Translations under genes and position numbers: made by a program
In this document: in pieces, positions 1 through 64,000 of the stretch
Numbering within the stretch: the stretch's first letter is position 1
How the letters are laid out: each line of letters begins with the position of its first letter
Origin: Agrobacterium tumefaciens
Lineage (GTDB): Bacteria > Pseudomonadota > Alphaproteobacteria > Rhizobiales > Rhizobiaceae
NCBI GenBank assembly: GCA_025560025.1
Contig: CP048488.1
Span: 186,001-250,000 of the forward strand
Length of the DNA stretch: 64,000 nucleotides
Direction: 5' to 3'
The notes under the pieces: model-generated
What the model saw: only the letters and a program-made list of their open reading frames with translations
Database searches by the model: none
What the model was told of the DNA's origin: nothing

Positions 1-767
1 ATGAGGTCGTGGCACAACAACGTCTGTCAGAATACAAGCAATGAAACACATGATTTGGATGCTTATATTGCTTTCCTTCCTACTTCGCTTCAAAATCCAA
101 GTTTCTCGCATATGAAGATCGGCTGCGATAGCTTCTTAGCGCCATCCCGGGTTGATCCTTTCTGTGTTGAAATAATCGCGGTCGGCAAAGCCCTCTTTCA
201 TGATAACGGGCTGAAAAAGAACCCAAGGTGTGGTGGTCAATGGCTCCCACCTTCTTGTTGAAGCGCTTGGTCTAATGCGCAGAGGTGTGTCAGCGGGGAT
301 GAAGCAACAGTGTCCGATTGTAACGAAATGTATCGATCCTATGTAATGATAATAAAATGCTGTAGCCAGCATTAAGATAATCAGCGTATTTCCCATATGT
401 ACTATGAATTCTATGTTGTATTGTTGCGTGCTTTATGAGTGATAAATTATTTGCTAAAGATATATATGGTTAATATTTTTGGCTTGGGGCCCCTGTCTAA
501 TCTTTGAGCCGTTCTGGCGCTCAAAACAAATTGTAGGTGCAGCCTACGAAATTCTCTACTTTAATTTTATTTGGGAATCTAATTCACTATTGAGTCAAAA
601 GATAATGCGTATTCTGTTCCGTGGAGACGCAATAACTGTAGAATATATATATCAAGTAGCTGTTTTGATTTCGGGAACGACAAGCCTGTCTGAAGAAATT
701 TCTATCACATTCAGATAATGCTAACTGAAGTGCAGATTTATTAGACAATAAGTGGCGTGGCATACAG
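1..767. other. AT-rich T-DNA with no recognised gene
   Basis: This is DNA beyond the 3' end of iaaH. Short open frames exist on both strands, the longest being 86 codons at 1-261 (plus) and at 136-396 (minus), but I recognise neither. The minus-strand one ends in a fairly protein-like segment (about 35 residues, ending INPGWR), so a gene relic is possible. AT content is high from 350 to 720, as in T-DNA spacers. Confidence 0.3.
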
Positions 768-2171
768 CTAATTAAAAGCATCGGGAAAGGAAGGAAAATT
801 TATGGCTTTTTCTAATGCTGCCCCGATTGCTAACAGACGGTGGTCTGACCCCGCTAATCCGTCAATTTCCATTCCAACAGGCAAGCGATCAGGTGTAAGG
901 CAGGCAGGAAGGCTCAACCCAGGTAGGCCTGCGTTGCTGCTTGGGTCCACATTTCGCACGTAGATCTTGAAAGTGTTCATCATTGAGCCATTGTGGATGA
1001 CTGACGACTCCTGACCTATGGCTTTGGCCGCTAAGGGTGCAGTTGGGAAAAGGATTGCATCTAACTGATAGAGTCTGAAGTAATTCCGATAAGTGGCCTG
1101 GAGCCTTGGCCTGAAGGATTGACGCGCCAGTTCATATTCATCGTTGGAAATTTGATGCCCATCAATTTGCGCACTGACAATGTTCGCTACATCGGGGCTA
1201 CGAATTCCTTTGATAACGTCAGAAAAAGAAACTGTTCCCACAAAATCGTCGAGATACTTTTTTAGAGCGTGTGGAAATTCGTAAAGCGCAATTGGCAAAC
1301 TTGCCCCACTATTCAGTTCCTCTAGGTGGGGGATGTCGGCTTCAACAAAGGTTACGCCTCTGTTGGCTAGCAAGCGAATCGTCGTTTCAGCTGCGAAGGC
1401 CACATCAGCATCAAGGTCATCGTAAAAGTAGGTAGTGGGGAGGCCGATCCGAAGCCCCTTCAGCGGCATGGGTGAAATTTTCGCCGACCGTCCGGAAATC
1501 ACCTGATCGAGGATTATAACATCGGCTACGCACTGCGCTATGATTCCGGCGGTGTCCCGGGTGGGGCTGACCGGTATTATCCGATCTCTTGGATATCGAG
1601 CAAGCGTCGGTCGAAATCCTACTACGCCACACAGGGCTGCGGGTAGGCGAACAGATGCACCGGTATCGGTGCCTATGCCGCCTAACATCAATCGGCTTGC
1701 CACCGCAGCAGCCACACCACCGCTTGAGCCTCCTGGTATCAGACTTGGATTCCACGGGTTCCGCACCGCACCGGTGGCATAGTTGTTGCTCGTAATTCCA
1801 AACGATAACTCATGCATGTTTCCCGAGGCACCCGGCAGTGCTCCAGCTGAAAAAAGTCTTTCTGCGACGCGGGATGGTATCTTTGGCAAGTGGTTTATCA
1901 GCGCCGGAGTAGCAGCGCTTGTAGGAAATATGCCGGTCGCGATGTTCGCCTTAAAACAGAGTGGAATGCCGCAAAGACCTAATCCGGCGTTTCCATGACG
2001 ATCAATTTTTTTGGCGCTTCGCCGCAAGCCATCCCAGTCTGTAGCCAGAAGGGCATTTAATGGTTTTGCAGCTTGGCAACGCGCTATCAGAGTTTCTACT
2101 AGTTCTAAGCAGGAGTAGTCTTTCCGTCTCAGGCGTTCTAGGGTTTGTGCTAACGAGGTAATGGGCACCAT
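768..2171 (-). CDS. iaaH: Indole-3-acetamide hydrolase (tms2)
   Basis: This enzyme hydrolyses indole-3-acetamide to the auxin indole-3-acetic acid in transformed plant cells, the second step of the T-DNA auxin pathway after IaaM. The 467-residue length is that usual for Ti IaaH. It belongs to the amidase signature family: a lysine in the [10 protein letters not shown] segment (near residue 75), a glycine/serine-rich segment [11 protein letters not shown] (near 147-157) and GTDTGASVR supply the Lys-Ser-Ser catalytic triad. The gene is divergent from iaaM with 339 bp between the start codons. A TATA-like stretch lies about 45 bp upstream of the ATG. The frame is intact. Confidence 0.95.
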
Positions 2172-2510
2172 TTTTCTGGTTTGGGGATTTCAGGGCCATT
2201 TCAGATTAAATAAATATACCGCGCTTTGACCCAAATTGCGCGATTATTGGAGGGAATTCCGCAATCACGGCGTATGATACTAATCATTGGAGGCACTAAG
2301 GTCGCTTTTTCAAACGGAAACAGTATTGTATCAATCAATATTCAACTTGATTGAACGGCGAGGTGGACCTGCGTGAATATTGTATTAAAAAATGCCCAAA
2401 TTGTCGCTTTCCATTGCGATGTCAATGAACAGTATGTTCCCCGATTTGCAACTTAAATAGAAACGGTTGATGTCGTTAGTTATCTACACAAAGACCAATC
2501 TTTTCTAGCA
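2172..2510. promoter_or_regulatory. Divergent iaaH/iaaM promoter region
   Basis: These 339 bp separate the two auxin genes and must contain both plant-type promoters. Read leftward there is TATATTTATTTAA (about 2209-2221), about 45 bp before the iaaH ATG. An 8-bp inverted repeat, TCAATCAA (2331-2338) and TTGATTGA (2347-2354) with an 8-nt spacer, sits near the middle and could bind a plant factor. On the iaaM side only a weak ACTTAAATAG (about 2451-2460) is visible. The promoter role is inferred from the gene arrangement. Confidence 0.55.
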
Positions 2511-4778
2511 ATGTCAGCTTCAGCTCTCCTTGATAACCAGTGCGATCATTTCTCTACCAAAATGGTGGATCTGATAATGGTCGATAAGGCTGATGAATTG
2601 GACCGCAGGGTTTCCGATGCCTTCTCAGAACGTGAAGCTTCTAGGGGAAGGAGGATTACTCAAATCTCCGGCGAGTGCAGCGCTGGGTTAGCTTGCAAAA
2701 GGCTGGCCGACGGTCGCTTTCCCGAGATCTCAGCTGGTGAGAAGGTAGCAGCCCTCTCCGCTTACATCTATGTTGGCAAGGAAATTCTGGGGCGGATACT
2801 TGAATCGGAACCTTGGGCGCGAGCAAGAGTGAGTGGTCTCGTTGCCATCGACCTTGCACCATTTTGTATGGATTTCTCCGAAGCACAACTTCTCCAAACC
2901 CTGTTTTTGCTGAGCGGTAAAAGATGTGCATCCAGCGATCTTAGTCATTTCGTGGCCATTTCAATCTCTAAGACTGCCCGCTCCCGAACCCTGCAAATGC
3001 CGCCGTACGAGAAAGGCACGACGAAACGCGTTACCGGGTTTACCCTGACCCTTGAAGAGGCCGTACCATTTGACATGGTAGCTTATGGTCGAAACCTGAT
3101 GCTGAAGGCTTCGGCAGGTTCCTTTCCAACAATTGACTTGCTCTATGACTACAGATCGTTTTTTGACCAATGTTCCGATAGTGGACGGATCGGCTTCTTT
3201 CCGGAAGATGTTCTTAAGCCAAAAGTGGCGATCATTGGCGCTGGCATTTCCGGACTCGTGGTGGCAAGCGAACTGCTTCATGCTGCTGTAGACGATGTTA
3301 CAATATATGAAGCAAGTGATCGGGTTGGAGGCAAGCTTTGGTCACATGCTTTCAAGGACGCTCCCAGCGTGGTGGCCGAAATGGGGGCGATGCGATTTCC
3401 TCCTGCTGCATCGTGCTTGTTTTTCTTCCTCGAGCGGTACGGCCTGTCTTCGATGAGGCCGTTCCCAAATCCCGGCACAGTCGACACTAACTTGGTCTAC
3501 CAAGGCCTCCGATACATGTGGAAAGCCGGGCAGCAGCCACCGAAGCTGTTCCATCGCGTTTACAGCGGTTGGCGTGCGTTCTTGAAGGACGGTTTCCATG
3601 AGGGAGATATTGTGTTGGCTTCGCCTGTTGCTATTACTCAAGCCTTGAAATCAGGAGACATTAGGCGGGCTCATGACTCCTGGCAAACTTGGCTGAACCG
3701 TTTCGGGAGGGAGTCCTTCTCTTCAGCGATAGAGAGGATCTTTCTGGGCACGCATCCTCCTGGTGGTGAAACATGGAGTTTCCCTCATGATTGGGACCTA
3801 TTCAAGCTAATGGGAATAGGATCTGGCGGGTTTGGTCCAGTTTTTGAAAGCGGGTTTATTGAGATCCTTCGCTTGGTCATAAACGGATATGAAGAAAATC
3901 AGCGGATGTGCTCTGAAGGAATCTCAGAACTTCCACGTCGAATAGCCACTCAAGTGGTTAACGGTGTGTCTGTAAGCCAGCGTATACGCCATGTTCAAGT
4001 CAGGGCGATTGAGAAGGAAAAGACAAAAATAAAGATAAGGCTTAAGAGCGGGATATCTGAACTTTATGATAAGGTGGTGGTTACATCTGGACTCGCAAAT
4101 ATCCAACTCAGGCATTGTCTGACATGCGATACCACCATTTTTCGTGCACCAGTGAACCAAGCGGTTGATAACAGCCATATGACAGGCTCGTCAAAACTCT
4201 TCCTGCTGACTGAACGAAAATTTTGGTTAGACCATATCCTCCCGTCCTGTGTCCTCATGGACGGGATCGCAAAAGCAGTGTACTGCCTGGACTATGAGCC
4301 GCAGGATCCGAATGGTAAAGGTCTGGTGCTCATCAGTTATACATGGGAGGACGACTCCCACAAGCTGTTGGCGGTTCCCGACAAAAAAGAGCGATTCTGT
4401 CTGCTGCGGGACGCAATTTCGAGATCTTTCCCGGAGTTTGCCCAGCATCTAGTTCCCGCCTGCGCTGATTACGACCAAAATGTTGTTCAACATGATTGGC
4501 TTACAGACGAGAATGCCGGGGGAGCTTTCAAACTCAACCGGCGTGGCGAGGATTTTTATTCTGAAGAACTTTTCTTTCAAGCGCTGGACATGACTAATGA
4601 TACCGGAGTTTACTTGGCGGGTTGCAGTTGTTCCTTCACCGGTGGATGGGTGGAGGGCGCTATTCAGACCGCGTGTAACGCCGTCTGTGCAATTATCCAC
4701 AATTGTGGAGGTATTTTGGCAAAGGACAATCCTCTCGAACACTCTTGGAAGAGATATAACTACCGCAATAGAAATTAA
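2511..4778 (+). CDS. iaaM: Tryptophan 2-monooxygenase (tms1)
   Basis: This flavoprotein converts L-tryptophan to indole-3-acetamide in tumour cells, feeding IaaH. It has 755 residues, the standard length for Ti IaaM. A Rossmann dinucleotide site, VAIIGAGISGLVVASELL, starts near residue 240 and is followed by an acidic beta-strand end (YEASDRVGG) that binds FAD. The motif MGAMRFPP (near 290) is conserved in this amine oxidase subgroup. The C-terminal GCSCSFTGGWVEGAIQTA segment is the second FAD contact. The N-terminal 230 residues are the plant-oncogene-specific extension. The frame is intact. Confidence 0.95.
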   Translation: MSASALLDNQCDHFSTKMVDLIMVDKADELDRRVSDAFSEREASRGRRITQISGECSAGLACKRLADGRFPEISAGEKVAALSAYIYVGKEILGRILESEPWARARVSGLVAIDLAPFCMDFSEAQLLQTLFLLSGKRCASSDLSHFVAISISKTARSRTLQMPPYEKGTTKRVTGFTLTLEEAVPFDMVAYGRNLMLKASAGSFPTIDLLYDYRSFFDQCSDSGRIGFFPEDVLKPKVAIIGAGISGLVVASELLHAAVDDVTIYEASDRVGGKLWSHAFKDAPSVVAEMGAMRFPPAASCLFFFLERYGLSSMRPFPNPGTVDTNLVYQGLRYMWKAGQQPPKLFHRVYSGWRAFLKDGFHEGDIVLASPVAITQALKSGDIRRAHDSWQTWLNRFGRESFSSAIERIFLGTHPPGGETWSFPHDWDLFKLMGIGSGGFGPVFESGFIEILRLVINGYEENQRMCSEGISELPRRIATQVVNGVSVSQRIRHVQVRAIEKEKTKIKIRLKSGISELYDKVVVTSGLANIQLRHCLTCDTTIFRAPVNQAVDNSHMTGSSKLFLLTERKFWLDHILPSCVLMDGIAKAVYCLDYEPQDPNGKGLVLISYTWEDDSHKLLAVPDKKERFCLLRDAISRSFPEFAQHLVPACADYDQNVVQHDWLTDENAGGAFKLNRRGEDFYSEELFFQALDMTNDTGVYLAGCSCSFTGGWVEGAIQTACNAVCAIIHNCGGILAKDNPLEHSWKRYNYRNRN

Positions 4779-5474
4779 TCTACGGATCCTGTTACAAGTA
4801 TTGCACGTTTTATAAATTGCATATTAATGCAATCTTGATTTTCAACAACGAAGGTAATGGCGTAAAAGAAAAAATGTATGTTATTGTATTGATCTTTCAT
4901 GATGTTGAAGCGTGCCATAATATGATGATGTATAATTAAAATATTAACTGTCGCATTTATTGAAATGGCACTGTTATTTCAACCATATCTTTGATTCTGT
5001 TACAATGACAACGACTGCAAGAAGTAAATAATAGACGCCGTTGTTAAAGAATTGCTATCATATGTGCCTAACTAGAGGGAAATTTACGTCAATTGTGAAA
5101 TAGTCGCCCTTATTTTGACGTCTCACCTAATCAAATATTACAAAAGATCTCACTCTGTGGCCAGAAATGGTGTAATCAGCGCAGACAAATGGCAGTAAAG
5201 CGCGGAAAAACGTCCCCGAGTGGCATGAATAGCTGCCTCTGTATTGCTGATTTAGTCAGCCTTATTTGACTTAAGGGTGCCCTCGTTAGTGATAAATTGC
5301 TTTCAAGGAGACAGCCATGCCCCACACTTTGTTGAAAAACAAATTGCCCTTTGGGGAGACGGTAAAGCCAGTTGCTCTTCAATAAGGAATCTCGAGGAGG
5401 CAATATAACCGCCTCTGGTAGTACACTTCTCTAATCCAAAAATCAATTTGTATTCAAGATACCGCAAAAAACTT
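4779..5474. other. AT-rich spacer, iaaM 3' end and ipt promoter
   Basis: No coding sequence is recognised in these 696 bp. The first half is very AT-rich (several ATAAT/TATAAT runs around 4915-4945), as expected for a plant-type 3' end and upstream region. The ipt promoter and leader must lie in the second half; AATATAACC at about 5401-5409, some 70 bp before the ATG, is a possible TATA element. Confidence 0.4.
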
Positions 5475-6197
5475 ATGGATCTGCGTCTAATTTTCGGTCC
5501 AACTTGCACAGGAAAGACGTCGACCGCGGTAGCTCTTGCCCAGCAGACTGGGCTTCCAGTCCTTTCGCTCGATCGGGTCCAATGTTGTCCTCAGCTGTCA
5601 ACCGGAAGCGGACGACCAACAGTGGAAGAACTGAAAGGAACGAGCCGTCTATACCTTGATGATCGGCCTCTGGTGAAGGGTATCATCGCAGCCAAGCAAG
5701 CTCATGAAAGGCTGATGGGGGAGGTGTATAATTATGAGGCCCACGGCGGGCTTATTCTTGAGGGAGGATCTATCTCGTTGCTCAAGTGCATGGCGCAAAG
5801 CAGTTATTGGAGTGCGGATTTTCGTTGGCATATTATTCGCCGCGAGTTAGCAGACGAGGAGACCTTCATGAACGTGGCCAAGGCCAGAGTTAAGCAGATG
5901 TTACGCCCCGCTGCAGGCCTTTCTATTATCCAAGAGTTGGTTGATCTTTGGAAAGAGCCTCGGCTGAGGCCCATACTGAAAGAGATCGATGGATATCGAT
6001 ATGCCATGTTGTTTGCTAGCCAGAACCAGATCACATCCGATATGCTATTGCAGCTTGACGCAGATATGGAGGATAAGTTGATTCATGGGATCGCTCAGGA
6101 GTATCTCATCCATGCACGCCGACAAGAACAGAAATTCCCTCGAGTTAACGCAGCCGCTTACGACGGATTCGAAGGTCATCCATTCGGAATGTATTAG
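5475..6197 (+). CDS. ipt: Adenylate isopentenyltransferase (cytokinin synthesis, tmr)
   Basis: This enzyme transfers an isopentenyl-type group to AMP, the first step of cytokinin synthesis in tumour cells. Starting at the ATG at 5475 gives 240 residues beginning [17 protein letters not shown], the usual length and start for Tmr; nine extra in-frame codons upstream are not needed. The P-loop GPTCTGKT (residues 8-15) and the segment [18 protein letters not shown] (about 32-49) are the nucleotide-binding and family signatures. The C-terminus [17 protein letters not shown] ending is conserved. It completes the auxin plus cytokinin oncogene set. Confidence 0.96.
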
Positions 6198-6711
6198 TTT
6201 GCACCAGCTCCGCGTCACACCTGTCTTCATTTGAATAAGATGTTCGCAATTGTTTTTAGCTTTGTCTTGTTGTGGCAGGGCGGCAAGTGCTTCAGACATC
6301 ATCCTGTTTTCAAAATTTATGCTGGCGAACAGCTTCTTAATTCCTTTGGAAATACTAGACTGCGTCTTAAAATTACGATGTCTGGATATAGATATGATTG
6401 TAAAATAACCTATTTAAGTGTTCATTTAGAACATAAGTTTTATGAATGTTCTTCCATTTTCGTCATCGAACGAATAAGAGTAAATACACCTTTTTTAACA
6501 TTATAAATAAGTTCTTATACGTTGTTTATACACCGGGAATCATTTCCATTATTCGCGCAAAAAGTCACGGATATTCGTGAAAGCGACAAAAACTGCGAAA
6601 TTTGCGGGGAGTGTCTTCAGTTTGCCTATTAATATTTAGTTTGACACTAATTGTTACCATTGCAGCCAAGCTCAGCTGTTTCTTTTCTTAAAAACGCAGG
6701 ATCGAAAGAGC
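6198..6711. promoter_or_regulatory. Spacer with promoter of the plast gene
   Basis: This 514-bp AT-rich spacer contains no recognised coding sequence; a 91-codon frame at 6231-6506 has no recognisable features. A good TATA box, TATAAATA at 6502-6509, stands about 200 bp upstream of the plast start. That it drives the plast gene in plants is inferred from position. Confidence 0.45.
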
Positions 6712-7272
6712 ATGACTCGGCAAGGTTGGCTTGTACCATGCCTTTCTCATGGCAAAGATGATCAACTGCAGGATGAACTCTCGGAGCTTTCAAAAGCTTA
6801 TCGAAAAAAGTTCCAAACCGATCTGCACACTAAGTCTGGCGACATCATCGATCCTAGCGGGGAATTTCTGTACGTCTATCTCGATGAAGAGAATTATCGG
6901 ATATGCCGGCAAAGCATGGTTCTAGTTTCAAATGCTCCTGATGGATTGATTGCCACGACGTTGGAGCCCTATTCTGACAGTTATACATTCCGGCAGGTGA
7001 GGGAGCAACTGCAAGCCTTCAGCGGAGACGGTGGTCGGATCAACTACAGCAGAAATGAACACTCGTCCTCGTACTTTCTAACAATTCAGGCCAGCAACGA
7101 GTTCAAGCACGTAGGAGCCGTCCGGAACACTTTTGGTCAAAGCAAGGACATTTGGAAAAGGAGAATGCCAGACGCCAGCCAACCGTTGGATTATCACTTG
7201 ATCGCTGTGGGCTGTTCAGCTTTCCTCCCTGAGGCTGCTCTTGATGACGTGGAGTCAGATGGTGCTGTCTAG
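6712..7272 (+). CDS. Plast (RolB/6b-family) T-DNA protein
   Basis: This 186-residue protein looks like a member of the plast family (RolB, 6a, 6b and relatives), T-DNA proteins that alter plant growth by varied and partly unknown means. Family-like patterns are the EFLYVYLDEENYRIC segment (about residues 51-65), LIATTLEPYSDSY (about 78-90), a late hydrophobic SSYFLTIQASNEF segment, and the C-terminal DYHLIAVGCSAFLPEA, which parallels the ending of 6b (NYPIIALGSCHLS). It lacks the acidic stretch of 6b. Its position just after ipt matches that of 6a/6b in octopine T-DNA. Which plast subgroup it belongs to I cannot say. Confidence 0.7.
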   Translation: MTRQGWLVPCLSHGKDDQLQDELSELSKAYRKKFQTDLHTKSGDIIDPSGEFLYVYLDEENYRICRQSMVLVSNAPDGLIATTLEPYSDSYTFRQVREQLQAFSGDGGRINYSRNEHSSSYFLTIQASNEFKHVGAVRNTFGQSKDIWKRRMPDASQPLDYHLIAVGCSAFLPEAALDDVESDGAV

Positions 7273-8417
7273 TTTTAATGGCGCCGGGTTTCGAAGTCTA
7301 TGTCATTCTAGTAGTTGCATCATAGAGGTGCTTATAAAATCTATTATTATGTCAAGGTGTGTCTGAGAACCTCGTTGTATTAAGTATTAAAGGAATAAGG
7401 CAATAGTATTGAACTTGTAGTTCTTGTCATATTCAATCGAACCCGGTAAAACTTAGAGATAATTATATTCTTATTTAAGAGTAATGATGTTAAGTTGTTC
7501 ATTGAATTAATTTAAATCACAATCTCACGGTATGGTTAGAAATAGACGCCCGTTAGATTGTTACCAGGCTAGATTCGAAAACTGCAAGAAACACCCATGA
7601 TGGGTGGTGATGTTTTCCGAAAAAATTCCCTGCTTTTAGACGAAGATAACGTATTTATTTCGTTACTAGATGACATTGGAAACATGAAGAATAACAAAGA
7701 TCCAAAGCACACTCTCATAGATTAGCCGACTTTATTAGGAGTCGTCGACGGGAATTATGCCGAAAGATGGCATGACCCTAAAGCAATGATCGGATAATTG
7801 ATAAGGTTTCCTGTCTGAGAATCTCTTGTTTCCGCTCCGCCAGTCTCGTCTTCATCGTCGTCATCTTCTCCTTCCTCAGTGTAATTTCCTCCCCGGGCAT
7901 AAAAGCCGTAGTTTTCATTGTTGATTACTGGATATTATCCCAAAACATTTTGTTGAAAAATGTAATTCTGTTTAATATTATGGATATGGTTAAGCATAAT
8001 TTTGATTTATGTACTAAATTACTGTGTTGTTAAATGAAATTTTGCTTTCTTGAGATTTTAATCTCCAAATCTATTTAGAAATACACAATATTTTGTTGCA
8101 GGCTTGCTGGAGAATCCATTTGCTATCATAAAAATTACAAAAAAATTTTATTTGTTTCAATTATTTTAGGATTGGTATTAAGGACGCTTAAATTATTTAT
8201 CGGGTCACTACGCATCATTGTGATTGAGACGATCCACGATATGAAATATTCATAGTACTATCGATAATGTATTTGAAAATTCATAAGAAAAGGAAACGTT
8301 ACATAAATTGCTGAAACAACACAAACACAGATAAAGCCACACACATTTAGGACATGGGTCGTGATTACTGAATATTGAGTAAGATCACGGAATTTCTGAC
8401 AGGAGCATGTCTTCAAC
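7273..8417. other. AT-rich spacer holding a 6b gene relic
   Basis: These 1.1 kb lie between the plast gene and mas2'. The only recognisable coding trace is the 6b tail at 7755-7934. The remaining DNA (7273-7754 and 7938-8417) is AT-rich with many homopolymer runs and no convincing frame. It contains no border repeat, so there is no visible split between an oncogene T-DNA and an opine T-DNA here. Confidence 0.5.
7755..7934 (-). pseudogene. Truncated 6b oncogene, C-terminal remnant
   Basis: Read on the minus strand, this encodes about 59 residues that match the tail of the 6b oncoprotein as I remember it: NNENYGFYARGGNYTEEG, then the acidic run EDDDDEDE, then the ending NLINYPIIALGSCHLSA and a TAA stop at 7755-7757. 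A stop at 7935-7937 closes the frame upstream and no N-terminal part is visible beyond it, so about two thirds of the gene is missing. It is convergent with the intact plast gene. It is most likely the leftover of a deletion within the T-DNA. Confidence 0.8.
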
Positions 8418-9500
8418 TCAGCCCAAATGGCAGTTGTAATACTTGAACCGCCCCATATGCAGGAGCGGATCATTCATTGTTTGTTTGGTTGCCTTTGCCA
8501 ATATGGGAGTCCAAGGTTTCAGGTAAGCTTCGCAAATGAGGGCGCCAACGATTTTAAGGATTTCTGGGTCTATGCCCGAAGTGTCGAAATCCTTGGTATC
8601 AAGCACGTGAAAGCTTACCGGATAGTCTTTGGCGGCTTTTTCAAAAAAAGTCTTTATATCCAGCATGCTACCCTGGCTTCCATCTCCTGGGACGGTGAGA
8701 ATAAAGCGCGCCTTCGTACCAGGACGCACTGTCTCCACGACACTATGGAAAAAGTCAGTGGCGTTAACAACATGCACGTCGAACCCGAACCTTTCCTGCA
8801 GAACGCAAAGCCCGTAAGCGTGCGGGACGAGTAGGCCAGATCCTGAGGCTATGAAATAAAGGGGGGTATCACTCTTGAAGTCTTCAGCAAATGCCTCTCC
8901 AGCCAACACAGACTTCCTTGCAGCATGGAATAATGCCACCGGTAGCGCTTTCAGGGATGAAGTTAGGGCTGGCATAAAGCTCCAACTTTCCTTGATTTCC
9001 AAAATACCGCCAGTAAATGACGCCATTAGCATGTAGGTAGCCTGGAAAGCCTGGGTTGTTTCCCCGGTGAAAAACGCACTGTGATCATATGAGGCGAGCG
9101 GAGTGTCTTGGGACTTTGTAAAGACGACTGTTTTACAAGGTTTGTTTTTCAGGCGCTTCGCTGCTTCTACAGTTTCTGGAGTTTTCCCAGACTTTGAAGA
9201 CAGGACAATCAATGTGTCTGGAGCATCAGCGATTGATGGGTTGGCTTTCATTAGTTCCACGAATCTCGAAGCGGCGTAGCTAATGAAGCGGAGGTTTTGC
9301 GCAACCTCGTCAGTATACGCATTCAAGCTTTTTCCGATTGCCAACCCAGCACCAGCAGATACGAAGAACACCTGCCTCAGTCCAGTGGCGGCTACACGGC
9401 GCCCGGCGTCTGCGACATTTTCAAGCTGCCTGATTGTAGGGTCGAGTTGTTGAGCGATCTCGGCTGATCCGATTGAGAGGGGTGCATACAGCATGTCCAT
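8418..9500 (-). CDS. mas2': Mannopine/agropine synthesis conjugase (SIS domain)
   Basis: This is the first enzyme of mannityl opine synthesis in the tumour; it joins glutamine to a hexose to give the Amadori compound deoxyfructosyl-glutamine. It is a sugar isomerase (SIS) protein: VFFVSAGAGLAIGKSL and LIVLSSKSGKTPETVEAA are the phosphosugar-binding strands of the first SIS lobe, and a second lobe follows near residue 190. I chose the ATG at 9500 (360 residues, MDMLYAPLSI start). The frame runs 37 codons further upstream, but a TATA-like ATAAATAG (9586-9593, minus) would start transcripts downstream of that, and this start gives exactly the 479-bp spacing to mas1' known for the mas dual promoter. 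Confidence 0.9.
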   Translation of the reverse strand: MDMLYAPLSIGSAEIAQQLDPTIRQLENVADAGRRVAATGLRQVFFVSAGAGLAIGKSLNAYTDEVAQNLRFISYAASRFVELMKANPSIADAPDTLIVLSSKSGKTPETVEAAKRLKNKPCKTVVFTKSQDTPLASYDHSAFFTGETTQAFQATYMLMASFTGGILEIKESWSFMPALTSSLKALPVALFHAARKSVLAGEAFAEDFKSDTPLYFIASGSGLLVPHAYGLCVLQERFGFDVHVVNATDFFHSVVETVRPGTKARFILTVPGDGSQGSMLDIKTFFEKAAKDYPVSFHVLDTKDFDTSGIDPEILKIVGALICEAYLKPWTPILAKATKQTMNDPLLHMGRFKYYNCHLG

Positions 9501-9979
9501 CGATTTGGTGTATCGAGATTGGTTATGAAATTCAGATGCTAGTGTAATGTATTGGTAATTAGGGAAGATATAATAGGAAGCAAGGCTATTTATCCTTTTC
9601 TGAAAGAGCAAAATGGCGTCACCGCGAGCGTCACGCGCATTCCGTTCTTGCTGTAAAGCGTTGTTTGGTACACTTTTGACTAGCGAGGCTTGGCGTGTCG
9701 GAGTATCTATTCAAAAGTCGTTAATGGCTGCGGATCAAGAAAAAGTTGGAATAGAAACAGAATACCGGCGAAATTCAGGCCCGGTTGCCATGTCCCACGC
9801 GCCGAAATAAGCCACCAAAATAGAAAATAAAAACTGACTCAGATACTTACGTCATGTCTTGCGCACTGATTTGAAAAATCTCAATATAAACAAAGACGGC
9901 CACAAGAAAAAACCAAAACACCGATATTCATTAATCTTATCTAGTTTCTCAAAAAAATTCATATCTTCCACACGTGAAA
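9501..9979. promoter_or_regulatory. mas 1'2' dual divergent promoter
   Basis: Exactly 479 bp separate the start codons of mas2' and mas1', the size of the classical bidirectional mannopine synthase promoter. On the 2' side ATAAATAG lies at 9586-9593 (minus strand), about 90 bp before the mas2' ATG. On the 1' side TATAAACA at 9885-9892 lies about 90 bp before the mas1' ATG. The TATA roles are inferred from position and sequence. Confidence 0.85.
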
Positions 9980-11272
9980 ATGCCAATTTCTCAGACCTAC
10001 CTCGGCTCTGCGAAGGCCCCCGCTGGTATCAAAAGTTTTTACTTCATCCGACATGGCGCGACCGACCTCAACGAGAAAGAAATTGTCGTGAACGGTGAGA
10101 AGCTCTGGGGCGTGCAGGGTTCCGGAACGAACATCGGTCTCAACGCGAAAGGGGAACGCCAGGCTCTGTTGGCCGGCAATGTTCTTCGGTCGCTTCCAAT
10201 AAGCGGTGTTGTCTGTTCACCGCTTTTACGTGCACTTCAGACTGCCTACATCGCTAATCCGGGCTGCCCCAGCTTCCAGATTGCAAATGATCTTCAGGAG
10301 CGGGATTTTGGTAGACACGAAGGGGGCTTCGGCCCGCTTCAAATGTTTGAGGACGACTATCCCGATTGTGAATCTACTGAAATCTTCTCAATCCGTGTCG
10401 CCAAGGCTCTCAAGCACGGATGTAGAGAAAACGTGCTTCTCGTCGCCCATGGAGGTGTACTCAGGGTTGTTGCGGCACTACTAGGGGCTGCTATAACTGA
10501 CGAGCATACCGCCAACGGGCGTGTTCTACATTTCAGTCTGGTTGCTGACAACTGGTCTGTGCGTGTAATCCAAAGTCCTGTGGTTATGGTCAGTGGCGTA
10601 ACTCGGGGCATAGGCAAGGCCATCGCAGAAGACCTTATCAGGCACGGCTATCGAGTAAGTCTGGGTGCGCGTAACATACAAGACCTGGTAGCAGCTTTTG
10701 GCGACGAGAACGAAGCTCTTCACTACGCACGTTTTGATGCACTGGATCATAGCTCGATGAAAGATTGGGTGGGCACGACCATCGCAAAATTTAACAGGAT
10801 CGATGGCTTAGTAAACAATGCTGGCTGTGGCGATCATGTTGACCTCGAGAAAGAGATCAATGTTGAGCTGCTTCAAAAGCAATGGGATATCAACTGCGTG
10901 GCCCCTCTGATCATGACAAAGCTATGCTTGCCATATCTGATTGAATCTGGTTCTGGCCGTATCGTTAATCTCAACTCAATGTCTGGCCAGCGTGTAGCGA
11001 ATTCTTTGGTTGGCTACAATATGACCAAGCATGGGCTGGCAGGCCTCACGAAAACAACTCAACATGTGGGATGGGACCATGGCGTGCGGGCCGTTGACAT
11101 ATGCCCCGGTTTCGTTGCGACTGACATGAGTTCTTGGACAAATTTGATTGGACCTGATGAGATGATCCAACCCGAGGATATAGCAAAGCTCGTTCGCGCA
11201 GCAATTGAACGTCCAAACCGTGCTTTTGTCCCCAAGAATGAGGTGCTATGCATGAAGGAATCTACCCGTTGA
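9980..11272 (+). CDS. mas1': Mannopine synthesis reductase (phosphatase-SDR fusion)
   Basis: This is the second mannopine synthesis enzyme; it reduces deoxyfructosyl-glutamine to mannopine. The ATG at 9980 gives 430 residues; a GTG two codons earlier is disregarded because the gene is read in plants. The N-terminal half (about 1-190) is a histidine phosphatase domain: catalytic [11 protein letters not shown] (about 23-33), [11 protein letters not shown] and [10 protein letters not shown]. The C-terminal half (about 195-430) is a short-chain dehydrogenase: [11 protein letters not shown] cofactor site, NNAG, the serine in LNSMSG, and YNMTK as the YxxxK catalytic pair. The SDR half resembles the plasmid SDR at 41296. 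The phosphatase half may remove a phosphate from the conjugate (inference). Confidence 0.92.
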
Positions 11273-11557
11273 TGTCCAACAGTCTCAGGGTTAATGTCTG
11301 TGTATCTTAAATAATGTTGTCGATATCTTGTAATTTCAGATAGATTTGCAATGTGCGACGCAAAAATATTAAATAAATATTATTATTATCTATGTTTTAA
11401 TCGAGATATTACAAGTATCATAATAAAACTATCCATTAAAAACGATTTAATACAAATAGCAGTCAATCATCGGATTTTAATATTTATTCATTGTAACGGA
11501 TTACATAAAGAGCGAATAGAAAATACTGCACTAGATTAACGTATACTAATAAATGCG
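11273..11557. other. AT-rich convergent 3' region, mas1'/ags
   Basis: Two convergent plant-type genes end here. The 285 bp are very AT-rich, with an AATAAA at 11372-11377 that could serve as a polyadenylation signal for mas1'. No coding sequence is recognised. Confidence 0.5.
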
Positions 11558-12745
11558 TCAAATATCTTTGCCAAGATCAAGCGGAGTGAGGGCCTCATAT
11601 CCGGTCTCAGTTACTAGCACGGTATCCCCGAAGCGCGCTCCACCAATGCCATTGACATAGATGCCGGGCTCGACGCTGAGAACATTGCCTACCTTGAGCA
11701 CGGTCTCAGCGCCGGCTTTAAGCTCAATCCCATCCCAATCTGAATATCCTATCCCGCGCCCAGTCCGGTGTAAGAACGGGTCTGTCCATCCACCTCTGTT
11801 CACTACAGCCACTGCAGCCGCATGGACCTCACCTGCCATCACTCCCGGACGTATCGCCGACAAAGCAGCCAACTGCGCGTCACGCGCTGTTTTTATAACC
11901 TTGCGAATATCACCCGACAAGGGTTTTGAACCAACAGGGAGAGGGCGGTCGAAACAGACTGCGTGCCCACGGAACAACTGACCGCATAAGCAAACTTGTG
12001 CATGTTCGCCGTCTTGCATTATCCGGCCGCCACCGGAAGTGTGGCATCTTGCTGTTCGATCGGCACCACTACCAACCATATTTAGTTGATGAGGCCAGAA
12101 ACGTGGCAGCTCCTCATTTTCACCCAGCAATTGACCGTTTCTTTCAATGGCAGTCTGGACGCTAGCAAGGGTGACACGCCATTCACAAGTCCCGGGTGAA
12201 ATAACTTGACGGCACTGCATGAATTGGTGACCTACAATGTCGCAGCTCTGCTTGATAGCTGCAATTCCTTCTGCATCCTTGCAGGCCCAGAGATCTTGCA
12301 AGAGCAATGTCACATCCCTGACCCGCTCCGCTCCAAACGTCCGCTTAATCAATTCGAGGTTTGAACCAGACGTATAGTTATAGTCCAAACCGATCGAGCC
12401 GGTGGTCAGGCTGATACACGCAGAGAGCGCATCCTGATGTGCCATAGGACCAGCTATTTTCCGTTCCCATTCAAACCACTCCGCGGCCACCTTGGTCTCG
12501 CATCGCGCCTTTATTTCTAACGCCTCACTACGGGGCGCGACAAAAATTGGTTTTCCAGATTGATGCATCACTAACCAGACTGTCCTGCCTACCGGCAGAC
12601 CCCATAGCCCGGTAAAATAATTATGGAAGTCCGGACCAGACAAGACGATTACGTCGACCCCGGATTGCATCATCGCATTCTGCGCGCGTCGCACTCGATG
12701 GTGATATTGCTCTTGTGATGGCGAGTTTAGCTTGGACAGGTCCAT
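11558..12745 (-). CDS. ags: Agropine synthesis cyclase (M24 peptidase family)
   Basis: This enzyme closes mannopine to the lactone agropine in the tumour. Its 395 residues have the pita-bread fold layout of the M24 family (aminopeptidase P, creatinase, prolidase): an N-terminal creatinase-like domain (about 1-150) and a C-terminal catalytic domain (about 160-395) with the conserved FLHRTGRGIGY, GNVLSVEPGIY and GGARFGDTVLVTE segments. Several metal ligands of true peptidases appear replaced, in keeping with a cyclase role. It is strikingly similar to the plasmid gene at 25358-26566. It is the gene closest to the right border, as in agropine-type T-DNAs. Confidence 0.88.
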   Translation of the reverse strand: MDLSKLNSPSQEQYHHRVRRAQNAMMQSGVDVIVLSGPDFHNYFTGLWGLPVGRTVWLVMHQSGKPIFVAPRSEALEIKARCETKVAAEWFEWERKIAGPMAHQDALSACISLTTGSIGLDYNYTSGSNLELIKRTFGAERVRDVTLLLQDLWACKDAEGIAAIKQSCDIVGHQFMQCRQVISPGTCEWRVTLASVQTAIERNGQLLGENEELPRFWPHQLNMVGSGADRTARCHTSGGGRIMQDGEHAQVCLCGQLFRGHAVCFDRPLPVGSKPLSGDIRKVIKTARDAQLAALSAIRPGVMAGEVHAAAVAVVNRGGWTDPFLHRTGRGIGYSDWDGIELKAGAETVLKVGNVLSVEPGIYVNGIGGARFGDTVLVTETGYEALTPLDLGKDI

Positions 12746-13117
12746 TTTTGAATGCTGAAACTACTTCACAGGAAGCGTAGACTGTCTTTGCGTGGGCTGT
12801 TGGATGTAGGTTTGAGATAGGAGTTTGAGCTATTTATACCGTGTAGTAAGCGATACCAAATCATGTCCACGTCGAGCCCCTGATTTTAGTGCGGAATACG
12901 TTTCGTTGTCGGCCATTTCTGACTTAAATGACACTCGCGTCATTCGATGCGTCATGATTAATAAATTAGGAGAAAGCTGCATTATTGACCCAGTGCAATG
13001 TTTCGAGGAGCTGTAGTCCGCGATTTCTTTATCGCGTAGACAGTCAACCGACTTAAAATTATCGTCTGTTTCTGTACTTTATTAAAACTCATTAATTGTT
13101 GATTTTGTGATGACTGA
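12746..13117 (-). promoter_or_regulatory. ags promoter region up to the right border
   Basis: The 372 bp between the ags start and the right border contain a textbook TATA box on the minus strand, TATAAATAG at about 12830-12838, roughly 85 bp before the ags ATG. No gene is recognised on either strand; the short frames at 12825-13016 and 12982-13314 show no family features. Confidence 0.6.
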
Positions 13118-13142
13118 TGGCAGGATATATGCGGTTGTAATT
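13118..13142 (+). repeat. T-DNA right border repeat
   Basis: This 25-bp site begins with the fully conserved core TGGCAGGATATAT, followed by a 5-nt variable part (GCGGT) and TGTAATT, matching the border consensus. VirD1/VirD2 nick here to start T-strand production leftward through ags and mas. It is the only border repeat I found in the window. The opine genes lie on its left, and bacterial opine catabolism genes lie on its right. Confidence 0.95.
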
Positions 13143-13155
13143 CATTTTTATTGTC

Positions 13156-13179
13156 TAAATTTCTGTATTTGTTTGTTTG
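13156..13179 (+). promoter_or_regulatory. Overdrive T-DNA transfer enhancer
   Basis: Thirteen bases to the right of the border is a 24-bp stretch reading TAAATTTCTGTATTTG followed by TTTGTTTG. It closely follows the octopine overdrive as I recall it (ending TGTTTGTTTG). Overdrive binds VirC1 and raises T-DNA transfer from the right border. Distance and side fit this role. Confidence 0.85.
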
Positions 13180-13199
13180 TTCGGTTGTAAATTTTTTTG

Positions 13200-13389
13200 G
13201 AAGCCCTAATCCAAGTGCATCATAGCCAGCTTGAAGGGAAGGGGGCAGCCTGCAAATTGACGGCGAATACTTCTGCTGGCGTAGGGTATCCGAGGCTCTT
13301 TTTGGGCTAGACATTGAGATCGCGTGTCAGGCGGTTGAGGGAAAGTTGCGATATGCCAACGAGGTCGGTGTCTCCAGGCATGAAACGGG
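13200..13389 (-). pseudogene. IS30-family transposase C-terminal remnant
   Basis: Read leftward from the edge of the IS3-family element, one frame gives RFMPGDTDLVGISQLSLNRL, then TRDLNV, a stop codon, and PKKSLGYPTPAEVFAVNLQA. This matches the typical end of IS30-family transposases (the RP[RK]KxLGxxTPAE motif). The stop codon interrupts it and the 5' part is missing, cut off at 13390, so it is a dead fragment. What lies across the IS element is chemoreceptor DNA, not the rest of this gene. Confidence 0.65.
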
Positions 13390-13459
13390 GGTAATCCCCC
13401 CGCAAACTAACCGGGTTTAAAAGTAGAATTTTCTCACAATGATTTTGGAGAAGATTCGG

Positions 13460-13726
13460 ATGAAGACATCACGATTTAGCGACGCGCAGGTTATGGCAAT
13501 TCTGAAGCAGGCGGAGGACGGCATTCCGGTTGCGCAGCTTTGCCGGGAGCATGGCATGAGCGATGCCAGGTTTTACAAGTGGCGAGCAAAGTTCGGCGGC
13601 ATGGACGCGTCCATGGTTTCGCAAATGAAGAGCATGGAGGACGAGAACCGTCGGCTGAAGAAGATGTATGCCGAGCTGAGCATGCAAAACGATCTCCTGA
13701 AGGAAGCTCTTGGAAAAAAGCGCTGA
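13460..13726 (+). CDS. IS3-family OrfA, helix-turn-helix protein
   Basis: OrfA has 88 residues when started at the [10 protein letters not shown] methionine usual for this group. It has the helix-turn-helix [27 protein letters not shown] form and a leucine-zipper-like C-terminus ([23 protein letters not shown]). It binds the element's ends. Near its end the sequence GGAAAAAAGC is a typical slippery run for the -1 frameshift that makes the OrfAB transposase; the next frame is indeed -1 relative to this one. Confidence 0.85.
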
Positions 13727-13746
13727 GGCCGTCTCAGCGTAAGGAG

Positions 13747-14547
13747 ATGGCCATGCAAGCCGTTCAAGATCATAAGGTGAGCGTGGCGCTCGCGTGTCGG
13801 ACGTTCGGGGTCAGCGAGACGTGCTACCGCTATGGACGCAAGCTCGACAGCGAGAACGAAGATATTGCCGACTGGCTGCTGCGTCTGACGACAGCCCGGA
13901 AGGCGTGGGGTTTCGGCCTGTGCTTCCTTTATCTGCGTAACATCAAAGGCTTCGGCTGGAACCACAAAAGGGTTTACCGTATCTTTCGTGATCTGGAATT
14001 GAATCTGAGGATCAAGCCCAGGAAGCGCCTGGTGCGGGAACGACCGGAGCCACTGGCAGTGCCGCAGCAGCCCAACCAGACCTGGTCGATGGACTTCATG
14101 GCCGATCAGCTTTCCGATGGTCGCTCGTTCCGGACTTTGAACGTCATTGACGACTTCAACCGGGAGGGGCTCGGGATCGAGGTGGACTTCTCGTTGCCAG
14201 CCGAGCGGGTTGTTCGATCTCTGAACCGGATCATCGAATGGCGCGGAAAACCGGGTATCATACGGGTGGACAACGGCCCAGAATACATCAGCGGCACGCT
14301 TTTGGCATGGGCCGAGAAACGAAACATCATCATCGCTCATATCCAGCCGGGCAAGCCGCAGCAAAACGCCTATGTCGAGCGGTACAACCGCACGGTCAGG
14401 CATGAATGGCTGGGATGCTTCATGTTTGATACTATCACGGAAGTGCAGGATCACGCCACACGATGGCTCTGGACATACAACAATGATCGACCCAATATGG
14501 CTATCGGCGGCATCACGCCGAGGCAAAAACTGAAAATGGCAGCATGA
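13747..14547 (+). CDS. IS3-family OrfB, DDE transposase
   Basis: OrfB is the catalytic part of the transposase, with an rve-type integrase core. The acidic triad is visible: D in WSMDFMAD, D in IRVDNGPEY, and E in NAYVERYNR. The first ATG in this frame is at 13747, but the frame is open from upstream of the OrfA stop, so the working protein is probably an OrfA-OrfB frameshift fusion. Both frames are intact, so the element may be active. Confidence 0.88.
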
Positions 14548-14586
14548 ATTCTACTGCTGAGCCCCGTTAAAAACGGGGGGATTACC

Positions 14587-15010
14587 GTGGCTGGCGCGCG
14601 CGATCATTTCAACATGCTGGTTGATCGTGACGATCTGCGCGCTGATCTTTGCGAGAACCGTGCCCGTCTCCTGGACGAATTGGGAGCCGACATTTACCTC
14701 ACTGGTCGACCTGTTGATGAGGCCTTTGATCTCCTGCGCCGCCTTGGCGGATCGTTGAGCAAGCTCCCGCACTTCCTGGGCGACAACTGCGAAACCCTTC
14801 CCGGCGTCGCCGGCTCGGGCGGCCTCAACGCCAGCGTTGAGCGCCAAGAGGTTCGTCTGAACGCAATCTCATCGATAACGCCCGATAATCTGTTCAATCT
14901 GCCGTGACACGGCTTCTATACGAGCCATAGCGTCGACTGCACTGCGAACCACCACGGCAGAGTCGTCGGCACTGCGTTTGGCCAAGCGAACGATCTGGTC
15001 GGCATCTTTC
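14587..15010 (-). pseudogene. Chemoreceptor (MCP) fragment cut by the IS
   Basis: This is a relic of the signalling domain of a methyl-accepting chemotaxis protein, with [40 protein letters not shown] and VEMIARASH readable on the minus strand. It ends at the IS terminal repeat in the middle of the conserved [14 protein letters not shown] segment. An extra G and a missing C around 14850-14890 shift the frame twice. It is closely similar to the MCP gene at 19942-20847 and has the same orientation, so the traR-like gene and ABC operon are flanked by direct MCP repeats. Confidence 0.85.
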
Positions 15011-15021
15011 CCGCCGAACTC

Positions 15022-15726
15022 TCAGATGAGTTTCCGCCGGATGGCGAGCGCGGTAAGATGGGCCTTGCTGCGGACGTCGAAGCGCTTCATGGTCTCGCGT
15101 AGCTTGACGCGGACGCTGTTGTACTTGACCCCTTCGACGTCGGCGATCTCCTCCATCGTCTTGCCGACGGCAATCCATCTCAGATAGGTGGCCTCCTTCG
15201 GATCGAGCCATGCGGCATCTTCCGAGGTAGGGGTGGAGCGAAGGAATGAGATGCGGGCATGGATTTGCCCGATGGTTGCGGCGGCTGCGACCGCATCGAT
15301 CTCCCGATCGAGATCTATCACCGGCTTGTCCGATGCCATCGTGAACATCGACATCGAGCCGTTGGCGGTCTTGATGGGTATGGTGATGCCGGAGCGGATG
15401 CCGAAATCGGCTGCGTGGTCATAGAAGGCACGCTCGTCCTTCGACAGCGTCGGCCGCTCGTGCTCGCCCGACCAGGTGAAGATGTGCTTCCGGGACCTCG
15501 CGCGTTTGACGACCGGATCGAGCGCTTCGAACTTCTTGTCGAAGTAGGTTGATTGCTATTGGCGATGATAGTTGGTCACGGCGGTGATGTGCCTGTGCTG
15601 GATATGAAGGTAGGCATAGCCGGTGAAGCCGAAATGGTCGGCGATGTCCGCCAGCCCGGTCTTCAGGATGCACTCATCGCCTTCGATCGCGGCAAGATCA
15701 GTCAGCTTGTCCAGCCAGTGCTGCAT
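15022..15726 (-). pseudogene. traR-like quorum regulator with amber at codon 57
   Basis: The reading frame is 234 codons long, the size of Ti-plasmid TraR, and its translation matches TraR almost throughout as I recall it, from [18 protein letters not shown] to [10 protein letters not shown], including the LuxR-type helix-turn-helix [20 protein letters not shown]. The only break is TAG (15556-15558, minus strand) at codon 57, where TraR has Trp57, a residue that contacts the acyl-homoserine lactone. Products could be a 56-residue N-terminal peptide or, by restart at MSMFTM (15354), a 110-residue DNA-binding fragment. Its place behind a mannopine-type transport operon is like that of trlR, the defective TraR of octopine plasmids. 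Confidence 0.88.
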
Positions 15727-15823
15727 TCTTCATCTCCATGTGAGTGTTGTCGGCATCTTTGCGGTAAACTATCCGCGCCGACAGTCCGCAGCTCCCCAAT
15801 GGCGTTTAAAAGGCATTATCCAT

Positions 15824-16645
15824 TTACCCCTTTGTCTGTTTAGGTTGAAATTTCTGCGCCAGAAGCAGGAGGATGACGGACACGGCAACCATGCATGTCG
15901 AGATTGCCGCAATTGTTGGATCGACCTGGTCACGCAAAGCGTTGAACATCTTCCTGTTGAGTGTTCCGCCTGTGCCTGTCGAGATGAACATCGCTACGAT
16001 CACCTCGTCGAGGGAAACATAGAACGCAAACAGGGCTGAGGTGATGACCGAGAATTTGATCTGAGGCAGCGTCACTGTGAAGAATGCCCGGACGCGAGAT
16101 GCGCCAAGGCTTCTTGCGGCCATCTCCTGGTTCAAATCGTAGGACGTCAGGCCGGCCGTTACGACGATGAACACAAATGGTATCGCCAGCATGGTGTGAG
16201 CCAGAACCAGGCCGAACGTCGTGTTGACCAAACCCAGTCTGGAAAAAACGAAGAGTGACCCGATGGCCACCAAGATGCTCGGTACAGACAGTGGAAGTAT
16301 GAAAAGTCCGGAAAGTGGCGTTCTGAATCTCGCAGTGCCGACCCAGGTCCCGTAAGCGGCTGCGGTACCGATTGTCGTTGCAAAGATTGAAGTTAGAAAA
16401 GCTGCCCGCAAGGACACGAGCGTTGCCCGCATCCATTCGGAGGATCCGAAATAGTTCTGGTACCATTTCAACGACAGGGCTTTCGGCGGAAACTCTAGAT
16501 ACTGCGAATCCGAGAAGGACATTGGAATGACGATCAGTGTCGGGACCAGTAGAAATATGAGGCCCAAGGCGCCGATCGCATACAGCCATAGGCGGTCAAC
16601 GTTTCTGATCTGCGTAGGTGTAACCGTTCGTGTGAACCAATTCAT
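15824..16645 (-). CDS. ABC permease (PotC type), opine uptake
   Basis: This is an inner-membrane permease subunit of a spermidine/putrescine-type importer. The ATG at 16645 (MNWFTRTVTPTQ) gives 273 residues and overlaps the stop of the upstream permease by 4 bp (ATGA), showing translational coupling; the longer frame upstream is not needed. About six membrane spans are visible, with the permease loop motif EMAARSLGASRVRAFFTVTLPQI near residue 190. It is the last transport gene of a four-gene operon (substrate-binding protein, ATPase, two permeases) followed by the traR-like gene, an order that recalls the mot mannopine transport region of octopine plasmids. Confidence 0.85.
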   Translation of the reverse strand: MNWFTRTVTPTQIRNVDRLWLYAIGALGLIFLLVPTLIVIPMSFSDSQYLEFPPKALSLKWYQNYFGSSEWMRATLVSLRAAFLTSIFATTIGTAAAYGTWVGTARFRTPLSGLFILPLSVPSILVAIGSLFVFSRLGLVNTTFGLVLAHTMLAIPFVFIVVTAGLTSYDLNQEMAARSLGASRVRAFFTVTLPQIKFSVITSALFAFYVSLDEVIVAMFISTGTGGTLNRKMFNALRDQVDPTIAAISTCMVAVSVILLLLAQKFQPKQTKG

Positions 16646-17547
16646 TTCGATCCCCCAAACCGATTTCTGCTCCAGTAGGCCAAGCCAAGAAGCACGGCTG
16701 TAACCAGAATAAGAACTACGCCCAGAGCGCTCGCCGCGCCCCAGCTTGAGTAAATGCGAACGTTTGCGTCGATCCGCATTGCGACCATGATTACTTTTCC
16801 TCCGCCGAGAACCGCGGGAGTGACGTAAAAGCCAAGGCAAAGCACAAACACAATCAGCGCGCCTGACGAAAGGCCAGGCAAGGAGAGGGGGAAGAAAACG
16901 TCCCGGAATGCTCTGGACGGTTTGGCGCCGAGATTGGAGGCGGCGTACATGAGATTGGCATCCACCGCCTTCATGGATCCGTATAGAGGCAGAATAAGAA
17001 ACGGCAGCATCACCTGGACCATGCCGATCAAAGTCCCCGTAAGGTTGTTCGCCAATGGAAGCGGATCGGTGACAACACCGAGGTGCACGAGTGTATTGTT
17101 AATAATCCCTTTGCTCTGGAGAAGGGCGAGCCAGGCATAGGTTCTCACCAGGACCGGCGTCCACAGGGGCATAAGGACGCCGAGCATAACGATGCCGGCC
17201 ACACTTGCGGGCAGCTGAGACAGGAGATAGGCGTGGGGATAACCGATTATGACGACGATCGCCGTCGTCAGAAATGCGACGATGAATGTTGTGGCGAAAA
17301 TCCTTCCATAAATGCCGCTCTCGAATAGCCTGGTGTAATTCTCAAAACTGAAACCTCCGTCTTCGCCAACGAAAGACAGGTACGTCATGACCCCGAGCGG
17401 GACCAGAAGTGCGACAAGTAGTACCAGCGTTGCGGGCAGGGTCAGGCCAACCAGCTTTCGCGCTTCCTTTCGCTGGTCGGTCCGCAAAGCCCTGCGATTG
17501 AGTTCGCTGCGATCAGGATATTCTGGAGTTACAAAAGAGGTTGTCAT
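16642..17547 (-). CDS. ABC permease (PotB type), opine uptake
   Basis: This is the first permease of the 15.8-19.8 kb importer. The ATG at 17547 (MTTSFVTPEYPDRSE) gives 301 residues and starts 4 bp after the ATPase stop; earlier in-frame codons lie inside the ATPase gene. A cytoplasmic N-terminal tail of about 45 residues precedes six predicted spans, and the permease-ATPase contact loop reads MYAASNLGAKPSRAFRDVFFPL (about residue 195). It pairs with the downstream PotC-type subunit. Confidence 0.85.
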   Translation of the reverse strand: MTTSFVTPEYPDRSELNRRALRTDQRKEARKLVGLTLPATLVLLVALLVPLGVMTYLSFVGEDGGFSFENYTRLFESGIYGRIFATTFIVAFLTTAIVVIIGYPHAYLLSQLPASVAGIVMLGVLMPLWTPVLVRTYAWLALLQSKGIINNTLVHLGVVTDPLPLANNLTGTLIGMVQVMLPFLILPLYGSMKAVDANLMYAASNLGAKPSRAFRDVFFPLSLPGLSSGALIVFVLCLGFYVTPAVLGGGKVIMVAMRIDANVRIYSSWGAASALGVVLILVTAVLLGLAYWSRNRFGGSK

Positions 17548-17551
17548 CGTC

Positions 17552-18661
17552 TCATTCTCCCGCCACGATCCGGGTTTCGCTAGGGTGAAGGCCGAGAATG
17601 ATTTGATCATTGACGTGGGGAAGAATGGATCTATTGCTTTCCCGCAGGTTTCGACGGACCTGTATCAGATCGCCTGTCGTCAGTTTGACCTGTATCAGGC
17701 AGCTCTCTCCTTGGAACAAGATCTTCTCAACGGTCCCATCAAAGGAATTGTAGGAGGAACGATCTTCGTCACGAATGAAATCAAGCTTCTCTGGACGAAG
17801 CACGAGCAGATGGCGAGCGACACCTTCCTTGTTGGCCGTTGGCGCCACTATCTGCTTGCCGTGAAAGGAGAACGACGTTCCGTCGTGATCGAGCGCGAGG
17901 AAGGAGGATTCGCCCATAAACGATGCGACGAACTCGGAGTTTGGCTCGGAGTAGAGAGTCTCTGAGGTATCGACCTGGGCAATCTTGCCATTCCGCAGTA
18001 CGGCAATGCGGTCTGACATCGTCAAAGCCTCCCGCTGATCATGCGTCACAAGAACCGTGGTCATGCCGAGTTGCTCATGCATGTTGCGCAACTCCAATTG
18101 CATGAGCTCCCGGAGGTTCTTGTCGAGCGCAGATAGCGGCTCGTCCATGAGGAGGATTTTCGGTTTGAAGACGATCGCCCGAGCGAGAGCAATCCGTTGC
18201 CGTTGGCCGCCCGAGAGTTCGGAAATCTTTCTGTGTCCGTAACCACCCAGCTGGACCGTTTCAAGTACGCCTTGAACTTTGGATTTTATCGTCGCTCGAT
18301 CTTCACCTCGGATTTTCAAAGGATATCCGATGTTCGCTTCGACGCTCATGTGCGGGAAAAGCGCATAGTTTTGGAACATCATCCCCACCCGCCGAAGATG
18401 AGGTGCCTTTAAGACCACCTCCTCTTCCCCAAACTTCAAAGATCCGAGATCAGGGCGTATGAAGCCGGCGAGCGTCATAAGGAGCGTCGTCTTGCCAGAT
18501 CCGGAAGGACCCAGCAATGTCAGGAATTCCCCACTTTTGATATGGAGATTGATGTCCGACAGAACTTGAAGAGCGCCGTAAGATTTTGTTACGCCCGCGA
18601 CCGTAATCGGAAGCGAAGACGGTTGTAGTCTGTCGTTGGTAGATTCTGATTTTGTTTGCAT
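17552..18661 (-). CDS. ABC transporter ATPase (PotA type)
   Basis: This is the ATP-hydrolysing subunit of the importer, 369 residues from the ATG at 18661. Walker A is LLGPSGSGKTTLL (about 51-63), the ABC signature is [14 protein letters not shown], Walker B ends ILLMDEPLSALD, and the H-loop is VLVTHDQREA. A C-terminal TOBE-type regulatory domain follows (about 270-369). It is translated between the binding-protein gene and the two permease genes, with a 4-bp gap to the next. Confidence 0.9.
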   Translation of the reverse strand: MQTKSESTNDRLQPSSLPITVAGVTKSYGALQVLSDINLHIKSGEFLTLLGPSGSGKTTLLMTLAGFIRPDLGSLKFGEEEVVLKAPHLRRVGMMFQNYALFPHMSVEANIGYPLKIRGEDRATIKSKVQGVLETVQLGGYGHRKISELSGGQRQRIALARAIVFKPKILLMDEPLSALDKNLRELMQLELRNMHEQLGMTTVLVTHDQREALTMSDRIAVLRNGKIAQVDTSETLYSEPNSEFVASFMGESSFLALDHDGTSFSFHGKQIVAPTANKEGVARHLLVLRPEKLDFIRDEDRSSYNSFDGTVEKILFQGESCLIQVKLTTGDLIQVRRNLRESNRSILPHVNDQIILGLHPSETRIVAGE

Positions 18662-18784
18662 GTTCGATCCTTCATCGGGACAACTGCGCATCTTCATTCG
18701 ACTGGCTATTCGGCTGCCACAAAGTGCGGCGAATGAAGCTGGAGACCCAGCCCTTTGGAATAAAGGGCTGGACAGGGTCAGCAG

Positions 18785-19846
18785 TCAGCGTGAGCGGACG
18801 TTGTCGTAAGCTTCCGAGGCCCACTTTGCGTACTTCGCCCAGAAATTCGGATCGACTGAGTACTGGACAGCGACATTTTCCGGAGCGGACGCCATCGTCG
18901 CCATCTTTTCAGGCGTATACTTCGCCAGGTCATACGCCTTCATGTTTGCCGGAGCCGTTGCGAACGAGTTCGGAAGATCCTTCTGATACTCGGCTTTAGA
19001 CATTTCCTTCAAAAAGCGCATGGCTGCATCGCGATGCGGAGCGCCTTTCACAACGGCATAACCGTCGGTACCGAGCTGCGCGTCGTTGAAGGTGTAGGCA
19101 AAGCTCGCACCATCGTTGATCGCACCCTGTACGCGACCGCCCCAGGTGATGATCATGTCCACTTCGCCGTCCTTGATCAGCTGCGCTGCTTGTGCACCGC
19201 TTTCCCACCACACGGACACACTTGGCGCGAGCTCTGTCAGCTTGGCGATAGATGCCTTGCGGCCTTCTTCGGTCGAGAGAAACTCGTAAACCTTGTCACG
19301 AGGGGTCCCCAATGCCAATGCTGCGGCTTCGATCATGCCCACCGGCTGGTTCCAGAGAGCCCGCTTGCCCGGGAATTTCTTGACGTCGAAGAAGTCAGCC
19401 ATCGATTTCGGGCCGTTGTCGCCGTAAGTTTTCTTGTTCCAGGCGATGAGTGTCGAGTAATTGCTGTTGGCCACGAAGTTGTCTGTGACAGAGCCCGGGG
19501 GGAAGTCAGCTTTGTTGACGACGTCAGGATCCAGCTTCTCAAGGACACCAGCGGCCTTTGCCTGCGGTTCGTCAGCAATACCAATCTGGATTATATCCCA
19601 GGTCACGGAACCAGATTCGACCTGTGCGCGGGCCTCAGCCCAATTCTGAAAAGTGTCTTGGGTGTAAGTAATATTTAGAGCTTTGGCCGCAGGCGCCCAA
19701 AGCGCCTTGTCCTGCGCTTCCTGCCATCCGCCACCCGATGACGCAATCACAACGTCAGCTGCGAAAGCGGCTGAATACGTGCCGAGAGCCAGGATGGTCG
19801 ACACGGCGGCTGCGACTTGGATCAATCTTGTCTTTCTCATTTTCAT
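18785..19846 (-). CDS. Periplasmic binding protein (PotD type), opine uptake
   Basis: This is the periplasmic solute receptor of the first polyamine-type importer. The ATG at 19846 is preceded by an AAGGGG ribosome site; it gives 353 residues with a signal peptide (MKMRKTRLIQVAAAVSTI to the cut after SAAFA). The mature part begins DVVIASSGGGWQEAQDKA, a start shared with the receptor at 23192 and with other family members. The mot-like context suggests mannopine or a related opine as ligand; the sequence itself does not show which. Confidence 0.85.
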   Translation of the reverse strand: MKMRKTRLIQVAAAVSTILALGTYSAAFAADVVIASSGGGWQEAQDKALWAPAAKALNITYTQDTFQNWAEARAQVESGSVTWDIIQIGIADEPQAKAAGVLEKLDPDVVNKADFPPGSVTDNFVANSNYSTLIAWNKKTYGDNGPKSMADFFDVKKFPGKRALWNQPVGMIEAAALALGTPRDKVYEFLSTEEGRKASIAKLTELAPSVSVWWESGAQAAQLIKDGEVDMIITWGGRVQGAINDGASFAYTFNDAQLGTDGYAVVKGAPHRDAAMRFLKEMSKAEYQKDLPNSFATAPANMKAYDLAKYTPEKMATMASAPENVAVQYSVDPNFWAKYAKWASEAYDNVRSR

Positions 19847-19941
19847 TCCCCTTTGTTCATAAAGGCGCCATTCGTTTTGAGTACACTGCACACCGGGCGT
19901 CGATCGGAGAACAGCCGTCTAGACCACCAGAGCAGACGTGC

Positions 19942-20847
19942 TTATGCAGCTCGGCCGACGGCAGTTTTCGATTTCGCTTCAAGCTGAAATTGCGTAATCA
20001 AAGTGGTAAGGGTGTCGGCCTCTGCAGCCAGCTCAAGGCTCGCAGCTGTCACTTCCTCCACCATCGCAGCGTTCTGCTGGGCAATGTGATCAATATGGTT
20101 GATCGTTGCATTGACTTCCTGCAGCGCACCAGACTGGTCGTGGCTTGCGCGTGCAATCATTTCGACATGCTGACTGATAATGGCGATCTGCGCGCTGATC
20201 TTCGCCAAAACCGTGCCGGTTTCCTGGACCGACTGCGAACCAGAGCCGACTTCACTCGTTGATCTGTTGATCAGATCCTTGATTTCTTGAGCAGCAGCAG
20301 CCGAGCGCTGCGCCAATTCACGGACTTCCATAGCGACGACCGCGAAGCCCTTGCCGGCTTCACCGGCACGGGCGGCTTCGATACCGGCGTTGAGCGCCAG
20401 CAAGTTGGTCTGGAAGGCGATCTCATCAATGACGCCGATAATCTGCTCGATGTGACGCGATGCGCTCTCGATGCGCTCCATTGCATCTATAGCGTTCCTG
20501 ACAACGCCCGCCGAAAGGTCAGCGCTTTGCTTTGCCTCCTGAACGATCTGTTCAACATCCCTGACGCGTTCGGCTGAGGAACGGACGGTGGCTGTAATCT
20601 TGTCCACTGCCGCTGCAGTTTCTTCAAGCGAAGCTGCCTGCTGTTCAGTACGCTTGGCAAGATCTGCGGCCGATTGGGCGCCAACGGCAGAGATGCTGAT
20701 AACAAAAGGGAATACGAAAAGAAGTACTTTTGCGCGGATGCTGTAACGTGACAACAATTTGTCCACTGCAGAGCAGGAAAGTGGTGCCCGTCTCGCTATA
20801 AACCCGGATATAGCGCCCGTAACCGATCTCAAACTTCTCATTCCCAT
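19942..20847 (-). CDS. Short chemoreceptor (MCP) with reduced sensor part
   Basis: This is a methyl-accepting chemotaxis-type protein of about 301 residues. The C-terminal 240 residues are a full signalling hairpin with the strongly conserved tip [20 protein letters not shown], plus methylation-region helices on both sides. The N-terminus holds only one hydrophobic segment ([17 protein letters not shown], about 42-58) and then joins directly into the helical domain; no periplasmic sensor, second span or HAMP domain is visible. It therefore looks like an internal deletion or fusion. It stands just upstream of the opine importer, so a link to opine taxis through the importer's binding protein is possible but unproven. 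Confidence 0.75.
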
Positions 20848-20871
20848 CCCCTCCCTGAAAGCGAGCATCAC

Positions 20872-21005
20872 GCTCCGCCCATATCCTGACCGAACTTTTC
20901 TCTTTGGCGGATAGCGGCCCCGGTACCCGTAGGGTCCGGGTTACCCTTCGCCGCTCAACTGAGTCTTCACTGGGTAGGCACCTGACTGATCCGGATCAGG
21001 CTTCG
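20872..21005 (-). promoter_or_regulatory. Structured leader before the chemoreceptor gene
   Basis: The 130 bp upstream of the MCP start are dense in inverted repeats: a 14-bp perfect palindrome CTGATCCGGATCAG (20986-20999), an outer pair AGCGGC (20913-20918) and GCCGCT (20950-20955), and inside it a CCGGTACCC/GGGTCCGG hairpin (20920-20939). Read on the minus strand this could fold into a branched RNA. It does not match any riboswitch consensus I can recall, including the c-di-GMP type often found before such genes. Confidence 0.4.
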
Positions 21006-21385
21006 GTCCGCCGTAAGTGAGCGCGCATGCGCCACCTGCATCCACCCTTGCCGGACCAGCCAGGATTAGTCTGAAAAAGGCATCTCCGAAAACACCCATG
21101 GCAAGCTTCCTGTCTCGGCATTCTCACAGCCTGTCGGTTCTGGCGCGCTTGCCTTTACCGTCGTTGCAGCCACCACCGCCTTCAGACGAAGCGGTCGGTA
21201 ATTGTCGATGAGATCGGGCATTTCCTTGCCCGCGTCTTTGCAAGCTTTTGTCACTCCATCTCCTGGCTGATTTCGTTGCTTCAGCTTCATCTGCTGCGGA
21301 ATGTCCCGCTCAGTTTCTCTCCGGCTGCCGCCGGCGAATTCCGGCGGCAGCCAAGTTGCCTTGGGAGGCACGAACGAAGAAAGGA
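21006..21385. other. Spacer without recognised gene
   Basis: About 380 bp lie between the MCP leader and the fused permease gene. A 107-codon minus-strand frame (21066-21389) would overlap the permease stop but has no family features that I recognise. It may be degraded sequence. Confidence 0.3.
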
Positions 21386-23167
21386 TCAATCACCGTCTGT
21401 CGACGGCTGTGCGAGAATGGCAATCGCGCCCGGCGTCCCGGCTGCCTTTCGACGTCGCAGCGTGAATGCCATGCCAATCATGATCACCGTGCAGGTCACG
21501 CCGAGCAGCAGTGCGGAAACAGCCGCTGATTCAGGGCTGGTATTGAAGCGAATGCCTTCCCAGAGCTTTCGTGGCAGTGTCTTGACGGAAAGGTCACTCA
21601 GGAAGATCGATGCGACCGATTCATCGAATGACAGCAGCATTGCTAGAAGACCGCCGATGGCGAGGCCGGGAAGCAACAAGGGGAAGACAACGGTGCGAAA
21701 GACGCGCCATGGATTTGCACCAAGGCTTGCCGCCGCGAGTGACAGCGCCGGATCGATTGAGCTGTAGGTTGCTGAGGCGACCAGATAAACAACCGGGAAA
21801 ATCAGCACGGTATGCGCAAGGATGATACCCATCTCAGTATCTACCAACCCCACTCGCGCGAAGGTCAAATACGCCCCCAGCGCGAAGACAACGGCCGGTA
21901 CACTAAGCGGCGACTGCACAAGTGCCTCCAGAGCGCCTTGAAACCAAAAGCGGCGCCCACCAAAGCCCAGCACGGCAAGGATTGCGAGAAGAAGGCTGAG
22001 GATGCAGGTGGCAATCCCGATCCGGAGACTGGTCAGAGCTGCGCCCATCCATTCGGAGCTGCCGAGGATCGTTTCGAACCAGCGTAGCGAAAAGCCGGGA
22101 GGCGGGAAAATGAGGACATCCGCCGAACTGAAACTGACAGGGAAGAGAATGAGCAGTGGAAGCAAGATGTACGACGATATCAACACTAGGTATATCGCTG
22201 GCACAACCGCGCTTCCCGCTCTCCACAATGATGACAGTCCGGGATTTGCTTTCGGCAACGCTACCGATCGGCGAAGCAGAGAGGTGTCCGGCTTTTCCTC
22301 TGAATGTCCCTGAGAGGTAATAGAAAGTGGGGCAGGGCGCTGCCAACGCGACAGGAAGCGGGCGACCATCGTCAGTGCTGTGACCACGATCGTCGCAACG
22401 ATGGCAAGCGTTATGCCAAGGGCCGCGGCCATGGCCCAATCCGCACCCGTCTCGATCTCCGATTGGATAACCTGTGCAAGCATTTGCTGCCTTTGGTTAC
22501 CCAAAAGTGCCGGCGCTATGAAGCTCGCGATCGTGAAAAGGAAGGTGATGATGACGCCCGATTGAATGCCACGGATCGACAGCGGAACAACCACTCCCAG
22601 CCAGGCGCGTAGCGGGTTAGCGCCAAGTGTATTTGCTGCGAGCAGAATACGTCCGTCGATACGTCGTAGGACTGTGACGAGCGAGAAAACCATCATTGGA
22701 ATGGAGGAATGCACGAGCGCCAGCACAACAGCAGGCTCGCTGAACAACAATGGGAGCGGCTCTGAGATGAGGCCAAGACTGAGCAGTGTTCCGTTGACAA
22801 GGCCGCGCTGGCCGAGGATCGCGATCCAGGCGAACGTGCGCACCAGAACACTCGTCAGAAAAGGAACAAGCACCAACAATCCGAGAAGGAGCGCCTTTAT
22901 ACCGGTTGCCCGGCTGAGGAACCATGCAAGCGGATACGAGATCACCAGTGTTATTGCGGTCGCTTCAAGGCTTATGCGTACGGTCGTCCAGGTAATTTTA
23001 AGATAGACTGAGCCTGCGAATATGCGCATGAAGCGCGCCACAGCGTCGCCGCCAAAGGCTTGTGGCACTATTGCGAGCAGTGGAATGAAGAAGGCGAGGA
23101 GCAAGAGCACAAAAACGGGCACCAGCAGTAAAGTTTGACCCCGGTTCGCAAGTAAATTCTGTTTCAT
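21386..23167 (-). CDS. Fused two-domain ABC permease, opine uptake
   Basis: These 593 residues contain both permease subunits of a polyamine/iron-type importer in one chain. The N-terminal domain (about 1-280) has the contact loop LLAANTLGANPLRAWLGVVVPL, and the C-terminal domain (about 320-580) repeats it as LAAASLGANPWRVFRTVVFPL. The other operon (15.8-17.5 kb) uses two separate proteins, so this is a distinct transporter lineage. It is the last gene of a leftward operon that starts with the deglycase at 28473 and includes kinase, M24 enzyme, ATPase and binding protein. Agropine or mannopine is the probable cargo, judging by the operon. Confidence 0.88.
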   Translation of the reverse strand: MKQNLLANRGQTLLLVPVFVLLLLAFFIPLLAIVPQAFGGDAVARFMRIFAGSVYLKITWTTVRISLEATAITLVISYPLAWFLSRATGIKALLLGLLVLVPFLTSVLVRTFAWIAILGQRGLVNGTLLSLGLISEPLPLLFSEPAVVLALVHSSIPMMVFSLVTVLRRIDGRILLAANTLGANPLRAWLGVVVPLSIRGIQSGVIITFLFTIASFIAPALLGNQRQQMLAQVIQSEIETGADWAMAAALGITLAIVATIVVTALTMVARFLSRWQRPAPLSITSQGHSEEKPDTSLLRRSVALPKANPGLSSLWRAGSAVVPAIYLVLISSYILLPLLILFPVSFSSADVLIFPPPGFSLRWFETILGSSEWMGAALTSLRIGIATCILSLLLAILAVLGFGGRRFWFQGALEALVQSPLSVPAVVFALGAYLTFARVGLVDTEMGIILAHTVLIFPVVYLVASATYSSIDPALSLAAASLGANPWRVFRTVVFPLLLPGLAIGGLLAMLLSFDESVASIFLSDLSVKTLPRKLWEGIRFNTSPESAAVSALLLGVTCTVIMIGMAFTLRRRKAAGTPGAIAILAQPSTDGD

Positions 23168-23191
23168 TGTGTTACTCCTCGCCGCCTGAAC

Positions 23192-24220
23192 TTATTGCAT
23201 GATGTACGTGGCCCACTCGGCCTTCACCGAGTCGTAGTTGTCGTTCCACCACTTCGAGTTGAGAACGGCGCTTACTTTGGCGTTAGCCGGGTAGCTTGGC
23301 AGATCCTTGGCAACAGCCGGGTCAAGGAGTCTCAGCGCATCGACGTTGGTCGGGCCGTATGCGATCACGCGCGTGAGTTCGGCCTGTTGTTCGGCTTGAG
23401 CGGCGAAATTGATGAACTTCATCGCTTCACCTGCATTCCGGGCACCCTTGGGTACTGCCCAGTATTCGGTATCGGCAAGGGCGCCTTCCCAGGTATAACC
23501 CCAATTTGCCCCTGCCTTGATGGCGTTCTTGATACGCCCTGTGCCAGCGTAAACCATGTCGGCCTCACCCTGCTGCATGAGAGCCTGGATGTCGGATGCG
23601 CCCTTGTAACCGATGACCTGATCTTTCACCCGGTCAATGACTTTCAAGGCGCGTTGCACGTCGAGAGGATAGAGATCGGCCGGCTTCACGCCGTCTCCCA
23701 TCAGCGCAAATTCAAGAGAGTAGGTTGCATCAGACGGGAGGACACGCCGGGCCTTTACGCTCGGGTCAAAAAATTGAGCCGGAGTGACTTCGTTCGGAAA
23801 CTTGTCCTTGTTCCATGCGAGGTTGGTCCCGAAAACCATGTAGCCAACGCCGTATTTGGTGCGGAAATTTTCCGGAATGTTATCGGCCTTTACGACCGAG
23901 TAATCGATCGGCTCAAGCAGGCCGTCCTTCACCTCACTCGCGAAGGCAGGGCTCTCGGCGGAGATCACGTCCCAGGTGACATTGCCGCTCTCTACCATGG
24001 CTTTGACCTTGGCATATCCGGTACCAGTGGTACCGGTTACCTTGACCCCACTCGCCTTGGCATACGGGTCGAAATAGGCCTTTGTCTGCGCTTCCTGAAA
24101 GGAACCTCCGTAAGAGGAGATAACGAGGTCGGCGGCAGATGCGGCGCCCGAAAGCATGATGACACCGGTGGCAGCAAGCAAAGTGGTCGAGATGCGCTTG
24201 AAGAATGTGGTCGAATTCAT
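23192..24220 (-). CDS. Periplasmic binding protein (PotD type), opine uptake
   Basis: This 342-residue periplasmic solute receptor has a signal peptide ending GAASA and a mature start DLVISSYGGSFQEAQTKAYF, typical of the PotD/spermidine-type family. It sits between the ATPase gene and the fused permease gene in the long leftward catabolic operon. Its ligand is probably the opine degraded by the neighbouring M24, kinase and deglycase enzymes (inference). It resembles the receptor at 18785 in its N-terminal motif, but it has a different set of permease partners. Confidence 0.88.
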   Translation of the reverse strand: MNSTTFFKRISTTLLAATGVIMLSGAASAADLVISSYGGSFQEAQTKAYFDPYAKASGVKVTGTTGTGYAKVKAMVESGNVTWDVISAESPAFASEVKDGLLEPIDYSVVKADNIPENFRTKYGVGYMVFGTNLAWNKDKFPNEVTPAQFFDPSVKARRVLPSDATYSLEFALMGDGVKPADLYPLDVQRALKVIDRVKDQVIGYKGASDIQALMQQGEADMVYAGTGRIKNAIKAGANWGYTWEGALADTEYWAVPKGARNAGEAMKFINFAAQAEQQAELTRVIAYGPTNVDALRLLDPAVAKDLPSYPANAKVSAVLNSKWWNDNYDSVKAEWATYIMQ

Positions 24221-24275
24221 CGTTTTTCTCCTCTGGATGTCATGGGTTTTCCCACTTCAAAATTCCGCTTCAGGG

Positions 24276-25361
24276 TCATCCTTCTGTCGGAAGAATTGCG
24301 ACGGACGCCGGCGGCCACTGCGCGATGACGGCCGCACCAGGAGTAAGGCTCCCGGCAAGATCATCTCCACGCATGACGTTGGCGAGCAGGGACTGCCCGT
24401 CGGATAGTTGCAAGGCGACACGCCAGCCAGCACCGAGGTAGGTCACATCCCGGATCGTGGCGGAAACGCCGAATGAGCTTTCTGTTGAAGGTTTCAATGG
24501 CGAGAGGATCGTCACGTTCTCGGGTCTGACGACGATATCGAACGGTCCGTCTGCCGGGGACGGCAGCGCCTGACGTGCACCGCCGATCTCATAACCCTTG
24601 CCTCCGTCCGTGCCACTTACCCGAAGGATCGAACATTCCCCGATGAAGCGTGCCACAAAGTGGTTGGACGGATGAGCGTAGATTGTCTCCGGGTCGGCGA
24701 CCTGAAGCAGCTTTCCACCGGACATAATGCCGATCCGGTCAGCCATGGCCATCGCTTCCGATTGGTCATGGGTGACGTAGATAACCGTGATGCCAAGCTC
24801 ATGCTGAATTCGCTTCAGTTCCTGCTGCATCTGGTCACGGAGCCGCCGGTCGAGGGCGCCAAGGGGTTCATCCATAAGGAGAATGGAAGGACTGAAAACC
24901 AGAGCTCGCGCGAGTGCAACACGTTGTTGCTGCCCCCCAGACATTTGTATTGGATATGACGCTCCGCGGTCGGTCAGATTAACCAGGCTGAGAGCGGCCT
25001 TAACCCTCTCTTCTCGTTCGCTGCGCCCAACACCGCGCATTCTAAGGGGGTACGCGACATTTTCAGCCGCGGTCAAATGCGGAAAAAGTGCATAGTTCTG
25101 GAAGACTACACCGATCTGCCGCCGATGTGGCGGCACGTCTGAAACAGGTGTACCCGACATCAGAACACGGCCCTCCGTCGTCCTTTCGAACCCCGCCAGC
25201 AGCATAAGGAGGGTTGTCTTCCCGGAACCGCTCGATCCGAGCAGGGCAAAGAATTCTCCCTGCGCGATATCCAGGCTGACCTTATCAACGGCAGTGACAG
25301 GACCATAGCGGCGCGTCACAGCCTGAAACGAGACGGCGGGTAGCGGCTGGTCGTTCATCAC
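24276..25361 (-). CDS. ABC transporter ATPase (PotA type)
   Basis: This is the ATPase of the second polyamine-type importer, 361 residues. Walker A is LLGSSGSGKTTLL, the signature is MSGGQQQRVALARA, Walker B is ILLMDEPLGALD, and the H-loop is IYVTHDQSEA; a TOBE-like C-terminal domain follows. Its ATG overlaps the stop of the M24 gene by 4 bp, so the two are translationally coupled, tying the transporter to the opine-opening enzyme. Confidence 0.9.
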   Translation of the reverse strand: MMNDQPLPAVSFQAVTRRYGPVTAVDKVSLDIAQGEFFALLGSSGSGKTTLLMLLAGFERTTEGRVLMSGTPVSDVPPHRRQIGVVFQNYALFPHLTAAENVAYPLRMRGVGRSEREERVKAALSLVNLTDRGASYPIQMSGGQQQRVALARALVFSPSILLMDEPLGALDRRLRDQMQQELKRIQHELGITVIYVTHDQSEAMAMADRIGIMSGGKLLQVADPETIYAHPSNHFVARFIGECSILRVSGTDGGKGYEIGGARQALPSPADGPFDIVVRPENVTILSPLKPSTESSFGVSATIRDVTYLGAGWRVALQLSDGQSLLANVMRGDDLAGSLTPGAAVIAQWPPASVAILPTEG

Positions 25362-26566
25362 ACGTCCCTACCAAGCTCGAATGGTGTCAGGACCTCATAA
25401 CCACTGTCGGTGACAAGCACGGTGTCACCGAAACGGGCACCACCGATACCATCGACGTAGATCCCAGGTTCGACGCTGAGGACCATACCGGCTTGGAGTT
25501 GAACGGCGGAGTTCGCCTTGAGTTCAATGCCGTCCCAGTCGGAATATCCAATTCCCCGGCCCGTTCGATGCAAAAACGGGCTGTCCCAACCGCCCTGTTC
25601 AATAACGTCGACGGCGGCTGCATGGACCTCGCCAGCAGTGACGCCGGGTCGGATTTTCGCCAAAGCAGCTTCCTGAGCTCGACGAGCGAAATCGACTACC
25701 TTGCGAAGCTCAGCAGAGAGCGGCTTCGAACCGACGGCGATAGGTCGGTCGAAACAAACTCCGTAGCCTGCGAAGACTTGGCCACAAAGGCAGATCTGCA
25801 CATTCTCGCCGTCATTCATGATCCGACCACCACCAGAGCAGTGGCAACGAGCAGTGCGTTCAGGACCACTTCCGACCATGTTCATCTGGTGCGGCCAGAA
25901 TCTGGGCTGTTCCGCGTCGTTACCCAGAAACTCAGCGCTCCGCTTGATAGCAGCCGTAAGCGAGGCAAGCGTAACCTGCCATTCTGCGGCGCCAGGTGTG
26001 ATGGCTTGACGAGCGGCGGCGTACTGATGCCCGACAATATCTGTCGCCCGACGAATACCATCGATGACGACAGCATTCTTGAGAGCAAGCTGATCACGCA
26101 AAAAGGATGTTGCATCCTTTATGCGTTCGGAGCCAAGAACCTGTCTCACCAGTTCGATGTTGGAAGCCCAGGTTGAGTTGAAGTCGACGCCGATCGCCTG
26201 AGCATGAGGTGCGATCTCGCCGATGTACTTCGCGAGAGCGTCCTGATGGGACATCGGCGCAGGTATCGGTTCTTCCCATTCGACCCATTCAGCTTCGACA
26301 GGTGTCGTGCATCTCGCTCTGATCTCCTTGGCTTCGCTGCGAGGGGAAACGAACGCCGGCTGTCCTTGCTGTTCAAACACCAGCCAGATCGGCCTGCCGA
26401 TCGGAAGACCGTTCAGGCCGGTGAAGAAGCGCAGGTAATCGAAGCCGGAGATGGCAAGAATATCAATGGCGGCATGCTTCATCGCCGCCTGGGTGCGCTC
26501 AATGCGATTGCGATACTCCGCGTCGGATGGAAATTTCAGTTCTGACGTCTCAGGGTTTTGATACAT
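25358..26566 (-). CDS. agcA: Agropine catabolic cyclase/lactonase (M24 family)
   Basis: This is a bacterial M24-family enzyme closely related to the T-DNA ags protein: for example FDRPIAVGSKPLSAELRKV here against FDRPLPVGSKPLSGDIRKV in Ags, and FLHRTGRGIGYSDWDGIELK in both. By analogy with AgcA of agropine plasmids it should open agropine back to mannopine in the cytoplasm. The ATG at 26566 (MYQNPETSEL, 402 residues) is preceded by GGGGA; a TTG four codons earlier is possible. It is the third gene of the leftward operon, after the deglycase and kinase genes, and is coupled to the transporter ATPase. Confidence 0.85.
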   Translation of the reverse strand: MYQNPETSELKFPSDAEYRNRIERTQAAMKHAAIDILAISGFDYLRFFTGLNGLPIGRPIWLVFEQQGQPAFVSPRSEAKEIRARCTTPVEAEWVEWEEPIPAPMSHQDALAKYIGEIAPHAQAIGVDFNSTWASNIELVRQVLGSERIKDATSFLRDQLALKNAVVIDGIRRATDIVGHQYAAARQAITPGAAEWQVTLASLTAAIKRSAEFLGNDAEQPRFWPHQMNMVGSGPERTARCHCSGGGRIMNDGENVQICLCGQVFAGYGVCFDRPIAVGSKPLSAELRKVVDFARRAQEAALAKIRPGVTAGEVHAAAVDVIEQGGWDSPFLHRTGRGIGYSDWDGIELKANSAVQLQAGMVLSVEPGIYVDGIGGARFGDTVLVTDSGYEVLTPFELGRDV

Positions 26567-26619
26567 TGCATTCCCCAACTTGTTATTTTGATACTCGCAA
26601 GCCTTAAATCGACTTGACG

Positions 26620-27438
26620 TTAAGCCGGTATCTCTCGTGTGATGGTGCGTGCGTGGCCGAATGCGCCACGTGTACCGCAGATGTGCGCCGCATATTGCGC
26701 TCCGTCGCTGGCGGCGTCCTTAAGCGATGCTCCAGTCAGCACGCGGCACACGAGCCGGCTGAGAAACGCGTCTCCAGCCCCAAGCGTGTCAACTGCATCG
26801 ACCGGAACCGCAGGCGCAAAGAGCACATTGCCCTTGTGGCAAACCGTAGCGCCCCGAGCCCCTTGCGTTACAGTCACGAGCTCGACGCCTGCCGAAAGGG
26901 CCGTGTCCAGAACGTGTTTCACTTCATCATCGCTGGCATTCGATCTGGAGAACGCCGCCACCTTGACGTAGGGCAAGACGTCTGCGGCATAATCCAGACT
27001 GCGATCGGAGAAGTCGAAGGAGATCGCAACGCGCTCCCTGATCTCAGGGAGCTGACTATCAAGCTGGCTCGTTTCCCCGGTGTGAGCAAGGTCGAAGCCG
27101 GCCAGATATTCGAGATCGGCACTGTCGAGTTTGAACATCGAAACGCCTTTCTCGCACAGACCCCAGACGCGATTGTTGCCGTCGTCATCCATGTGCACCG
27201 TTGCGAAAGCGTTCGGCCCCTCCTTGACTCGCAGACGTGTGAGTTCAACACCCTCCGCCTGCAAGCTGGATCGAATGAGATCGCCATCGGAATCGGTGCC
27301 AATGACACCGAGATAAGCGGCACTTAGTCCACTGCGCTGGGCGTGGACGGCAAAGTTTACCGCGTTGCCGCCCGGGAACATGAGCTTCTGATTGAAATAC
27401 CGGTCGACAACATTGTCACCCACGCCACAAACACGCAT
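26620..27438 (-). CDS. PfkB-family sugar kinase (fructoselysine kinase-like)
   Basis: This is a ribokinase/PfkB-family kinase of 272 residues. It has the N-terminal FPGGNAVNFAVHA substrate segment (about 22-34) and the C-terminal DTLGAGDAFLSRL motif with the catalytic aspartate (about 222-234). Size and motifs fit FrlD, which phosphorylates the 6-position of fructosamine (Amadori) compounds. It lies 9 bp downstream of a FrlB-like deglycase, the same pairing as in fructoselysine operons. The likely substrate here is deoxyfructosyl-glutamine formed from mannopine (inference). In the octopine moc region this slot holds mocE, related to the phosphatase half of Mas1. Confidence 0.82.
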   Translation of the reverse strand: MRVCGVGDNVVDRYFNQKLMFPGGNAVNFAVHAQRSGLSAAYLGVIGTDSDGDLIRSSLQAEGVELTRLRVKEGPNAFATVHMDDDGNNRVWGLCEKGVSMFKLDSADLEYLAGFDLAHTGETSQLDSQLPEIRERVAISFDFSDRSLDYAADVLPYVKVAAFSRSNASDDEVKHVLDTALSAGVELVTVTQGARGATVCHKGNVLFAPAVPVDAVDTLGAGDAFLSRLVCRVLTGASLKDAASDGAQYAAHICGTRGAFGHARTITREIPA

Positions 27439-27447
27439 TTGACGACC

Positions 27448-28473
27448 TCAGTAAGTTGTTTTGAACATGTATCGGCGATCGTTTAGGTCGTGACCTGTGA
27501 CGGCTTGATAGTGCTCGGCCAGTCGCCTCGACAATGTCGAAAGGAGAAGAGGCGTAATTTCCCCGCGCACCGACGCTGGAACGCCTGGAAGGCTATAGTC
27601 CTTCGAGTCCACGACACGGCAGCGCTGGGTGTTCTTGGTAAGAAATGTCTCGACCCGATCGATTATGGCGCGGGTATCGTCCTCGCCCTTGAACAGGAGG
27701 ACAGGGGTATCAGGCTGAACGACTTCAAAAGCACCATGCAGGAACTCGTTGGCGTTGAACCACGAGGCGTGCTTCCACTGCATTTCCATGAGGTAGCACA
27801 TGGCGAAGCCATAGCCGGCGCCCTGATTGGGACCAGCGGAGAGCACATAGGTGAGGGGTTCGGAACCGAAGGCGACCGCCGTTTCGTGAAGATTAGCCTC
27901 AGCTTCTTCGATCGCCTTTTCAAAAGCAGCAGGAACGGCCGCATAAGCCTGTTCGATTGCCGCATAGTCGAGTTCGGCGCCGGTTTCTCGAAGGAGGGCC
28001 GTCACCACCATGCCGACGAGCAATTGCTTCGGCGCCAGAATGGTCCGGTCGCTATTGTAGGTAAACACGTCATCGCACTCGGCAGCGAGCGGTGTCGTCT
28101 CATTCTTGGTAAATCCGATGACACGGGCGCCGACTGAACGGCAATGGCGAGCTGCCTCGATCGTTTCTTTCGTCGTACCATTATGTGAGGCGACGAGAAC
28201 GACGGAATCTGCGGAGAGCAGTGCCGGCGAACGGCGGTTGAACTCTTCACTGTTGAAGTGGAAGGTCGGGATTTTCGCGCTGCGATCGCACCTGTAGGCA
28301 GCCGCCGAGAAGTCATTGTACGAACCGCCGCAGCCGATCAGGAAAATATTTCGCGCGCCCTTTGCAGCCGCTTTGACAACCTCTGCGATCCTTTCTCGCT
28401 GGGTCAGGGCCGCTTCGATGGTGCTGCGGAATTCGGGATCGGGAGAGACGAGATTTGGGTAGTTGGTCATCAT
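27448..28473 (-). CDS. SIS-domain Amadori 6-phosphate deglycase (FrlB-like)
   Basis: This is a sugar isomerase-domain protein of about 341 residues from the ATG at 28473 (MMTNYPNLVSPDPEF). The first lobe reads IFLIGCGGSYNDFSAAAY and VVLVASHNGTTKETIEAA, the phosphosugar loops. The ending GHDLNDRRYMFKTTY is typical of FrlB-type fructosamine-6-phosphate deglycases, which split the phosphorylated Amadori compound into glucose 6-phosphate and amino acid. It is related to the T-DNA Mas2, but only distantly. It is the first gene of the leftward operon, 25 bp after the nearest LacI-type operator. Confidence 0.83.
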   Translation of the reverse strand: MMTNYPNLVSPDPEFRSTIEAALTQRERIAEVVKAAAKGARNIFLIGCGGSYNDFSAAAYRCDRSAKIPTFHFNSEEFNRRSPALLSADSVVLVASHNGTTKETIEAARHCRSVGARVIGFTKNETTPLAAECDDVFTYNSDRTILAPKQLLVGMVVTALLRETGAELDYAAIEQAYAAVPAAFEKAIEEAEANLHETAVAFGSEPLTYVLSAGPNQGAGYGFAMCYLMEMQWKHASWFNANEFLHGAFEVVQPDTPVLLFKGEDDTRAIIDRVETFLTKNTQRCRVVDSKDYSLPGVPASVRGEITPLLLSTLSRRLAEHYQAVTGHDLNDRRYMFKTTY

Positions 28474-28497
28474 GCTTCGCTTTCTGAGTTGAGACTG

Positions 28498-28527
28498 TGA
28501 GCGCGCTCTCATGTGACACCGGTCTCA
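28498..28527. promoter_or_regulatory. Tandem LacI-type operators between SIS and lacI genes
   Basis: Two 14-bp near-palindromes, TGAGCGCGCTCTCA (28498-28511) and TGACACCGGTCTCA (28514-28527), lie 16 bp apart centre to centre in the divergent promoter of the deglycase operon and the LacI-type gene. The central CG and symmetric TGA/TCA ends are typical of LacI-family operators. A second pair with the same spacing is at 29775-29804. Confidence 0.7.
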
Positions 28528-28612
28528 CAATTTTGGGCGTGCTGTCAAGTGTTTTGTTAGATACTCATTCTCTGCTATTGACGATGGGACGAGCGAAAAT
28601 GCGGACAATCAA

Positions 28613-29719
28613 ATGAAGACAAGTGAACGCGCGAACTCTCAGCCGACAGTGAGCGACGTTGCGCGCGCAGCCGGGGTTTCGCGCGCAACGGCAGCGCGGG
28701 TGCTGGGCGGATATGGGTACGCCGGATCGGAGGCGCGCGAACTGGTTCTCGATGCGGCCAAACGGCTGGCTTATCAACCGAACCAACTCGCTCGAAGTAT
28801 GGCGACCGGCCGCACCAAGACCATCGGTGTGGTGGTTGCCGATATCGAGAACCTGTATTTTGCAAGGGCTATCCGGGCGATTACGGATACTGCGAACGCG
28901 AACGGTTTCGATGTCGTTTTGGCAAACACCGACGAAAATGTTGAGCTCGAGCGCTCCGCAGTCCGGGTCATGCTGGCCAAACGAGTTGATGGATTGATTG
29001 TCTCACCAGCGTCAAGCGTCGACGTCGATCATCTCGTTGAAGCGCGTAACTTGGGTTGCCCGTTCGTACTTCTCGACAGGCGTGTGCCTGTTCTAAAGGC
29101 GGATACGGTTGCGATCGATAACTTTCCGGCGGCTCGTGAGGCGGTAGGGACGTTCGTCAGGTCAGGCCACAAGCGCATCGCGTTGGTCTCAAATTCAAGA
29201 TTTGAAGGTGGTCAGAAGTATCTGACGTCACCCGTTCGCGAGCGCTTGGAGGGCTACAAGGCTGCGCTTCACGACGCGGGAATCCAGAACGACCCAAAGC
29301 TTGCCCTCTTCGGCGGCGGCAATAATGAACAGCTTGCGCAAAAGCTGCGCAAGCTTTGCCAAAGCGATGAGCGCCCAACCGCATTCCTGGCGGTGACAAG
29401 CGCGGTAGCCTTGGTGATCCTTGGTGTTTTAAGAGACGTTGGCCTGAGCGTTCCCGATGACGTGTCTCTGATATGCTTTGAGAATGCGGATTGGACGGTT
29501 GCCGTTACTCCTCCCCTGACCGTCATCGCGCAACCGATAAAAGAACTGGCATCAGCGGTGACCGAACGACTCATTGCTCGGCTTCAGGGCGATCTAAAGA
29601 GCCAGGCCAAAGAGACCCTGCTTTCGGCGACGCTGATTAGCCGTGGCTCGGTTAGCATCCCGCAGCTTTTCGAAAGCAGGGGACGCGACACGGGTAATAC
29701 GCCGCCGTCCACCTCCTGA
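28613..29719 (+). CDS. LacI-family regulator (MocR-like)
   Basis: This is a 368-residue LacI/GalR-type repressor. The helix-turn-helix PTVSDVARAAGVSRATAARVL occupies about residues 10-30, the hinge helix motif NQLARSMATGRT follows near 55, and a periplasmic-binding-like effector domain fills the rest. It is divergent from the catabolic operon and 86 bp from the operator pair there, so it probably represses both directions until an opine or its phosphate binds. It is closely similar to the LacI protein at 33696. In octopine plasmids mocR and mocS are such a related pair flanking the moc genes. Confidence 0.88.
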   Translation: MKTSERANSQPTVSDVARAAGVSRATAARVLGGYGYAGSEARELVLDAAKRLAYQPNQLARSMATGRTKTIGVVVADIENLYFARAIRAITDTANANGFDVVLANTDENVELERSAVRVMLAKRVDGLIVSPASSVDVDHLVEARNLGCPFVLLDRRVPVLKADTVAIDNFPAAREAVGTFVRSGHKRIALVSNSRFEGGQKYLTSPVRERLEGYKAALHDAGIQNDPKLALFGGGNNEQLAQKLRKLCQSDERPTAFLAVTSAVALVILGVLRDVGLSVPDDVSLICFENADWTVAVTPPLTVIAQPIKELASAVTERLIARLQGDLKSQAKETLLSATLISRGSVSIPQLFESRGRDTGNTPPSTS

Positions 29720-29774
29720 TCCTTGCACAATTGATTGCTCGCAAGCCGACGCTTGAACACTCTTGACAACAAGG

Positions 29775-29804
29775 TGAGAGCGGTCCCATATGAGAGCGGT
29801 ATCA
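29775..29804. promoter_or_regulatory. Second tandem LacI-type operator pair
   Basis: TGAGAGCGGTCCCA (29775-29788) and TGAGAGCGGTATCA (29791-29804) share the half-site TGAGAGCG and again stand 16 bp apart. They lie 91 bp before the SDR gene at 29895 and follow the end of the LacI-type gene. They suggest that the SDR-edd-AKR genes have their own promoter under the same repressor. Confidence 0.7.
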
Positions 29805-29894
29805 GTTTGCGATCACATCGCGTTCAATGATCCGAAGTTCAACTCTCCCGCCTGCGCTTACCCAGAACGGGAATATCAATCCGAAGGTGATTAA

Positions 29895-30641
29895 ATGAAA
29901 CTGCAAGGCAAAACCGCCGTCGTCACAGGCGCTGGCCGCGGCATTGGGCGTGCGACCGCCCTGGAGCTGGCCAAGGAAGGCTGCAATGTCGTCCTGGCTG
30001 CGATCGAACTCAACGAAGTCGAGGCAGTAGCTGCCGAGATCCGCGCAATCGGCCCCGAGGCACTGGCCGTGCGGACCGATGTGCAGCATAAATCCGAGGT
30101 AGATGCCTTGGCGAAAGCGGCGTTCGACCGGTTCGGCGCAGTCGATATTCTCGTGAACAACGCCGGCGTGGCGATCCATAACACCATCCCGAACATCAAG
30201 GAAGCTGATTGGGACTGGATGATGGCCATCAACCTCAAGGGCACGTTCCTATGCACACAAGCATTCTTCCAGCACATGTGCGATCGGCGTCATGGCCATA
30301 TTATTAACGTCGTTTCGCGTGCTGGTAAGGTCGCCTCCGCCAAGTTCGGCGCTTACGCTGCTTCGAAATTTGGAATGCTTGGATTCACCCAGACCACGGA
30401 CCAGGAAGGTATTGAGTTCGGCGTTAAGGCAACGGCGGTTTGCCCAGGTGCCGTTGATACCCAGCAGCGCTCCGATAATCACATCGATGACCGTTCGCAA
30501 CTGCTCCAGCCCGAGGACGTTGCAGAGTACATTGCGTTCATCGTCACCAGGCACGACCGCGTCTACATCGGTGAAGTGTCACCGATCGCACAGCAACTAA
30601 AACCACTTCCGGGCAGCGGCTGGCTCAAGCCAGGCATTTAA
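29895..30641 (+). CDS. Short-chain dehydrogenase/reductase (SDR)
   Basis: This is a classical 248-residue SDR: cofactor site TGAGRGIGRAT (about 12-22), NNAGVA, catalytic serine in NVVSRAGK, and YAASK as the YxxxK pair. It occupies the position of mocC in the octopine moc cluster but is not of the Mas1/MocC-like type, lacking its YNMTK and SLGAR segments. It could oxidise mannopine or a sugar intermediate. It is followed after 26 bp by the 6-phosphogluconate dehydratase gene and is probably in one operon with it and the aldo/keto reductase. Confidence 0.78.
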   Translation: MKLQGKTAVVTGAGRGIGRATALELAKEGCNVVLAAIELNEVEAVAAEIRAIGPEALAVRTDVQHKSEVDALAKAAFDRFGAVDILVNNAGVAIHNTIPNIKEADWDWMMAINLKGTFLCTQAFFQHMCDRRHGHIINVVSRAGKVASAKFGAYAASKFGMLGFTQTTDQEGIEFGVKATAVCPGAVDTQQRSDNHIDDRSQLLQPEDVAEYIAFIVTRHDRVYIGEVSPIAQQLKPLPGSGWLKPGI

Positions 30642-30667
30642 ATATTCTGGCGTCGTAGGGTAATCAG

Positions 30668-32488
30668 ATGTCCGTTCATACCACCATTCAAGCTGTGACA
30701 GGCCGCATAGCGGCACGAAGCGCGCAATCGCGTCAAAATTATCTTGAGCTTATCGAGGCGCAGAGAAAGGGTGGCGTACATCGTTCCGCGCTGTCTTGTG
30801 GCAACCTGGCTCACGGCTTCGCCGCATGCTCGTCGTCCGAAAAGGCGATGCTGAGCGGATCGGAAGCACTGAATCTTGGCATTGTCACCTCCTATAATGA
30901 CATGTTGAGCGCCCATCAGCCCTACGGCACCTATCCGGACATCATCAAGGCTGCAGCCCACGCGGTGGGCGCGACTGCGCAGATCGCTGGTGGTGTGCCG
31001 GCAATGTGTGACGGGGTCACGCAGGGGCAGCCTGGAATGGACTTATCGTTATTTAGCCGTGACGTGATCGCGATGTCCACCGCGATCGCGCTCAGCCATA
31101 ATATGTTCGATGCTGCGGTATACCTTGGGGTCTGCGACAAGATCGTTCCAGGGCTTCTTATCGGAGCGCTGTCCTTCGGCCATCTTCCTGCGGTCTTTGT
31201 ACCGGCAGGCCCCATGACATCGGGCCTCTCGAATGATGAGAAAGCGCGCATTCGCCAGCTTTCATCGGAGGGTAAGATCGACCGCGCGCGGTTGCTCGAC
31301 GCCGAGGCGAAGTCTTATCATTCGCCTGGCACATGCACCTTCTACGGCACTGCGAACTCCAACCAGATGCTCATGGAAATCATGGGGCTTCATATCCCGG
31401 GTTCGAGCTTCGTCAACGCGAACACATCCTTGCGCGAAGCCCTCACCCGTGAGGCAACTCGTCGTGCGCTTTCGCTGACAGCCGGAGGAAAAAACTATAC
31501 ACCGATCGGTCACATCATCGATGAGAGGTCGATTGTAAACGGTATTGTGGGATTACTTTCGACCGGCGGCTCCACAAATCATACGCTTCACATCATCGCA
31601 ATTGCACAAGCAGCCGGACTGCATGTCACCTGGCAAGACATGAGCGATCTCAGCGATGTTGTGCCACTTCTAGCGCGTGTCTATCCAAATGGCTCTGCCG
31701 ACGTGAACCATTTCCACTCCGCCGGAGGCATGGGCTTTCTAATCCGCGAATTGATCGACGGCGGCTTCCTGCACGAGGACGTCGATACGATCTGGGGAAG
31801 AGGTCTTCGAAAATATGCGGTCACACCAGGGCTAGAGGGTAACGAGGTGGTGTTTCACCGGACATCCCTGGCGTCGAGTAATCCAAAGGTGCTTGCGCCG
31901 GTCAGCCACGCATTCTCCCCGAACGGTGGATTGAAGTTGCTGTCGGGCAATATTGGCAAGTCAGTCATCAAGGTCTCTGCCGTCAAGCCGGAGAACCGCG
32001 TCATCGAAGCGCCAGCACGTGTATTCCATGCTCAGGAAGAGCTTCAGCAAGCGTTCCGCAACGGTGAACTCGATGGCGATCTTATTGCCGTCGTCCGGTT
32101 CCAGGGGCCGAGATCAATCGGCATGCCCGAACTCCACAAACTCACTCCGGCGCTTGGTGTATTGCAAGATCGAGGCTTCAAGGTTGCATTGGTCACCGAC
32201 GGACGGATGTCGGGTGCCTCGGGCAAGGTTCCGGCCGCGATCCATATCACGCCGGAAGCTTCGGATGGCGGTGCTATTGCCAAAATTCGCGATGGCGACC
32301 TCATTAAGCTGGATGCCAACGTGGGCACATTGACTTTCCTCGGAGATGAGGAGGAGTTCCACGCGCGTCCGGCCATAAGCCACGATCTTCGGTCGCAACA
32401 GCATGGCACTGGTCGCGAGCTTTTCGCTCGCTGTCGATCGTTGGTCAGCTCAGCTGATCAAGGCGCCAGTATTCTCGGTAGCTTTTAG
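30668..32488 (+). CDS. mocB: 6-phosphogluconate dehydratase (Edd/MocB type)
   Basis: This is an IlvD/Edd-family iron-sulphur dehydratase of 606 residues, the length of Entner-Doudoroff Edd. Conserved features include the cysteine segments [20 protein letters not shown] (about 116-135) and [12 protein letters not shown], the [14 protein letters not shown] stretch, and the late [18 protein letters not shown] motif. It converts 6-phosphogluconate to 2-keto-3-deoxy-6-phosphogluconate. In octopine plasmids mocB encodes the same type of enzyme within mocRCBAS, and its place here between an SDR and a LacI gene matches. It would channel opine-derived glucose 6-phosphate into the Entner-Doudoroff path. 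Confidence 0.9.
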
Positions 32489-32511
32489 TCGAATTCACGA
32501 GGAGGAAAACT

Positions 32512-33576
32512 ATGGAGTATCGCTTATTAGGGCGTTCAGGCCTCAAGGTGTCGACCTTGACTATTGGTACGATGACCTTTGGTGGCGTCGGCTGGGCAAA
32601 AACTGTCGGCGATCTTGGCGTACCAGAGGCGAAGCGACTTGTGGATCTCTGCCTTGATGCCGGGGTCAACTTGATCGACACGGCCGATGTCTATTCCGAC
32701 GGCAAGTCCGAAGAGATTGTCGGCGATATTCTCGGCGGAAAGCGCAAAGGCAGCACGTTGATCGCCACAAAAGCGCGCTTTAACATGGGGCCGGGTCCGA
32801 ACGACGGGGGTCTGTCGCGTCAATATCTGATCGCAGCGTGTGAGGCGAGCCTGAAAAGGCTGAAGACCGACGTCATCGACCTTTACCAGGTTCACGAATG
32901 GGATGGGCAGACACCATTGGAAGAAACAATGGAAGCCCTCGATACCCTCGTTCGCCAAGGGAAGGTCAGATACATCGGCTGCTCGAATTTCACGGGCTGG
33001 CAGATCATGAAGGCGCTCGGCGTCAGTGAGAAGGATAAACGTCAGCGTTTTGTAAGCCAGCAGATCCATTACACCCTCGAAGCGCGCGATGCCGAATATG
33101 AACTGTTGCCGATTTCCGTCGACCAGGGCATCGGCGTGCTTATCTGGAGCCCGCTTGCGGGCGGCCTGCTTTCCGGAAAGCACCGCCGCGACCGAGCGGC
33201 TCCAGAAGGCAGCCGCCAGTTTGCTGGCTGGACCGAGCCGCCGATCCGCGACGAAAACCGCCTCTGGAATATCGTTGATACGCTGGTATCGATTGCTGAG
33301 GGCCGCGGCGTTTCTGCGGCTCAGGTTGCACTGGCTTGGCTGTTGGGCCGCAAGGTTGTTACCTCAGTTATCATCGGTGGACGAACTGAGGCGCAGTTTA
33401 AAGACAATCTCGCGGCTGCTGATCTGAAGCTTTCGAACGAAGAACGAGAACGGCTCGATGAGGTCAGTATTCCCCCCTTGCTCTATCCTTACTGGCACCA
33501 GCGCAACAATGCAGCAGACAGGCTGAGTGAGGCAGATCTCGAATTGCTCTCACCTCATCTGAGGAAGAAGTCTTAA
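32512..33576 (+). CDS. Aldo/keto reductase
   Basis: This is a 354-residue NADP-dependent aldo/keto reductase with a strong ribosome site (GAGGAGG) before the ATG. The catalytic tetrad is visible: D in NLIDTADVYSDGKSEE (about 50-65), Y in DVYS, K in LIATKARF and H in YQVHEWDG. The late motif SVIIGGRTEAQFKDNLAA binds the cofactor. It stands where mocA (a glucose 6-phosphate dehydrogenase-like gene) is found in octopine moc clusters, so it may oxidise or reduce a sugar-derived intermediate. A closely related but broken copy lies at 54687-55734. Confidence 0.85.
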   Translation: MEYRLLGRSGLKVSTLTIGTMTFGGVGWAKTVGDLGVPEAKRLVDLCLDAGVNLIDTADVYSDGKSEEIVGDILGGKRKGSTLIATKARFNMGPGPNDGGLSRQYLIAACEASLKRLKTDVIDLYQVHEWDGQTPLEETMEALDTLVRQGKVRYIGCSNFTGWQIMKALGVSEKDKRQRFVSQQIHYTLEARDAEYELLPISVDQGIGVLIWSPLAGGLLSGKHRRDRAAPEGSRQFAGWTEPPIRDENRLWNIVDTLVSIAEGRGVSAAQVALAWLLGRKVVTSVIIGGRTEAQFKDNLAAADLKLSNEERERLDEVSIPPLLYPYWHQRNNAADRLSEADLELLSPHLRKKS

Positions 33577-33695
33577 TGGGTCTGGAGCAGGCGCCTGCTG
33601 TCTGGCCACACTTTCTTCCGTTGCGTCACGTCGCCCGGGATGGAGGTACCCCCTGCATGCCGAAAAATGTCTAAGACGAGGGAATTTCAATTTTC

Positions 33696-34823
33696 GTGAA
33701 AGATGACAATCAATGTCAGGACCGCAGCATCGCCCAAGATGATACGCCCGAAACTAAGAATTTCATCGCTGAAAAAGGTCGCGGAAGTGCTGCTCCGACG
33801 ATAGCCGATGTTGCGCGCGCATCGGGTGTCTCGCGCGCGACGGCTGCGAGGGTTCTCGGTGACTATGGCTATGTCCGTGCGCAAACGCGGCAACTGGTTC
33901 AGGAGGCTGCCACGAGCTTGGCGTATCAACCCAATCAGCTTGCAAGAAGCATGGCCACCGGTCGCAGTAAGACAATCGGTGTCGTGATAGCCGATATTGA
34001 GAACTTGTATTTTGCTCGGGCTATCCGAGCCATTACGGATACAGCTAGCTCACACGGTTTTGTCGTGATCCTGGCGACGACGGACGAGGATATTGAACTC
34101 GAGCGAGATGCGGTGCGCGTTCTCCTAGCGAAGCGCGTCGATGGATTGATCATTTCACCGACCTCAAGCAGTGAGGTAGAGCATCTTGTAAACGCGTCCG
34201 GGAGAGACTGTCCGATTGTTCTTCTGGACAGACGGGTCCCCGTGCTTTCCGCTGACACCTTCGCGATCGACAATTTCCGTGCAGCCTATGAGGCCGTGAC
34301 CACACTCATCGGACGAGGCCACAGGAGTATCGCCCTAGTGTCAAACGCTCCAGCACATGGCGAGCAGCATTACCTCATTTCGTCGGTTCGCGAGCGCATC
34401 GACGGTTACCGCGCAGCTTTGCATGATGCTGAAATACCGATCGCTCCCGAACTGGTAGTTTTGGGCGGCTGGGATCCAGGCAATCTGGCGCAACAAGTGC
34501 GCGTGCTATGCAGTTCTTCAGATCGTCCTACTGCCTTTTTGGCTACAGACAGCTCGGTGGCCCTGGTTCTCCTCGAGGTCGTCCGGGAAATGAACCTTTC
34601 GATTCCCGACGATATTTCCCTCATTTGCTTCGATAATGCTGACTGGACCGCCGCGACCACTCCTCCGCTGACAGTGATTTCACAGCCCATAAAGGAGCTC
34701 GCGACCGCGGCCACGGAAGATCTGATCGCCCGTTTGAACGGTGAGGCTACCAACTCTGCAAAAGAGGTGCTTCTTCCAGCGACCCTAGTGGCGCGCGGTT
34801 CGGTTGGCGATGCCCCGTACTAA
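33696..34823 (+). CDS. LacI-family regulator (MocS-like)
   Basis: This is a 375-residue LacI-type regulator that probably starts at a GTG (33696), since no in-frame ATG precedes the DNA-binding domain. Helix-turn-helix PTIADVARASGVSRATAARVL is at about residues 34-54, followed by YQPNQLARSMATGR and an effector domain. It is very similar along its length to the LacI protein at 28613, so the pair arose by duplication, like mocR and mocS. The N-terminus is about 23 residues longer. It closes the mocRCBAS-like series. Confidence 0.87.
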   Translation: MKDDNQCQDRSIAQDDTPETKNFIAEKGRGSAAPTIADVARASGVSRATAARVLGDYGYVRAQTRQLVQEAATSLAYQPNQLARSMATGRSKTIGVVIADIENLYFARAIRAITDTASSHGFVVILATTDEDIELERDAVRVLLAKRVDGLIISPTSSSEVEHLVNASGRDCPIVLLDRRVPVLSADTFAIDNFRAAYEAVTTLIGRGHRSIALVSNAPAHGEQHYLISSVRERIDGYRAALHDAEIPIAPELVVLGGWDPGNLAQQVRVLCSSSDRPTAFLATDSSVALVLLEVVREMNLSIPDDISLICFDNADWTAATTPPLTVISQPIKELATAATEDLIARLNGEATNSAKEVLLPATLVARGSVGDAPY

Positions 34824-34864
34824 AGGAGGCAAAATCTCAGCACGGTAGCATTGTCAGAATGCTA

Positions 34865-34888
34865 ACCGCCTGGCGTTGGACAGGCGGT
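34865..34888 (+). terminator. Hairpin after second LacI gene
   Basis: ACCGCCTG (34865-34872) and CAGGCGGT (34881-34888) form a perfect 8-bp stem with an 8-nt loop, 42 bp after the LacI stop. No T-run follows directly, so intrinsic termination is uncertain. Confidence 0.35.
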
Positions 34889-35112
34889 GATATTTGTTCA
34901 GCGCCAGCAGCAGGAAGCTTTGCGTTCCGGCATTGGGTCATTCTGGTTTTGCTCGCAAGTCTTCAGAATTCGTGGCGTGGACCCGCCGATTGCGTCAAAA
35001 TCGATTGGTCGAACGCTCACGTGACGCGGCCGTTGTGCTTCACAGCGTAGGTTGCTCACAACGACGCTACCTGATCAGGTTCACTGTGGCGCACCAAGAT
35101 ATTGGAAAAGAA

Positions 35113-35889
35113 ATGGAACTCAGAAGCGTTTTGCAAAAATTCCGATTAGACGGAAAAGTCGCTTTGATAACAGGCGGAACGCGCGGCATAGGGCTGGCGG
35201 CTGCTCACGCTTTTGGTGAGGCTGGCGCCAAGCTTTACCTGAGTGCGCGTCGCGAGGAATATGAAGACGGCGGCAAGATACAGAGTTCGGGCTATGCCGT
35301 AACTTTTATTCCTGCTGACCTGACGACACGTGATGCGGCGACGGAGCTCGTCAATAAAGTTATAGAAGATGCTGGCAAAATAGACATTCTGGTCAATAAT
35401 GCCGGCCTTGCGAACGGAGGTGACACGCCTCTATTTACTGAAGAACAATGGCGCGACGTGATGGCATTGAATGTCGACTCGGTGTTCTGGTGCTCGCAAG
35501 CTGTCATCAATTCAATGCGCGACACGGGAGGCGGCACGATTGTCAACGTTGGGTCGATGTCCGGGATCGTCTCAAATATTCCCCAGAATCAGGTTGCTTA
35601 TAATAGCTCCAAAGCTGCGGTTCATATGATGACCAAAAGCCTCGCAAGCGAATTGGCCGAAGATAATATTAGGGTCAATGCTGTTGCTCCCGGTTATATC
35701 GAAACGATCATGTCACGAGCAGGTATGGAGCATCCTGTTCGGGGCCCAATCTGGCGTGAGATGACGCCGATGAAGCGCTTCGGCAAAGCCGAGGAGGTGG
35801 CAGCCGCGATCTTGTTCCTTGCCTCGGAGGCGTCTAGCTATGTGACTGGGGATATTCTCGTTGTAGACGGTGGCCACACGACGAGGTAG
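35113..35889 (+). CDS. Short-chain dehydrogenase/reductase (SDR)
   Basis: This classical SDR has 258 residues from the ATG at 35113, which has GGAAAAG just upstream; the frame is open further upstream but without protein-like sequence. The cofactor site is TGGTRGIGLAA, with NNAGLANGG, serine in NVGSMSG and YNSSK as the catalytic pair. The ending TGDILVVDGGHTT is typical of the 3-ketoacyl/gluconate 5-dehydrogenase-like subgroup. It stands alone after the second LacI gene and may act on the sugar part of an opine. It is not closely similar to the other SDRs of the window. Confidence 0.8.
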   Translation: MELRSVLQKFRLDGKVALITGGTRGIGLAAAHAFGEAGAKLYLSARREEYEDGGKIQSSGYAVTFIPADLTTRDAATELVNKVIEDAGKIDILVNNAGLANGGDTPLFTEEQWRDVMALNVDSVFWCSQAVINSMRDTGGGTIVNVGSMSGIVSNIPQNQVAYNSSKAAVHMMTKSLASELAEDNIRVNAVAPGYIETIMSRAGMEHPVRGPIWREMTPMKRFGKAEEVAAAILFLASEASSYVTGDILVVDGGHTTR

Positions 35890-35927
35890 TTGTAAGCGGA
35901 CCCGAAACTGTGGTCATCAGAATAAAT

Positions 35928-35957
35928 TGGCCGCCGCAAGATGACCTCCGGCGGCCA
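35928..35957. terminator. Convergent terminator hairpin
   Basis: TGGCCGCCG (35928-35936) and CGGCGGCCA (35949-35957) form a perfect 9-bp GC-rich stem. A-rich and T-rich flanks on the two sides (AATAAAT and ATAATTT) fit a bidirectional terminator between the convergent SDR and binding-protein genes. Confidence 0.7.
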
Positions 35958-35964
35958 GCATAAT

Positions 35965-37494
35965 TTAATCGATTTTTGTGTTCTCGATACTGAAACCCGA
36001 CTGGAACGTCAGGAACCCAGGCATGTTCGTGAAGCCCGTGACACCTTTCTTGACGGCATAGCTCTGCTCGCGCCACATGAAGTAGACGAGCGGTGACAAC
36101 TCGAGGGCGCGATCGACGAATTCGTCGTAGATCTTTGCACGTTCGGCCTTGTCGACGGTGCTGCGGCCCTTGTCCAGGAGCTCGTTGATCTTGGCATCGT
36201 TGAAGTAAGGCGAGTTGTTGGTTCGGACGAGCTTGTCGCCACCGTAGTAGTAGTTGCTCAGCCAGTCCGCATCGGTGATCTCGCCAAGGCTTCCAAGCAC
36301 GGTGAAGTCGTAGTCCCCATTGTTCGTCTTCGACATCCGGCTCGCCCAGTCCGGGAGGTCAAGCGTGACCTTGATCCCGATCTTCGCCAGTTCGGACTGG
36401 ATCGCGATGGCGGTGTTCTGATGGAAGCTGTACTGCGAAGTCGCGAGCAGCCTCACGGTGAAGCCGTTAGGATACCCCGCCTTGGCTAGCAGCGCCTTTG
36501 CCTTCTCCGGATCATGCTTGAAGTAGTTGGCCTTCGCCTCGGAATACCCCATGTAGCCTTTTGGAATGGCGATGCCCCAGAGCGCCTGGCCCAATCCGTT
36601 GAATGCCGTGTTGATGATCACGCTACGATCGACGGCGTATGAGATCGCCTGACGGACCTCCGGCTTGGAGAACGGTTCGAACTTCGTGTTGAACTGCAAC
36701 CCCATGAACGGACCGGTGTTGCGCAGAAGCTGTGTGCCGGGCCCCTTTTCCAGGTCCGCGGAGTCCTTCGCAGGAACATATTCGATCACGTCGACGTCAC
36801 CGGATTTCAGCGCGTTCACGCGAGTGTTCTCGTCGCCATAGAATACGTAGTGAACTTCGTCGAGATCGGGCTTGCCCTTCTTGTAGTAGCCCGCGAACTT
36901 CTTGACGACGATTTCGCGGCCGCGCGTCCAGTTGACGAATTGGAACGGACCGGCACCGACTGGCGAGGCGGTGGGGTTCGCGGCATTCTTCTGGAGCCAC
37001 GCAGCAGGCACGATCACGGATTCCGGAAGCGCCAGATAATCGACCAGAGCCATGGAGGGGCTGGACAGCGTGAGCTTCACTGTTTTCGCGTCCGGAGTCT
37101 CGATCTTCGAAATGATGGAAAGCTCGTTGCGGAATGCGGCTTTGCCCGCCGGATCGATCATCCGCTCCAGGGACGCTTTCACGTCTGCAGCGGTGACAGG
37201 CGAACCATCGTGGAAAGTCGCCTGTCGGAGATGAAAAGTAAATTCTTTTGCGTCAGGGCTGATGTCGTAGCTCTCGGCGAGTTCCGGCGAAATCTTGCCA
37301 TCGATGCCGTAGTTGACGAGACCGCGATGGATCGCGAGCTTCACAGTTCGTCCAGACGTGCCCGGCTGGATCACTGTATCGAGCGAGGAAGGTTCGCTCG
37401 AAAGGCCGAAGTACAGAGTACCACCAGCGAGGGCTGTCGTCGCAGGGAGGCCAAGAAGGCCAGCCGCGACAGCGAGTTGAATGAGTCTTTTCAT
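35965..37494 (-). CDS. Peptide/opine ABC binding protein (SBP_bac_5)
   Basis: This 509-residue periplasmic receptor is of the oligopeptide/dipeptide family, with a signal peptide ending TTALA and a mature start GGTLYFGLSSEPSSLD. The conserved LAESYDISPDAKEFTFHLR segment (about 70-90) is the family signature. It is the last gene of a leftward operon ATPase-permease-permease-receptor. Mannopinic and agropinic acid are carried by importers in this region of octopine plasmids (moa/aga, as I recall), which makes one of them a reasonable ligand. Confidence 0.87.
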   Translation of the reverse strand: MKRLIQLAVAAGLLGLPATTALAGGTLYFGLSSEPSSLDTVIQPGTSGRTVKLAIHRGLVNYGIDGKISPELAESYDISPDAKEFTFHLRQATFHDGSPVTAADVKASLERMIDPAGKAAFRNELSIISKIETPDAKTVKLTLSSPSMALVDYLALPESVIVPAAWLQKNAANPTASPVGAGPFQFVNWTRGREIVVKKFAGYYKKGKPDLDEVHYVFYGDENTRVNALKSGDVDVIEYVPAKDSADLEKGPGTQLLRNTGPFMGLQFNTKFEPFSKPEVRQAISYAVDRSVIINTAFNGLGQALWGIAIPKGYMGYSEAKANYFKHDPEKAKALLAKAGYPNGFTVRLLATSQYSFHQNTAIAIQSELAKIGIKVTLDLPDWASRMSKTNNGDYDFTVLGSLGEITDADWLSNYYYGGDKLVRTNNSPYFNDAKINELLDKGRSTVDKAERAKIYDEFVDRALELSPLVYFMWREQSYAVKKGVTGFTNMPGFLTFQSGFSIENTKID

Positions 37495-37520
37495 GCTGTT
37501 CCCTTTCCTAGTTAAGATTT

Positions 37521-38348
37521 TTAGTTTTCACGCAATCTCGGGTCGAGATGGTCACGGAGCGCGTCGCCAAGAATGTTGATTGCGAGCACCGTGAAGGCGA
37601 GGCAAGCAGAGGGCCAGACGACATACATGGGGTTCTGGTTGAGGTAACCGCGAGCTGTGCCGATCATCTGTCCCCAGGAAGGCTCGGGTGGAACGATTCC
37701 AAGCCCGAGGAAGCTCAGTCCAGATTCGAGCAGGATCGCGGCAGCGATCGTCAACGTTCCCTGGACGACGAGCGGAGACAGGATATTGGGCAGGATGGCC
37801 TTGAACACGACTCGCAGGTAGCGAGCCCCCATCGCGTGTTCCGCTTCGACGTATTCCTGTCGAATGACCTGAAGCGTGGCGGACTGGGCAACGCGGGCGA
37901 ACTGCGGAATGAAGATGATGCCGATAACCACACTCAGGCTCGCGACTCCGCTCTTCCAGAAGCCAACTGCAAGAAGCGCCAGCAGGATGGCCGGGAAGCT
38001 GAGCATGATGTCAACGGCGCGCATCACGAAGAATGCAAGCGTCGGGCGACTGTACGCCCCAATTATTCCAAGAGCCGTCCCGCCGACGGCAGCAATGATC
38101 GTCGATATCACGGCAACGATGATGGTTGGCCGGATACCGATCAGCAGACGGGAAAGGATGTCGCGACCGAACTCGTCAGTGCCGAGCAGATACTGAACCG
38201 AACTCGGTTGATTGACGGAGTTCTGGTTGATGAGAAGCGGATCATGTGGCGCGACCAAAGGTCCGATCAGCGCTGTAGCCAGGACTGCCGAGACGACCAG
38301 GATGCTGGCGAGGACAAGCGGGCGACGGAAAAGAATGGAGATCTTCAT
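37521..38348 (-). CDS. Peptide-type ABC permease (DppC)
   Basis: This is the second permease of the first peptide-type importer, 275 residues from the ATG at 38348 (MKISILFRRPL); this start overlaps the DppB-like stop by 4 bp and avoids an extra 18-residue leader without sense. It shows the DppC features GTDEFGRDILSRLLIG (periplasmic start) and the inner loop YVEAEHAMGARYLRVVFKAILPNI. The frame is intact. Confidence 0.88.
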   Translation of the reverse strand: MKISILFRRPLVLASILVVSAVLATALIGPLVAPHDPLLINQNSVNQPSSVQYLLGTDEFGRDILSRLLIGIRPTIIVAVISTIIAAVGGTALGIIGAYSRPTLAFFVMRAVDIMLSFPAILLALLAVGFWKSGVASLSVVIGIIFIPQFARVAQSATLQVIRQEYVEAEHAMGARYLRVVFKAILPNILSPLVVQGTLTIAAAILLESGLSFLGLGIVPPEPSWGQMIGTARGYLNQNPMYVVWPSACLAFTVLAINILGDALRDHLDPRLREN

Positions 38349-39316
38349 GCGCGTTTCCGTCGGATGCGTGGGTCGAGCAAGCTGTAGAGGAGGTCGACAC
38401 ACAGGTTGATGAGGATGAAGAGCGCGGCGATCGTTAGGATGCTTCCCTGGACGAGAGGGTAGTTGCGGTTCGAGACTGCGGTCACGAGGAGGGTGCTCAG
38501 TCCCGGCCAGTTGAAGAGAGCCTCGACCAGGACGGTGCCACCCATGAGGTTTCCGAGTTGAAGGCCGACGATGGTGACGATCGGGATGGAGGCGTTGCGC
38601 AGCACGTGCATCCAGATCACCCTGCCTTCACGCATTCCCCTCGCACGTAGCGACCGCACGAAGTCACGCCCGAGTATCTCCAGCATCGAGGACCGGGTCA
38701 TGCGTGCAATCGAGGCGGCAAGGCCGAGCCCGAGTGTCAGAGCTGGCAACGTCAGCTTCTGAAAGTGCAGATAGACGTTGCGGGAAATATCGGTGTATCC
38801 GCTGGCGGGGAGCCAGCCGAGCTTGATGCTGAGTAGGAGGATGAGGAGCGATCCGAGGATGTAGACCGGAACGGAGATGCCGAGTGTCGACAGAGAGGTC
38901 AGCAATCCGTCCAGGAACCGTCCCCGCCGCAGCGCCGCCGCTATGCCGACCGGCACGCCTATCAGGGCGGCGATCAGGATTGCTGCCGAGGCGAGTTCCA
39001 TGGTCTTCGGCAGGCTTGCGGTTACGTAGTCAATCACCGGATAACCGTCGAGCGAGTTTCCAAGGTCCCCGATGGCGGCACCGCTCAGCCACTTGACGTA
39101 CTGCGTCAGAACCGGCTGATCGAGACCTAGCTGGGTTCGCATCGCCGCGATCGTCTCCGGCGATGGATTGCTCTCGGGGCCGAGAAGCAACAGCACGGGA
39201 TCGCCCGGCATGATGTACATGATGGAGAAGACCAGGGTGGCGATGACCCAGAGCTGGATCAGCGCGGTGGCGAGCCTCGACCCCAAGGTGATAACAAGTA
39301 CCGTCAGCGTCTTCAT
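38345..39316 (-). CDS. Peptide-type ABC permease (DppB)
   Basis: This is the first permease, 323 residues, with six spans. It has the DppB signature MPGDPVLLLLGPESNPSPET (about 35-54) and the cytoplasmic loop LGRDFVRSLRARGMREGRVIWMHVLRN. Its ATG overlaps the ATPase stop by 4 bp, so the four genes of this operon are tightly coupled. Confidence 0.88.
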   Translation of the reverse strand: MKTLTVLVITLGSRLATALIQLWVIATLVFSIMYIMPGDPVLLLLGPESNPSPETIAAMRTQLGLDQPVLTQYVKWLSGAAIGDLGNSLDGYPVIDYVTASLPKTMELASAAILIAALIGVPVGIAAALRRGRFLDGLLTSLSTLGISVPVYILGSLLILLLSIKLGWLPASGYTDISRNVYLHFQKLTLPALTLGLGLAASIARMTRSSMLEILGRDFVRSLRARGMREGRVIWMHVLRNASIPIVTIVGLQLGNLMGGTVLVEALFNWPGLSTLLVTAVSNRNYPLVQGSILTIAALFILINLCVDLLYSLLDPRIRRKRA

Positions 39317-41022
39317 CGATGCGCCTCCAGAGCGGTCGAACGCTCGCCAACCTTGGGCACAGCGCTCAGAAGTGTACGGGTGTAGCCAGCCTTGGGATTG
39401 TCGAAGACATCGGCGGCGGAACCCGTTTCGACGATTTTGCCCTTCTGCATCACGGCGATGGTGTCGCTGACATGGCGAACGACGGACATGTCGTGTGAAA
39501 TGAAGAGGTATGTGAGTTCGAACTCGTCCTGGAGATCCTGCAGAAGGTTGAGGACCTGGGCCTGAACCGAAACGTCGAGTGCCGATACCGCCTCATCGCA
39601 GATCAAAAGCTTTGGATTGAGGGCGAGGGCGCGCGCCACCACGATCCGCTGTCGCTGACCCCCGGAGAATTCATGGGGATAGCGTGTCATGGCATCGCGT
39701 GGGAGACCGACGGCGTCGAGCAGTTTCGCCACCCTGGCCTCGCGATCGCGGCCATTATAGTGGATGTCGATGGGGGCAGCTACAAGATCGTTGACCGTCT
39801 GCCTTGGATTGAGAGATCCGTAGGGATTCTGGAATACGAGCGCGAAGTCTCGTCTGGCGATGCGCAATTCCTCTGGATTCAGGGCAGCAAGGTCTGTCCC
39901 TAGAAGTTCGATGGCGCCGCTATCCGGTTTCATCAACCGCATGACGAGACGGGATAAGGTCGACTTCCCACATCCGGATTCACCGACGAGCCCGACTGTC
40001 GTGCGCGCCGGGATCTCGAGGCTGACGTCGTCGACGGCACGAAACGCATGCGGAGTCGAGAACGCGCTTTCCCGCGTCCAGAATGTCTTCGTCAGGTTCC
40101 GGATGGTGAGGAGGATCTCTGCTTTCGGCGATGGTGCAACCTGCGCCTTCAGAGCCCGCGGTTCATTGACGATGCTTGCGATCGCGCCGGTCGCGTCTCG
40201 TCCGATCACGGGAAGGCGGGTTTTCGCCTGCGAGACGGACGGCATCGAAGATATGAGAGCCTTAGCATAGGCACTCTTTGGCCACGCGAAGAGGTCGGCA
40301 GTCGACGCTTCCTCCATAAGGTCGCCCCGATAGATGACTGCGACGCGGTCGGCGACCTCGTAGATTACGCCCAGATCGTGAGTGATCAGCATGATGGCCG
40401 CGCCGATCTCCTGATTGAGGCTGCGCAGTAACCCGAGGACCTGCTTCTGAACGGTCACATCGAGTGCGGTGGTGGGCTCGTCCGCGATAATGACATCGGG
40501 CTTGCAGGCTACCGCCATCGCGATCATCACACGCTGACATTGTCCGCCGGAAAGTTCGTGAGGATATGAGCGCATGCAGCGGGCCGGATCCGCGATCCCA
40601 ACCCTTTCAAGAAGACTGCGAGCCCGTTCCATTGCCTGCCCGCGGGTGATGGCTTCATGAAGGCGGATCGCCTCCACGATCTGATCACCGCAAGTGAACA
40701 CCGGATCGAGCGACGCCATCGGATCCTGGAAGATCATTGATATGCGCCGTCCGCGGAGCTTCCGCAGCGTGGCCTGACGCGCTTTCAGCAAGTCCTCGCC
40801 ATCAAACTGCACGCTTCCGCTCGTCACGACCGCGTTGCGCGGAAGCAATCCCATGGCGGCGAGAGACAGAACCGTCTTTCCGCTGCCGCTCTCGCCGACC
40901 AGCCCCAGGATCTCGCCTGAAACCAGCGAGAGCGAGACGTTGTTGACCACGGCCCGCAAGCCGCTGTCGCCCTTGAAGGCAACTGAAAGATTATCAACCC
41001 GAAGAATTTCCCTACCCGGCAT
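39313..41022 (-). CDS. Fused peptide-type ABC ATPase (DppD-DppF)
   Basis: These 569 residues hold two ATPase domains. The first (about 1-270) has Walker [15 protein letters not shown], signature [14 protein letters not shown] and [13 protein letters not shown]; the second (about 290-560) has [28 protein letters not shown] and [13 protein letters not shown]. Fusions of this kind energise dipeptide-type importers. It is the first gene of the leftward operon and is divergent from the SDR-oxidase-hydantoinase operon, with 273 bp between. Confidence 0.9.
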
Positions 41023-41295
41023 ACGTCATCCGATCTGCGATAGGCTCTCCGGTGCCGGAGAGTTCGTTCCCATTGTTATAGGGTGCTTTTTGCACTTATC
41101 AGTCGCGATTAAGGCATAAATCGCCAAACATCGTCAAGTGATCGTCCACATATCTGACAGAAACTTTTCATTTGTGGAGTTTTCTGACGTTTTTCTGTAA
41201 ATTTCTATCAGACGCCGCTTGTCATAAATCCAAAGCGCGCTTACCGTCGCAGCGAAACACACGAGTAATCAGTGGTCGTGGCCGGAGGATCAGCA
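41023..41295. promoter_or_regulatory. Divergent promoter, importer and SDR-oxidase operon
   Basis: These 273 bp hold the promoters of two divergent opine operons. The AT-rich centre (about 41080-41210) contains TGACGTTTTTCTG at 41185-41197. Very similar 13-mers occur twice at 48957-48969 and 49018-49030, in front of the ridA-deoR genes and the second importer. This is the best candidate for a shared operator. Confidence 0.5.
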
Positions 41296-42006
41296 ATGCA
41301 ACCAATCAATTCCCGTGTCGTAATGATCTCAGGAGCAGCGCGTGGCATCGGTCTAGCCATTGCCCGTGAGTTAGCGGAGCACGGATTCCGCCTCAGTCTT
41401 GGCGCACGCGACATCAAGATGCTGGAAGCTCATTTCGGCCTCCAGAGCGATCAGGTGCATTACGCTCACTACGATGCCTATGATCCAGCGTCCGCGGAAT
41501 CCTGGGTTTCCTCCGCCGTTGACAGGTTTGGAAGGATCGATGCGCTCGTGAACAATGCCGGACTCGGCGAGCAAGTCTCCCTCATGGACGACAACGACGA
41601 GGCGCTCGACAGGCTGTGGGCAGTCAATGTCAAAGGCCCCCTCCGGATGACGCGCTTGTGCATGCCGCATCTGGAAGCCTCCTTATCAGGCCGCATCGTC
41701 AATCTCGCGTCGATGTCAGGCAAGCGGGTTCGAAATTCCTTCGTCGGATACAACATGACGAAGTTCGCGGTGATGGGCCTGACCCACACGACACGTCATG
41801 TAGCTTGGGAAAAGGGTGTGCGCGCCACTGCGATATGTCCGAGCTTCGTTCGCACCGAGATGAGTTCCTACACGAATAAGGTCAGCCCGGACGACATGAT
41901 CGAGCCCGACACGCTGGCATCACTCGTCCGGACCGCGATTGAGCTTCCAAACAATGCTGCAATGGCTGAGATGCTGGTGAACTGCCGGCTCGAAGACACA
42001 CTTTGA
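41296..42006 (+). CDS. SDR oxidoreductase related to Mas1/MocC
   Basis: This 236-residue SDR starts at an ATG preceded by GGAGG. It resembles the reductase half of the T-DNA Mas1 throughout: SGAARGIGLAIARELAEHGF against [20 protein letters not shown], and VGYNMTKFAVMGLTHTTRHV against [20 protein letters not shown]. The catalytic serine (ASMSG) and YNMTK are intact. It is thus the likely bacterial mannityl-opine oxidoreductase (MocC type), oxidising mannopine or mannopinic acid to the deoxyfructosyl form. It heads an operon with the FAD oxidase and the hydantoinase-like subunits and is not in the moc block. Confidence 0.83.
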   Translation: MQPINSRVVMISGAARGIGLAIARELAEHGFRLSLGARDIKMLEAHFGLQSDQVHYAHYDAYDPASAESWVSSAVDRFGRIDALVNNAGLGEQVSLMDDNDEALDRLWAVNVKGPLRMTRLCMPHLEASLSGRIVNLASMSGKRVRNSFVGYNMTKFAVMGLTHTTRHVAWEKGVRATAICPSFVRTEMSSYTNKVSPDDMIEPDTLASLVRTAIELPNNAAMAEMLVNCRLEDTL

Positions 42007-42024
42007 AAGGCCGGTATTCAAACC

Positions 42025-43338
42025 ATGTCACGTATTATACCAGACGCTGTTCCTTCAGCGCAAACATTGCCAGCGAAGGTTGATGTCGTCGTCATTGGCG
42101 GCGGTATCATTGGTGTTTCAACTGCGCTGGAACTTGCCGAGCGGGGCGTGTCCGTTGCGCTCTGTGAAAAAGGTCTCATCGCAGGCGAACAATCCGGCAG
42201 GAACTGGGGCTGGGTACGCCAGATGGGCCGCGATGCGTCTGAAATTCCGCTCGCGATCGAAAGTCTTTCGCTCTGGAAGGGACTAAACGCCCGTATCGGG
42301 GACGAGACGGGTTTTACACAGACAGGGATCGCCTACCTGTGCCGCAATGTGCGCCAAGAGGCCGAATACGAGGCATGGCTCGAGCATGCGCGTGCGTATG
42401 GGCTGGACTCGCGCTTGCTCCGAAAAGAGGAGTTGAGGCAGCACCTTCCGGGCATGAGTGATGGCTTCACTGCCGCGCTACACACATCGACAGACGGGCG
42501 CGCCGAGCCTTTCAAGGCCGCACCAGCGATCGCTCGCGGCGCAATCCGTGCTGGAGCCCACATCATTACAGGCTGTGCGGTCCGATCGATAGAGCGCTCT
42601 GGGGGTGCTGTAAGCGGTGTCGTTACCGAGCGGGGGCGCATAGCCTGTTCTTCCGTCGTCCTGGCGGGGGGCGCATGGTCGAGACTGTTCAGCGGTAACC
42701 TGGGTGTCGACTTCCCCCAGTTGAAGATCCTCGCGACAGTCGCGCGCGCAACCTCGGTCGACGGCGTACCGGACATGCCCGTCGGCGCTGACAACTTCTC
42801 GTTCCGCCGCCGGCACGACGGAAGCTTCTCGATCGCGATGCGCAACGCAAACATCGCTCCCATCGTCCCTGACAGTTTCCGTCTCTTTTCCGACTTCATG
42901 CCGACACTGATCAAGGGATGGGGTGAATTGAAACTGCGCGTCGGCAGCAGGTTCATCGACGAATGGCGAACGCCACGATACTGGGCGGCCGACGAGATTT
43001 CACCCTTCGAACAGGTGCGAATTCTCGATCCGATGCCGTTCGAGCGGTTCAACAGGGAAGGGTTCGCACATCTCGTAAAGGCGTTTCCGGCCTTCGCAGA
43101 CAGCCGCATCACGCAGAGCTGGGCTGGCCTCATCGACGTCACCCCCGATGCCATACCTGTCATAGGTCCGGCTGGCGGCATCCCTGGCTTCTTTATCGCC
43201 AGTGGTTTCTCCGGACACGGGTTCGGCATCGGACCAGGATCAGGGAAGCTGATGGCCGATCTCGTGACCGGGGCGAAGGCCTGTGTCGATCCCGCTCCAT
43301 TCCGCTTCGATCGTTTCAAGAAGACCAAGGCAGCCTGA
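42025..43338 (+). CDS. agaE: FAD-dependent amine oxidase/deaminase (AgaE-like)
   Basis: This 437-residue flavoprotein belongs to the D-amino acid oxidase (DAO) family. The FAD site VVIGGGIIGVSTALELAERG begins at residue 22. The QSGRNWGWVRQMGRD and C-terminal PVIGPAGGIPGFFIASGFSGHG segments are typical of the family. In octopine plasmids AgaE, an amino acid deaminase-like protein, splits mannopinic acid, and the operon context here (agaF/agaG-like genes downstream) supports the same role: oxidation at the C-N bond to an imine that hydrolyses to sugar and glutamate. The symbol rests on context and memory. Confidence 0.78.
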   Translation: MSRIIPDAVPSAQTLPAKVDVVVIGGGIIGVSTALELAERGVSVALCEKGLIAGEQSGRNWGWVRQMGRDASEIPLAIESLSLWKGLNARIGDETGFTQTGIAYLCRNVRQEAEYEAWLEHARAYGLDSRLLRKEELRQHLPGMSDGFTAALHTSTDGRAEPFKAAPAIARGAIRAGAHIITGCAVRSIERSGGAVSGVVTERGRIACSSVVLAGGAWSRLFSGNLGVDFPQLKILATVARATSVDGVPDMPVGADNFSFRRRHDGSFSIAMRNANIAPIVPDSFRLFSDFMPTLIKGWGELKLRVGSRFIDEWRTPRYWAADEISPFEQVRILDPMPFERFNREGFAHLVKAFPAFADSRITQSWAGLIDVTPDAIPVIGPAGGIPGFFIASGFSGHGFGIGPGSGKLMADLVTGAKACVDPAPFRFDRFKKTKAA

Positions 43339-43374
43339 TACGCTTGCTGGACCTTGGCCAAAGAGGGTGAAACC

Positions 43375-45429
43375 ATGGCATTGAGAATTGGTGTTGATTC
43401 CGGCGGTACGTTCACGGACGTATGCCTGTTCGACGACGAAACTGGAAAGCTCAACATCTGGAAGGTCCCGTCGACACCGGATGACCCATCACGTGGGATT
43501 TCCAACGGCGTTTCCGAGGGACTTTCTACCGTTGGCAGCACGGCGTCGCAGGTGGCCTTCCTTGGCCATGGCACGACTGTGGCCACCAACGCGCTCATCG
43601 AGCTGAAAGGCGTGCCGACCGGGCTCATCACCACGGACGGCTTCCGCGACCTTCTCGAGATCGGGCGTCAGAAGCGGCCGAGTCTCTATGACATGCACGC
43701 GGAAAAGCCAGAGGTTCTCGTCAGCCGAGATCGGCGGCAGGAAGTGCCGGAACGCCTCACGTGCGAGGGTGCGGTCGATCTCTCCCTGGACGAGGACAAG
43801 CTGCGAGCAGCCGTGCGGAAGCTCTCGGAGGAGGATGTCAAGGCTGTCGCGGTCTGCTTCCTCTACGGCTTCCTGAACAGCGTGAACGAGCAGAGGGTCG
43901 TCGAGATCCTGCGTGAAGAGATGCCGGACGTGTTCGTCAGCGTCTCGCATCAGGTCGCGCCTGAGTTTCGTGAGTACGAGCGTCTCTCCACGACCGTGGT
44001 AAATGCGTATCTCGGTCCCGTAATGCAACGCTACATCGAACGCCTGAAACAGCGCCTTGCGGATCTCGGCGTGACGATCACTCCGCAACTGACCCAGTCG
44101 AACGGTGGTGTCATCGGTTTCGACACCGCTGCCCGCCTACCAGTACGCACGGTACTGTCTGGACCGAGCACGGGGGTCGTCGCAGCGCAGGCGGTTGGCC
44201 GCATGGCCGGATTCGAAAACATCATCACGTTCGATGTCGGCGGCACCTCCAGCGACGTTGCGCTGATGCAGGGTGGCGTATGCAAACTGACGGGCGAGGC
44301 CAACGTTCATGGCTACCCGATCAAGGCTCCGATGCTGGACATTCACACAGTGGGCGCCGGCGGTGGATCCATCGCGTTCGTCGACAGCGGAGGACTGCTG
44401 AAAGTCGGTCCTCGCTCCGCTGGGGCTGATCCCGGTCCTGCCTGCTACGGTCGCGGCAACACCGAAGCAACGGTCACGGATGCGAACATCGTGTTGCATA
44501 CGCTCAATCCCATTGAGATCCTTGGCGGCCGCATGAAGGTTCGGCGAGACCTCGCCGTCGATGCCGTCCAGCGCCTTGCTGACAAGCTCGGTCTCGGTCT
44601 CATGGAGACGGCACAAGGGATCATCTCGGTGCTAACGGCCAACATGGCCAAGGCCATACGCCTCATCAGCGTCCAGCGTGGCCACGACCCCCGAGACTAC
44701 GCCCTGATGGCGTTTGGCGGCGCAGGCCCGCTCCACGCGGCGCGGCTTGCGAAAGAGCTGGACATGAGCCGCATCATCGTGCCGCTGACGCCCGGCACCC
44801 TGTGCGCGCTCGGCCTTCTCCTGACCGACCTCCGTTCCGATTTCGCCATTTCGCGGCTCATGAAGGTTGATCAGGACGCGGTGGAGCCGATCATCAGTGG
44901 GTTCGAGACGCTCGAGGGCCAAGCTGAATCCTGGTTTGCCCAGGAAGGAATCGAAGCCGATCGTCGCGTCGTCAACCGCACTGCGGACATGCGGTACGTC
45001 GGTCAGAACTATGAGTTGCAGGTCAACGTTCCGGCCGGACAAGTCGATGAAAACACGCTGCAGGCCATGGTGAAGGGCTTCGAGAGCGCTCATCAGCAAC
45101 GGTTCGGCTTCATTGCCGAAGGCGAACAGATCCAGATTGTGACGCTGCGGCTGGAAGCGGCAGGCTTGGTCAACAAGGCCGAGTTCGCTCCGACGGAAAG
45201 CGAAGGTCCGGATTGCCAGCCGGCCATCATCGGAAAGCGCGACGTGTACATGGACGAGGTCAAAGATTTCGTCGCCTGCTCGGTCTATGCACGGTACAGG
45301 CTGAAAGCGGGAAACCGCATCGAGGGCCCTGCGATCGTTGAGCAGATGGATACGACGACAGTGGTCCTCCCGAACATGCAGGCGACCGTAGACCCTTATC
45401 TCAACCTTATTTTGGAGACGCGGGCATGA
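43375..45429 (+). CDS. agaF: Hydantoinase/oxoprolinase subunit A (AgaF-like)
   Basis: This is the ATP-dependent subunit of a hydantoinase/5-oxoprolinase, 684 residues from the ATG at 43375. The N-terminal LRIGVDSGGTFTDVCLFD is the acetate-kinase-like phosphate loop; the second phosphate motif is FDVGGTSSDVALMQGG near residue 285, and MAFGGAGPLHAARLAKEL follows near 440. Agropinic acid is a lactam of mannopinic acid with a pyroglutamate-type ring, and AgaF/AgaG of octopine plasmids are believed to open it; this gene matches in type and order. It overlaps the B subunit by 4 bp. Confidence 0.82.
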   Translation: MALRIGVDSGGTFTDVCLFDDETGKLNIWKVPSTPDDPSRGISNGVSEGLSTVGSTASQVAFLGHGTTVATNALIELKGVPTGLITTDGFRDLLEIGRQKRPSLYDMHAEKPEVLVSRDRRQEVPERLTCEGAVDLSLDEDKLRAAVRKLSEEDVKAVAVCFLYGFLNSVNEQRVVEILREEMPDVFVSVSHQVAPEFREYERLSTTVVNAYLGPVMQRYIERLKQRLADLGVTITPQLTQSNGGVIGFDTAARLPVRTVLSGPSTGVVAAQAVGRMAGFENIITFDVGGTSSDVALMQGGVCKLTGEANVHGYPIKAPMLDIHTVGAGGGSIAFVDSGGLLKVGPRSAGADPGPACYGRGNTEATVTDANIVLHTLNPIEILGGRMKVRRDLAVDAVQRLADKLGLGLMETAQGIISVLTANMAKAIRLISVQRGHDPRDYALMAFGGAGPLHAARLAKELDMSRIIVPLTPGTLCALGLLLTDLRSDFAISRLMKVDQDAVEPIISGFETLEGQAESWFAQEGIEADRRVVNRTADMRYVGQNYELQVNVPAGQVDENTLQAMVKGFESAHQQRFGFIAEGEQIQIVTLRLEAAGLVNKAEFAPTESEGPDCQPAIIGKRDVYMDEVKDFVACSVYARYRLKAGNRIEGPAIVEQMDTTTVVLPNMQATVDPYLNLILETRA

Positions 45430-47078
45430 CCAAGATCGACCCGATCACCGTAGAAGTCATTGGCAGCGCGCTGACCTCAATCGTCGAGGAGATGGGCGAG
45501 GCGCTGGTACGGGCCAGCTACTCCACCAACATCAAGGAACGTCGTGATTGCTCCACCGCGCTGTTCGATCACCGTGGCAACACGCTGTGCCAGGCAGAAC
45601 ACATCCCTATGCATCTCGGCAGCTTCATCGGGATCATTCCACATATCAACAAACGCTACGCGGCCGACGATATCAAACCGGGCGACGTGTTCATCGGAAA
45701 CGATGCGTACGAGGGAGGCGCAACCCACTTGCCCGACATCGTATTGGCCGAGCCCATCTTCCACGAATCGACGATGGTCGGATGGGCCGTGAACACCGCT
45801 CATCACGCGGACTTCGCAGACCGCGGTCATGCCCACATCTATCAGGAAGGGATCAGGTTGCCTCCCGTGCGGCTGTATCGCGAGGGGAAACTGCAGCGGG
45901 ATCTCCAGGATGTGTTTCTCCTGAACTGCCAGGTACCTCACGAACGGCTCTCCGATCTGAGAGCGCAGATGTCCGCCAATGGGCTGTGCGTGCAGCGAAT
46001 GCAGGACCTCTGCGCCAAATATGGTGCTGACAAGGTGCTCGCAGCCGGGGACGCACTCCAGGACTATGCAGAACGTAAGATGCGGGCAGGGATCGCAGCG
46101 ATACCAGATGGTGTCTACAGCTTCGCCGACTACTTCGACAGCAACCAGTTCTCCGAAATCATGGAGCTCAAGGTCGATATCACCATCAAGGGCGATGCGA
46201 TGAACATTGCGTTTGAAGCGCCGCCGCAGGTGCCTGCGGGCCTGAACGTTATCTACACCGCGCTGCTGGCGACGTGCTACTACGCGGTCAAGGCGGTCAT
46301 CGATCCGACGATCCTGCCGAACGCGGGTTTGTCCCGTCCGATCACGGTCAAGGCACCTCTGGGCTCACTGCTCAACTGCACGCATCCTGCGGCAGTCGAT
46401 GGCCGCATCATCGCCTGCCAGCGTGTCGCTGATCTGGTGCAAGGCGCGCTCGCGAAGGCCCTGCCTGGGAAGGTGACGGCCGCAGGGAACGGAGCCTGCA
46501 CCGGTGCCCTGTTCACTGGTACGCGAGAGGACGGTTCTCTCTGGGTGTATCTTGAGACGATCGGCGGCGGTGGCGGCGCACGGCCCACGGCAGATGGCTT
46601 GAGTGGCATTCACGTCCACATGACGAACACCTCAAACCTCCCGGTGGAGGCTCTCGAGCTGGAGTACCCCTTGACACTGCTGCGCTATGAACTCGTAAAC
46701 GGTTCAGCGGGAGCAGGTACCTGGCGCGGCGGGATGGGCCTGCGCCGAGTCTACCGCATTGAGGCCGATTGCCGCTGCAACGTGGACGGGGCCCGCTTCA
46801 CGGTCCATCCGTGGGGCTTGAACGGCGGCCTGGAGGCAACGGGCTCCGATTTCGATTTCGGGAATGACGAACACAATCTACCCGGAACGGTGCAGTTGAG
46901 GGCAGGCCAGGTGATCCAGATCATCACACCTGGCGGAGGTGGCTACGGTTCGCCGTCCGGCCGCTCTCCGGAAGCCGTCCGGCGCGACGTCAAGGAAGAG
47001 AGGATCACTTCCGATTTCGCCGAGCGCGTCTACAGCTACCGGAGTGTGGAAAGCCATCAGCAGACAGCCTTCGCCTGA
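45426..47078 (+). CDS. agaG: Hydantoinase/oxoprolinase subunit B (AgaG-like)
   Basis: This is the second hydantoinase/5-oxoprolinase subunit, 550 residues. The family start DPITVEVIGSALTSIVEEMG and the middle GDVFIGNDAYEGGATHLPDI (about 90-110) are clear, as is the late glycine-rich ITPGGGGYGSPSGR. With the A subunit it should open the lactam of agropinic acid at the cost of ATP. It is the last gene of the rightward operon; a GC hairpin follows at 47094. Confidence 0.82.
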   Translation: MTKIDPITVEVIGSALTSIVEEMGEALVRASYSTNIKERRDCSTALFDHRGNTLCQAEHIPMHLGSFIGIIPHINKRYAADDIKPGDVFIGNDAYEGGATHLPDIVLAEPIFHESTMVGWAVNTAHHADFADRGHAHIYQEGIRLPPVRLYREGKLQRDLQDVFLLNCQVPHERLSDLRAQMSANGLCVQRMQDLCAKYGADKVLAAGDALQDYAERKMRAGIAAIPDGVYSFADYFDSNQFSEIMELKVDITIKGDAMNIAFEAPPQVPAGLNVIYTALLATCYYAVKAVIDPTILPNAGLSRPITVKAPLGSLLNCTHPAAVDGRIIACQRVADLVQGALAKALPGKVTAAGNGACTGALFTGTREDGSLWVYLETIGGGGGARPTADGLSGIHVHMTNTSNLPVEALELEYPLTLLRYELVNGSAGAGTWRGGMGLRRVYRIEADCRCNVDGARFTVHPWGLNGGLEATGSDFDFGNDEHNLPGTVQLRAGQVIQIITPGGGGYGSPSGRSPEAVRRDVKEERITSDFAERVYSYRSVESHQQTAFA

Positions 47079-47093
47079 GTTGAAAACCGTTTC

Positions 47094-47120
47094 GCCGCGC
47101 CAGGCTCAACGTGGCGCGGC
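47094..47120 (+). terminator. Hairpin after hydantoinase operon
   Basis: GCCGCGCC (47094-47101) and GGCGCGGC (47113-47120) form a perfect 8-bp stem with an 11-nt loop, 16 bp after the stop codon. A short, T-poor tail (TACTAAATCTTT) follows, so termination strength is uncertain. Confidence 0.55.
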
Positions 47121-47189
47121 TACTAAATCTTTGCCCAGATGCCAACCGCGGCACTTATTTAGTATCGAATGGTTACTTCAAAGGGCGAC

Positions 47190-47434
47190 GTCCTTGGAGA
47201 CTTACGATCTTTCAGCCGCCGGCATCCATATCCAGCTCGATCTCGGGCTGGGGCAGGTCAGCAAATTCGAGATCTTCTTGGATGGCCGCCAGCTCAGCCC
47301 GTTTCACACGGTTCCCTGGATAGGGTAACCTCCCTCGAATGCGTGCCGTCGCCTCAAGCAGTTCAAGGTTTAGAAAGGGCAGGGAGCCGATCATACGATC
47401 TCCGGACGAAATAATCGGAGGAGGACGGTTTCGA
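47190..47434 (+). pseudogene. Possible relic of a sugar epimerase-like gene
   Basis: A plus-strand frame from about 47190 reads YDLSAAGIHIQLDLGLGQV, SKFEIFLDGRQLSPFHTVPW and then a stop. This resembles the beginning of aldose 1-epimerase-like (DUF4432-type) proteins (IDLGLGxIxxxEIDGRxxxPLHRxPW), but nothing convincing follows. It is convergent with the DeoR gene. It may be a gene start left behind by a deletion. The match is from memory and weak. Confidence 0.3.
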
Positions 47435-48301
47435 CTACACTTCCTGTTCTGAAGGAGACTCCTCAAGGAATGGCGCGATCACCAGTTCGTCTACGAGTGC
47501 AGAATATCTGTCGCGATCATCCTGCGGTAGCCCTTCATCCGTGATGATACGCTTGATCTGCTTCATTGGAACCACGCTGTAGATCTTGCGACTGCCGAAC
47601 TTGCTGCTGTCGATGATCAGCGTCGTCTCTATCGCGGCTCCCACCATGGCTCTTTGAAGCTGGACGAGATCCAGCCATGTGTCCGTCGGTCCGCTAGGAT
47701 CCACAGCATGCGTACAGAGAAAATAGTGATCGCAATTCAATTCGCGTACGAACTTGGTGCTGGTTTCACCAAGAAGGACGTAAGCGCCGTGCCTGCATGT
47801 CCCACCTGGAACAACCACTGAGATCGGGTCCCGGTTAGCGAGGATCGCGGCAACCTGGACATCGTTGGTGATGACAGTGAGCGGAATTGCGAGCTCAGCA
47901 ATCGCATGGGCGAGAAGATGCGAGGTCGACTTCGAGTCGATGAGAACGCTCTGTCCCGGCTGCAGAATGCTGGCGGCCGCTTTCGCGATCGCGCGCTTTT
48001 CCTCAACCGAGGTGTTGCGCGCTTCCTCCATCCGCTGCTCGTAGGTCGTGTTCTGCCGAACGCGGACAGCGCCCCCGTGGGTTCGTTTGAGCAGTCCGTC
48101 CGCCGCCAGCGAATCCAGATCGCGTCGGATGGTAGAAATTGACGCATTCAGACGCCGGGCGAGATCCTGCGTGGAAGCAACCGAATTGGTCGAAAACCAA
48201 TCCAGAATCTTCGAGCGCCGTTCCGCGGGAAGAAAATCGTCGTCCTGAGCAACATTCTTATCGTTCAAGCGTGTTCTCGCTGTTCTCACTGCCATGATCA
48301 T
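47435..48301 (-). CDS. DeoR-family transcriptional regulator
   Basis: This is a 288-residue DeoR-type regulator. The winged helix LPAERRSKILDWFSTNSVAS, TQDLARRLNASISTIRRDLD and LLKRTHGGAVR occupies about residues 24-80, and the DeoRC sugar-phosphate sensor domain fills the rest (VLIDSKSTSHLLAHAI, VVVPGGTCRHGAYVLLG). It lies 79 bp downstream of the RidA gene in the same direction and probably controls the flanking importer and aga-like operons. In octopine plasmids the mannopinic acid genes have a regulator called MoaR; I cannot say whether this is the same protein. Confidence 0.85.
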   Translation of the reverse strand: MIMAVRTARTRLNDKNVAQDDDFLPAERRSKILDWFSTNSVASTQDLARRLNASISTIRRDLDSLAADGLLKRTHGGAVRVRQNTTYEQRMEEARNTSVEEKRAIAKAAASILQPGQSVLIDSKSTSHLLAHAIAELAIPLTVITNDVQVAAILANRDPISVVVPGGTCRHGAYVLLGETSTKFVRELNCDHYFLCTHAVDPSGPTDTWLDLVQLQRAMVGAAIETTLIIDSSKFGSRKIYSVVPMKQIKRIITDEGLPQDDRDRYSALVDELVIAPFLEESPSEQEV

Positions 48302-48380
48302 TTACTATGCGAGAAATCGGATGGATGGAAGGTTTCATTCATTTGGGAGGCCGGCTTGCGCCGACCTTCCAGCCGAAAAA

Positions 48381-48803
48381 TCACTGGCTGATGTCGATCA
48401 GCTTCGCTTCGACAGCGCCAGCTCCCTTGTAAGCCTGCACTTCGATCTCGACCTTGAACTCGTCGTTCCCGAGCGGCGTGCACAGGACCGTGCGGGCCGG
48501 GTCGATGCCCCTGAAACGCTCGCCGACGTAGGCCATCACAGTCGGAGCGTCTGCAACGTTCGGGATGTAGATCGTTGAATTGATGACATCCTTTAGGGAT
48601 GCGCCGACAGAGGCAAGGGCCCGCTCGATGTTGTTGAAGCACTGAGTTGCCTGTTCCACCGGGTCGGTGGACATCTCGCGCGTCTTGTAATTGCGGCCTG
48701 CGGTGTTGGAGACGTAGATCCAGTTATCTACGGCCACGATACGCGAATAGCTCTCCTTCGTTTCGTAAAGGCTGCCAGACTTAACCTTGATGACCTCGAC
48801 CAT
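48381..48803 (-). CDS. RidA-family enamine/imine deaminase
   Basis: This is a 140-residue protein of the RidA/YjgF/UK114 family, started at the ATG at 48803, which follows GAGGAAAG. The conserved NNIERALASVGASLKDVINSTIYI and DPARTVLCTPL segments (with the substrate arginine) are present. RidA proteins hydrolyse reactive imines set free by amino acid oxidases, so this one probably works with the FAD oxidase at 42025 during mannopinic acid breakdown (inference). It is first in a leftward pair with the DeoR gene. Confidence 0.85.
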   Translation of the reverse strand: MVEVIKVKSGSLYETKESYSRIVAVDNWIYVSNTAGRNYKTREMSTDPVEQATQCFNNIERALASVGASLKDVINSTIYIPNVADAPTVMAYVGERFRGIDPARTVLCTPLGNDEFKVEIEVQAYKGAGAVEAKLIDISQ

Positions 48804-49188
48804 TTCTTTCCTCATTGGGTTAGATGAATCACACCAGCCTGCCGGATGGCGCTAGACCAGCGCATTCGCCACATGGCGCCCACGCTCGCTCACCGCGCCA
48901 ATGCAGTGAACGATCATGAAATATTGGGAATGATCATAATCCGCAAGCTCAAATCATCAAAAAACGTCATAAAACTTCGAATATGATAAAAATCTTCCGC
49001 GAAACGCCGCTTACTATTGACGTTTTCTGAACCAATGGCATTATGCGCTGCAAGTCTGGTGTGGTAAGCGGCAATAAATTGCAGCTTTCGACCTCGCCAC
49101 GCCCGGGGCTGCCATCCAAGCGTCCCTCTGGCTTTTTTGAACGATTGGGAGCAGTGCGGACGAACGCGCGCCCCTGGGGAGCGAAATC
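48804..49188. promoter_or_regulatory. Divergent promoter, ridA-deoR and second importer
   Basis: These 385 bp hold no gene. Two copies of a 13-mer are present: TGACGTTTTTTGA on the minus strand (48957-48969) and TGACGTTTTCTGA on the plus strand (49018-49030), about 61 bp apart and facing each other, similar to the site at 41185. TGATCAT also occurs at 48931-48937, with GATCAT at 48912, and TGATCAT again at 48295-48301 over the DeoR start. Either motif could be the DeoR operator. Confidence 0.5.
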
Positions 49189-50130
49189 ATGTTAATCTAC
49201 CTGGCGAAGCGGCTAGGGTTTGCTGTTGTGACCCTCCTGAGCGTTCTCACGCTCATCTTCCTAATGGTCCGGATACTTCCTGGTGACCCCGTGCTCATGA
49301 TCCTGGGTGATCAGGCTAGTGCGGAGAGCGTCGCGGCTTTGCGGCAGCGTCTCGGTCTCGATCAATCGATCGGCCTTCAGTATGTTCACTTTCTAGCGAA
49401 TGCCGTGACAGGTGACCTCGGCAATTCGATGGTATCGGGTCGGCCAGTCACGGAGGAGGTCTTGAACGTCCTCCCTTACACGCTGGAACTGACCTTCGCC
49501 TCCCTGGTGGTGGGCCTGGCGCTCGGAGTTCCGACGGGAGTATGGGCGGCGGTGAAGCGCAGCAAGCTGCCGGACTACATTCTCCGGCTGATCTCGCTTA
49601 TCGGGCTGTCGCTTCCGGGCTTCGTCTCCGCGATCGTCCTGCTGATCGTGTTCGCCATCAATCTCCGCTGGTTTCCCGTGATCAGCGCTGGTGGTGATGA
49701 AGGTATCGTCAACCGCCTCTGGCAGATGACGCTGCCGGTCGTCTCGCTCGCGCTGATCATGATGGCCTACATCACGAGAGTGACGCGTTCCGCGATGCTC
49801 GAGGTGCTCAACCAGGATTTCGTTCGCACTGCACGAGCGAAAGGGGCGAGACCTGCTGTCGTCATCTGGAGACATGCTCTCGGAAACTGCCTGATTCCAA
49901 TCAGCACTGTCGTCGGCCTCTACCTCGGCATCCTGATCGGTAACTCGGTTCTCACCGAAATCGTCTTCTCGCGGCCCGGTCTTGGCAAACTGATCCTGAC
50001 CGCGCTGAGCCAGCGGGACTACACGCTGCTTCAAGGCATGGTGGTCGTCTACACGCTAATCGTCGTGATCGTGAACCTCGCGACAGATCTCACTTACGGT
50101 CTCTTTGATCCAAGGGTGCAGTACAAATGA
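49189..50130 (+). CDS. Peptide-type ABC permease (DppB)
   Basis: This is the first permease of the second peptide-type importer, 313 residues, with six spans. The DppB motif LPGDPVLMILGDQASAES (about 31-48) and the inner loop LNQDFVRTARAKGARPAVVIWRHAL are clear. Its stop overlaps the next ATG by 4 bp. The operon order permease-permease-ATPase-receptor runs rightward, away from the regulator. Confidence 0.88.
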   Translation: MLIYLAKRLGFAVVTLLSVLTLIFLMVRILPGDPVLMILGDQASAESVAALRQRLGLDQSIGLQYVHFLANAVTGDLGNSMVSGRPVTEEVLNVLPYTLELTFASLVVGLALGVPTGVWAAVKRSKLPDYILRLISLIGLSLPGFVSAIVLLIVFAINLRWFPVISAGGDEGIVNRLWQMTLPVVSLALIMMAYITRVTRSAMLEVLNQDFVRTARAKGARPAVVIWRHALGNCLIPISTVVGLYLGILIGNSVLTEIVFSRPGLGKLILTALSQRDYTLLQGMVVVYTLIVVIVNLATDLTYGLFDPRVQYK

Positions 50131-51007
50131 GCAATTCCACCGTTCCTTCGACGAGTCCCGACCAAGGGTCGCGGAAAGCCACAAGCTTCCTCATTCGCAT
50201 GAACCCATCCATGTGGATCGGCACGGCCATAATCGTGGCGCTCGTTGCCGCCGCCATCCTGGCGCCGCAGATATCTTTCTATCCGCCTGCCAAGCAAAAC
50301 CTGTTCGATCAACTCTCTCCGCCAGGGGCTGACTACCTCCTCGGCGCGGATCAGTTCGGCCGCGATATCTGGACCCGGCTGGTCTATGGTGCGCGCTACT
50401 CGCTGCTGATCGGCTCTCTCGCCGTTCTTGCCGCAATGGTGATCGGCACCTTCATCGGAATGATCGCCGGATTCAGGGGAGGGAGGATCGACATCATCCT
50501 CATGCAGGTGATGGATGTCATCCTGGCCTTCCCGTCGCTGATCCTCGGTATAGCTCTAGTTGCCCTCATGGGCGCCACGATGACGAACATCATTGCCGCC
50601 ATCGCGTTCACGTCCGTCCCCGCATTCGCCCGCGTTGCGAGAGCCGCCGTCCTGACACAGCGCGACAGGGAGTACGTGCAGGCGTGCAGCGCCATGGGTT
50701 TCTCCGGACCGCGAATTCTGTTCCGTCACATACTCCCGGCCATTCTCCCGGAGGTGATGGTGCTGGCCTCGCTTTGGATGGCGAACGCAGTGAGGACGGA
50801 GGCATCACTGGCTTTCGTCGGGCTCGGTATTGCGCCGCCTGCGCCGACCTGGGGCGGCATGGTGCGGGACGGCTTCCAGGTCATCCTGAGTTCTCCATAC
50901 CTTGCCCTGTTTCCGAGCCTGGCGATCCTGCTGCTCGTTCTGGCATTCAATCTGATCGGTGACGGTCTGCGCGACCTTATCGATCCCCGAATGAAGGATT
51001 CTCACTG

Positions 51008-51008
<1 letters not shown>
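50127..51008 (+). CDS. Peptide-type ABC permease (DppC)
   Basis: This is the second permease, 293 residues. LGADQFGRDIWTRLVYGARYS marks the DppC start, and the inner loop reads YVQACSAMGFSGPRILFRHILPAIL. It overlaps the ATPase gene by one base (TGATG). It is related to the DppC protein at 37521 but too divergent for a recent copy. Confidence 0.88.
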
Positions 51009-52774
<1,766 letters not shown>

Positions 52775-52888
52775 CAAGATCGGGCGACGAGATGGCTGCG
52801 CCCGGTCAGCCTTGCCGAGACACGCATAGGATACTGCGGTGGATGGTCCAGATGCAGGTAAAATTCATCAGTGAAAAGGGGAGTTCGC

Positions 52889-54457
52889 ATGAAATACAAA
52901 GCTTACTGGACATCTGTGGCTATCGCCGTCGGCGTGGTGGGAGGCATCGCTTCGCTTCCGAACGTGGCCTACGCCGCGAAGACGGAACTTTCCATGGGAG
53001 TAGCCGCCGAAGATGTGACAACGCTTGATCCGCACTTCGCGACGACCACATCGGATCGGACGCTGGCATCATACGTGTTCGGCGCCCTGGTCCGTTTTGC
53101 CCCCGGCTCGGCAAACCCCTCCACGATCGAACCCGACCTGGCGGAAAGCTGGAGCCCGAGTGCAGACCAACTGGTCTGGACATTCAAGCTCCGACCGGGT
53201 GTCAAGTGGCAGTCGGGCTTCGGGGATGTGAACACAGACGACGTCGTGTTCAGCCTGGAGAAGGCCCGGGACCCCAAGCGCTCGGCCTTCTCTGGAGACT
53301 ATGCTGCCATCCAGAAGGTTGAAGCGGTCGATGCGAGCACCGTTCGCATCACGCTTTCCAAGCGAGTCCCCAGCCTGCTGGCGCTTCTCTCTAACTACTC
53401 GGGCGGCTTCATCATTTCGAAGAAGGCCTACGAAGAGCGTGGGGAAGACTTTAAGCGTCGTCCAGTCGGTTTCGGCCCGTTCCAAGTGGCATCCGTGCAG
53501 CCCGGTCAGTCCGTGACTTTGACGGCTTATGCTGAGTACTTCAGAGGGAAGCCCAAGCTTTCGAAGGTGACCTACAGGTTCCTCAACAATGACGCTGCTC
53601 GCGATCTGGCATTCGAGTCCGGCGAACTCGATGTCGAGCAAGGCAATCAAGATCAGCGTTGGTTGACGCGGCTCGAGGCAAATCCAGAAAACCGGGTCGA
53701 TACCATTGAGCCGGCGGAACTGAATGTCCTTCACGTCAACATAACAAAGCCACCCTTCAACGACATCCGTGTCCGTCAGGCTCTCGCTCATGCGGTGAAC
53801 GCGGCGCAGATTGCTAAGTACAGAGGCGATCGCGTTAACCGGGCAGTCCCGTCGGTCATCCCGTCGAACAATCTCGGCTTCAATCCCGACGCAGGGGTTT
53901 TGGAATACGACCCTGCGAAGTCGAAGGCCCTGCTGGCTGAAGCCGGGTTCCCGAACGGGATAACCGTCACCATGCTCGCCAGCCAGTTGCCGGGCCTGGA
54001 GAGCCTGGCGCAACTGGTTCAGGCTCAGGCCGCCGAGGGCGGTATCACCCTCACTCTCCAACCCGTCGAACACGCGACCTGGCACCAGATGATCCGCAAG
54101 GATCTGAGCCCCATCGTCCTCTACGGCGCGGCGCGGTTCCCGATTGCCGACTACTACCTCACGCAGTTCTACCACTCGAACAGCGAGATCGGAAAACCGA
54201 CCGCCGTCGTAAACTTCAGTCATTGCAACGTCGCCGACGAGCAGATCGAGGCTGCTCGTACCGAAGTCGATCCGGCCAAGCAGATCGAACTTTGGAAAGA
54301 AGCGCAAAAACTGATCGTCGGCAATGTGTGCGCGATCCCTCTCACCGAAAACCTGGGGGCCTGGGCCAGAAAGAGCAAGCTCAATTGGGGCTTCGAGATG
54401 AAGGGATCCATGCCGTCGGCGCCGCTCATCACGGAACAGACGTATTTCGCAGACTGA
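52889..54457 (+). CDS. Peptide/opine ABC binding protein (SBP_bac_5)
   Basis: This is the periplasmic receptor of the second peptide-type importer, 522 residues from the ATG at 52889 (preceded by AAAGGGG); a GTG 18 bp upstream is less likely. The signal peptide ends VAYAA and the mature part begins KTELSMGVAAEDVTTLDP. The family motif LAESWSPSADQLVWTFKLR is at about 76-95. With two such importers around the aga-like genes, one may carry mannopinic and the other agropinic acid. Confidence 0.87.
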   Translation: MKYKAYWTSVAIAVGVVGGIASLPNVAYAAKTELSMGVAAEDVTTLDPHFATTTSDRTLASYVFGALVRFAPGSANPSTIEPDLAESWSPSADQLVWTFKLRPGVKWQSGFGDVNTDDVVFSLEKARDPKRSAFSGDYAAIQKVEAVDASTVRITLSKRVPSLLALLSNYSGGFIISKKAYEERGEDFKRRPVGFGPFQVASVQPGQSVTLTAYAEYFRGKPKLSKVTYRFLNNDAARDLAFESGELDVEQGNQDQRWLTRLEANPENRVDTIEPAELNVLHVNITKPPFNDIRVRQALAHAVNAAQIAKYRGDRVNRAVPSVIPSNNLGFNPDAGVLEYDPAKSKALLAEAGFPNGITVTMLASQLPGLESLAQLVQAQAAEGGITLTLQPVEHATWHQMIRKDLSPIVLYGAARFPIADYYLTQFYHSNSEIGKPTAVVNFSHCNVADEQIEAARTEVDPAKQIELWKEAQKLIVGNVCAIPLTENLGAWARKSKLNWGFEMKGSMPSAPLITEQTYFAD

Positions 54458-54686
54458 ACTCGGCTTCCGGGTCATAAGGGAACTCACTGAATAACTGCGG
54501 TTTGGTGGGAGCCGGCTCCGCGATCGGCCTCGGTGAATTCTGAAAGCTTCCTCCCGGAGAAGGGTGGTCGGCCGACCTTCGCAGCGATGTCGAAGGACGG
54601 GCGATCGCCCTTCGGGAGCGTGACTGCGCCTGCCGAGCCGCTGCGGCATCAAGAATCGATTCCGCAGTTTACGGAGGGATGACGTA

Positions 54687-55734
54687 ATGGAATATCGACA
54701 GCTAGGCCGCTCAGGTCTCAGGGTTTCAACGATCACGATGGGCACGATGACCTTGGGGGGGCGCGGAAGGTCGGAGATCTTGGTGTCCCCGAAGCTCAAA
54801 GGCTCGTCGACGTGTGTATCGATGCAGGTGTCAACCTGATCGATACCGCAGATGTGTACTCGGACGGGAAGTCCGAAGAGATCATTGGTGAGGTTCTTGG
54901 TGGCAAACGCAAGAACGGCGTCCTTGTTGCCACGAAGGCGCGCTTCCCGATGGGCAAGGGTCCCAACGACGCAGGCAACTCCCGGCACATCTCATCGAAG
55001 CGTGTGAAGCCAGCCTCAAACGGCTGAAAACCGATGTCATCGACCTGTATCAGTTGCACGAATGGGATGGGCACACGCCACTTGACGAAACCATGGAGGC
55101 GCTCGATACCCTCGTTCGTCAGGGCAAAGTGCGCTACATCGGTTGCTCCAACTTCTCGGACTGGCACATCATGAAGGTAATGGGTGTCAGCGAAGCGCGA
55201 TAGACGCGAGCGGTTCGTAAGCCAGCAGGTCCACTACACCCTCGAAGCCCGTGATGCAGAATACGAGCTTCTTCCTGTGACCGTCGACCAGGGCCTTGGC
55301 GTGCTCGTGTAGAGCCCGCTCTCGGGGGGCCTTCTTTCAGGCAAGCATCGTCGCGACCAGGCAGCCCCAGAAGGTAGCCGTCAGCTCGCTGGTTGGAAGG
55401 AACCGCCGATCCGCGATGAAAACCGACTGTGGAACATTGTCGACAAGCTCGTCGAAATTGCCGACGGCCGAGGCATCTCCGTTGCCCAGGTTGCGCTTGC
55501 CTGGCTCATCGGCCTGAAGCCCATCACTTCCGTTGTTATCGGCGGTCGCACCGAGGCGCAGTTCAAGGACAACCTCGCCGCGGCGGAGCTGATCTTGACT
55601 GCCGAGGAACGGCAGCGGTTGGACGACGTGAGCCTTCCGCCTCTGATCTACCCCTATTGGCACCAGAGGAATGAGGCGAAGGATCGCCTGAGCGCGCCGA
55701 CCTTGAACTCCTGGCGCCTCATCTCAAGCGGTAA
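54687..55734 (+). pseudogene. Aldo/keto reductase pseudogene
   Basis: This is a decayed copy of the aldo/keto reductase at 32512, recognisable from MEYRQLGRSGLRVST to DLELLAPHLKR. I count at least five lesions: frame shifts near 54757-54775 (at a G run), near 54980-54995, near 55200 and near 55690, and a TAG at 55309-55311 where the intact copy has Trp (VLIWSPL). Protein identity between the lesions remains high, so decay is recent. It follows the second importer after 229 bp and still has a GGAGGG ribosome site. Confidence 0.9.
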
Positions 55735-55773
55735 AGATGAATGATCGGCGGCCAACCGCCGATCATTCATCTT
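55734..55773. terminator. Long perfect hairpin between AKR relic and trbI
   Basis: AAGATGAATGATCGGCGG (55734-55751) is repeated in perfect inverted form at 55756-55773 with a CCAA loop, an 18-bp stem. It lies between the convergent AKR relic and the trb operon and would stop transcription from both sides, although no T-run is present. Confidence 0.75.
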
Positions 55774-55918
55774 GGACTCGAATCGCGTGAGAGCTGGATT
55801 TCGAGAGGCACGATCGAAACTAGAAATGTTAAATGGCTTGGCACGTGAAGGGAACGCGGGCCTAGATGATGGCGCGCACATCACCTTTTCGAAGCCATGC
55901 CAAAGCTTTGATTCATTA

Positions 55919-57232
55919 TCACTTTTTGTAAATGCTCGGAAATACTATGTCCTGATCAACCAGGACATTAAAGTTGTATCCCGGCCGGATTTCCAGCGTG
56001 GGCTGGACATCCATATTGCGCTGGATTGTCCGGTCCGCAACCCGCCCGAACGTCTCCGCGAAATTCCGCCTGGCGGCATCCGAGGCGGTGTCCTGGGTCG
56101 CCAGCGTCGAACTCTGCGGCACGGCCATGTCGATCCCGGTTCCGATCAGGGCAATCAGCACGGCCGAACCAAACGTTTTGAGGTAGTGGTTATCCACCTT
56201 ATCGTTAAACCCGCCATAACCTTCAGCGTCCGTTCCCGCCATGCCGCCGATCTGCAGAGTCGCGCCGTTCGGAAAGATAATATCGGACCAGACGACGAGT
56301 ACGCGGCTCTGGCCGAACGATACCTTGCTGTCGTAACGGCCGAGCAGTTTCGTCCCTTGCGGGATCAGCAGGCGATGTCCGGTTGCGCTGTCATAGACGT
56401 TCTGGCTCACCTGCGCGGTAATTCGGCCGGGCAGATCCGAATTTATGCCTGATATCAGTGTTGCCGGGATGACCGAGCCTCGTTTCAGTTCGTAGAGTGA
56501 CTGCTGCGGCACGACGCGATTTGGCAGATAGCCGAGGTCCTTAAGATCGGCGTTGAAGAAGTCTTCCTTGCTGTTCTGCCCGTTGGGATCGATGTTTTGA
56601 CCGCCGAGGCCGGCGCGTAAGGCGGCGGCATACAGATCGGAAGCTCCTGTCGTTGAAGTCGAGTTCGCTGCTGTTCTGTTTGCTATGACCTCGTCTGTTG
56701 TTGCTCGAGCTTCCAGCTTGCCGCGATCGATGGCGAGCGGCGCATCATAGGCAGCATCGTTGGCCTGCATGCGCGCCATGTGCTGGCGCTGTCTTTCACG
56801 GAGATATTGCTCCCGTTGCTCGCGCTCGAGGCGTGCACGCCAGACCGCCTCCGGCTCCAGTTCTTGTCCGCGCCGCTGTTCCTGACGCTTCTCCGGAGTC
56901 GCGGTGAACGGATTACTCGCCTTTTCGTCCACCTGCTTCGTCTCGACAGGGGTCGGCTGAAACGTCGTCTGTTGCTGCGGTTCGTCGATAATACCGTCGG
57001 TGACACCGCGCTTGATCTGATCGGCAAAAGTTGAGGCGGGATCGCCGGAACTGGTCTCCGGGCCTTTATCCCTCCCGAAATAAAGCCCGCGCGAGGCGAG
57101 CCCATAGAAGATGATGGCGAGGAAGGCGACTGCCAGCACGATGACGACGACGATCGGCAGGCGATTGATCCGGCGAATGCCTGATGCCGCCTGACTGTTC
57201 TGCGCGCCGCCGAGGTTGAGGGATTGCACCAT
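55919..57232 (-). CDS. trbI: Conjugal transfer protein TrbI
   Basis: TrbI is a VirB10-like component of the type IV secretion channel that moves the whole Ti plasmid between bacteria. There are 437 residues from the ATG at 57232 (MVQSLNLGGAQNSQAAS). One transmembrane helix (VVVIVLAVAFLAIIFYG, about 29-45) is followed by a proline/charged linker and the C-terminal TrbI domain with PQQSLYELKRGSVIPATLIS and LIPQGTKLLGRYDSKV. It is the last gene of the leftward trb operon, overlapping or adjacent to trbH. Confidence 0.93.
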   Translation of the reverse strand: MVQSLNLGGAQNSQAASGIRRINRLPIVVVIVLAVAFLAIIFYGLASRGLYFGRDKGPETSSGDPASTFADQIKRGVTDGIIDEPQQQTTFQPTPVETKQVDEKASNPFTATPEKRQEQRRGQELEPEAVWRARLEREQREQYLRERQRQHMARMQANDAAYDAPLAIDRGKLEARATTDEVIANRTAANSTSTTGASDLYAAALRAGLGGQNIDPNGQNSKEDFFNADLKDLGYLPNRVVPQQSLYELKRGSVIPATLISGINSDLPGRITAQVSQNVYDSATGHRLLIPQGTKLLGRYDSKVSFGQSRVLVVWSDIIFPNGATLQIGGMAGTDAEGYGGFNDKVDNHYLKTFGSAVLIALIGTGIDMAVPQSSTLATQDTASDAARRNFAETFGRVADRTIQRNMDVQPTLEIRPGYNFNVLVDQDIVFPSIYKK

Positions 57233-57243
57233 GATATTCGCCC

Positions 57244-57723
57244 TCACCCGCGCCGCATCAGCGAAAGCGCGCTCGTCGCCATGGCACCGGTCGAAGTCAC
57301 CGTGTAAGCGCGGCCGAGTTCGACGCTGTTGGTCGAAAGGCGCGCCAGTACCTGCCCGTCGAATGGTATGATCACATAGGCAAGTGGGAGGACGGTCGCT
57401 CCGCTATCCGTCTTCTGGTCGGTGACGACCGCATAGCCCCATCCCTTCAGCGCCGCGTCCAGTGCCTGACCGAAGGGTGAAGTATCGACCTTTAGTGCAA
57501 CGGTTGCCTTGCCCGGCCCGATCTGTTCGACAAGACGGCTGACCATGTCGCCAGCAATGGCGCTCGCCGCCGGTCCAGAGATTTCGGGCGGCGCGTTGCT
57601 GGCGACAAGACCTTCTGTATCGATCGATTGGCACCCAGAAAGGAGGATGGCGAGGATGCAGGCGGCAGCAAGGCCAGTTTTATGGTTCAGCGGGCGTCGC
57701 ATGAAGGCAAGAATCTTCATCAC
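57244..57723 (-). CDS. trbH: Conjugal transfer lipoprotein TrbH
   Basis: TrbH is a small lipoprotein of the Ti conjugation system, 159 residues. The N-terminus has a hydrophobic stretch ending ILLSGCQS, a lipobox with the acylated cysteine near position 31. Start and stop overlap with neighbours (trbG stop, trbI start region), which supports the conserved order G-H-I. Confidence 0.88.
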
Positions 57724-58574
57724 CGCCCTCCCCTGCTGATCGTCACCTTTTGTTGTTTCCAGCCGACGCCCGAGACGAGCACCGCGCGATCGATGTTGTA
57801 ATCGACCACCATCATATTGCTCTTCATGCGGTAGTTGACGATACGGTTCTGGCCACCGGAGACGACGAAGAGAACCGGCGCATCCTGACCCGAGATCGAC
57901 CGCGGGAACTGGATGTAGGTTTTCAGGCCATCGGAATAGACCCGTGTCGGCCGCCAGCCGGCACTGCCCGATATGGAATAGGAAAAGCTTAAGTGCTCCG
58001 CCGGCACCCCGGCGCCGGGGATCGTACTGGCTTCAAGCCGAGCGTTGACGTCGGCGAGTTTCGTGGAAACATCCTCGGGATATTCGAAGCCGACACGGGC
58101 CATATATTGCGTGGGATGCGACTTGAGCTGGATATGATATGTCCGCCGGGATGTGGTCACGACCATCGAAGTGACGAGCTCCGGTTCCGATGGCTTGACG
58201 ATCAGGTGGATGGCCTGGCCGCCGGCCGCGCCCGATGTCGCCGGCTCTACTTTCCAGCGGACCGTATCCCCGACCAGCACATCGCGCACCACCTCGCCGC
58301 CCTGAAGTTCGATATCGCAGACCTGCAGCGGTGAGCAGACGACGGACGGCTGAACCTCGCCATAGAGAAAGATCACCTTACCGTCCGCGCCTTTGGTGAC
58401 CAGACCCTTCGACCCGCGCCATTGGGTCGAAAGCCCCAAGCCCTTCCCCTCATTGGGGCTGACGCCATCAGCGGAGAACGCCTCTGACGCGTTGATGAGG
58501 GAAACGACCAAGAATGCAGAAAGGATCGCGGTGGCATTCAGCATGACTGATAAAAATCGAAGTCTAGAATTCAT
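57720..58574 (-). CDS. trbG: Conjugal transfer protein TrbG
   Basis: TrbG is a VirB9-like outer-membrane-side component of the transfer channel. The ATG at 58574 ([12 protein letters not shown]) gives 284 residues with a signal peptide ending about SEAFSA. The VirB9 core includes [19 protein letters not shown] and [21 protein letters not shown]. An upstream ATG at 58634 would run into trbF and is not needed. Confidence 0.92.
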
Positions 58575-58590
58575 GTTCAGGTCATGCCTT

Positions 58591-59253
58591 TCAAAGCTGT
58601 GCAGTCCAGTCGAAATCGCGGAGATAGAGACCAATGGGATTGAGACGGATGATGCCTTCGTCCTGGGGCGGCGTCAGCGTCACAGTGGCAATGCCGCGGA
58701 AGCGGCGTGTCGCCGTTTCCTTGCCTCGGCGATCGCGCTCGAATTCGGTCCAGTCGACCTGATAGCTCTGGTTCGATAGCGCGACGATGTTGTTGACCTC
58801 GATGGCCACGGTCGCTGTCTTCGCCTTTTCGAACGGCGAATTCGAGCGGAACCAGGCATTGACCTTTTCGGTCGCCGGATCGGATGTCCGCAGCAGCCCG
58901 TAGGTCCGGTCGATATATTGTTTCTGGACGAGGGCGTCGGGCGTGACGGAGCGGAAGTTCGAGACGAAACTGCCGAGCGTGGCACGCACCACGCGCGGAT
59001 CGGCATATTCGATCTGTTGCGGAAAGCCGGCATTGACGGCCGTGCCGAGCTTGTCGACCTCGACGATATAGGGGATCAGCTTCACCTGCGTGCTCTGGTA
59101 GAGCGCATAGCCGAAACCGATCACCGCCATTGTCATGCCGGTGATGCCGACGATGCGCCAGGCGGCGGCCGCTTTCACATACGAGCCGTAGCGCTCGTTC
59201 CATTCGTTTCGCGCAGCGATATAGGGATTGTCTGGTGGAGTGGTTCCAGCCAT
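58591..59253 (-). CDS. trbF: Conjugal transfer protein TrbF
   Basis: TrbF is a VirB8-like inner membrane protein of the transfer apparatus, 220 residues. A short cytoplasmic N-terminus ([21 protein letters not shown]) precedes one membrane span ([20 protein letters not shown], about 34-53) and the periplasmic VirB8-type domain. It follows trbL with a 14-bp gap. Confidence 0.92.
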
Positions 59254-59267
59254 GCGCTGTCAGCCTC

Positions 59268-60455
59268 TTATTTCTTGTCATTGATCGGTGGTGGCGGCGG
59301 TGTACCAGGCCGGCCGGATTGCTGATCGAGCTTGGCGTTGGCGAGGCCGAGCATCGAACCGGCATAGGCGCCGGGCGAGCCAATGGCCTTGTCCTTGGCA
59401 GCCGAGCCAACTGCGCCGGCCGCGCCGCCGACTCCGGCTTCCAGGCCACGCATGGCGGCACTTGCCAAAGACGCTCCGCCTGCCCTTGCGGCACTTGCTG
59501 CCTCAAATCCCCGATTTGCCGCGCCGATCGTCAGGAACCCGGCGCCGAGTGCTGCGGATGCGGCCTGCCCGCCATGGCGGATGGCTTCCATGCCGCCGCC
59601 TACCGACGCACCCTGCACCACGCCCTGAAGGATCGGCGGGACGTACATGGCGATGACAAAGATCACGACCGAAATCCCGGCGATGGCAAGCGTCGTGATG
59701 AACTGTTCGGAGGTGGCCGTCGGCGCTTCGGCCAGACCGAGCAGGATGTCGGAGCCGATCTTGGCGATCATCACCATCGCCATGAGCTTCATGCCAACCG
59801 AAAAAGCATAGACCAGATATTTGACGGCAAAATCCTTGGTGTAGGACGAGCCGCCAAGCCCGAGCATGATCATGCCGGCAAGCAGACCAACATACATCTC
59901 GACCATGACGGCGACGAAGATTGCCGCAACGAGCGAGAACGACACGACGACAACCACCATGGCAAACACGGCGGCGATCGCCAGCGCGTTGTCCTCGAAG
60001 ACGCCGAACTTCGCCTGCTCCGACATTTTGGTCGCAACGCGGATTCCGGCATCAAAGATATTGGCGGGTGAGGCCGAACCGCTGCCGGCGCCGATCTGAT
60101 AGAGGCTGTCGACCACGGCTTTGGCAAACGCTGGCCCTTCGTTGAGGATGAAGGCGAAGAGACCGATGAACATGATGCGCTTGACGAGTTCCGCAAACCA
60201 GCTATCGAGCGAGGCGGCATTGATCGCCAGCCACACAGCGGCGATCCCGACCTCAATCCCGGCTAGGATCCAGAACAGCGAACGTGCCGCATTCATCACG
60301 GTCGTCTCCCAGCCCTTGGCGGCCGTCACGACGGAGTTTTCCAATGTGGTGAGCACTGCGCCCTGCTGTGCAAGGGCCGACGTGCTTGCGACAAGGGCAA
60401 CGCCGATTGCAATGAGGGTAAGTTCAAGTCGGCGGGAGGTGCGGACGATTACCAT
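59268..60455 (-). CDS. trbL: Conjugal transfer protein TrbL
   Basis: TrbL is a VirB6-like polytopic membrane protein, 395 residues. It has a signal-like start, several hydrophobic segments between about 60 and 250, and a glycine/alanine-rich cytoplasmic tail (about 270-395) ending in a proline run (PPPPPINDKK). It spans the inner membrane part of the channel. It overlaps trbK by 7 bp. Confidence 0.92.
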   Translation of the reverse strand: MVIVRTSRRLELTLIAIGVALVASTSALAQQGAVLTTLENSVVTAAKGWETTVMNAARSLFWILAGIEVGIAAVWLAINAASLDSWFAELVKRIMFIGLFAFILNEGPAFAKAVVDSLYQIGAGSGSASPANIFDAGIRVATKMSEQAKFGVFEDNALAIAAVFAMVVVVVSFSLVAAIFVAVMVEMYVGLLAGMIMLGLGGSSYTKDFAVKYLVYAFSVGMKLMAMVMIAKIGSDILLGLAEAPTATSEQFITTLAIAGISVVIFVIAMYVPPILQGVVQGASVGGGMEAIRHGGQAASAALGAGFLTIGAANRGFEAASAARAGGASLASAAMRGLEAGVGGAAGAVGSAAKDKAIGSPGAYAGSMLGLANAKLDQQSGRPGTPPPPPINDKK

Positions 60456-60679
60456 CGTGGCTTCATCTCCTGCCCGCCGCGGATGTCGCGGGTGGTATCA
60501 CCACTGAGGAACTGCTCGCGATGTTGGCGCTTTTCTTCATCGGAGGCGGGACCGGTTGCGGCCGCACCTGAACCGGATATCGAGGTCGGCTCGGGCTGGA
60601 TCAGCTTCCAGCTGACAGCGCCACCCGCAGCGACGATCCCTGCGCCCACGAGGATAATGATCAGGCGCGGGCTCACCAC
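60449..60679 (-). CDS. trbK: Entry exclusion protein TrbK
   Basis: This 76-residue protein sits between trbJ and trbL, as TrbK does. A single hydrophobic segment (LIIILVGAGIVAAGGAVSW, about 6-24) anchors it. It limits entry of related plasmids into a cell that already has one. The ending RDIRGGQEMKPRW is nearly the same as that of TrbJ (QDIRGGQTMEPRW), reflecting a short local duplication at the gene ends. Confidence 0.85.
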   Translation of the reverse strand: MVSPRLIIILVGAGIVAAGGAVSWKLIQPEPTSISGSGAAATGPASDEEKRQHREQFLSGDTTRDIRGGQEMKPRW

Positions 60680-61482
60680 CGAGGCTCCATCGTCTGTCCT
60701 CCGCGGATATCCTGCTCTGTGCCGCCGAAGAACTGTTCACGACGCGCCTGCGCCAGATCCTTTTGCGCCTGCTCGGACTGGAACCATGTGCCCATCATGG
60801 TCATCTGCTGGGAAACGAGACCGCGAAGCTTTTGCATCTGCGCCACCTGCTGTGCGGCGATCTGATGCCCGACCTGCAGCGCCTTCATCTGGCCGTCGGA
60901 TGATTCCGACATGGAGCGCAACGACGACATGGTGCTTTCCTCGCTGGAGAATTGTTCGGCTGTCAGGTTCGCGGCCTTGAGCGTCCCGGCGATCGTATCG
61001 CGGTTGGTGTCGGACCAGCTCTGGTAGGTCGAGGAAAAGCTCGCGCCGTCAGGCAGGTTGCTTTTCATCTCGGAAAAACTCTGGAAACGCTGCTTCAACA
61101 CATCGTCGATATTGCCCATCGAAAAGGCGACGCCCTGCCCCTGGTTAACGACGCTTTGCAGGCTCTGCAGGTCGCCTTCGACCTGGCCCCAGATATGGTT
61201 CGGAAGCTGCGCGGTATTCTGCAGCATGTTCTGGTAGATCTTGAGCTGGTTCTGGATCTGCTCGGCCAGCTGTGAGATCTGGGTGATCTGGTTGTTGACC
61301 TGCTCCGCCGATTCGCCGACCAGTGAGATGAGTTCGGTGTTGTTGGCGAGCTGCGTCCATTCGGTCGCCTGACCGGTCACGCCGCCCGCCACAGCTGGCA
61401 TCGGTGAGGTACTTGAGAGAAGGATGGCCGCAATCATCGCGTGGCGGGCTAGTCTAGTCGGCCGGGAAGAGTGTATCGGCAT
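60673..61482 (-). CDS. trbJ: Conjugal transfer protein TrbJ
   Basis: TrbJ is a VirB5-like secreted or pilus-associated protein, 269 residues, with a signal peptide ending about MPAVAGG. The mature part, GQATEWTQLANNTELISLVG, and long glutamine-rich helices (about 50-230) fit the family. The start overlaps the end of trbE by 29 bp, a tight packing common in this operon. Confidence 0.92.
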   Translation of the reverse strand: MPIHSSRPTRLARHAMIAAILLSSTSPMPAVAGGVTGQATEWTQLANNTELISLVGESAEQVNNQITQISQLAEQIQNQLKIYQNMLQNTAQLPNHIWGQVEGDLQSLQSVVNQGQGVAFSMGNIDDVLKQRFQSFSEMKSNLPDGASFSSTYQSWSDTNRDTIAGTLKAANLTAEQFSSEESTMSSLRSMSESSDGQMKALQVGHQIAAQQVAQMQKLRGLVSQQMTMMGTWFQSEQAQKDLAQARREQFFGGTEQDIRGGQTMEPRW

Positions 61483-63922
61483 GGGCGATCCCCCTTTGCT
61501 GGAGCCATTGAAGAGGCCATGCGGCCCCGTGTTCTGAATGAAGCGCGCGGATGCGCTTCAGATCTTCCTTGCCGGACGCTCCGACGAAGGAGAGCGCTAC
61601 TGGTCCTAGCGCCATGTCGAAGAGACGACGGCCCTCCGGAGAGACGACGTAATAATCTCGCTTCGGAATGGCGGTCGCGACGATCTCGATCTGGCGCTCG
61701 TTGAAGCCGATGCGCTCGTAGAATTCCCTCGTGCCCGGCTCTCGGGCCGCCCCGTTCGGCAGGCAAATTTTGGTCGGGCAGCTCTCCTTCAGGACGTCGA
61801 TGATGCCGGAGCGCTCCGCGTCCGAGATCGACTGCGTGGCGAGTACGACCGCGCAATTGGCTTTTCGCAGGACCTTCAACCATTCGCGGATCTTGTCGCG
61901 AAAGGTCGGATGACCGAGCATCAGCCAGGCTTCATCGAGGATAATCAGGCTTGGAGCACCTGTCAGTCGCTTCTCGACCCGCCGGAACATATAGAGCAGG
62001 ACCGGTACGAGATTGCGCTCGCCCAGGTTCATCAGCTCCTCGACCTCGAAGCACTGGAAGGCCCCCAGCGCCAGTCCGTCCTCCTCCGCGTCGAGCAGCT
62101 GACCCATCGGGCCGTCGACGGTGTAATGGTGGAGCGCATCCTTGATCTCGCGCATCTGGACGCCGGAGACGAAGTCCGAGAGCGAGCGGCCGCGCGATTC
62201 CGCCATCAGCGCCAGTTGCCTGGAGATGGCGTTGCGATAGTCGGGTGTGACAGTGACCCCTTGCAGGGCAACGAGCGTCTCGATCCACTCGGCCGCCCAG
62301 GCGCGATCGCCGTCCGTCGAGAGTTCTGCGAGCGGGCAGAAGGCCAGCCGCGGCGAGGCCCCCTCCCCTTCTCCGGCCGCGTCGCCGCCGATCTCGTAGT
62401 GATCGCCACCGATCGCCAGCGTCAACGGCAGCATCGACCGCCCCTTGTCAAAGGCAAATATCTGCGCCCCCGCATAGCGTCGGAACTGCGCCGCGATCAG
62501 CGAAAGCAATGTCGACTTCCCCGAACCCGTCGGGCCAAAGACCAGCGCATGCCCGACATCATCGACATGCAGGTTCAGACGGAACGGCGTCGAGCCGCTG
62601 GCGACCTGCATGAGCGGCGGTGAACCGGCCGGATAGAACGGGCAAGGTGCGACAGGACTTCCCGACCAGATCGAGTTCAGCGGGATGAGGTCGGCGAGAT
62701 TACGGGTGTTGACCAGTGGCTCGCGGATGTTGGCATAGGAGACGCCGGGCAGGCTGCCGAGGAAAGCGTCGGTCGCGTTAAGCGTCTCGATCCGGGCGCC
62801 AAAACCCTCGGCCTGGATCAGGCGACGGATCGCCTCGCACTTTTCCTGAAGGCGTGGTTGCTGTTCATCGAACAGGACGATGACCGGCGTGTAATAGCCA
62901 TAGGCGACAAGCTGTGACGCGGCTTGAGCGATTGCATCCTCGGTCTCGGCCACCATCATCATGGCGTCCTGGTCGACGGAGCGGCTCTGGGTCTGGAAAA
63001 GCTGGTCGAAAAACGGCCTGACCTTCTGCTGCCACTTCTTGCGGGTGCGCTCCAGCCTCGAGCGTGCCTCCTGCTCATCGAGAAAGACAAAGCGCGACGA
63101 CCATCGATAGGTGAGCGGCATCAGGTCGAGGCTGTTCAGTATCCCCGGCCAGCTCTCCGCGGCTAAGCCGTCAATGGCGACGACCCCGAGAAAGCGATTC
63201 TCGACGGTCGGGGTCAGACCGTGCTGCAGCTCGGCCGTGACCAGCCAGTCAAGATACATCGGGATATCCGGGAGCCGGACTGGATGGTTCTCACCGGTGA
63301 TGCAGAAGCGGATGAACTGGAACAGCTCGTCGTAGCGGGCCATCCGGAAACCCCCGCGCTCTTCGGTTTCGCTCGTCACCATGCGGCGGATGGAGACGAC
63401 ATTAGCAAGGTACTGCTCAACCTCGCGGATCGAGGTCCGGAAAGACTCGAGCGCCGTGTCGGCATAGGTGGCCGAGCGGCTGGCAGTGTCGGAATAGACG
63501 TAGCGCGCCAGGCCGGAGCGCCGAGGCTCGGGCGGCCGCCAGGTTAGGATCAGCGCGTGCCGGCTCTCGAAATGTCCGCTCTCCCTCTCAAAGTGAGACC
63601 TGCGCTCGGCGTCAATCGCACGCGTCACCGGATCGGGGAAATGGCAGGCGTCCTCTGCCGGATAGTCGATCGTCGGGACGCGCAACGCTTCGACCTGTAT
63701 CATCCAGCCCGAGCCCAGCCGGGAGAGGATCATATTGATCTGCCGGCTGACCTCATTGCGCTCGGCGTCGGTCGAACTTTCGCTGTCCGGCCCGGCAAAA
63801 TACCAGCCAGCCATCAGCGAGCCTTCCTTCAGCAGGATCACGCCGTTGTCGACCAGTCCAGCATAGGGAACCAGGTCGGCGAAGGACGGGCCGGAGTGTC
63901 GGAACTGTTTCAGTGCCACCAT
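61454..63922 (-). CDS. trbE: Conjugal transfer ATPase TrbE
   Basis: TrbE is a VirB4-like ATPase that powers mating-channel assembly. There are 822 residues from the ATG at 63922 (MVALKQFRHSGPSFADL); the frame is open for 22 codons upstream, but those overlap trbD. Walker A is LVFGPTGSGKSTLLSLIAAQ (about 450), and Walker B is PSLIILDEAWLMLGHP (about 630). No break is visible. Confidence 0.94.
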   Translation of the reverse strand: MVALKQFRHSGPSFADLVPYAGLVDNGVILLKEGSLMAGWYFAGPDSESSTDAERNEVSRQINMILSRLGSGWMIQVEALRVPTIDYPAEDACHFPDPVTRAIDAERRSHFERESGHFESRHALILTWRPPEPRRSGLARYVYSDTASRSATYADTALESFRTSIREVEQYLANVVSIRRMVTSETEERGGFRMARYDELFQFIRFCITGENHPVRLPDIPMYLDWLVTAELQHGLTPTVENRFLGVVAIDGLAAESWPGILNSLDLMPLTYRWSSRFVFLDEQEARSRLERTRKKWQQKVRPFFDQLFQTQSRSVDQDAMMMVAETEDAIAQAASQLVAYGYYTPVIVLFDEQQPRLQEKCEAIRRLIQAEGFGARIETLNATDAFLGSLPGVSYANIREPLVNTRNLADLIPLNSIWSGSPVAPCPFYPAGSPPLMQVASGSTPFRLNLHVDDVGHALVFGPTGSGKSTLLSLIAAQFRRYAGAQIFAFDKGRSMLPLTLAIGGDHYEIGGDAAGEGEGASPRLAFCPLAELSTDGDRAWAAEWIETLVALQGVTVTPDYRNAISRQLALMAESRGRSLSDFVSGVQMREIKDALHHYTVDGPMGQLLDAEEDGLALGAFQCFEVEELMNLGERNLVPVLLYMFRRVEKRLTGAPSLIILDEAWLMLGHPTFRDKIREWLKVLRKANCAVVLATQSISDAERSGIIDVLKESCPTKICLPNGAAREPGTREFYERIGFNERQIEIVATAIPKRDYYVVSPEGRRLFDMALGPVALSFVGASGKEDLKRIRALHSEHGAAWPLQWLQQRGIAHADTLFPAD

Positions 63923-63932
63923 GCCCGCGACC

Positions 63933-64000
63933 TCAGAACTTGCGCCAGGGCGTCGAGGTCGGCCGATAGTGGGACCGATAGGAGACATGCCGCAGATAAA
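63933..64000 (-). CDS. trbD: TrbD, C-terminal end only
   Basis: The last 21 codons of a gene upstream of trbE are visible, ending RHYRPTSTPWRKF-like residues and TGA at 63933-63935. Position directly before trbE and the basic/aromatic tail fit the small membrane protein TrbD (VirB3-like). The rest lies outside the window. Confidence 0.7.
   Translation of the reverse strand, partial: YLRHVSYRSHYRPTSTPWRKF

Follow-up and report, generated by a model that had tools for sequence, protein, structure and literature searches.

The adjacent PfkB-family kinase and SIS-family protein genes of the window (the whole 64,000-nucleotide stretch of Agrobacterium tumefaciens DNA that was analysed, lying on contig C4 of a four-contig genome) are mocE and mocD themselves, the normal genes for this slot, and no phosphatase has been replaced by them. 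Very probably they are ordinary agropine/mannopine-Ti genes that encode a deoxyfructosyl-glutamine (DFG) 6-kinase and a DFG-6-phosphate deglycase, and that form a module which has been exchanged on other plasmids. This biochemical reading is likely, judging from the relatives of the two proteins, whereas the contrast with octopine plasmids drawn by the first-pass annotation of this DNA is unfounded. The premise of a replacement on the window plasmid is hence corrected, and the DFG step of mannopine breakdown can be described at the level of its enzymes in a form open to testing.

The mocE and mocD genes and their neighbourhood

Over the 24 kb around mocDE, several Ti plasmids of Agrobacterium, many of them from walnut, have an identity of 100.0% (rounded value) to the window; NZ_CP048484 and pTi_CFBP2692 (NZ_KY000027) are examples. 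The gene content of the left part of the window is that of T-DNA, with mas2, mas1 and an Ags-type gene. The M24-fold protein next to mocE is of the AgcA type, to which the literature assigns the conversion of agropine to mannopine. Two further ORFs located in 43354-47078, after an FAD oxidoreductase gene, resemble (by eye and by the annotation of pAoF64/95) a hydantoinase/oxoprolinase pair, which presumably would open the lactam of agropinic acid.

Table 1. Genes of the window referred to in the text
Gene or product	Position	Strand	Basis or remark
mas2: SIS protein, deglycase fold, catalytic Glu/His kept	8418..9503	-	possible TTG start 9611
mas1: histidine-phosphatase half (about residues 1-200) fused to SDR reductase half	9974..11272	+	
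ags: M24-fold protein	11558..12745	-	
ABC transporter permease, 593 aa, presumed opine uptake	21386..23167	-	
ABC transporter substrate-binding protein, presumed opine uptake	23192..24220	-	
ABC transporter ATPase, presumed opine uptake	24276..25361	-	
M24-fold protein, AgcA-type	25358..26578	-	60% identity to T-DNA Ags
mocE: PfkB-family fructosamine (DFG) 6-kinase, predicted	26620..27438	-	Pfam, NCBIfam, kinase tree, pAoF64/95 naming
mocD: SIS-family fructosamine-6-phosphate deglycase, predicted	27448..28473	-	families, solved-structure matches, trees
LacI-family regulator, mocR position	28613..29719	+	divergent from mocDE
mocC: SDR	29895..30641	+	
mocB: phosphogluconate dehydratase (Edd)	30668..32488	+	1001 bits vs curated cut-off 708
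mocA: aldo/keto reductase	32512..33576	+	
LacI-family regulator, mocS position	33696..34823	+	
SDR of second opine-acid cluster	41272..42006	+	nearer Mas1 reductase half (55%) than MocC (28%) is

Both ORFs are intact, which bears out the earlier description of a PfkB kinase with DTLGAGDAF and an adjacent SIS protein in divergent position. MocE (272 aa) matches Pfam PF00294 at 2.2e-31 and has DTLGAGD from residue 217, that is, the PfkB fold with its GAGD catalytic motif. The mocD gene, with an ATG at 28473 and an alternative start at 28512, encodes a protein matching PF01380 at 2e-22. The two genes are separated by 9 nt and are transcribed divergently from the LacI-type gene starting at 28613.

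The top NCBIfam model for MocE is fructoselysine 6-kinase (PRK09813; 5.2e-51, 173.6 bits against a curated cut-off of 247). As this score is under the cut-off, we placed MocE in the wider group of Amadori kinases and not as FrlD itself, although in many such plasmids the kinase already bears the RefSeq label "fructoselysine 6-kinase". For MocD the top model is fructoselysine-6-phosphate deglycase (the FrlB equivalog PRK11382; 5.1e-30, 104.8 bits against a cut-off of 430). Among solved structures, MocD matches the fructose-amino-acid-6-phosphate deglycase of B. subtilis (3EUA) at 1.1e-48 and Salmonella FraB at 1.5e-45. The catalytic Glu was assigned from the PDB title "FraB ... E214A Mutant" (9OTU) and the alignment of that chain; in the numbering of the 341-aa form, the catalytic Glu and His of MocD are E230 and H246, and the phosphate loop SxxGxTxE is kept as S96-G99-T101-E103. 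All 50 sequences of the SIS tree described below have the Glu, and 43 of them the His, which is Gln in the remaining 7.

Proposed route of mannopine breakdown

In the route that we propose, MocC oxidises mannopine to DFG, the one step already published (excerpts of PMC6341043 and PMC4231840). MocE would then use ATP to phosphorylate DFG at C-6, MocD would cleave DFG-6-phosphate into glucose 6-phosphate and glutamine, and glucose 6-phosphate would feed the Entner-Doudoroff route, of which the cluster has its own Edd (MocB). The kinase and the deglycase would be inherited as one module, other Agrobacterium plasmids having another lineage of both enzymes.

Homology, family mechanism, the genetics of mocC and mocD, and Edd together make mannopine > DFG > DFG-6-phosphate > glucose 6-phosphate + glutamine the best reading. 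As to the mechanism, kinases of this type act on C-6 of the Amadori product and the deglycases yield glucose 6-phosphate and the amine (excerpt of PMC12632257; a further source is an excerpt of PMC4941530). As to the genetics, the available part of PMC6341043 reports that a mocC mutant of pAoF64/95 is unable to form DFG from mannopine, and that a mocD mutant still converts mannopine to DFG but has lost DFG degradation; these mocD data concern the pAoF64/95 lineage of the pair and not that of the window. MocB is a true Edd by the curated cut-off, in keeping with a glucose 6-phosphate product, but on pRiA4 and pQ15_94_4 the space separating mocC from mocA is too small for edd, so that Edd is not obligatory. 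A match to MocE (E 1e-5) was present within the retrieved stretch at 74 of the 80 loci that hold the best 80 of 442 MocD relatives, and at a distance of up to 250 nt at 51 of them. The kinase/deglycase route that the first-pass annotation had predicted for DFG thus stands as far as homology and gene context go, while both proteins remain under the NCBIfam equivalog cut-offs.

By analogy with fraB (excerpt of PMC4941530), a strain lacking the deglycase and retaining the kinase is expected to be sensitive to DFG. The portions of the literature available mention no poisoning by DFG for the mocD mutant of pAoF64/95; a polar effect of the kanamycin-marked deletion could have masked it. In the literature searched we found no printed statement of a kinase/deglycase route for mannopine, nor any paper joining mannopine with fructoselysine or with a deglycase. 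The available part of PMC6629968 refers in one sentence to a frlB/fabG cluster of strain 1D1609, without a tie to opines there.

A different emphasis, to which we give clearly less than even credence, is that the pair acts just as much on other Amadori compounds, namely fructosyl-amino acids of plants or soil, and that mannopine use was a later addition through mocC. It is compatible with the route above. Loci of the type mocR-mocDE-M24-transporter, with mocDE at 77-83% identity and with no match to mocC, mocB or mocA (E 1e-5) within 6 kb on each side, occur in Rhizobium skierniewicense and Mesorhizobium sp. CA8 (from the best 80 of 442 relatives). A Streptomyces mirabilis plasmid, on which SIS, kinase pieces and M24 follow one another in the same order, provides the nearest outgroup. 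The M24 proteins of the Rhizobium and the Mesorhizobium share 82% identity; each is 64-66% identical to that of S. mirabilis and 53-57% identical to AgcA (47-50% for S. mirabilis). Taking into account these mocCBA-free loci and the M24 identities, a stand-alone Amadori module probably predates mannopine use. Against an equal service to other compounds, all 7 clusters of this type that were examined on Ti, Ri or catabolic plasmids hold the pair together with mocC and the M24 gene.

The M24 proteins of R. skierniewicense and Mesorhizobium sp. CA8 form a subgroup apart from AgcA. On the S. mirabilis plasmid (NZ_CP108478, 12001-15038 of the retrieved stretch), a SIS protein 52% identical to MocD is followed by PfkB in frame-broken pieces and by M24, which is the order mocD-mocE-agcA. 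As to the wider distribution, the genome of the window and that of alphaproteobacterium G231 were the only two among 385 from the class to give a kinase match at E 1e-30; in 297 genomes of the family, 29 had a kinase match, and only three, the window's own genome included, reached at least 83% identity.

It is very unlikely that the pair handles free sugar instead, the SIS protein being a phosphosugar isomerase and the kinase phosphorylating a released hexose. The PfkB and SIS folds do also occur in fructokinases and sugar-phosphate isomerases; MocD, however, groups with the FrlB/FraB deglycases in the trees, and structures of glucosamine-6-phosphate synthase (GlmS, compared by score and not as a tree row) match it at 6.6e-8 or weaker. 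Moreover, no enzyme of the cluster is known to release sugar from DFG beforehand, and DFG degradation on pAoF64/95 requires mocD (excerpt of PMC6341043).

The slot on other plasmids and the origin of its enzymes

The kinase and deglycase genes occupy the same slot on the octopine Ti plasmid NC_002377, where a kinase annotated as fructoselysine 6-kinase lies beside the SIS gene (89.7 and 91.2% identity to the window pair, respectively). Across NC_002377, pTiBo542 and pRiA4 identities are 84-91%, and pQ15_94_4, pTiCG920 and pTiQ15_94 likewise have this pair in this slot. The shared position is upstream of, and divergent from, mocR-mocCBA and adjoining the AgcA-type gene. When PLSDB was searched at E 1e-20, matches were obtained in 323 records for the kinase and 403 for the SIS protein; kinases of at least 81.5% and SIS proteins of at least 79.8% identity come from an identical set of 47 records, the next best being at 51-52%, and in all 47 the aligned kinase and SIS ends are 12 nt apart. 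The annotation of NC_002377 splits the LacI gene at the mocR position (18398-19484 of the retrieved stretch) into two overlapping ORFs, where pTiCG920 has a single one.

It had been claimed that octopine mocD is a close relative of mas2' and octopine mocE of the phosphatase half of mas1'. Neither holds for NC_002377: its MocD is only 22-23% identical to Mas2, as distant as MocD of the window (23% to T-DNA Mas2, in this case as had been noted), and a search of the plasmid with the Mas1 phosphatase half has T-DNA Mas1 itself as sole match. That a kinase and a FrlB-type deglycase have specially replaced, on this plasmid, a Mas2-like conjugase and a phosphatase of octopine plasmids has next to no likelihood and is refuted for the plasmids deposited: it agrees with the account of Kim and Farrand, who in 1996 reportedly saw in MocE a relative of the amino half of Mas1, but the pair lies side by side in NC_002377 and 46 more records, a Mas1-type phosphatase match occurs at one place only per record in 87 of 87 records (E 1e-5), and MocE has no BLAST match to the Mas1 phosphatase half at E 1e-4. 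Nor does the kinase stand "instead of" MocE, since a moc-type kinase is found in 50 of the 51 plasmid records that have a full-length Mas1 phosphatase half (45 of the window type, 5 of the pAoF64/95 type), and the SIS protein lies inside the MocD clade. This is the outcome that the first-pass annotation had itself named as refuting its proposal. The sole record without either kinase type is NZ_KY000074, whose best kinase match over the whole record is 16 bits; its annotated mas1 has 1083 nt, as against 1299 nt for that of the window, and is followed by IS66 genes. The name itself can be checked on pAoF64/95 (NC_019555), where a PfkB kinase gene lies 497 nt before the LuxR-type gene (tmsP). As the available part of PMC6341043 locates tmsP some 500 nt downstream from mocE, the gene named mocE in the literature is the PfkB kinase gene.

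On pAoF64/95, MocC, MocB and MocA are 86, 81 and 87% identical to those of the window, but MocD only 31% and MocE 41%, and the genes in these positions are again a deglycase-type SIS gene and a PfkB kinase gene. Kinase and deglycase were thus exchanged together, while the mocCBA block stayed as it was.

We built SIS trees from a family sample of plasmid records and a genome scan (best 80 of 442 relatives). A first tree had 66 rows (120 thinned at 75% identity); removal of 17 (long branches, near-duplicates, thinning) and addition of one G231 row gave the 50-row tree used here, in which GlmS was left out and the seven Gln-for-His rows were retained. The MocD proteins of Ti and Ri plasmids, including that of the window, form one clade (100/100), next to the S. 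mirabilis plasmid protein (100/99), amid largely actinobacterial proteins. MocD of pAoF64/95 and pTi_AR125 groups with a Klebsiella protein annotated as FraB, an Enterococcus protein and proteins of Bacillales (100/99), and T-DNA Mas2 with Terrarubrum flagellatum and alphaproteobacterium G231 (100/99). The kinase tree agrees for both MocE types (Ti MocE 99, with the S. mirabilis piece 83; pAoF64/95 MocE with Bacillales 96); it was a quick tree of 61 of 91 rows with SH-aLRT only, and its placement of the Terrarubrum kinase is without support. As read from the trees, at least three deglycase lineages and module exchange are a new part of the evolutionary picture.

Constrained groupings were rejected by the AU test: MocD with Mas2 as one clade (p 6.6e-6), a hypothesis from the literature; window MocD with pAoF64/95 MocD (p 1.3e-48), picked after the scores were seen; and pAoF64/95 MocD with Mas2 (p 8.9e-9), picked after the trees. 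The Mas1 reductase half and MocC as one clade were likewise rejected (p 2.1e-4, with 18 rows only and a long-branch warning).

The mas and moc genes are said, in work of 1996, to be two copies of one ancestral set. Our trees challenge this idea, other bacterial proteins being nearer to Mas2 and to the Mas1 reductase half: by sequence, neither is closest to MocD or MocC. Ags and AgcA, in turn, do resemble a close pair (60%). The trees point to separate recruitment of the plant-made and the bacterial enzymes of the mannopine chain. At the C-terminus, a part modelled with low confidence, all 3 Mas2 proteins of the alignment have L-L-H in place of R-R-Y, whose first R and Y the 47 other rows all retain.

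Several observations touch on the relatives of the T-DNA enzymes. A cluster on plasmid NZ_CP091854 of Terrarubrum flagellatum (7966-12312 of the retrieved stretch) comprises SIS, PfkB, RidA, FAD oxidoreductase and SDR genes; its SIS protein is the first non-T-DNA relative of Mas2 among the matches listed (32%), and its SDR is 44% identical to the Mas1 reductase half. The pAoF64/95 orthologue of the SDR of the second opine-acid cluster is 83% identical to that of the window, and NC_002377 outside mas1 has no match to the Mas1 reductase half as close as this SDR. Nopaline-type Ti plasmids, e.g., NC_003065, have a Mas1-like SDR half at 62-64%, with about half of the phosphatase half matched.

We know of no assigned role for the Mas1 phosphatase half. 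It is under purifying selection in T-DNA (dN/dS 0.12 to 0.21, pTiBo542 mas1 not included), and this conservation makes synthesis via phosphorylated intermediates plausible. Tentatively, and with confidence just short of even, we suggest that synthesis and breakdown of mannityl opines may be one phosphorylated Amadori chemistry run in opposite directions, each side recruited separately. In the plant, Mas2 would act as a reversed deglycase, forming DFG-6-phosphate from glucose 6-phosphate and glutamine; the Mas1 phosphatase half would render this step irreversible, and its SDR half would reduce DFG to mannopine. The bacterial mirror would be oxidation by MocC, phosphorylation by MocE and cleavage by MocD. 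The T-DNA set would have been drawn from a Terrarubrum-like kinase/deglycase/SDR cluster and not from moc, with at least three deglycase lineages overall. If this is true, the Mas1 phosphatase half gains a concrete, testable role. Tobacco cultivars expressing mas2' produce DFG according to excerpts of PMC5606197 and PMC8262997, which argues against the Mas1 phosphatase being strictly required.

Comparison with known systems

FrlB and FrlD of B. subtilis belong to the same deglycase and kinase families as MocD and MocE, and the best solved relative of MocD is 3EUA. DFG, too, is an alpha-glycated amino acid like the substrates of the B. subtilis pathway for such compounds. Nevertheless, Bacillaceae deglycases are only 32-36% identical to MocD (retrieved loci, best 80 of 442 relatives), the Frl system has another transporter and regulator, and on Ti plasmids the Amadori compound is first made by an SDR (MocC). 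Salmonella FraB/FraD, acting on fructose-asparagine, have the same order of kinase and then deglycase, and the MocD Glu aligns with E214 of FraB; here it is MocD of pAoF64/95 that groups with a FraB-annotated Klebsiella protein (96/89), whereas MocD of the window falls in a mainly actinobacterial clade.

The Soc system of pAtC58 (SocD amadoriase) shares its substrate, DFG, with MocE and MocD, and is an FAD oxidase route with no kinase. The soc gene names follow an excerpt of PMC4231840. T-DNA Mas2 lies on a separate branch from MocD, and the partner domain in Mas1 is a phosphatase, not a kinase. Finally, MocD and MocE of the octopine Ti plasmid are orthologous and syntenic with those of the window (91 and 90%, respectively), with no difference of substance.
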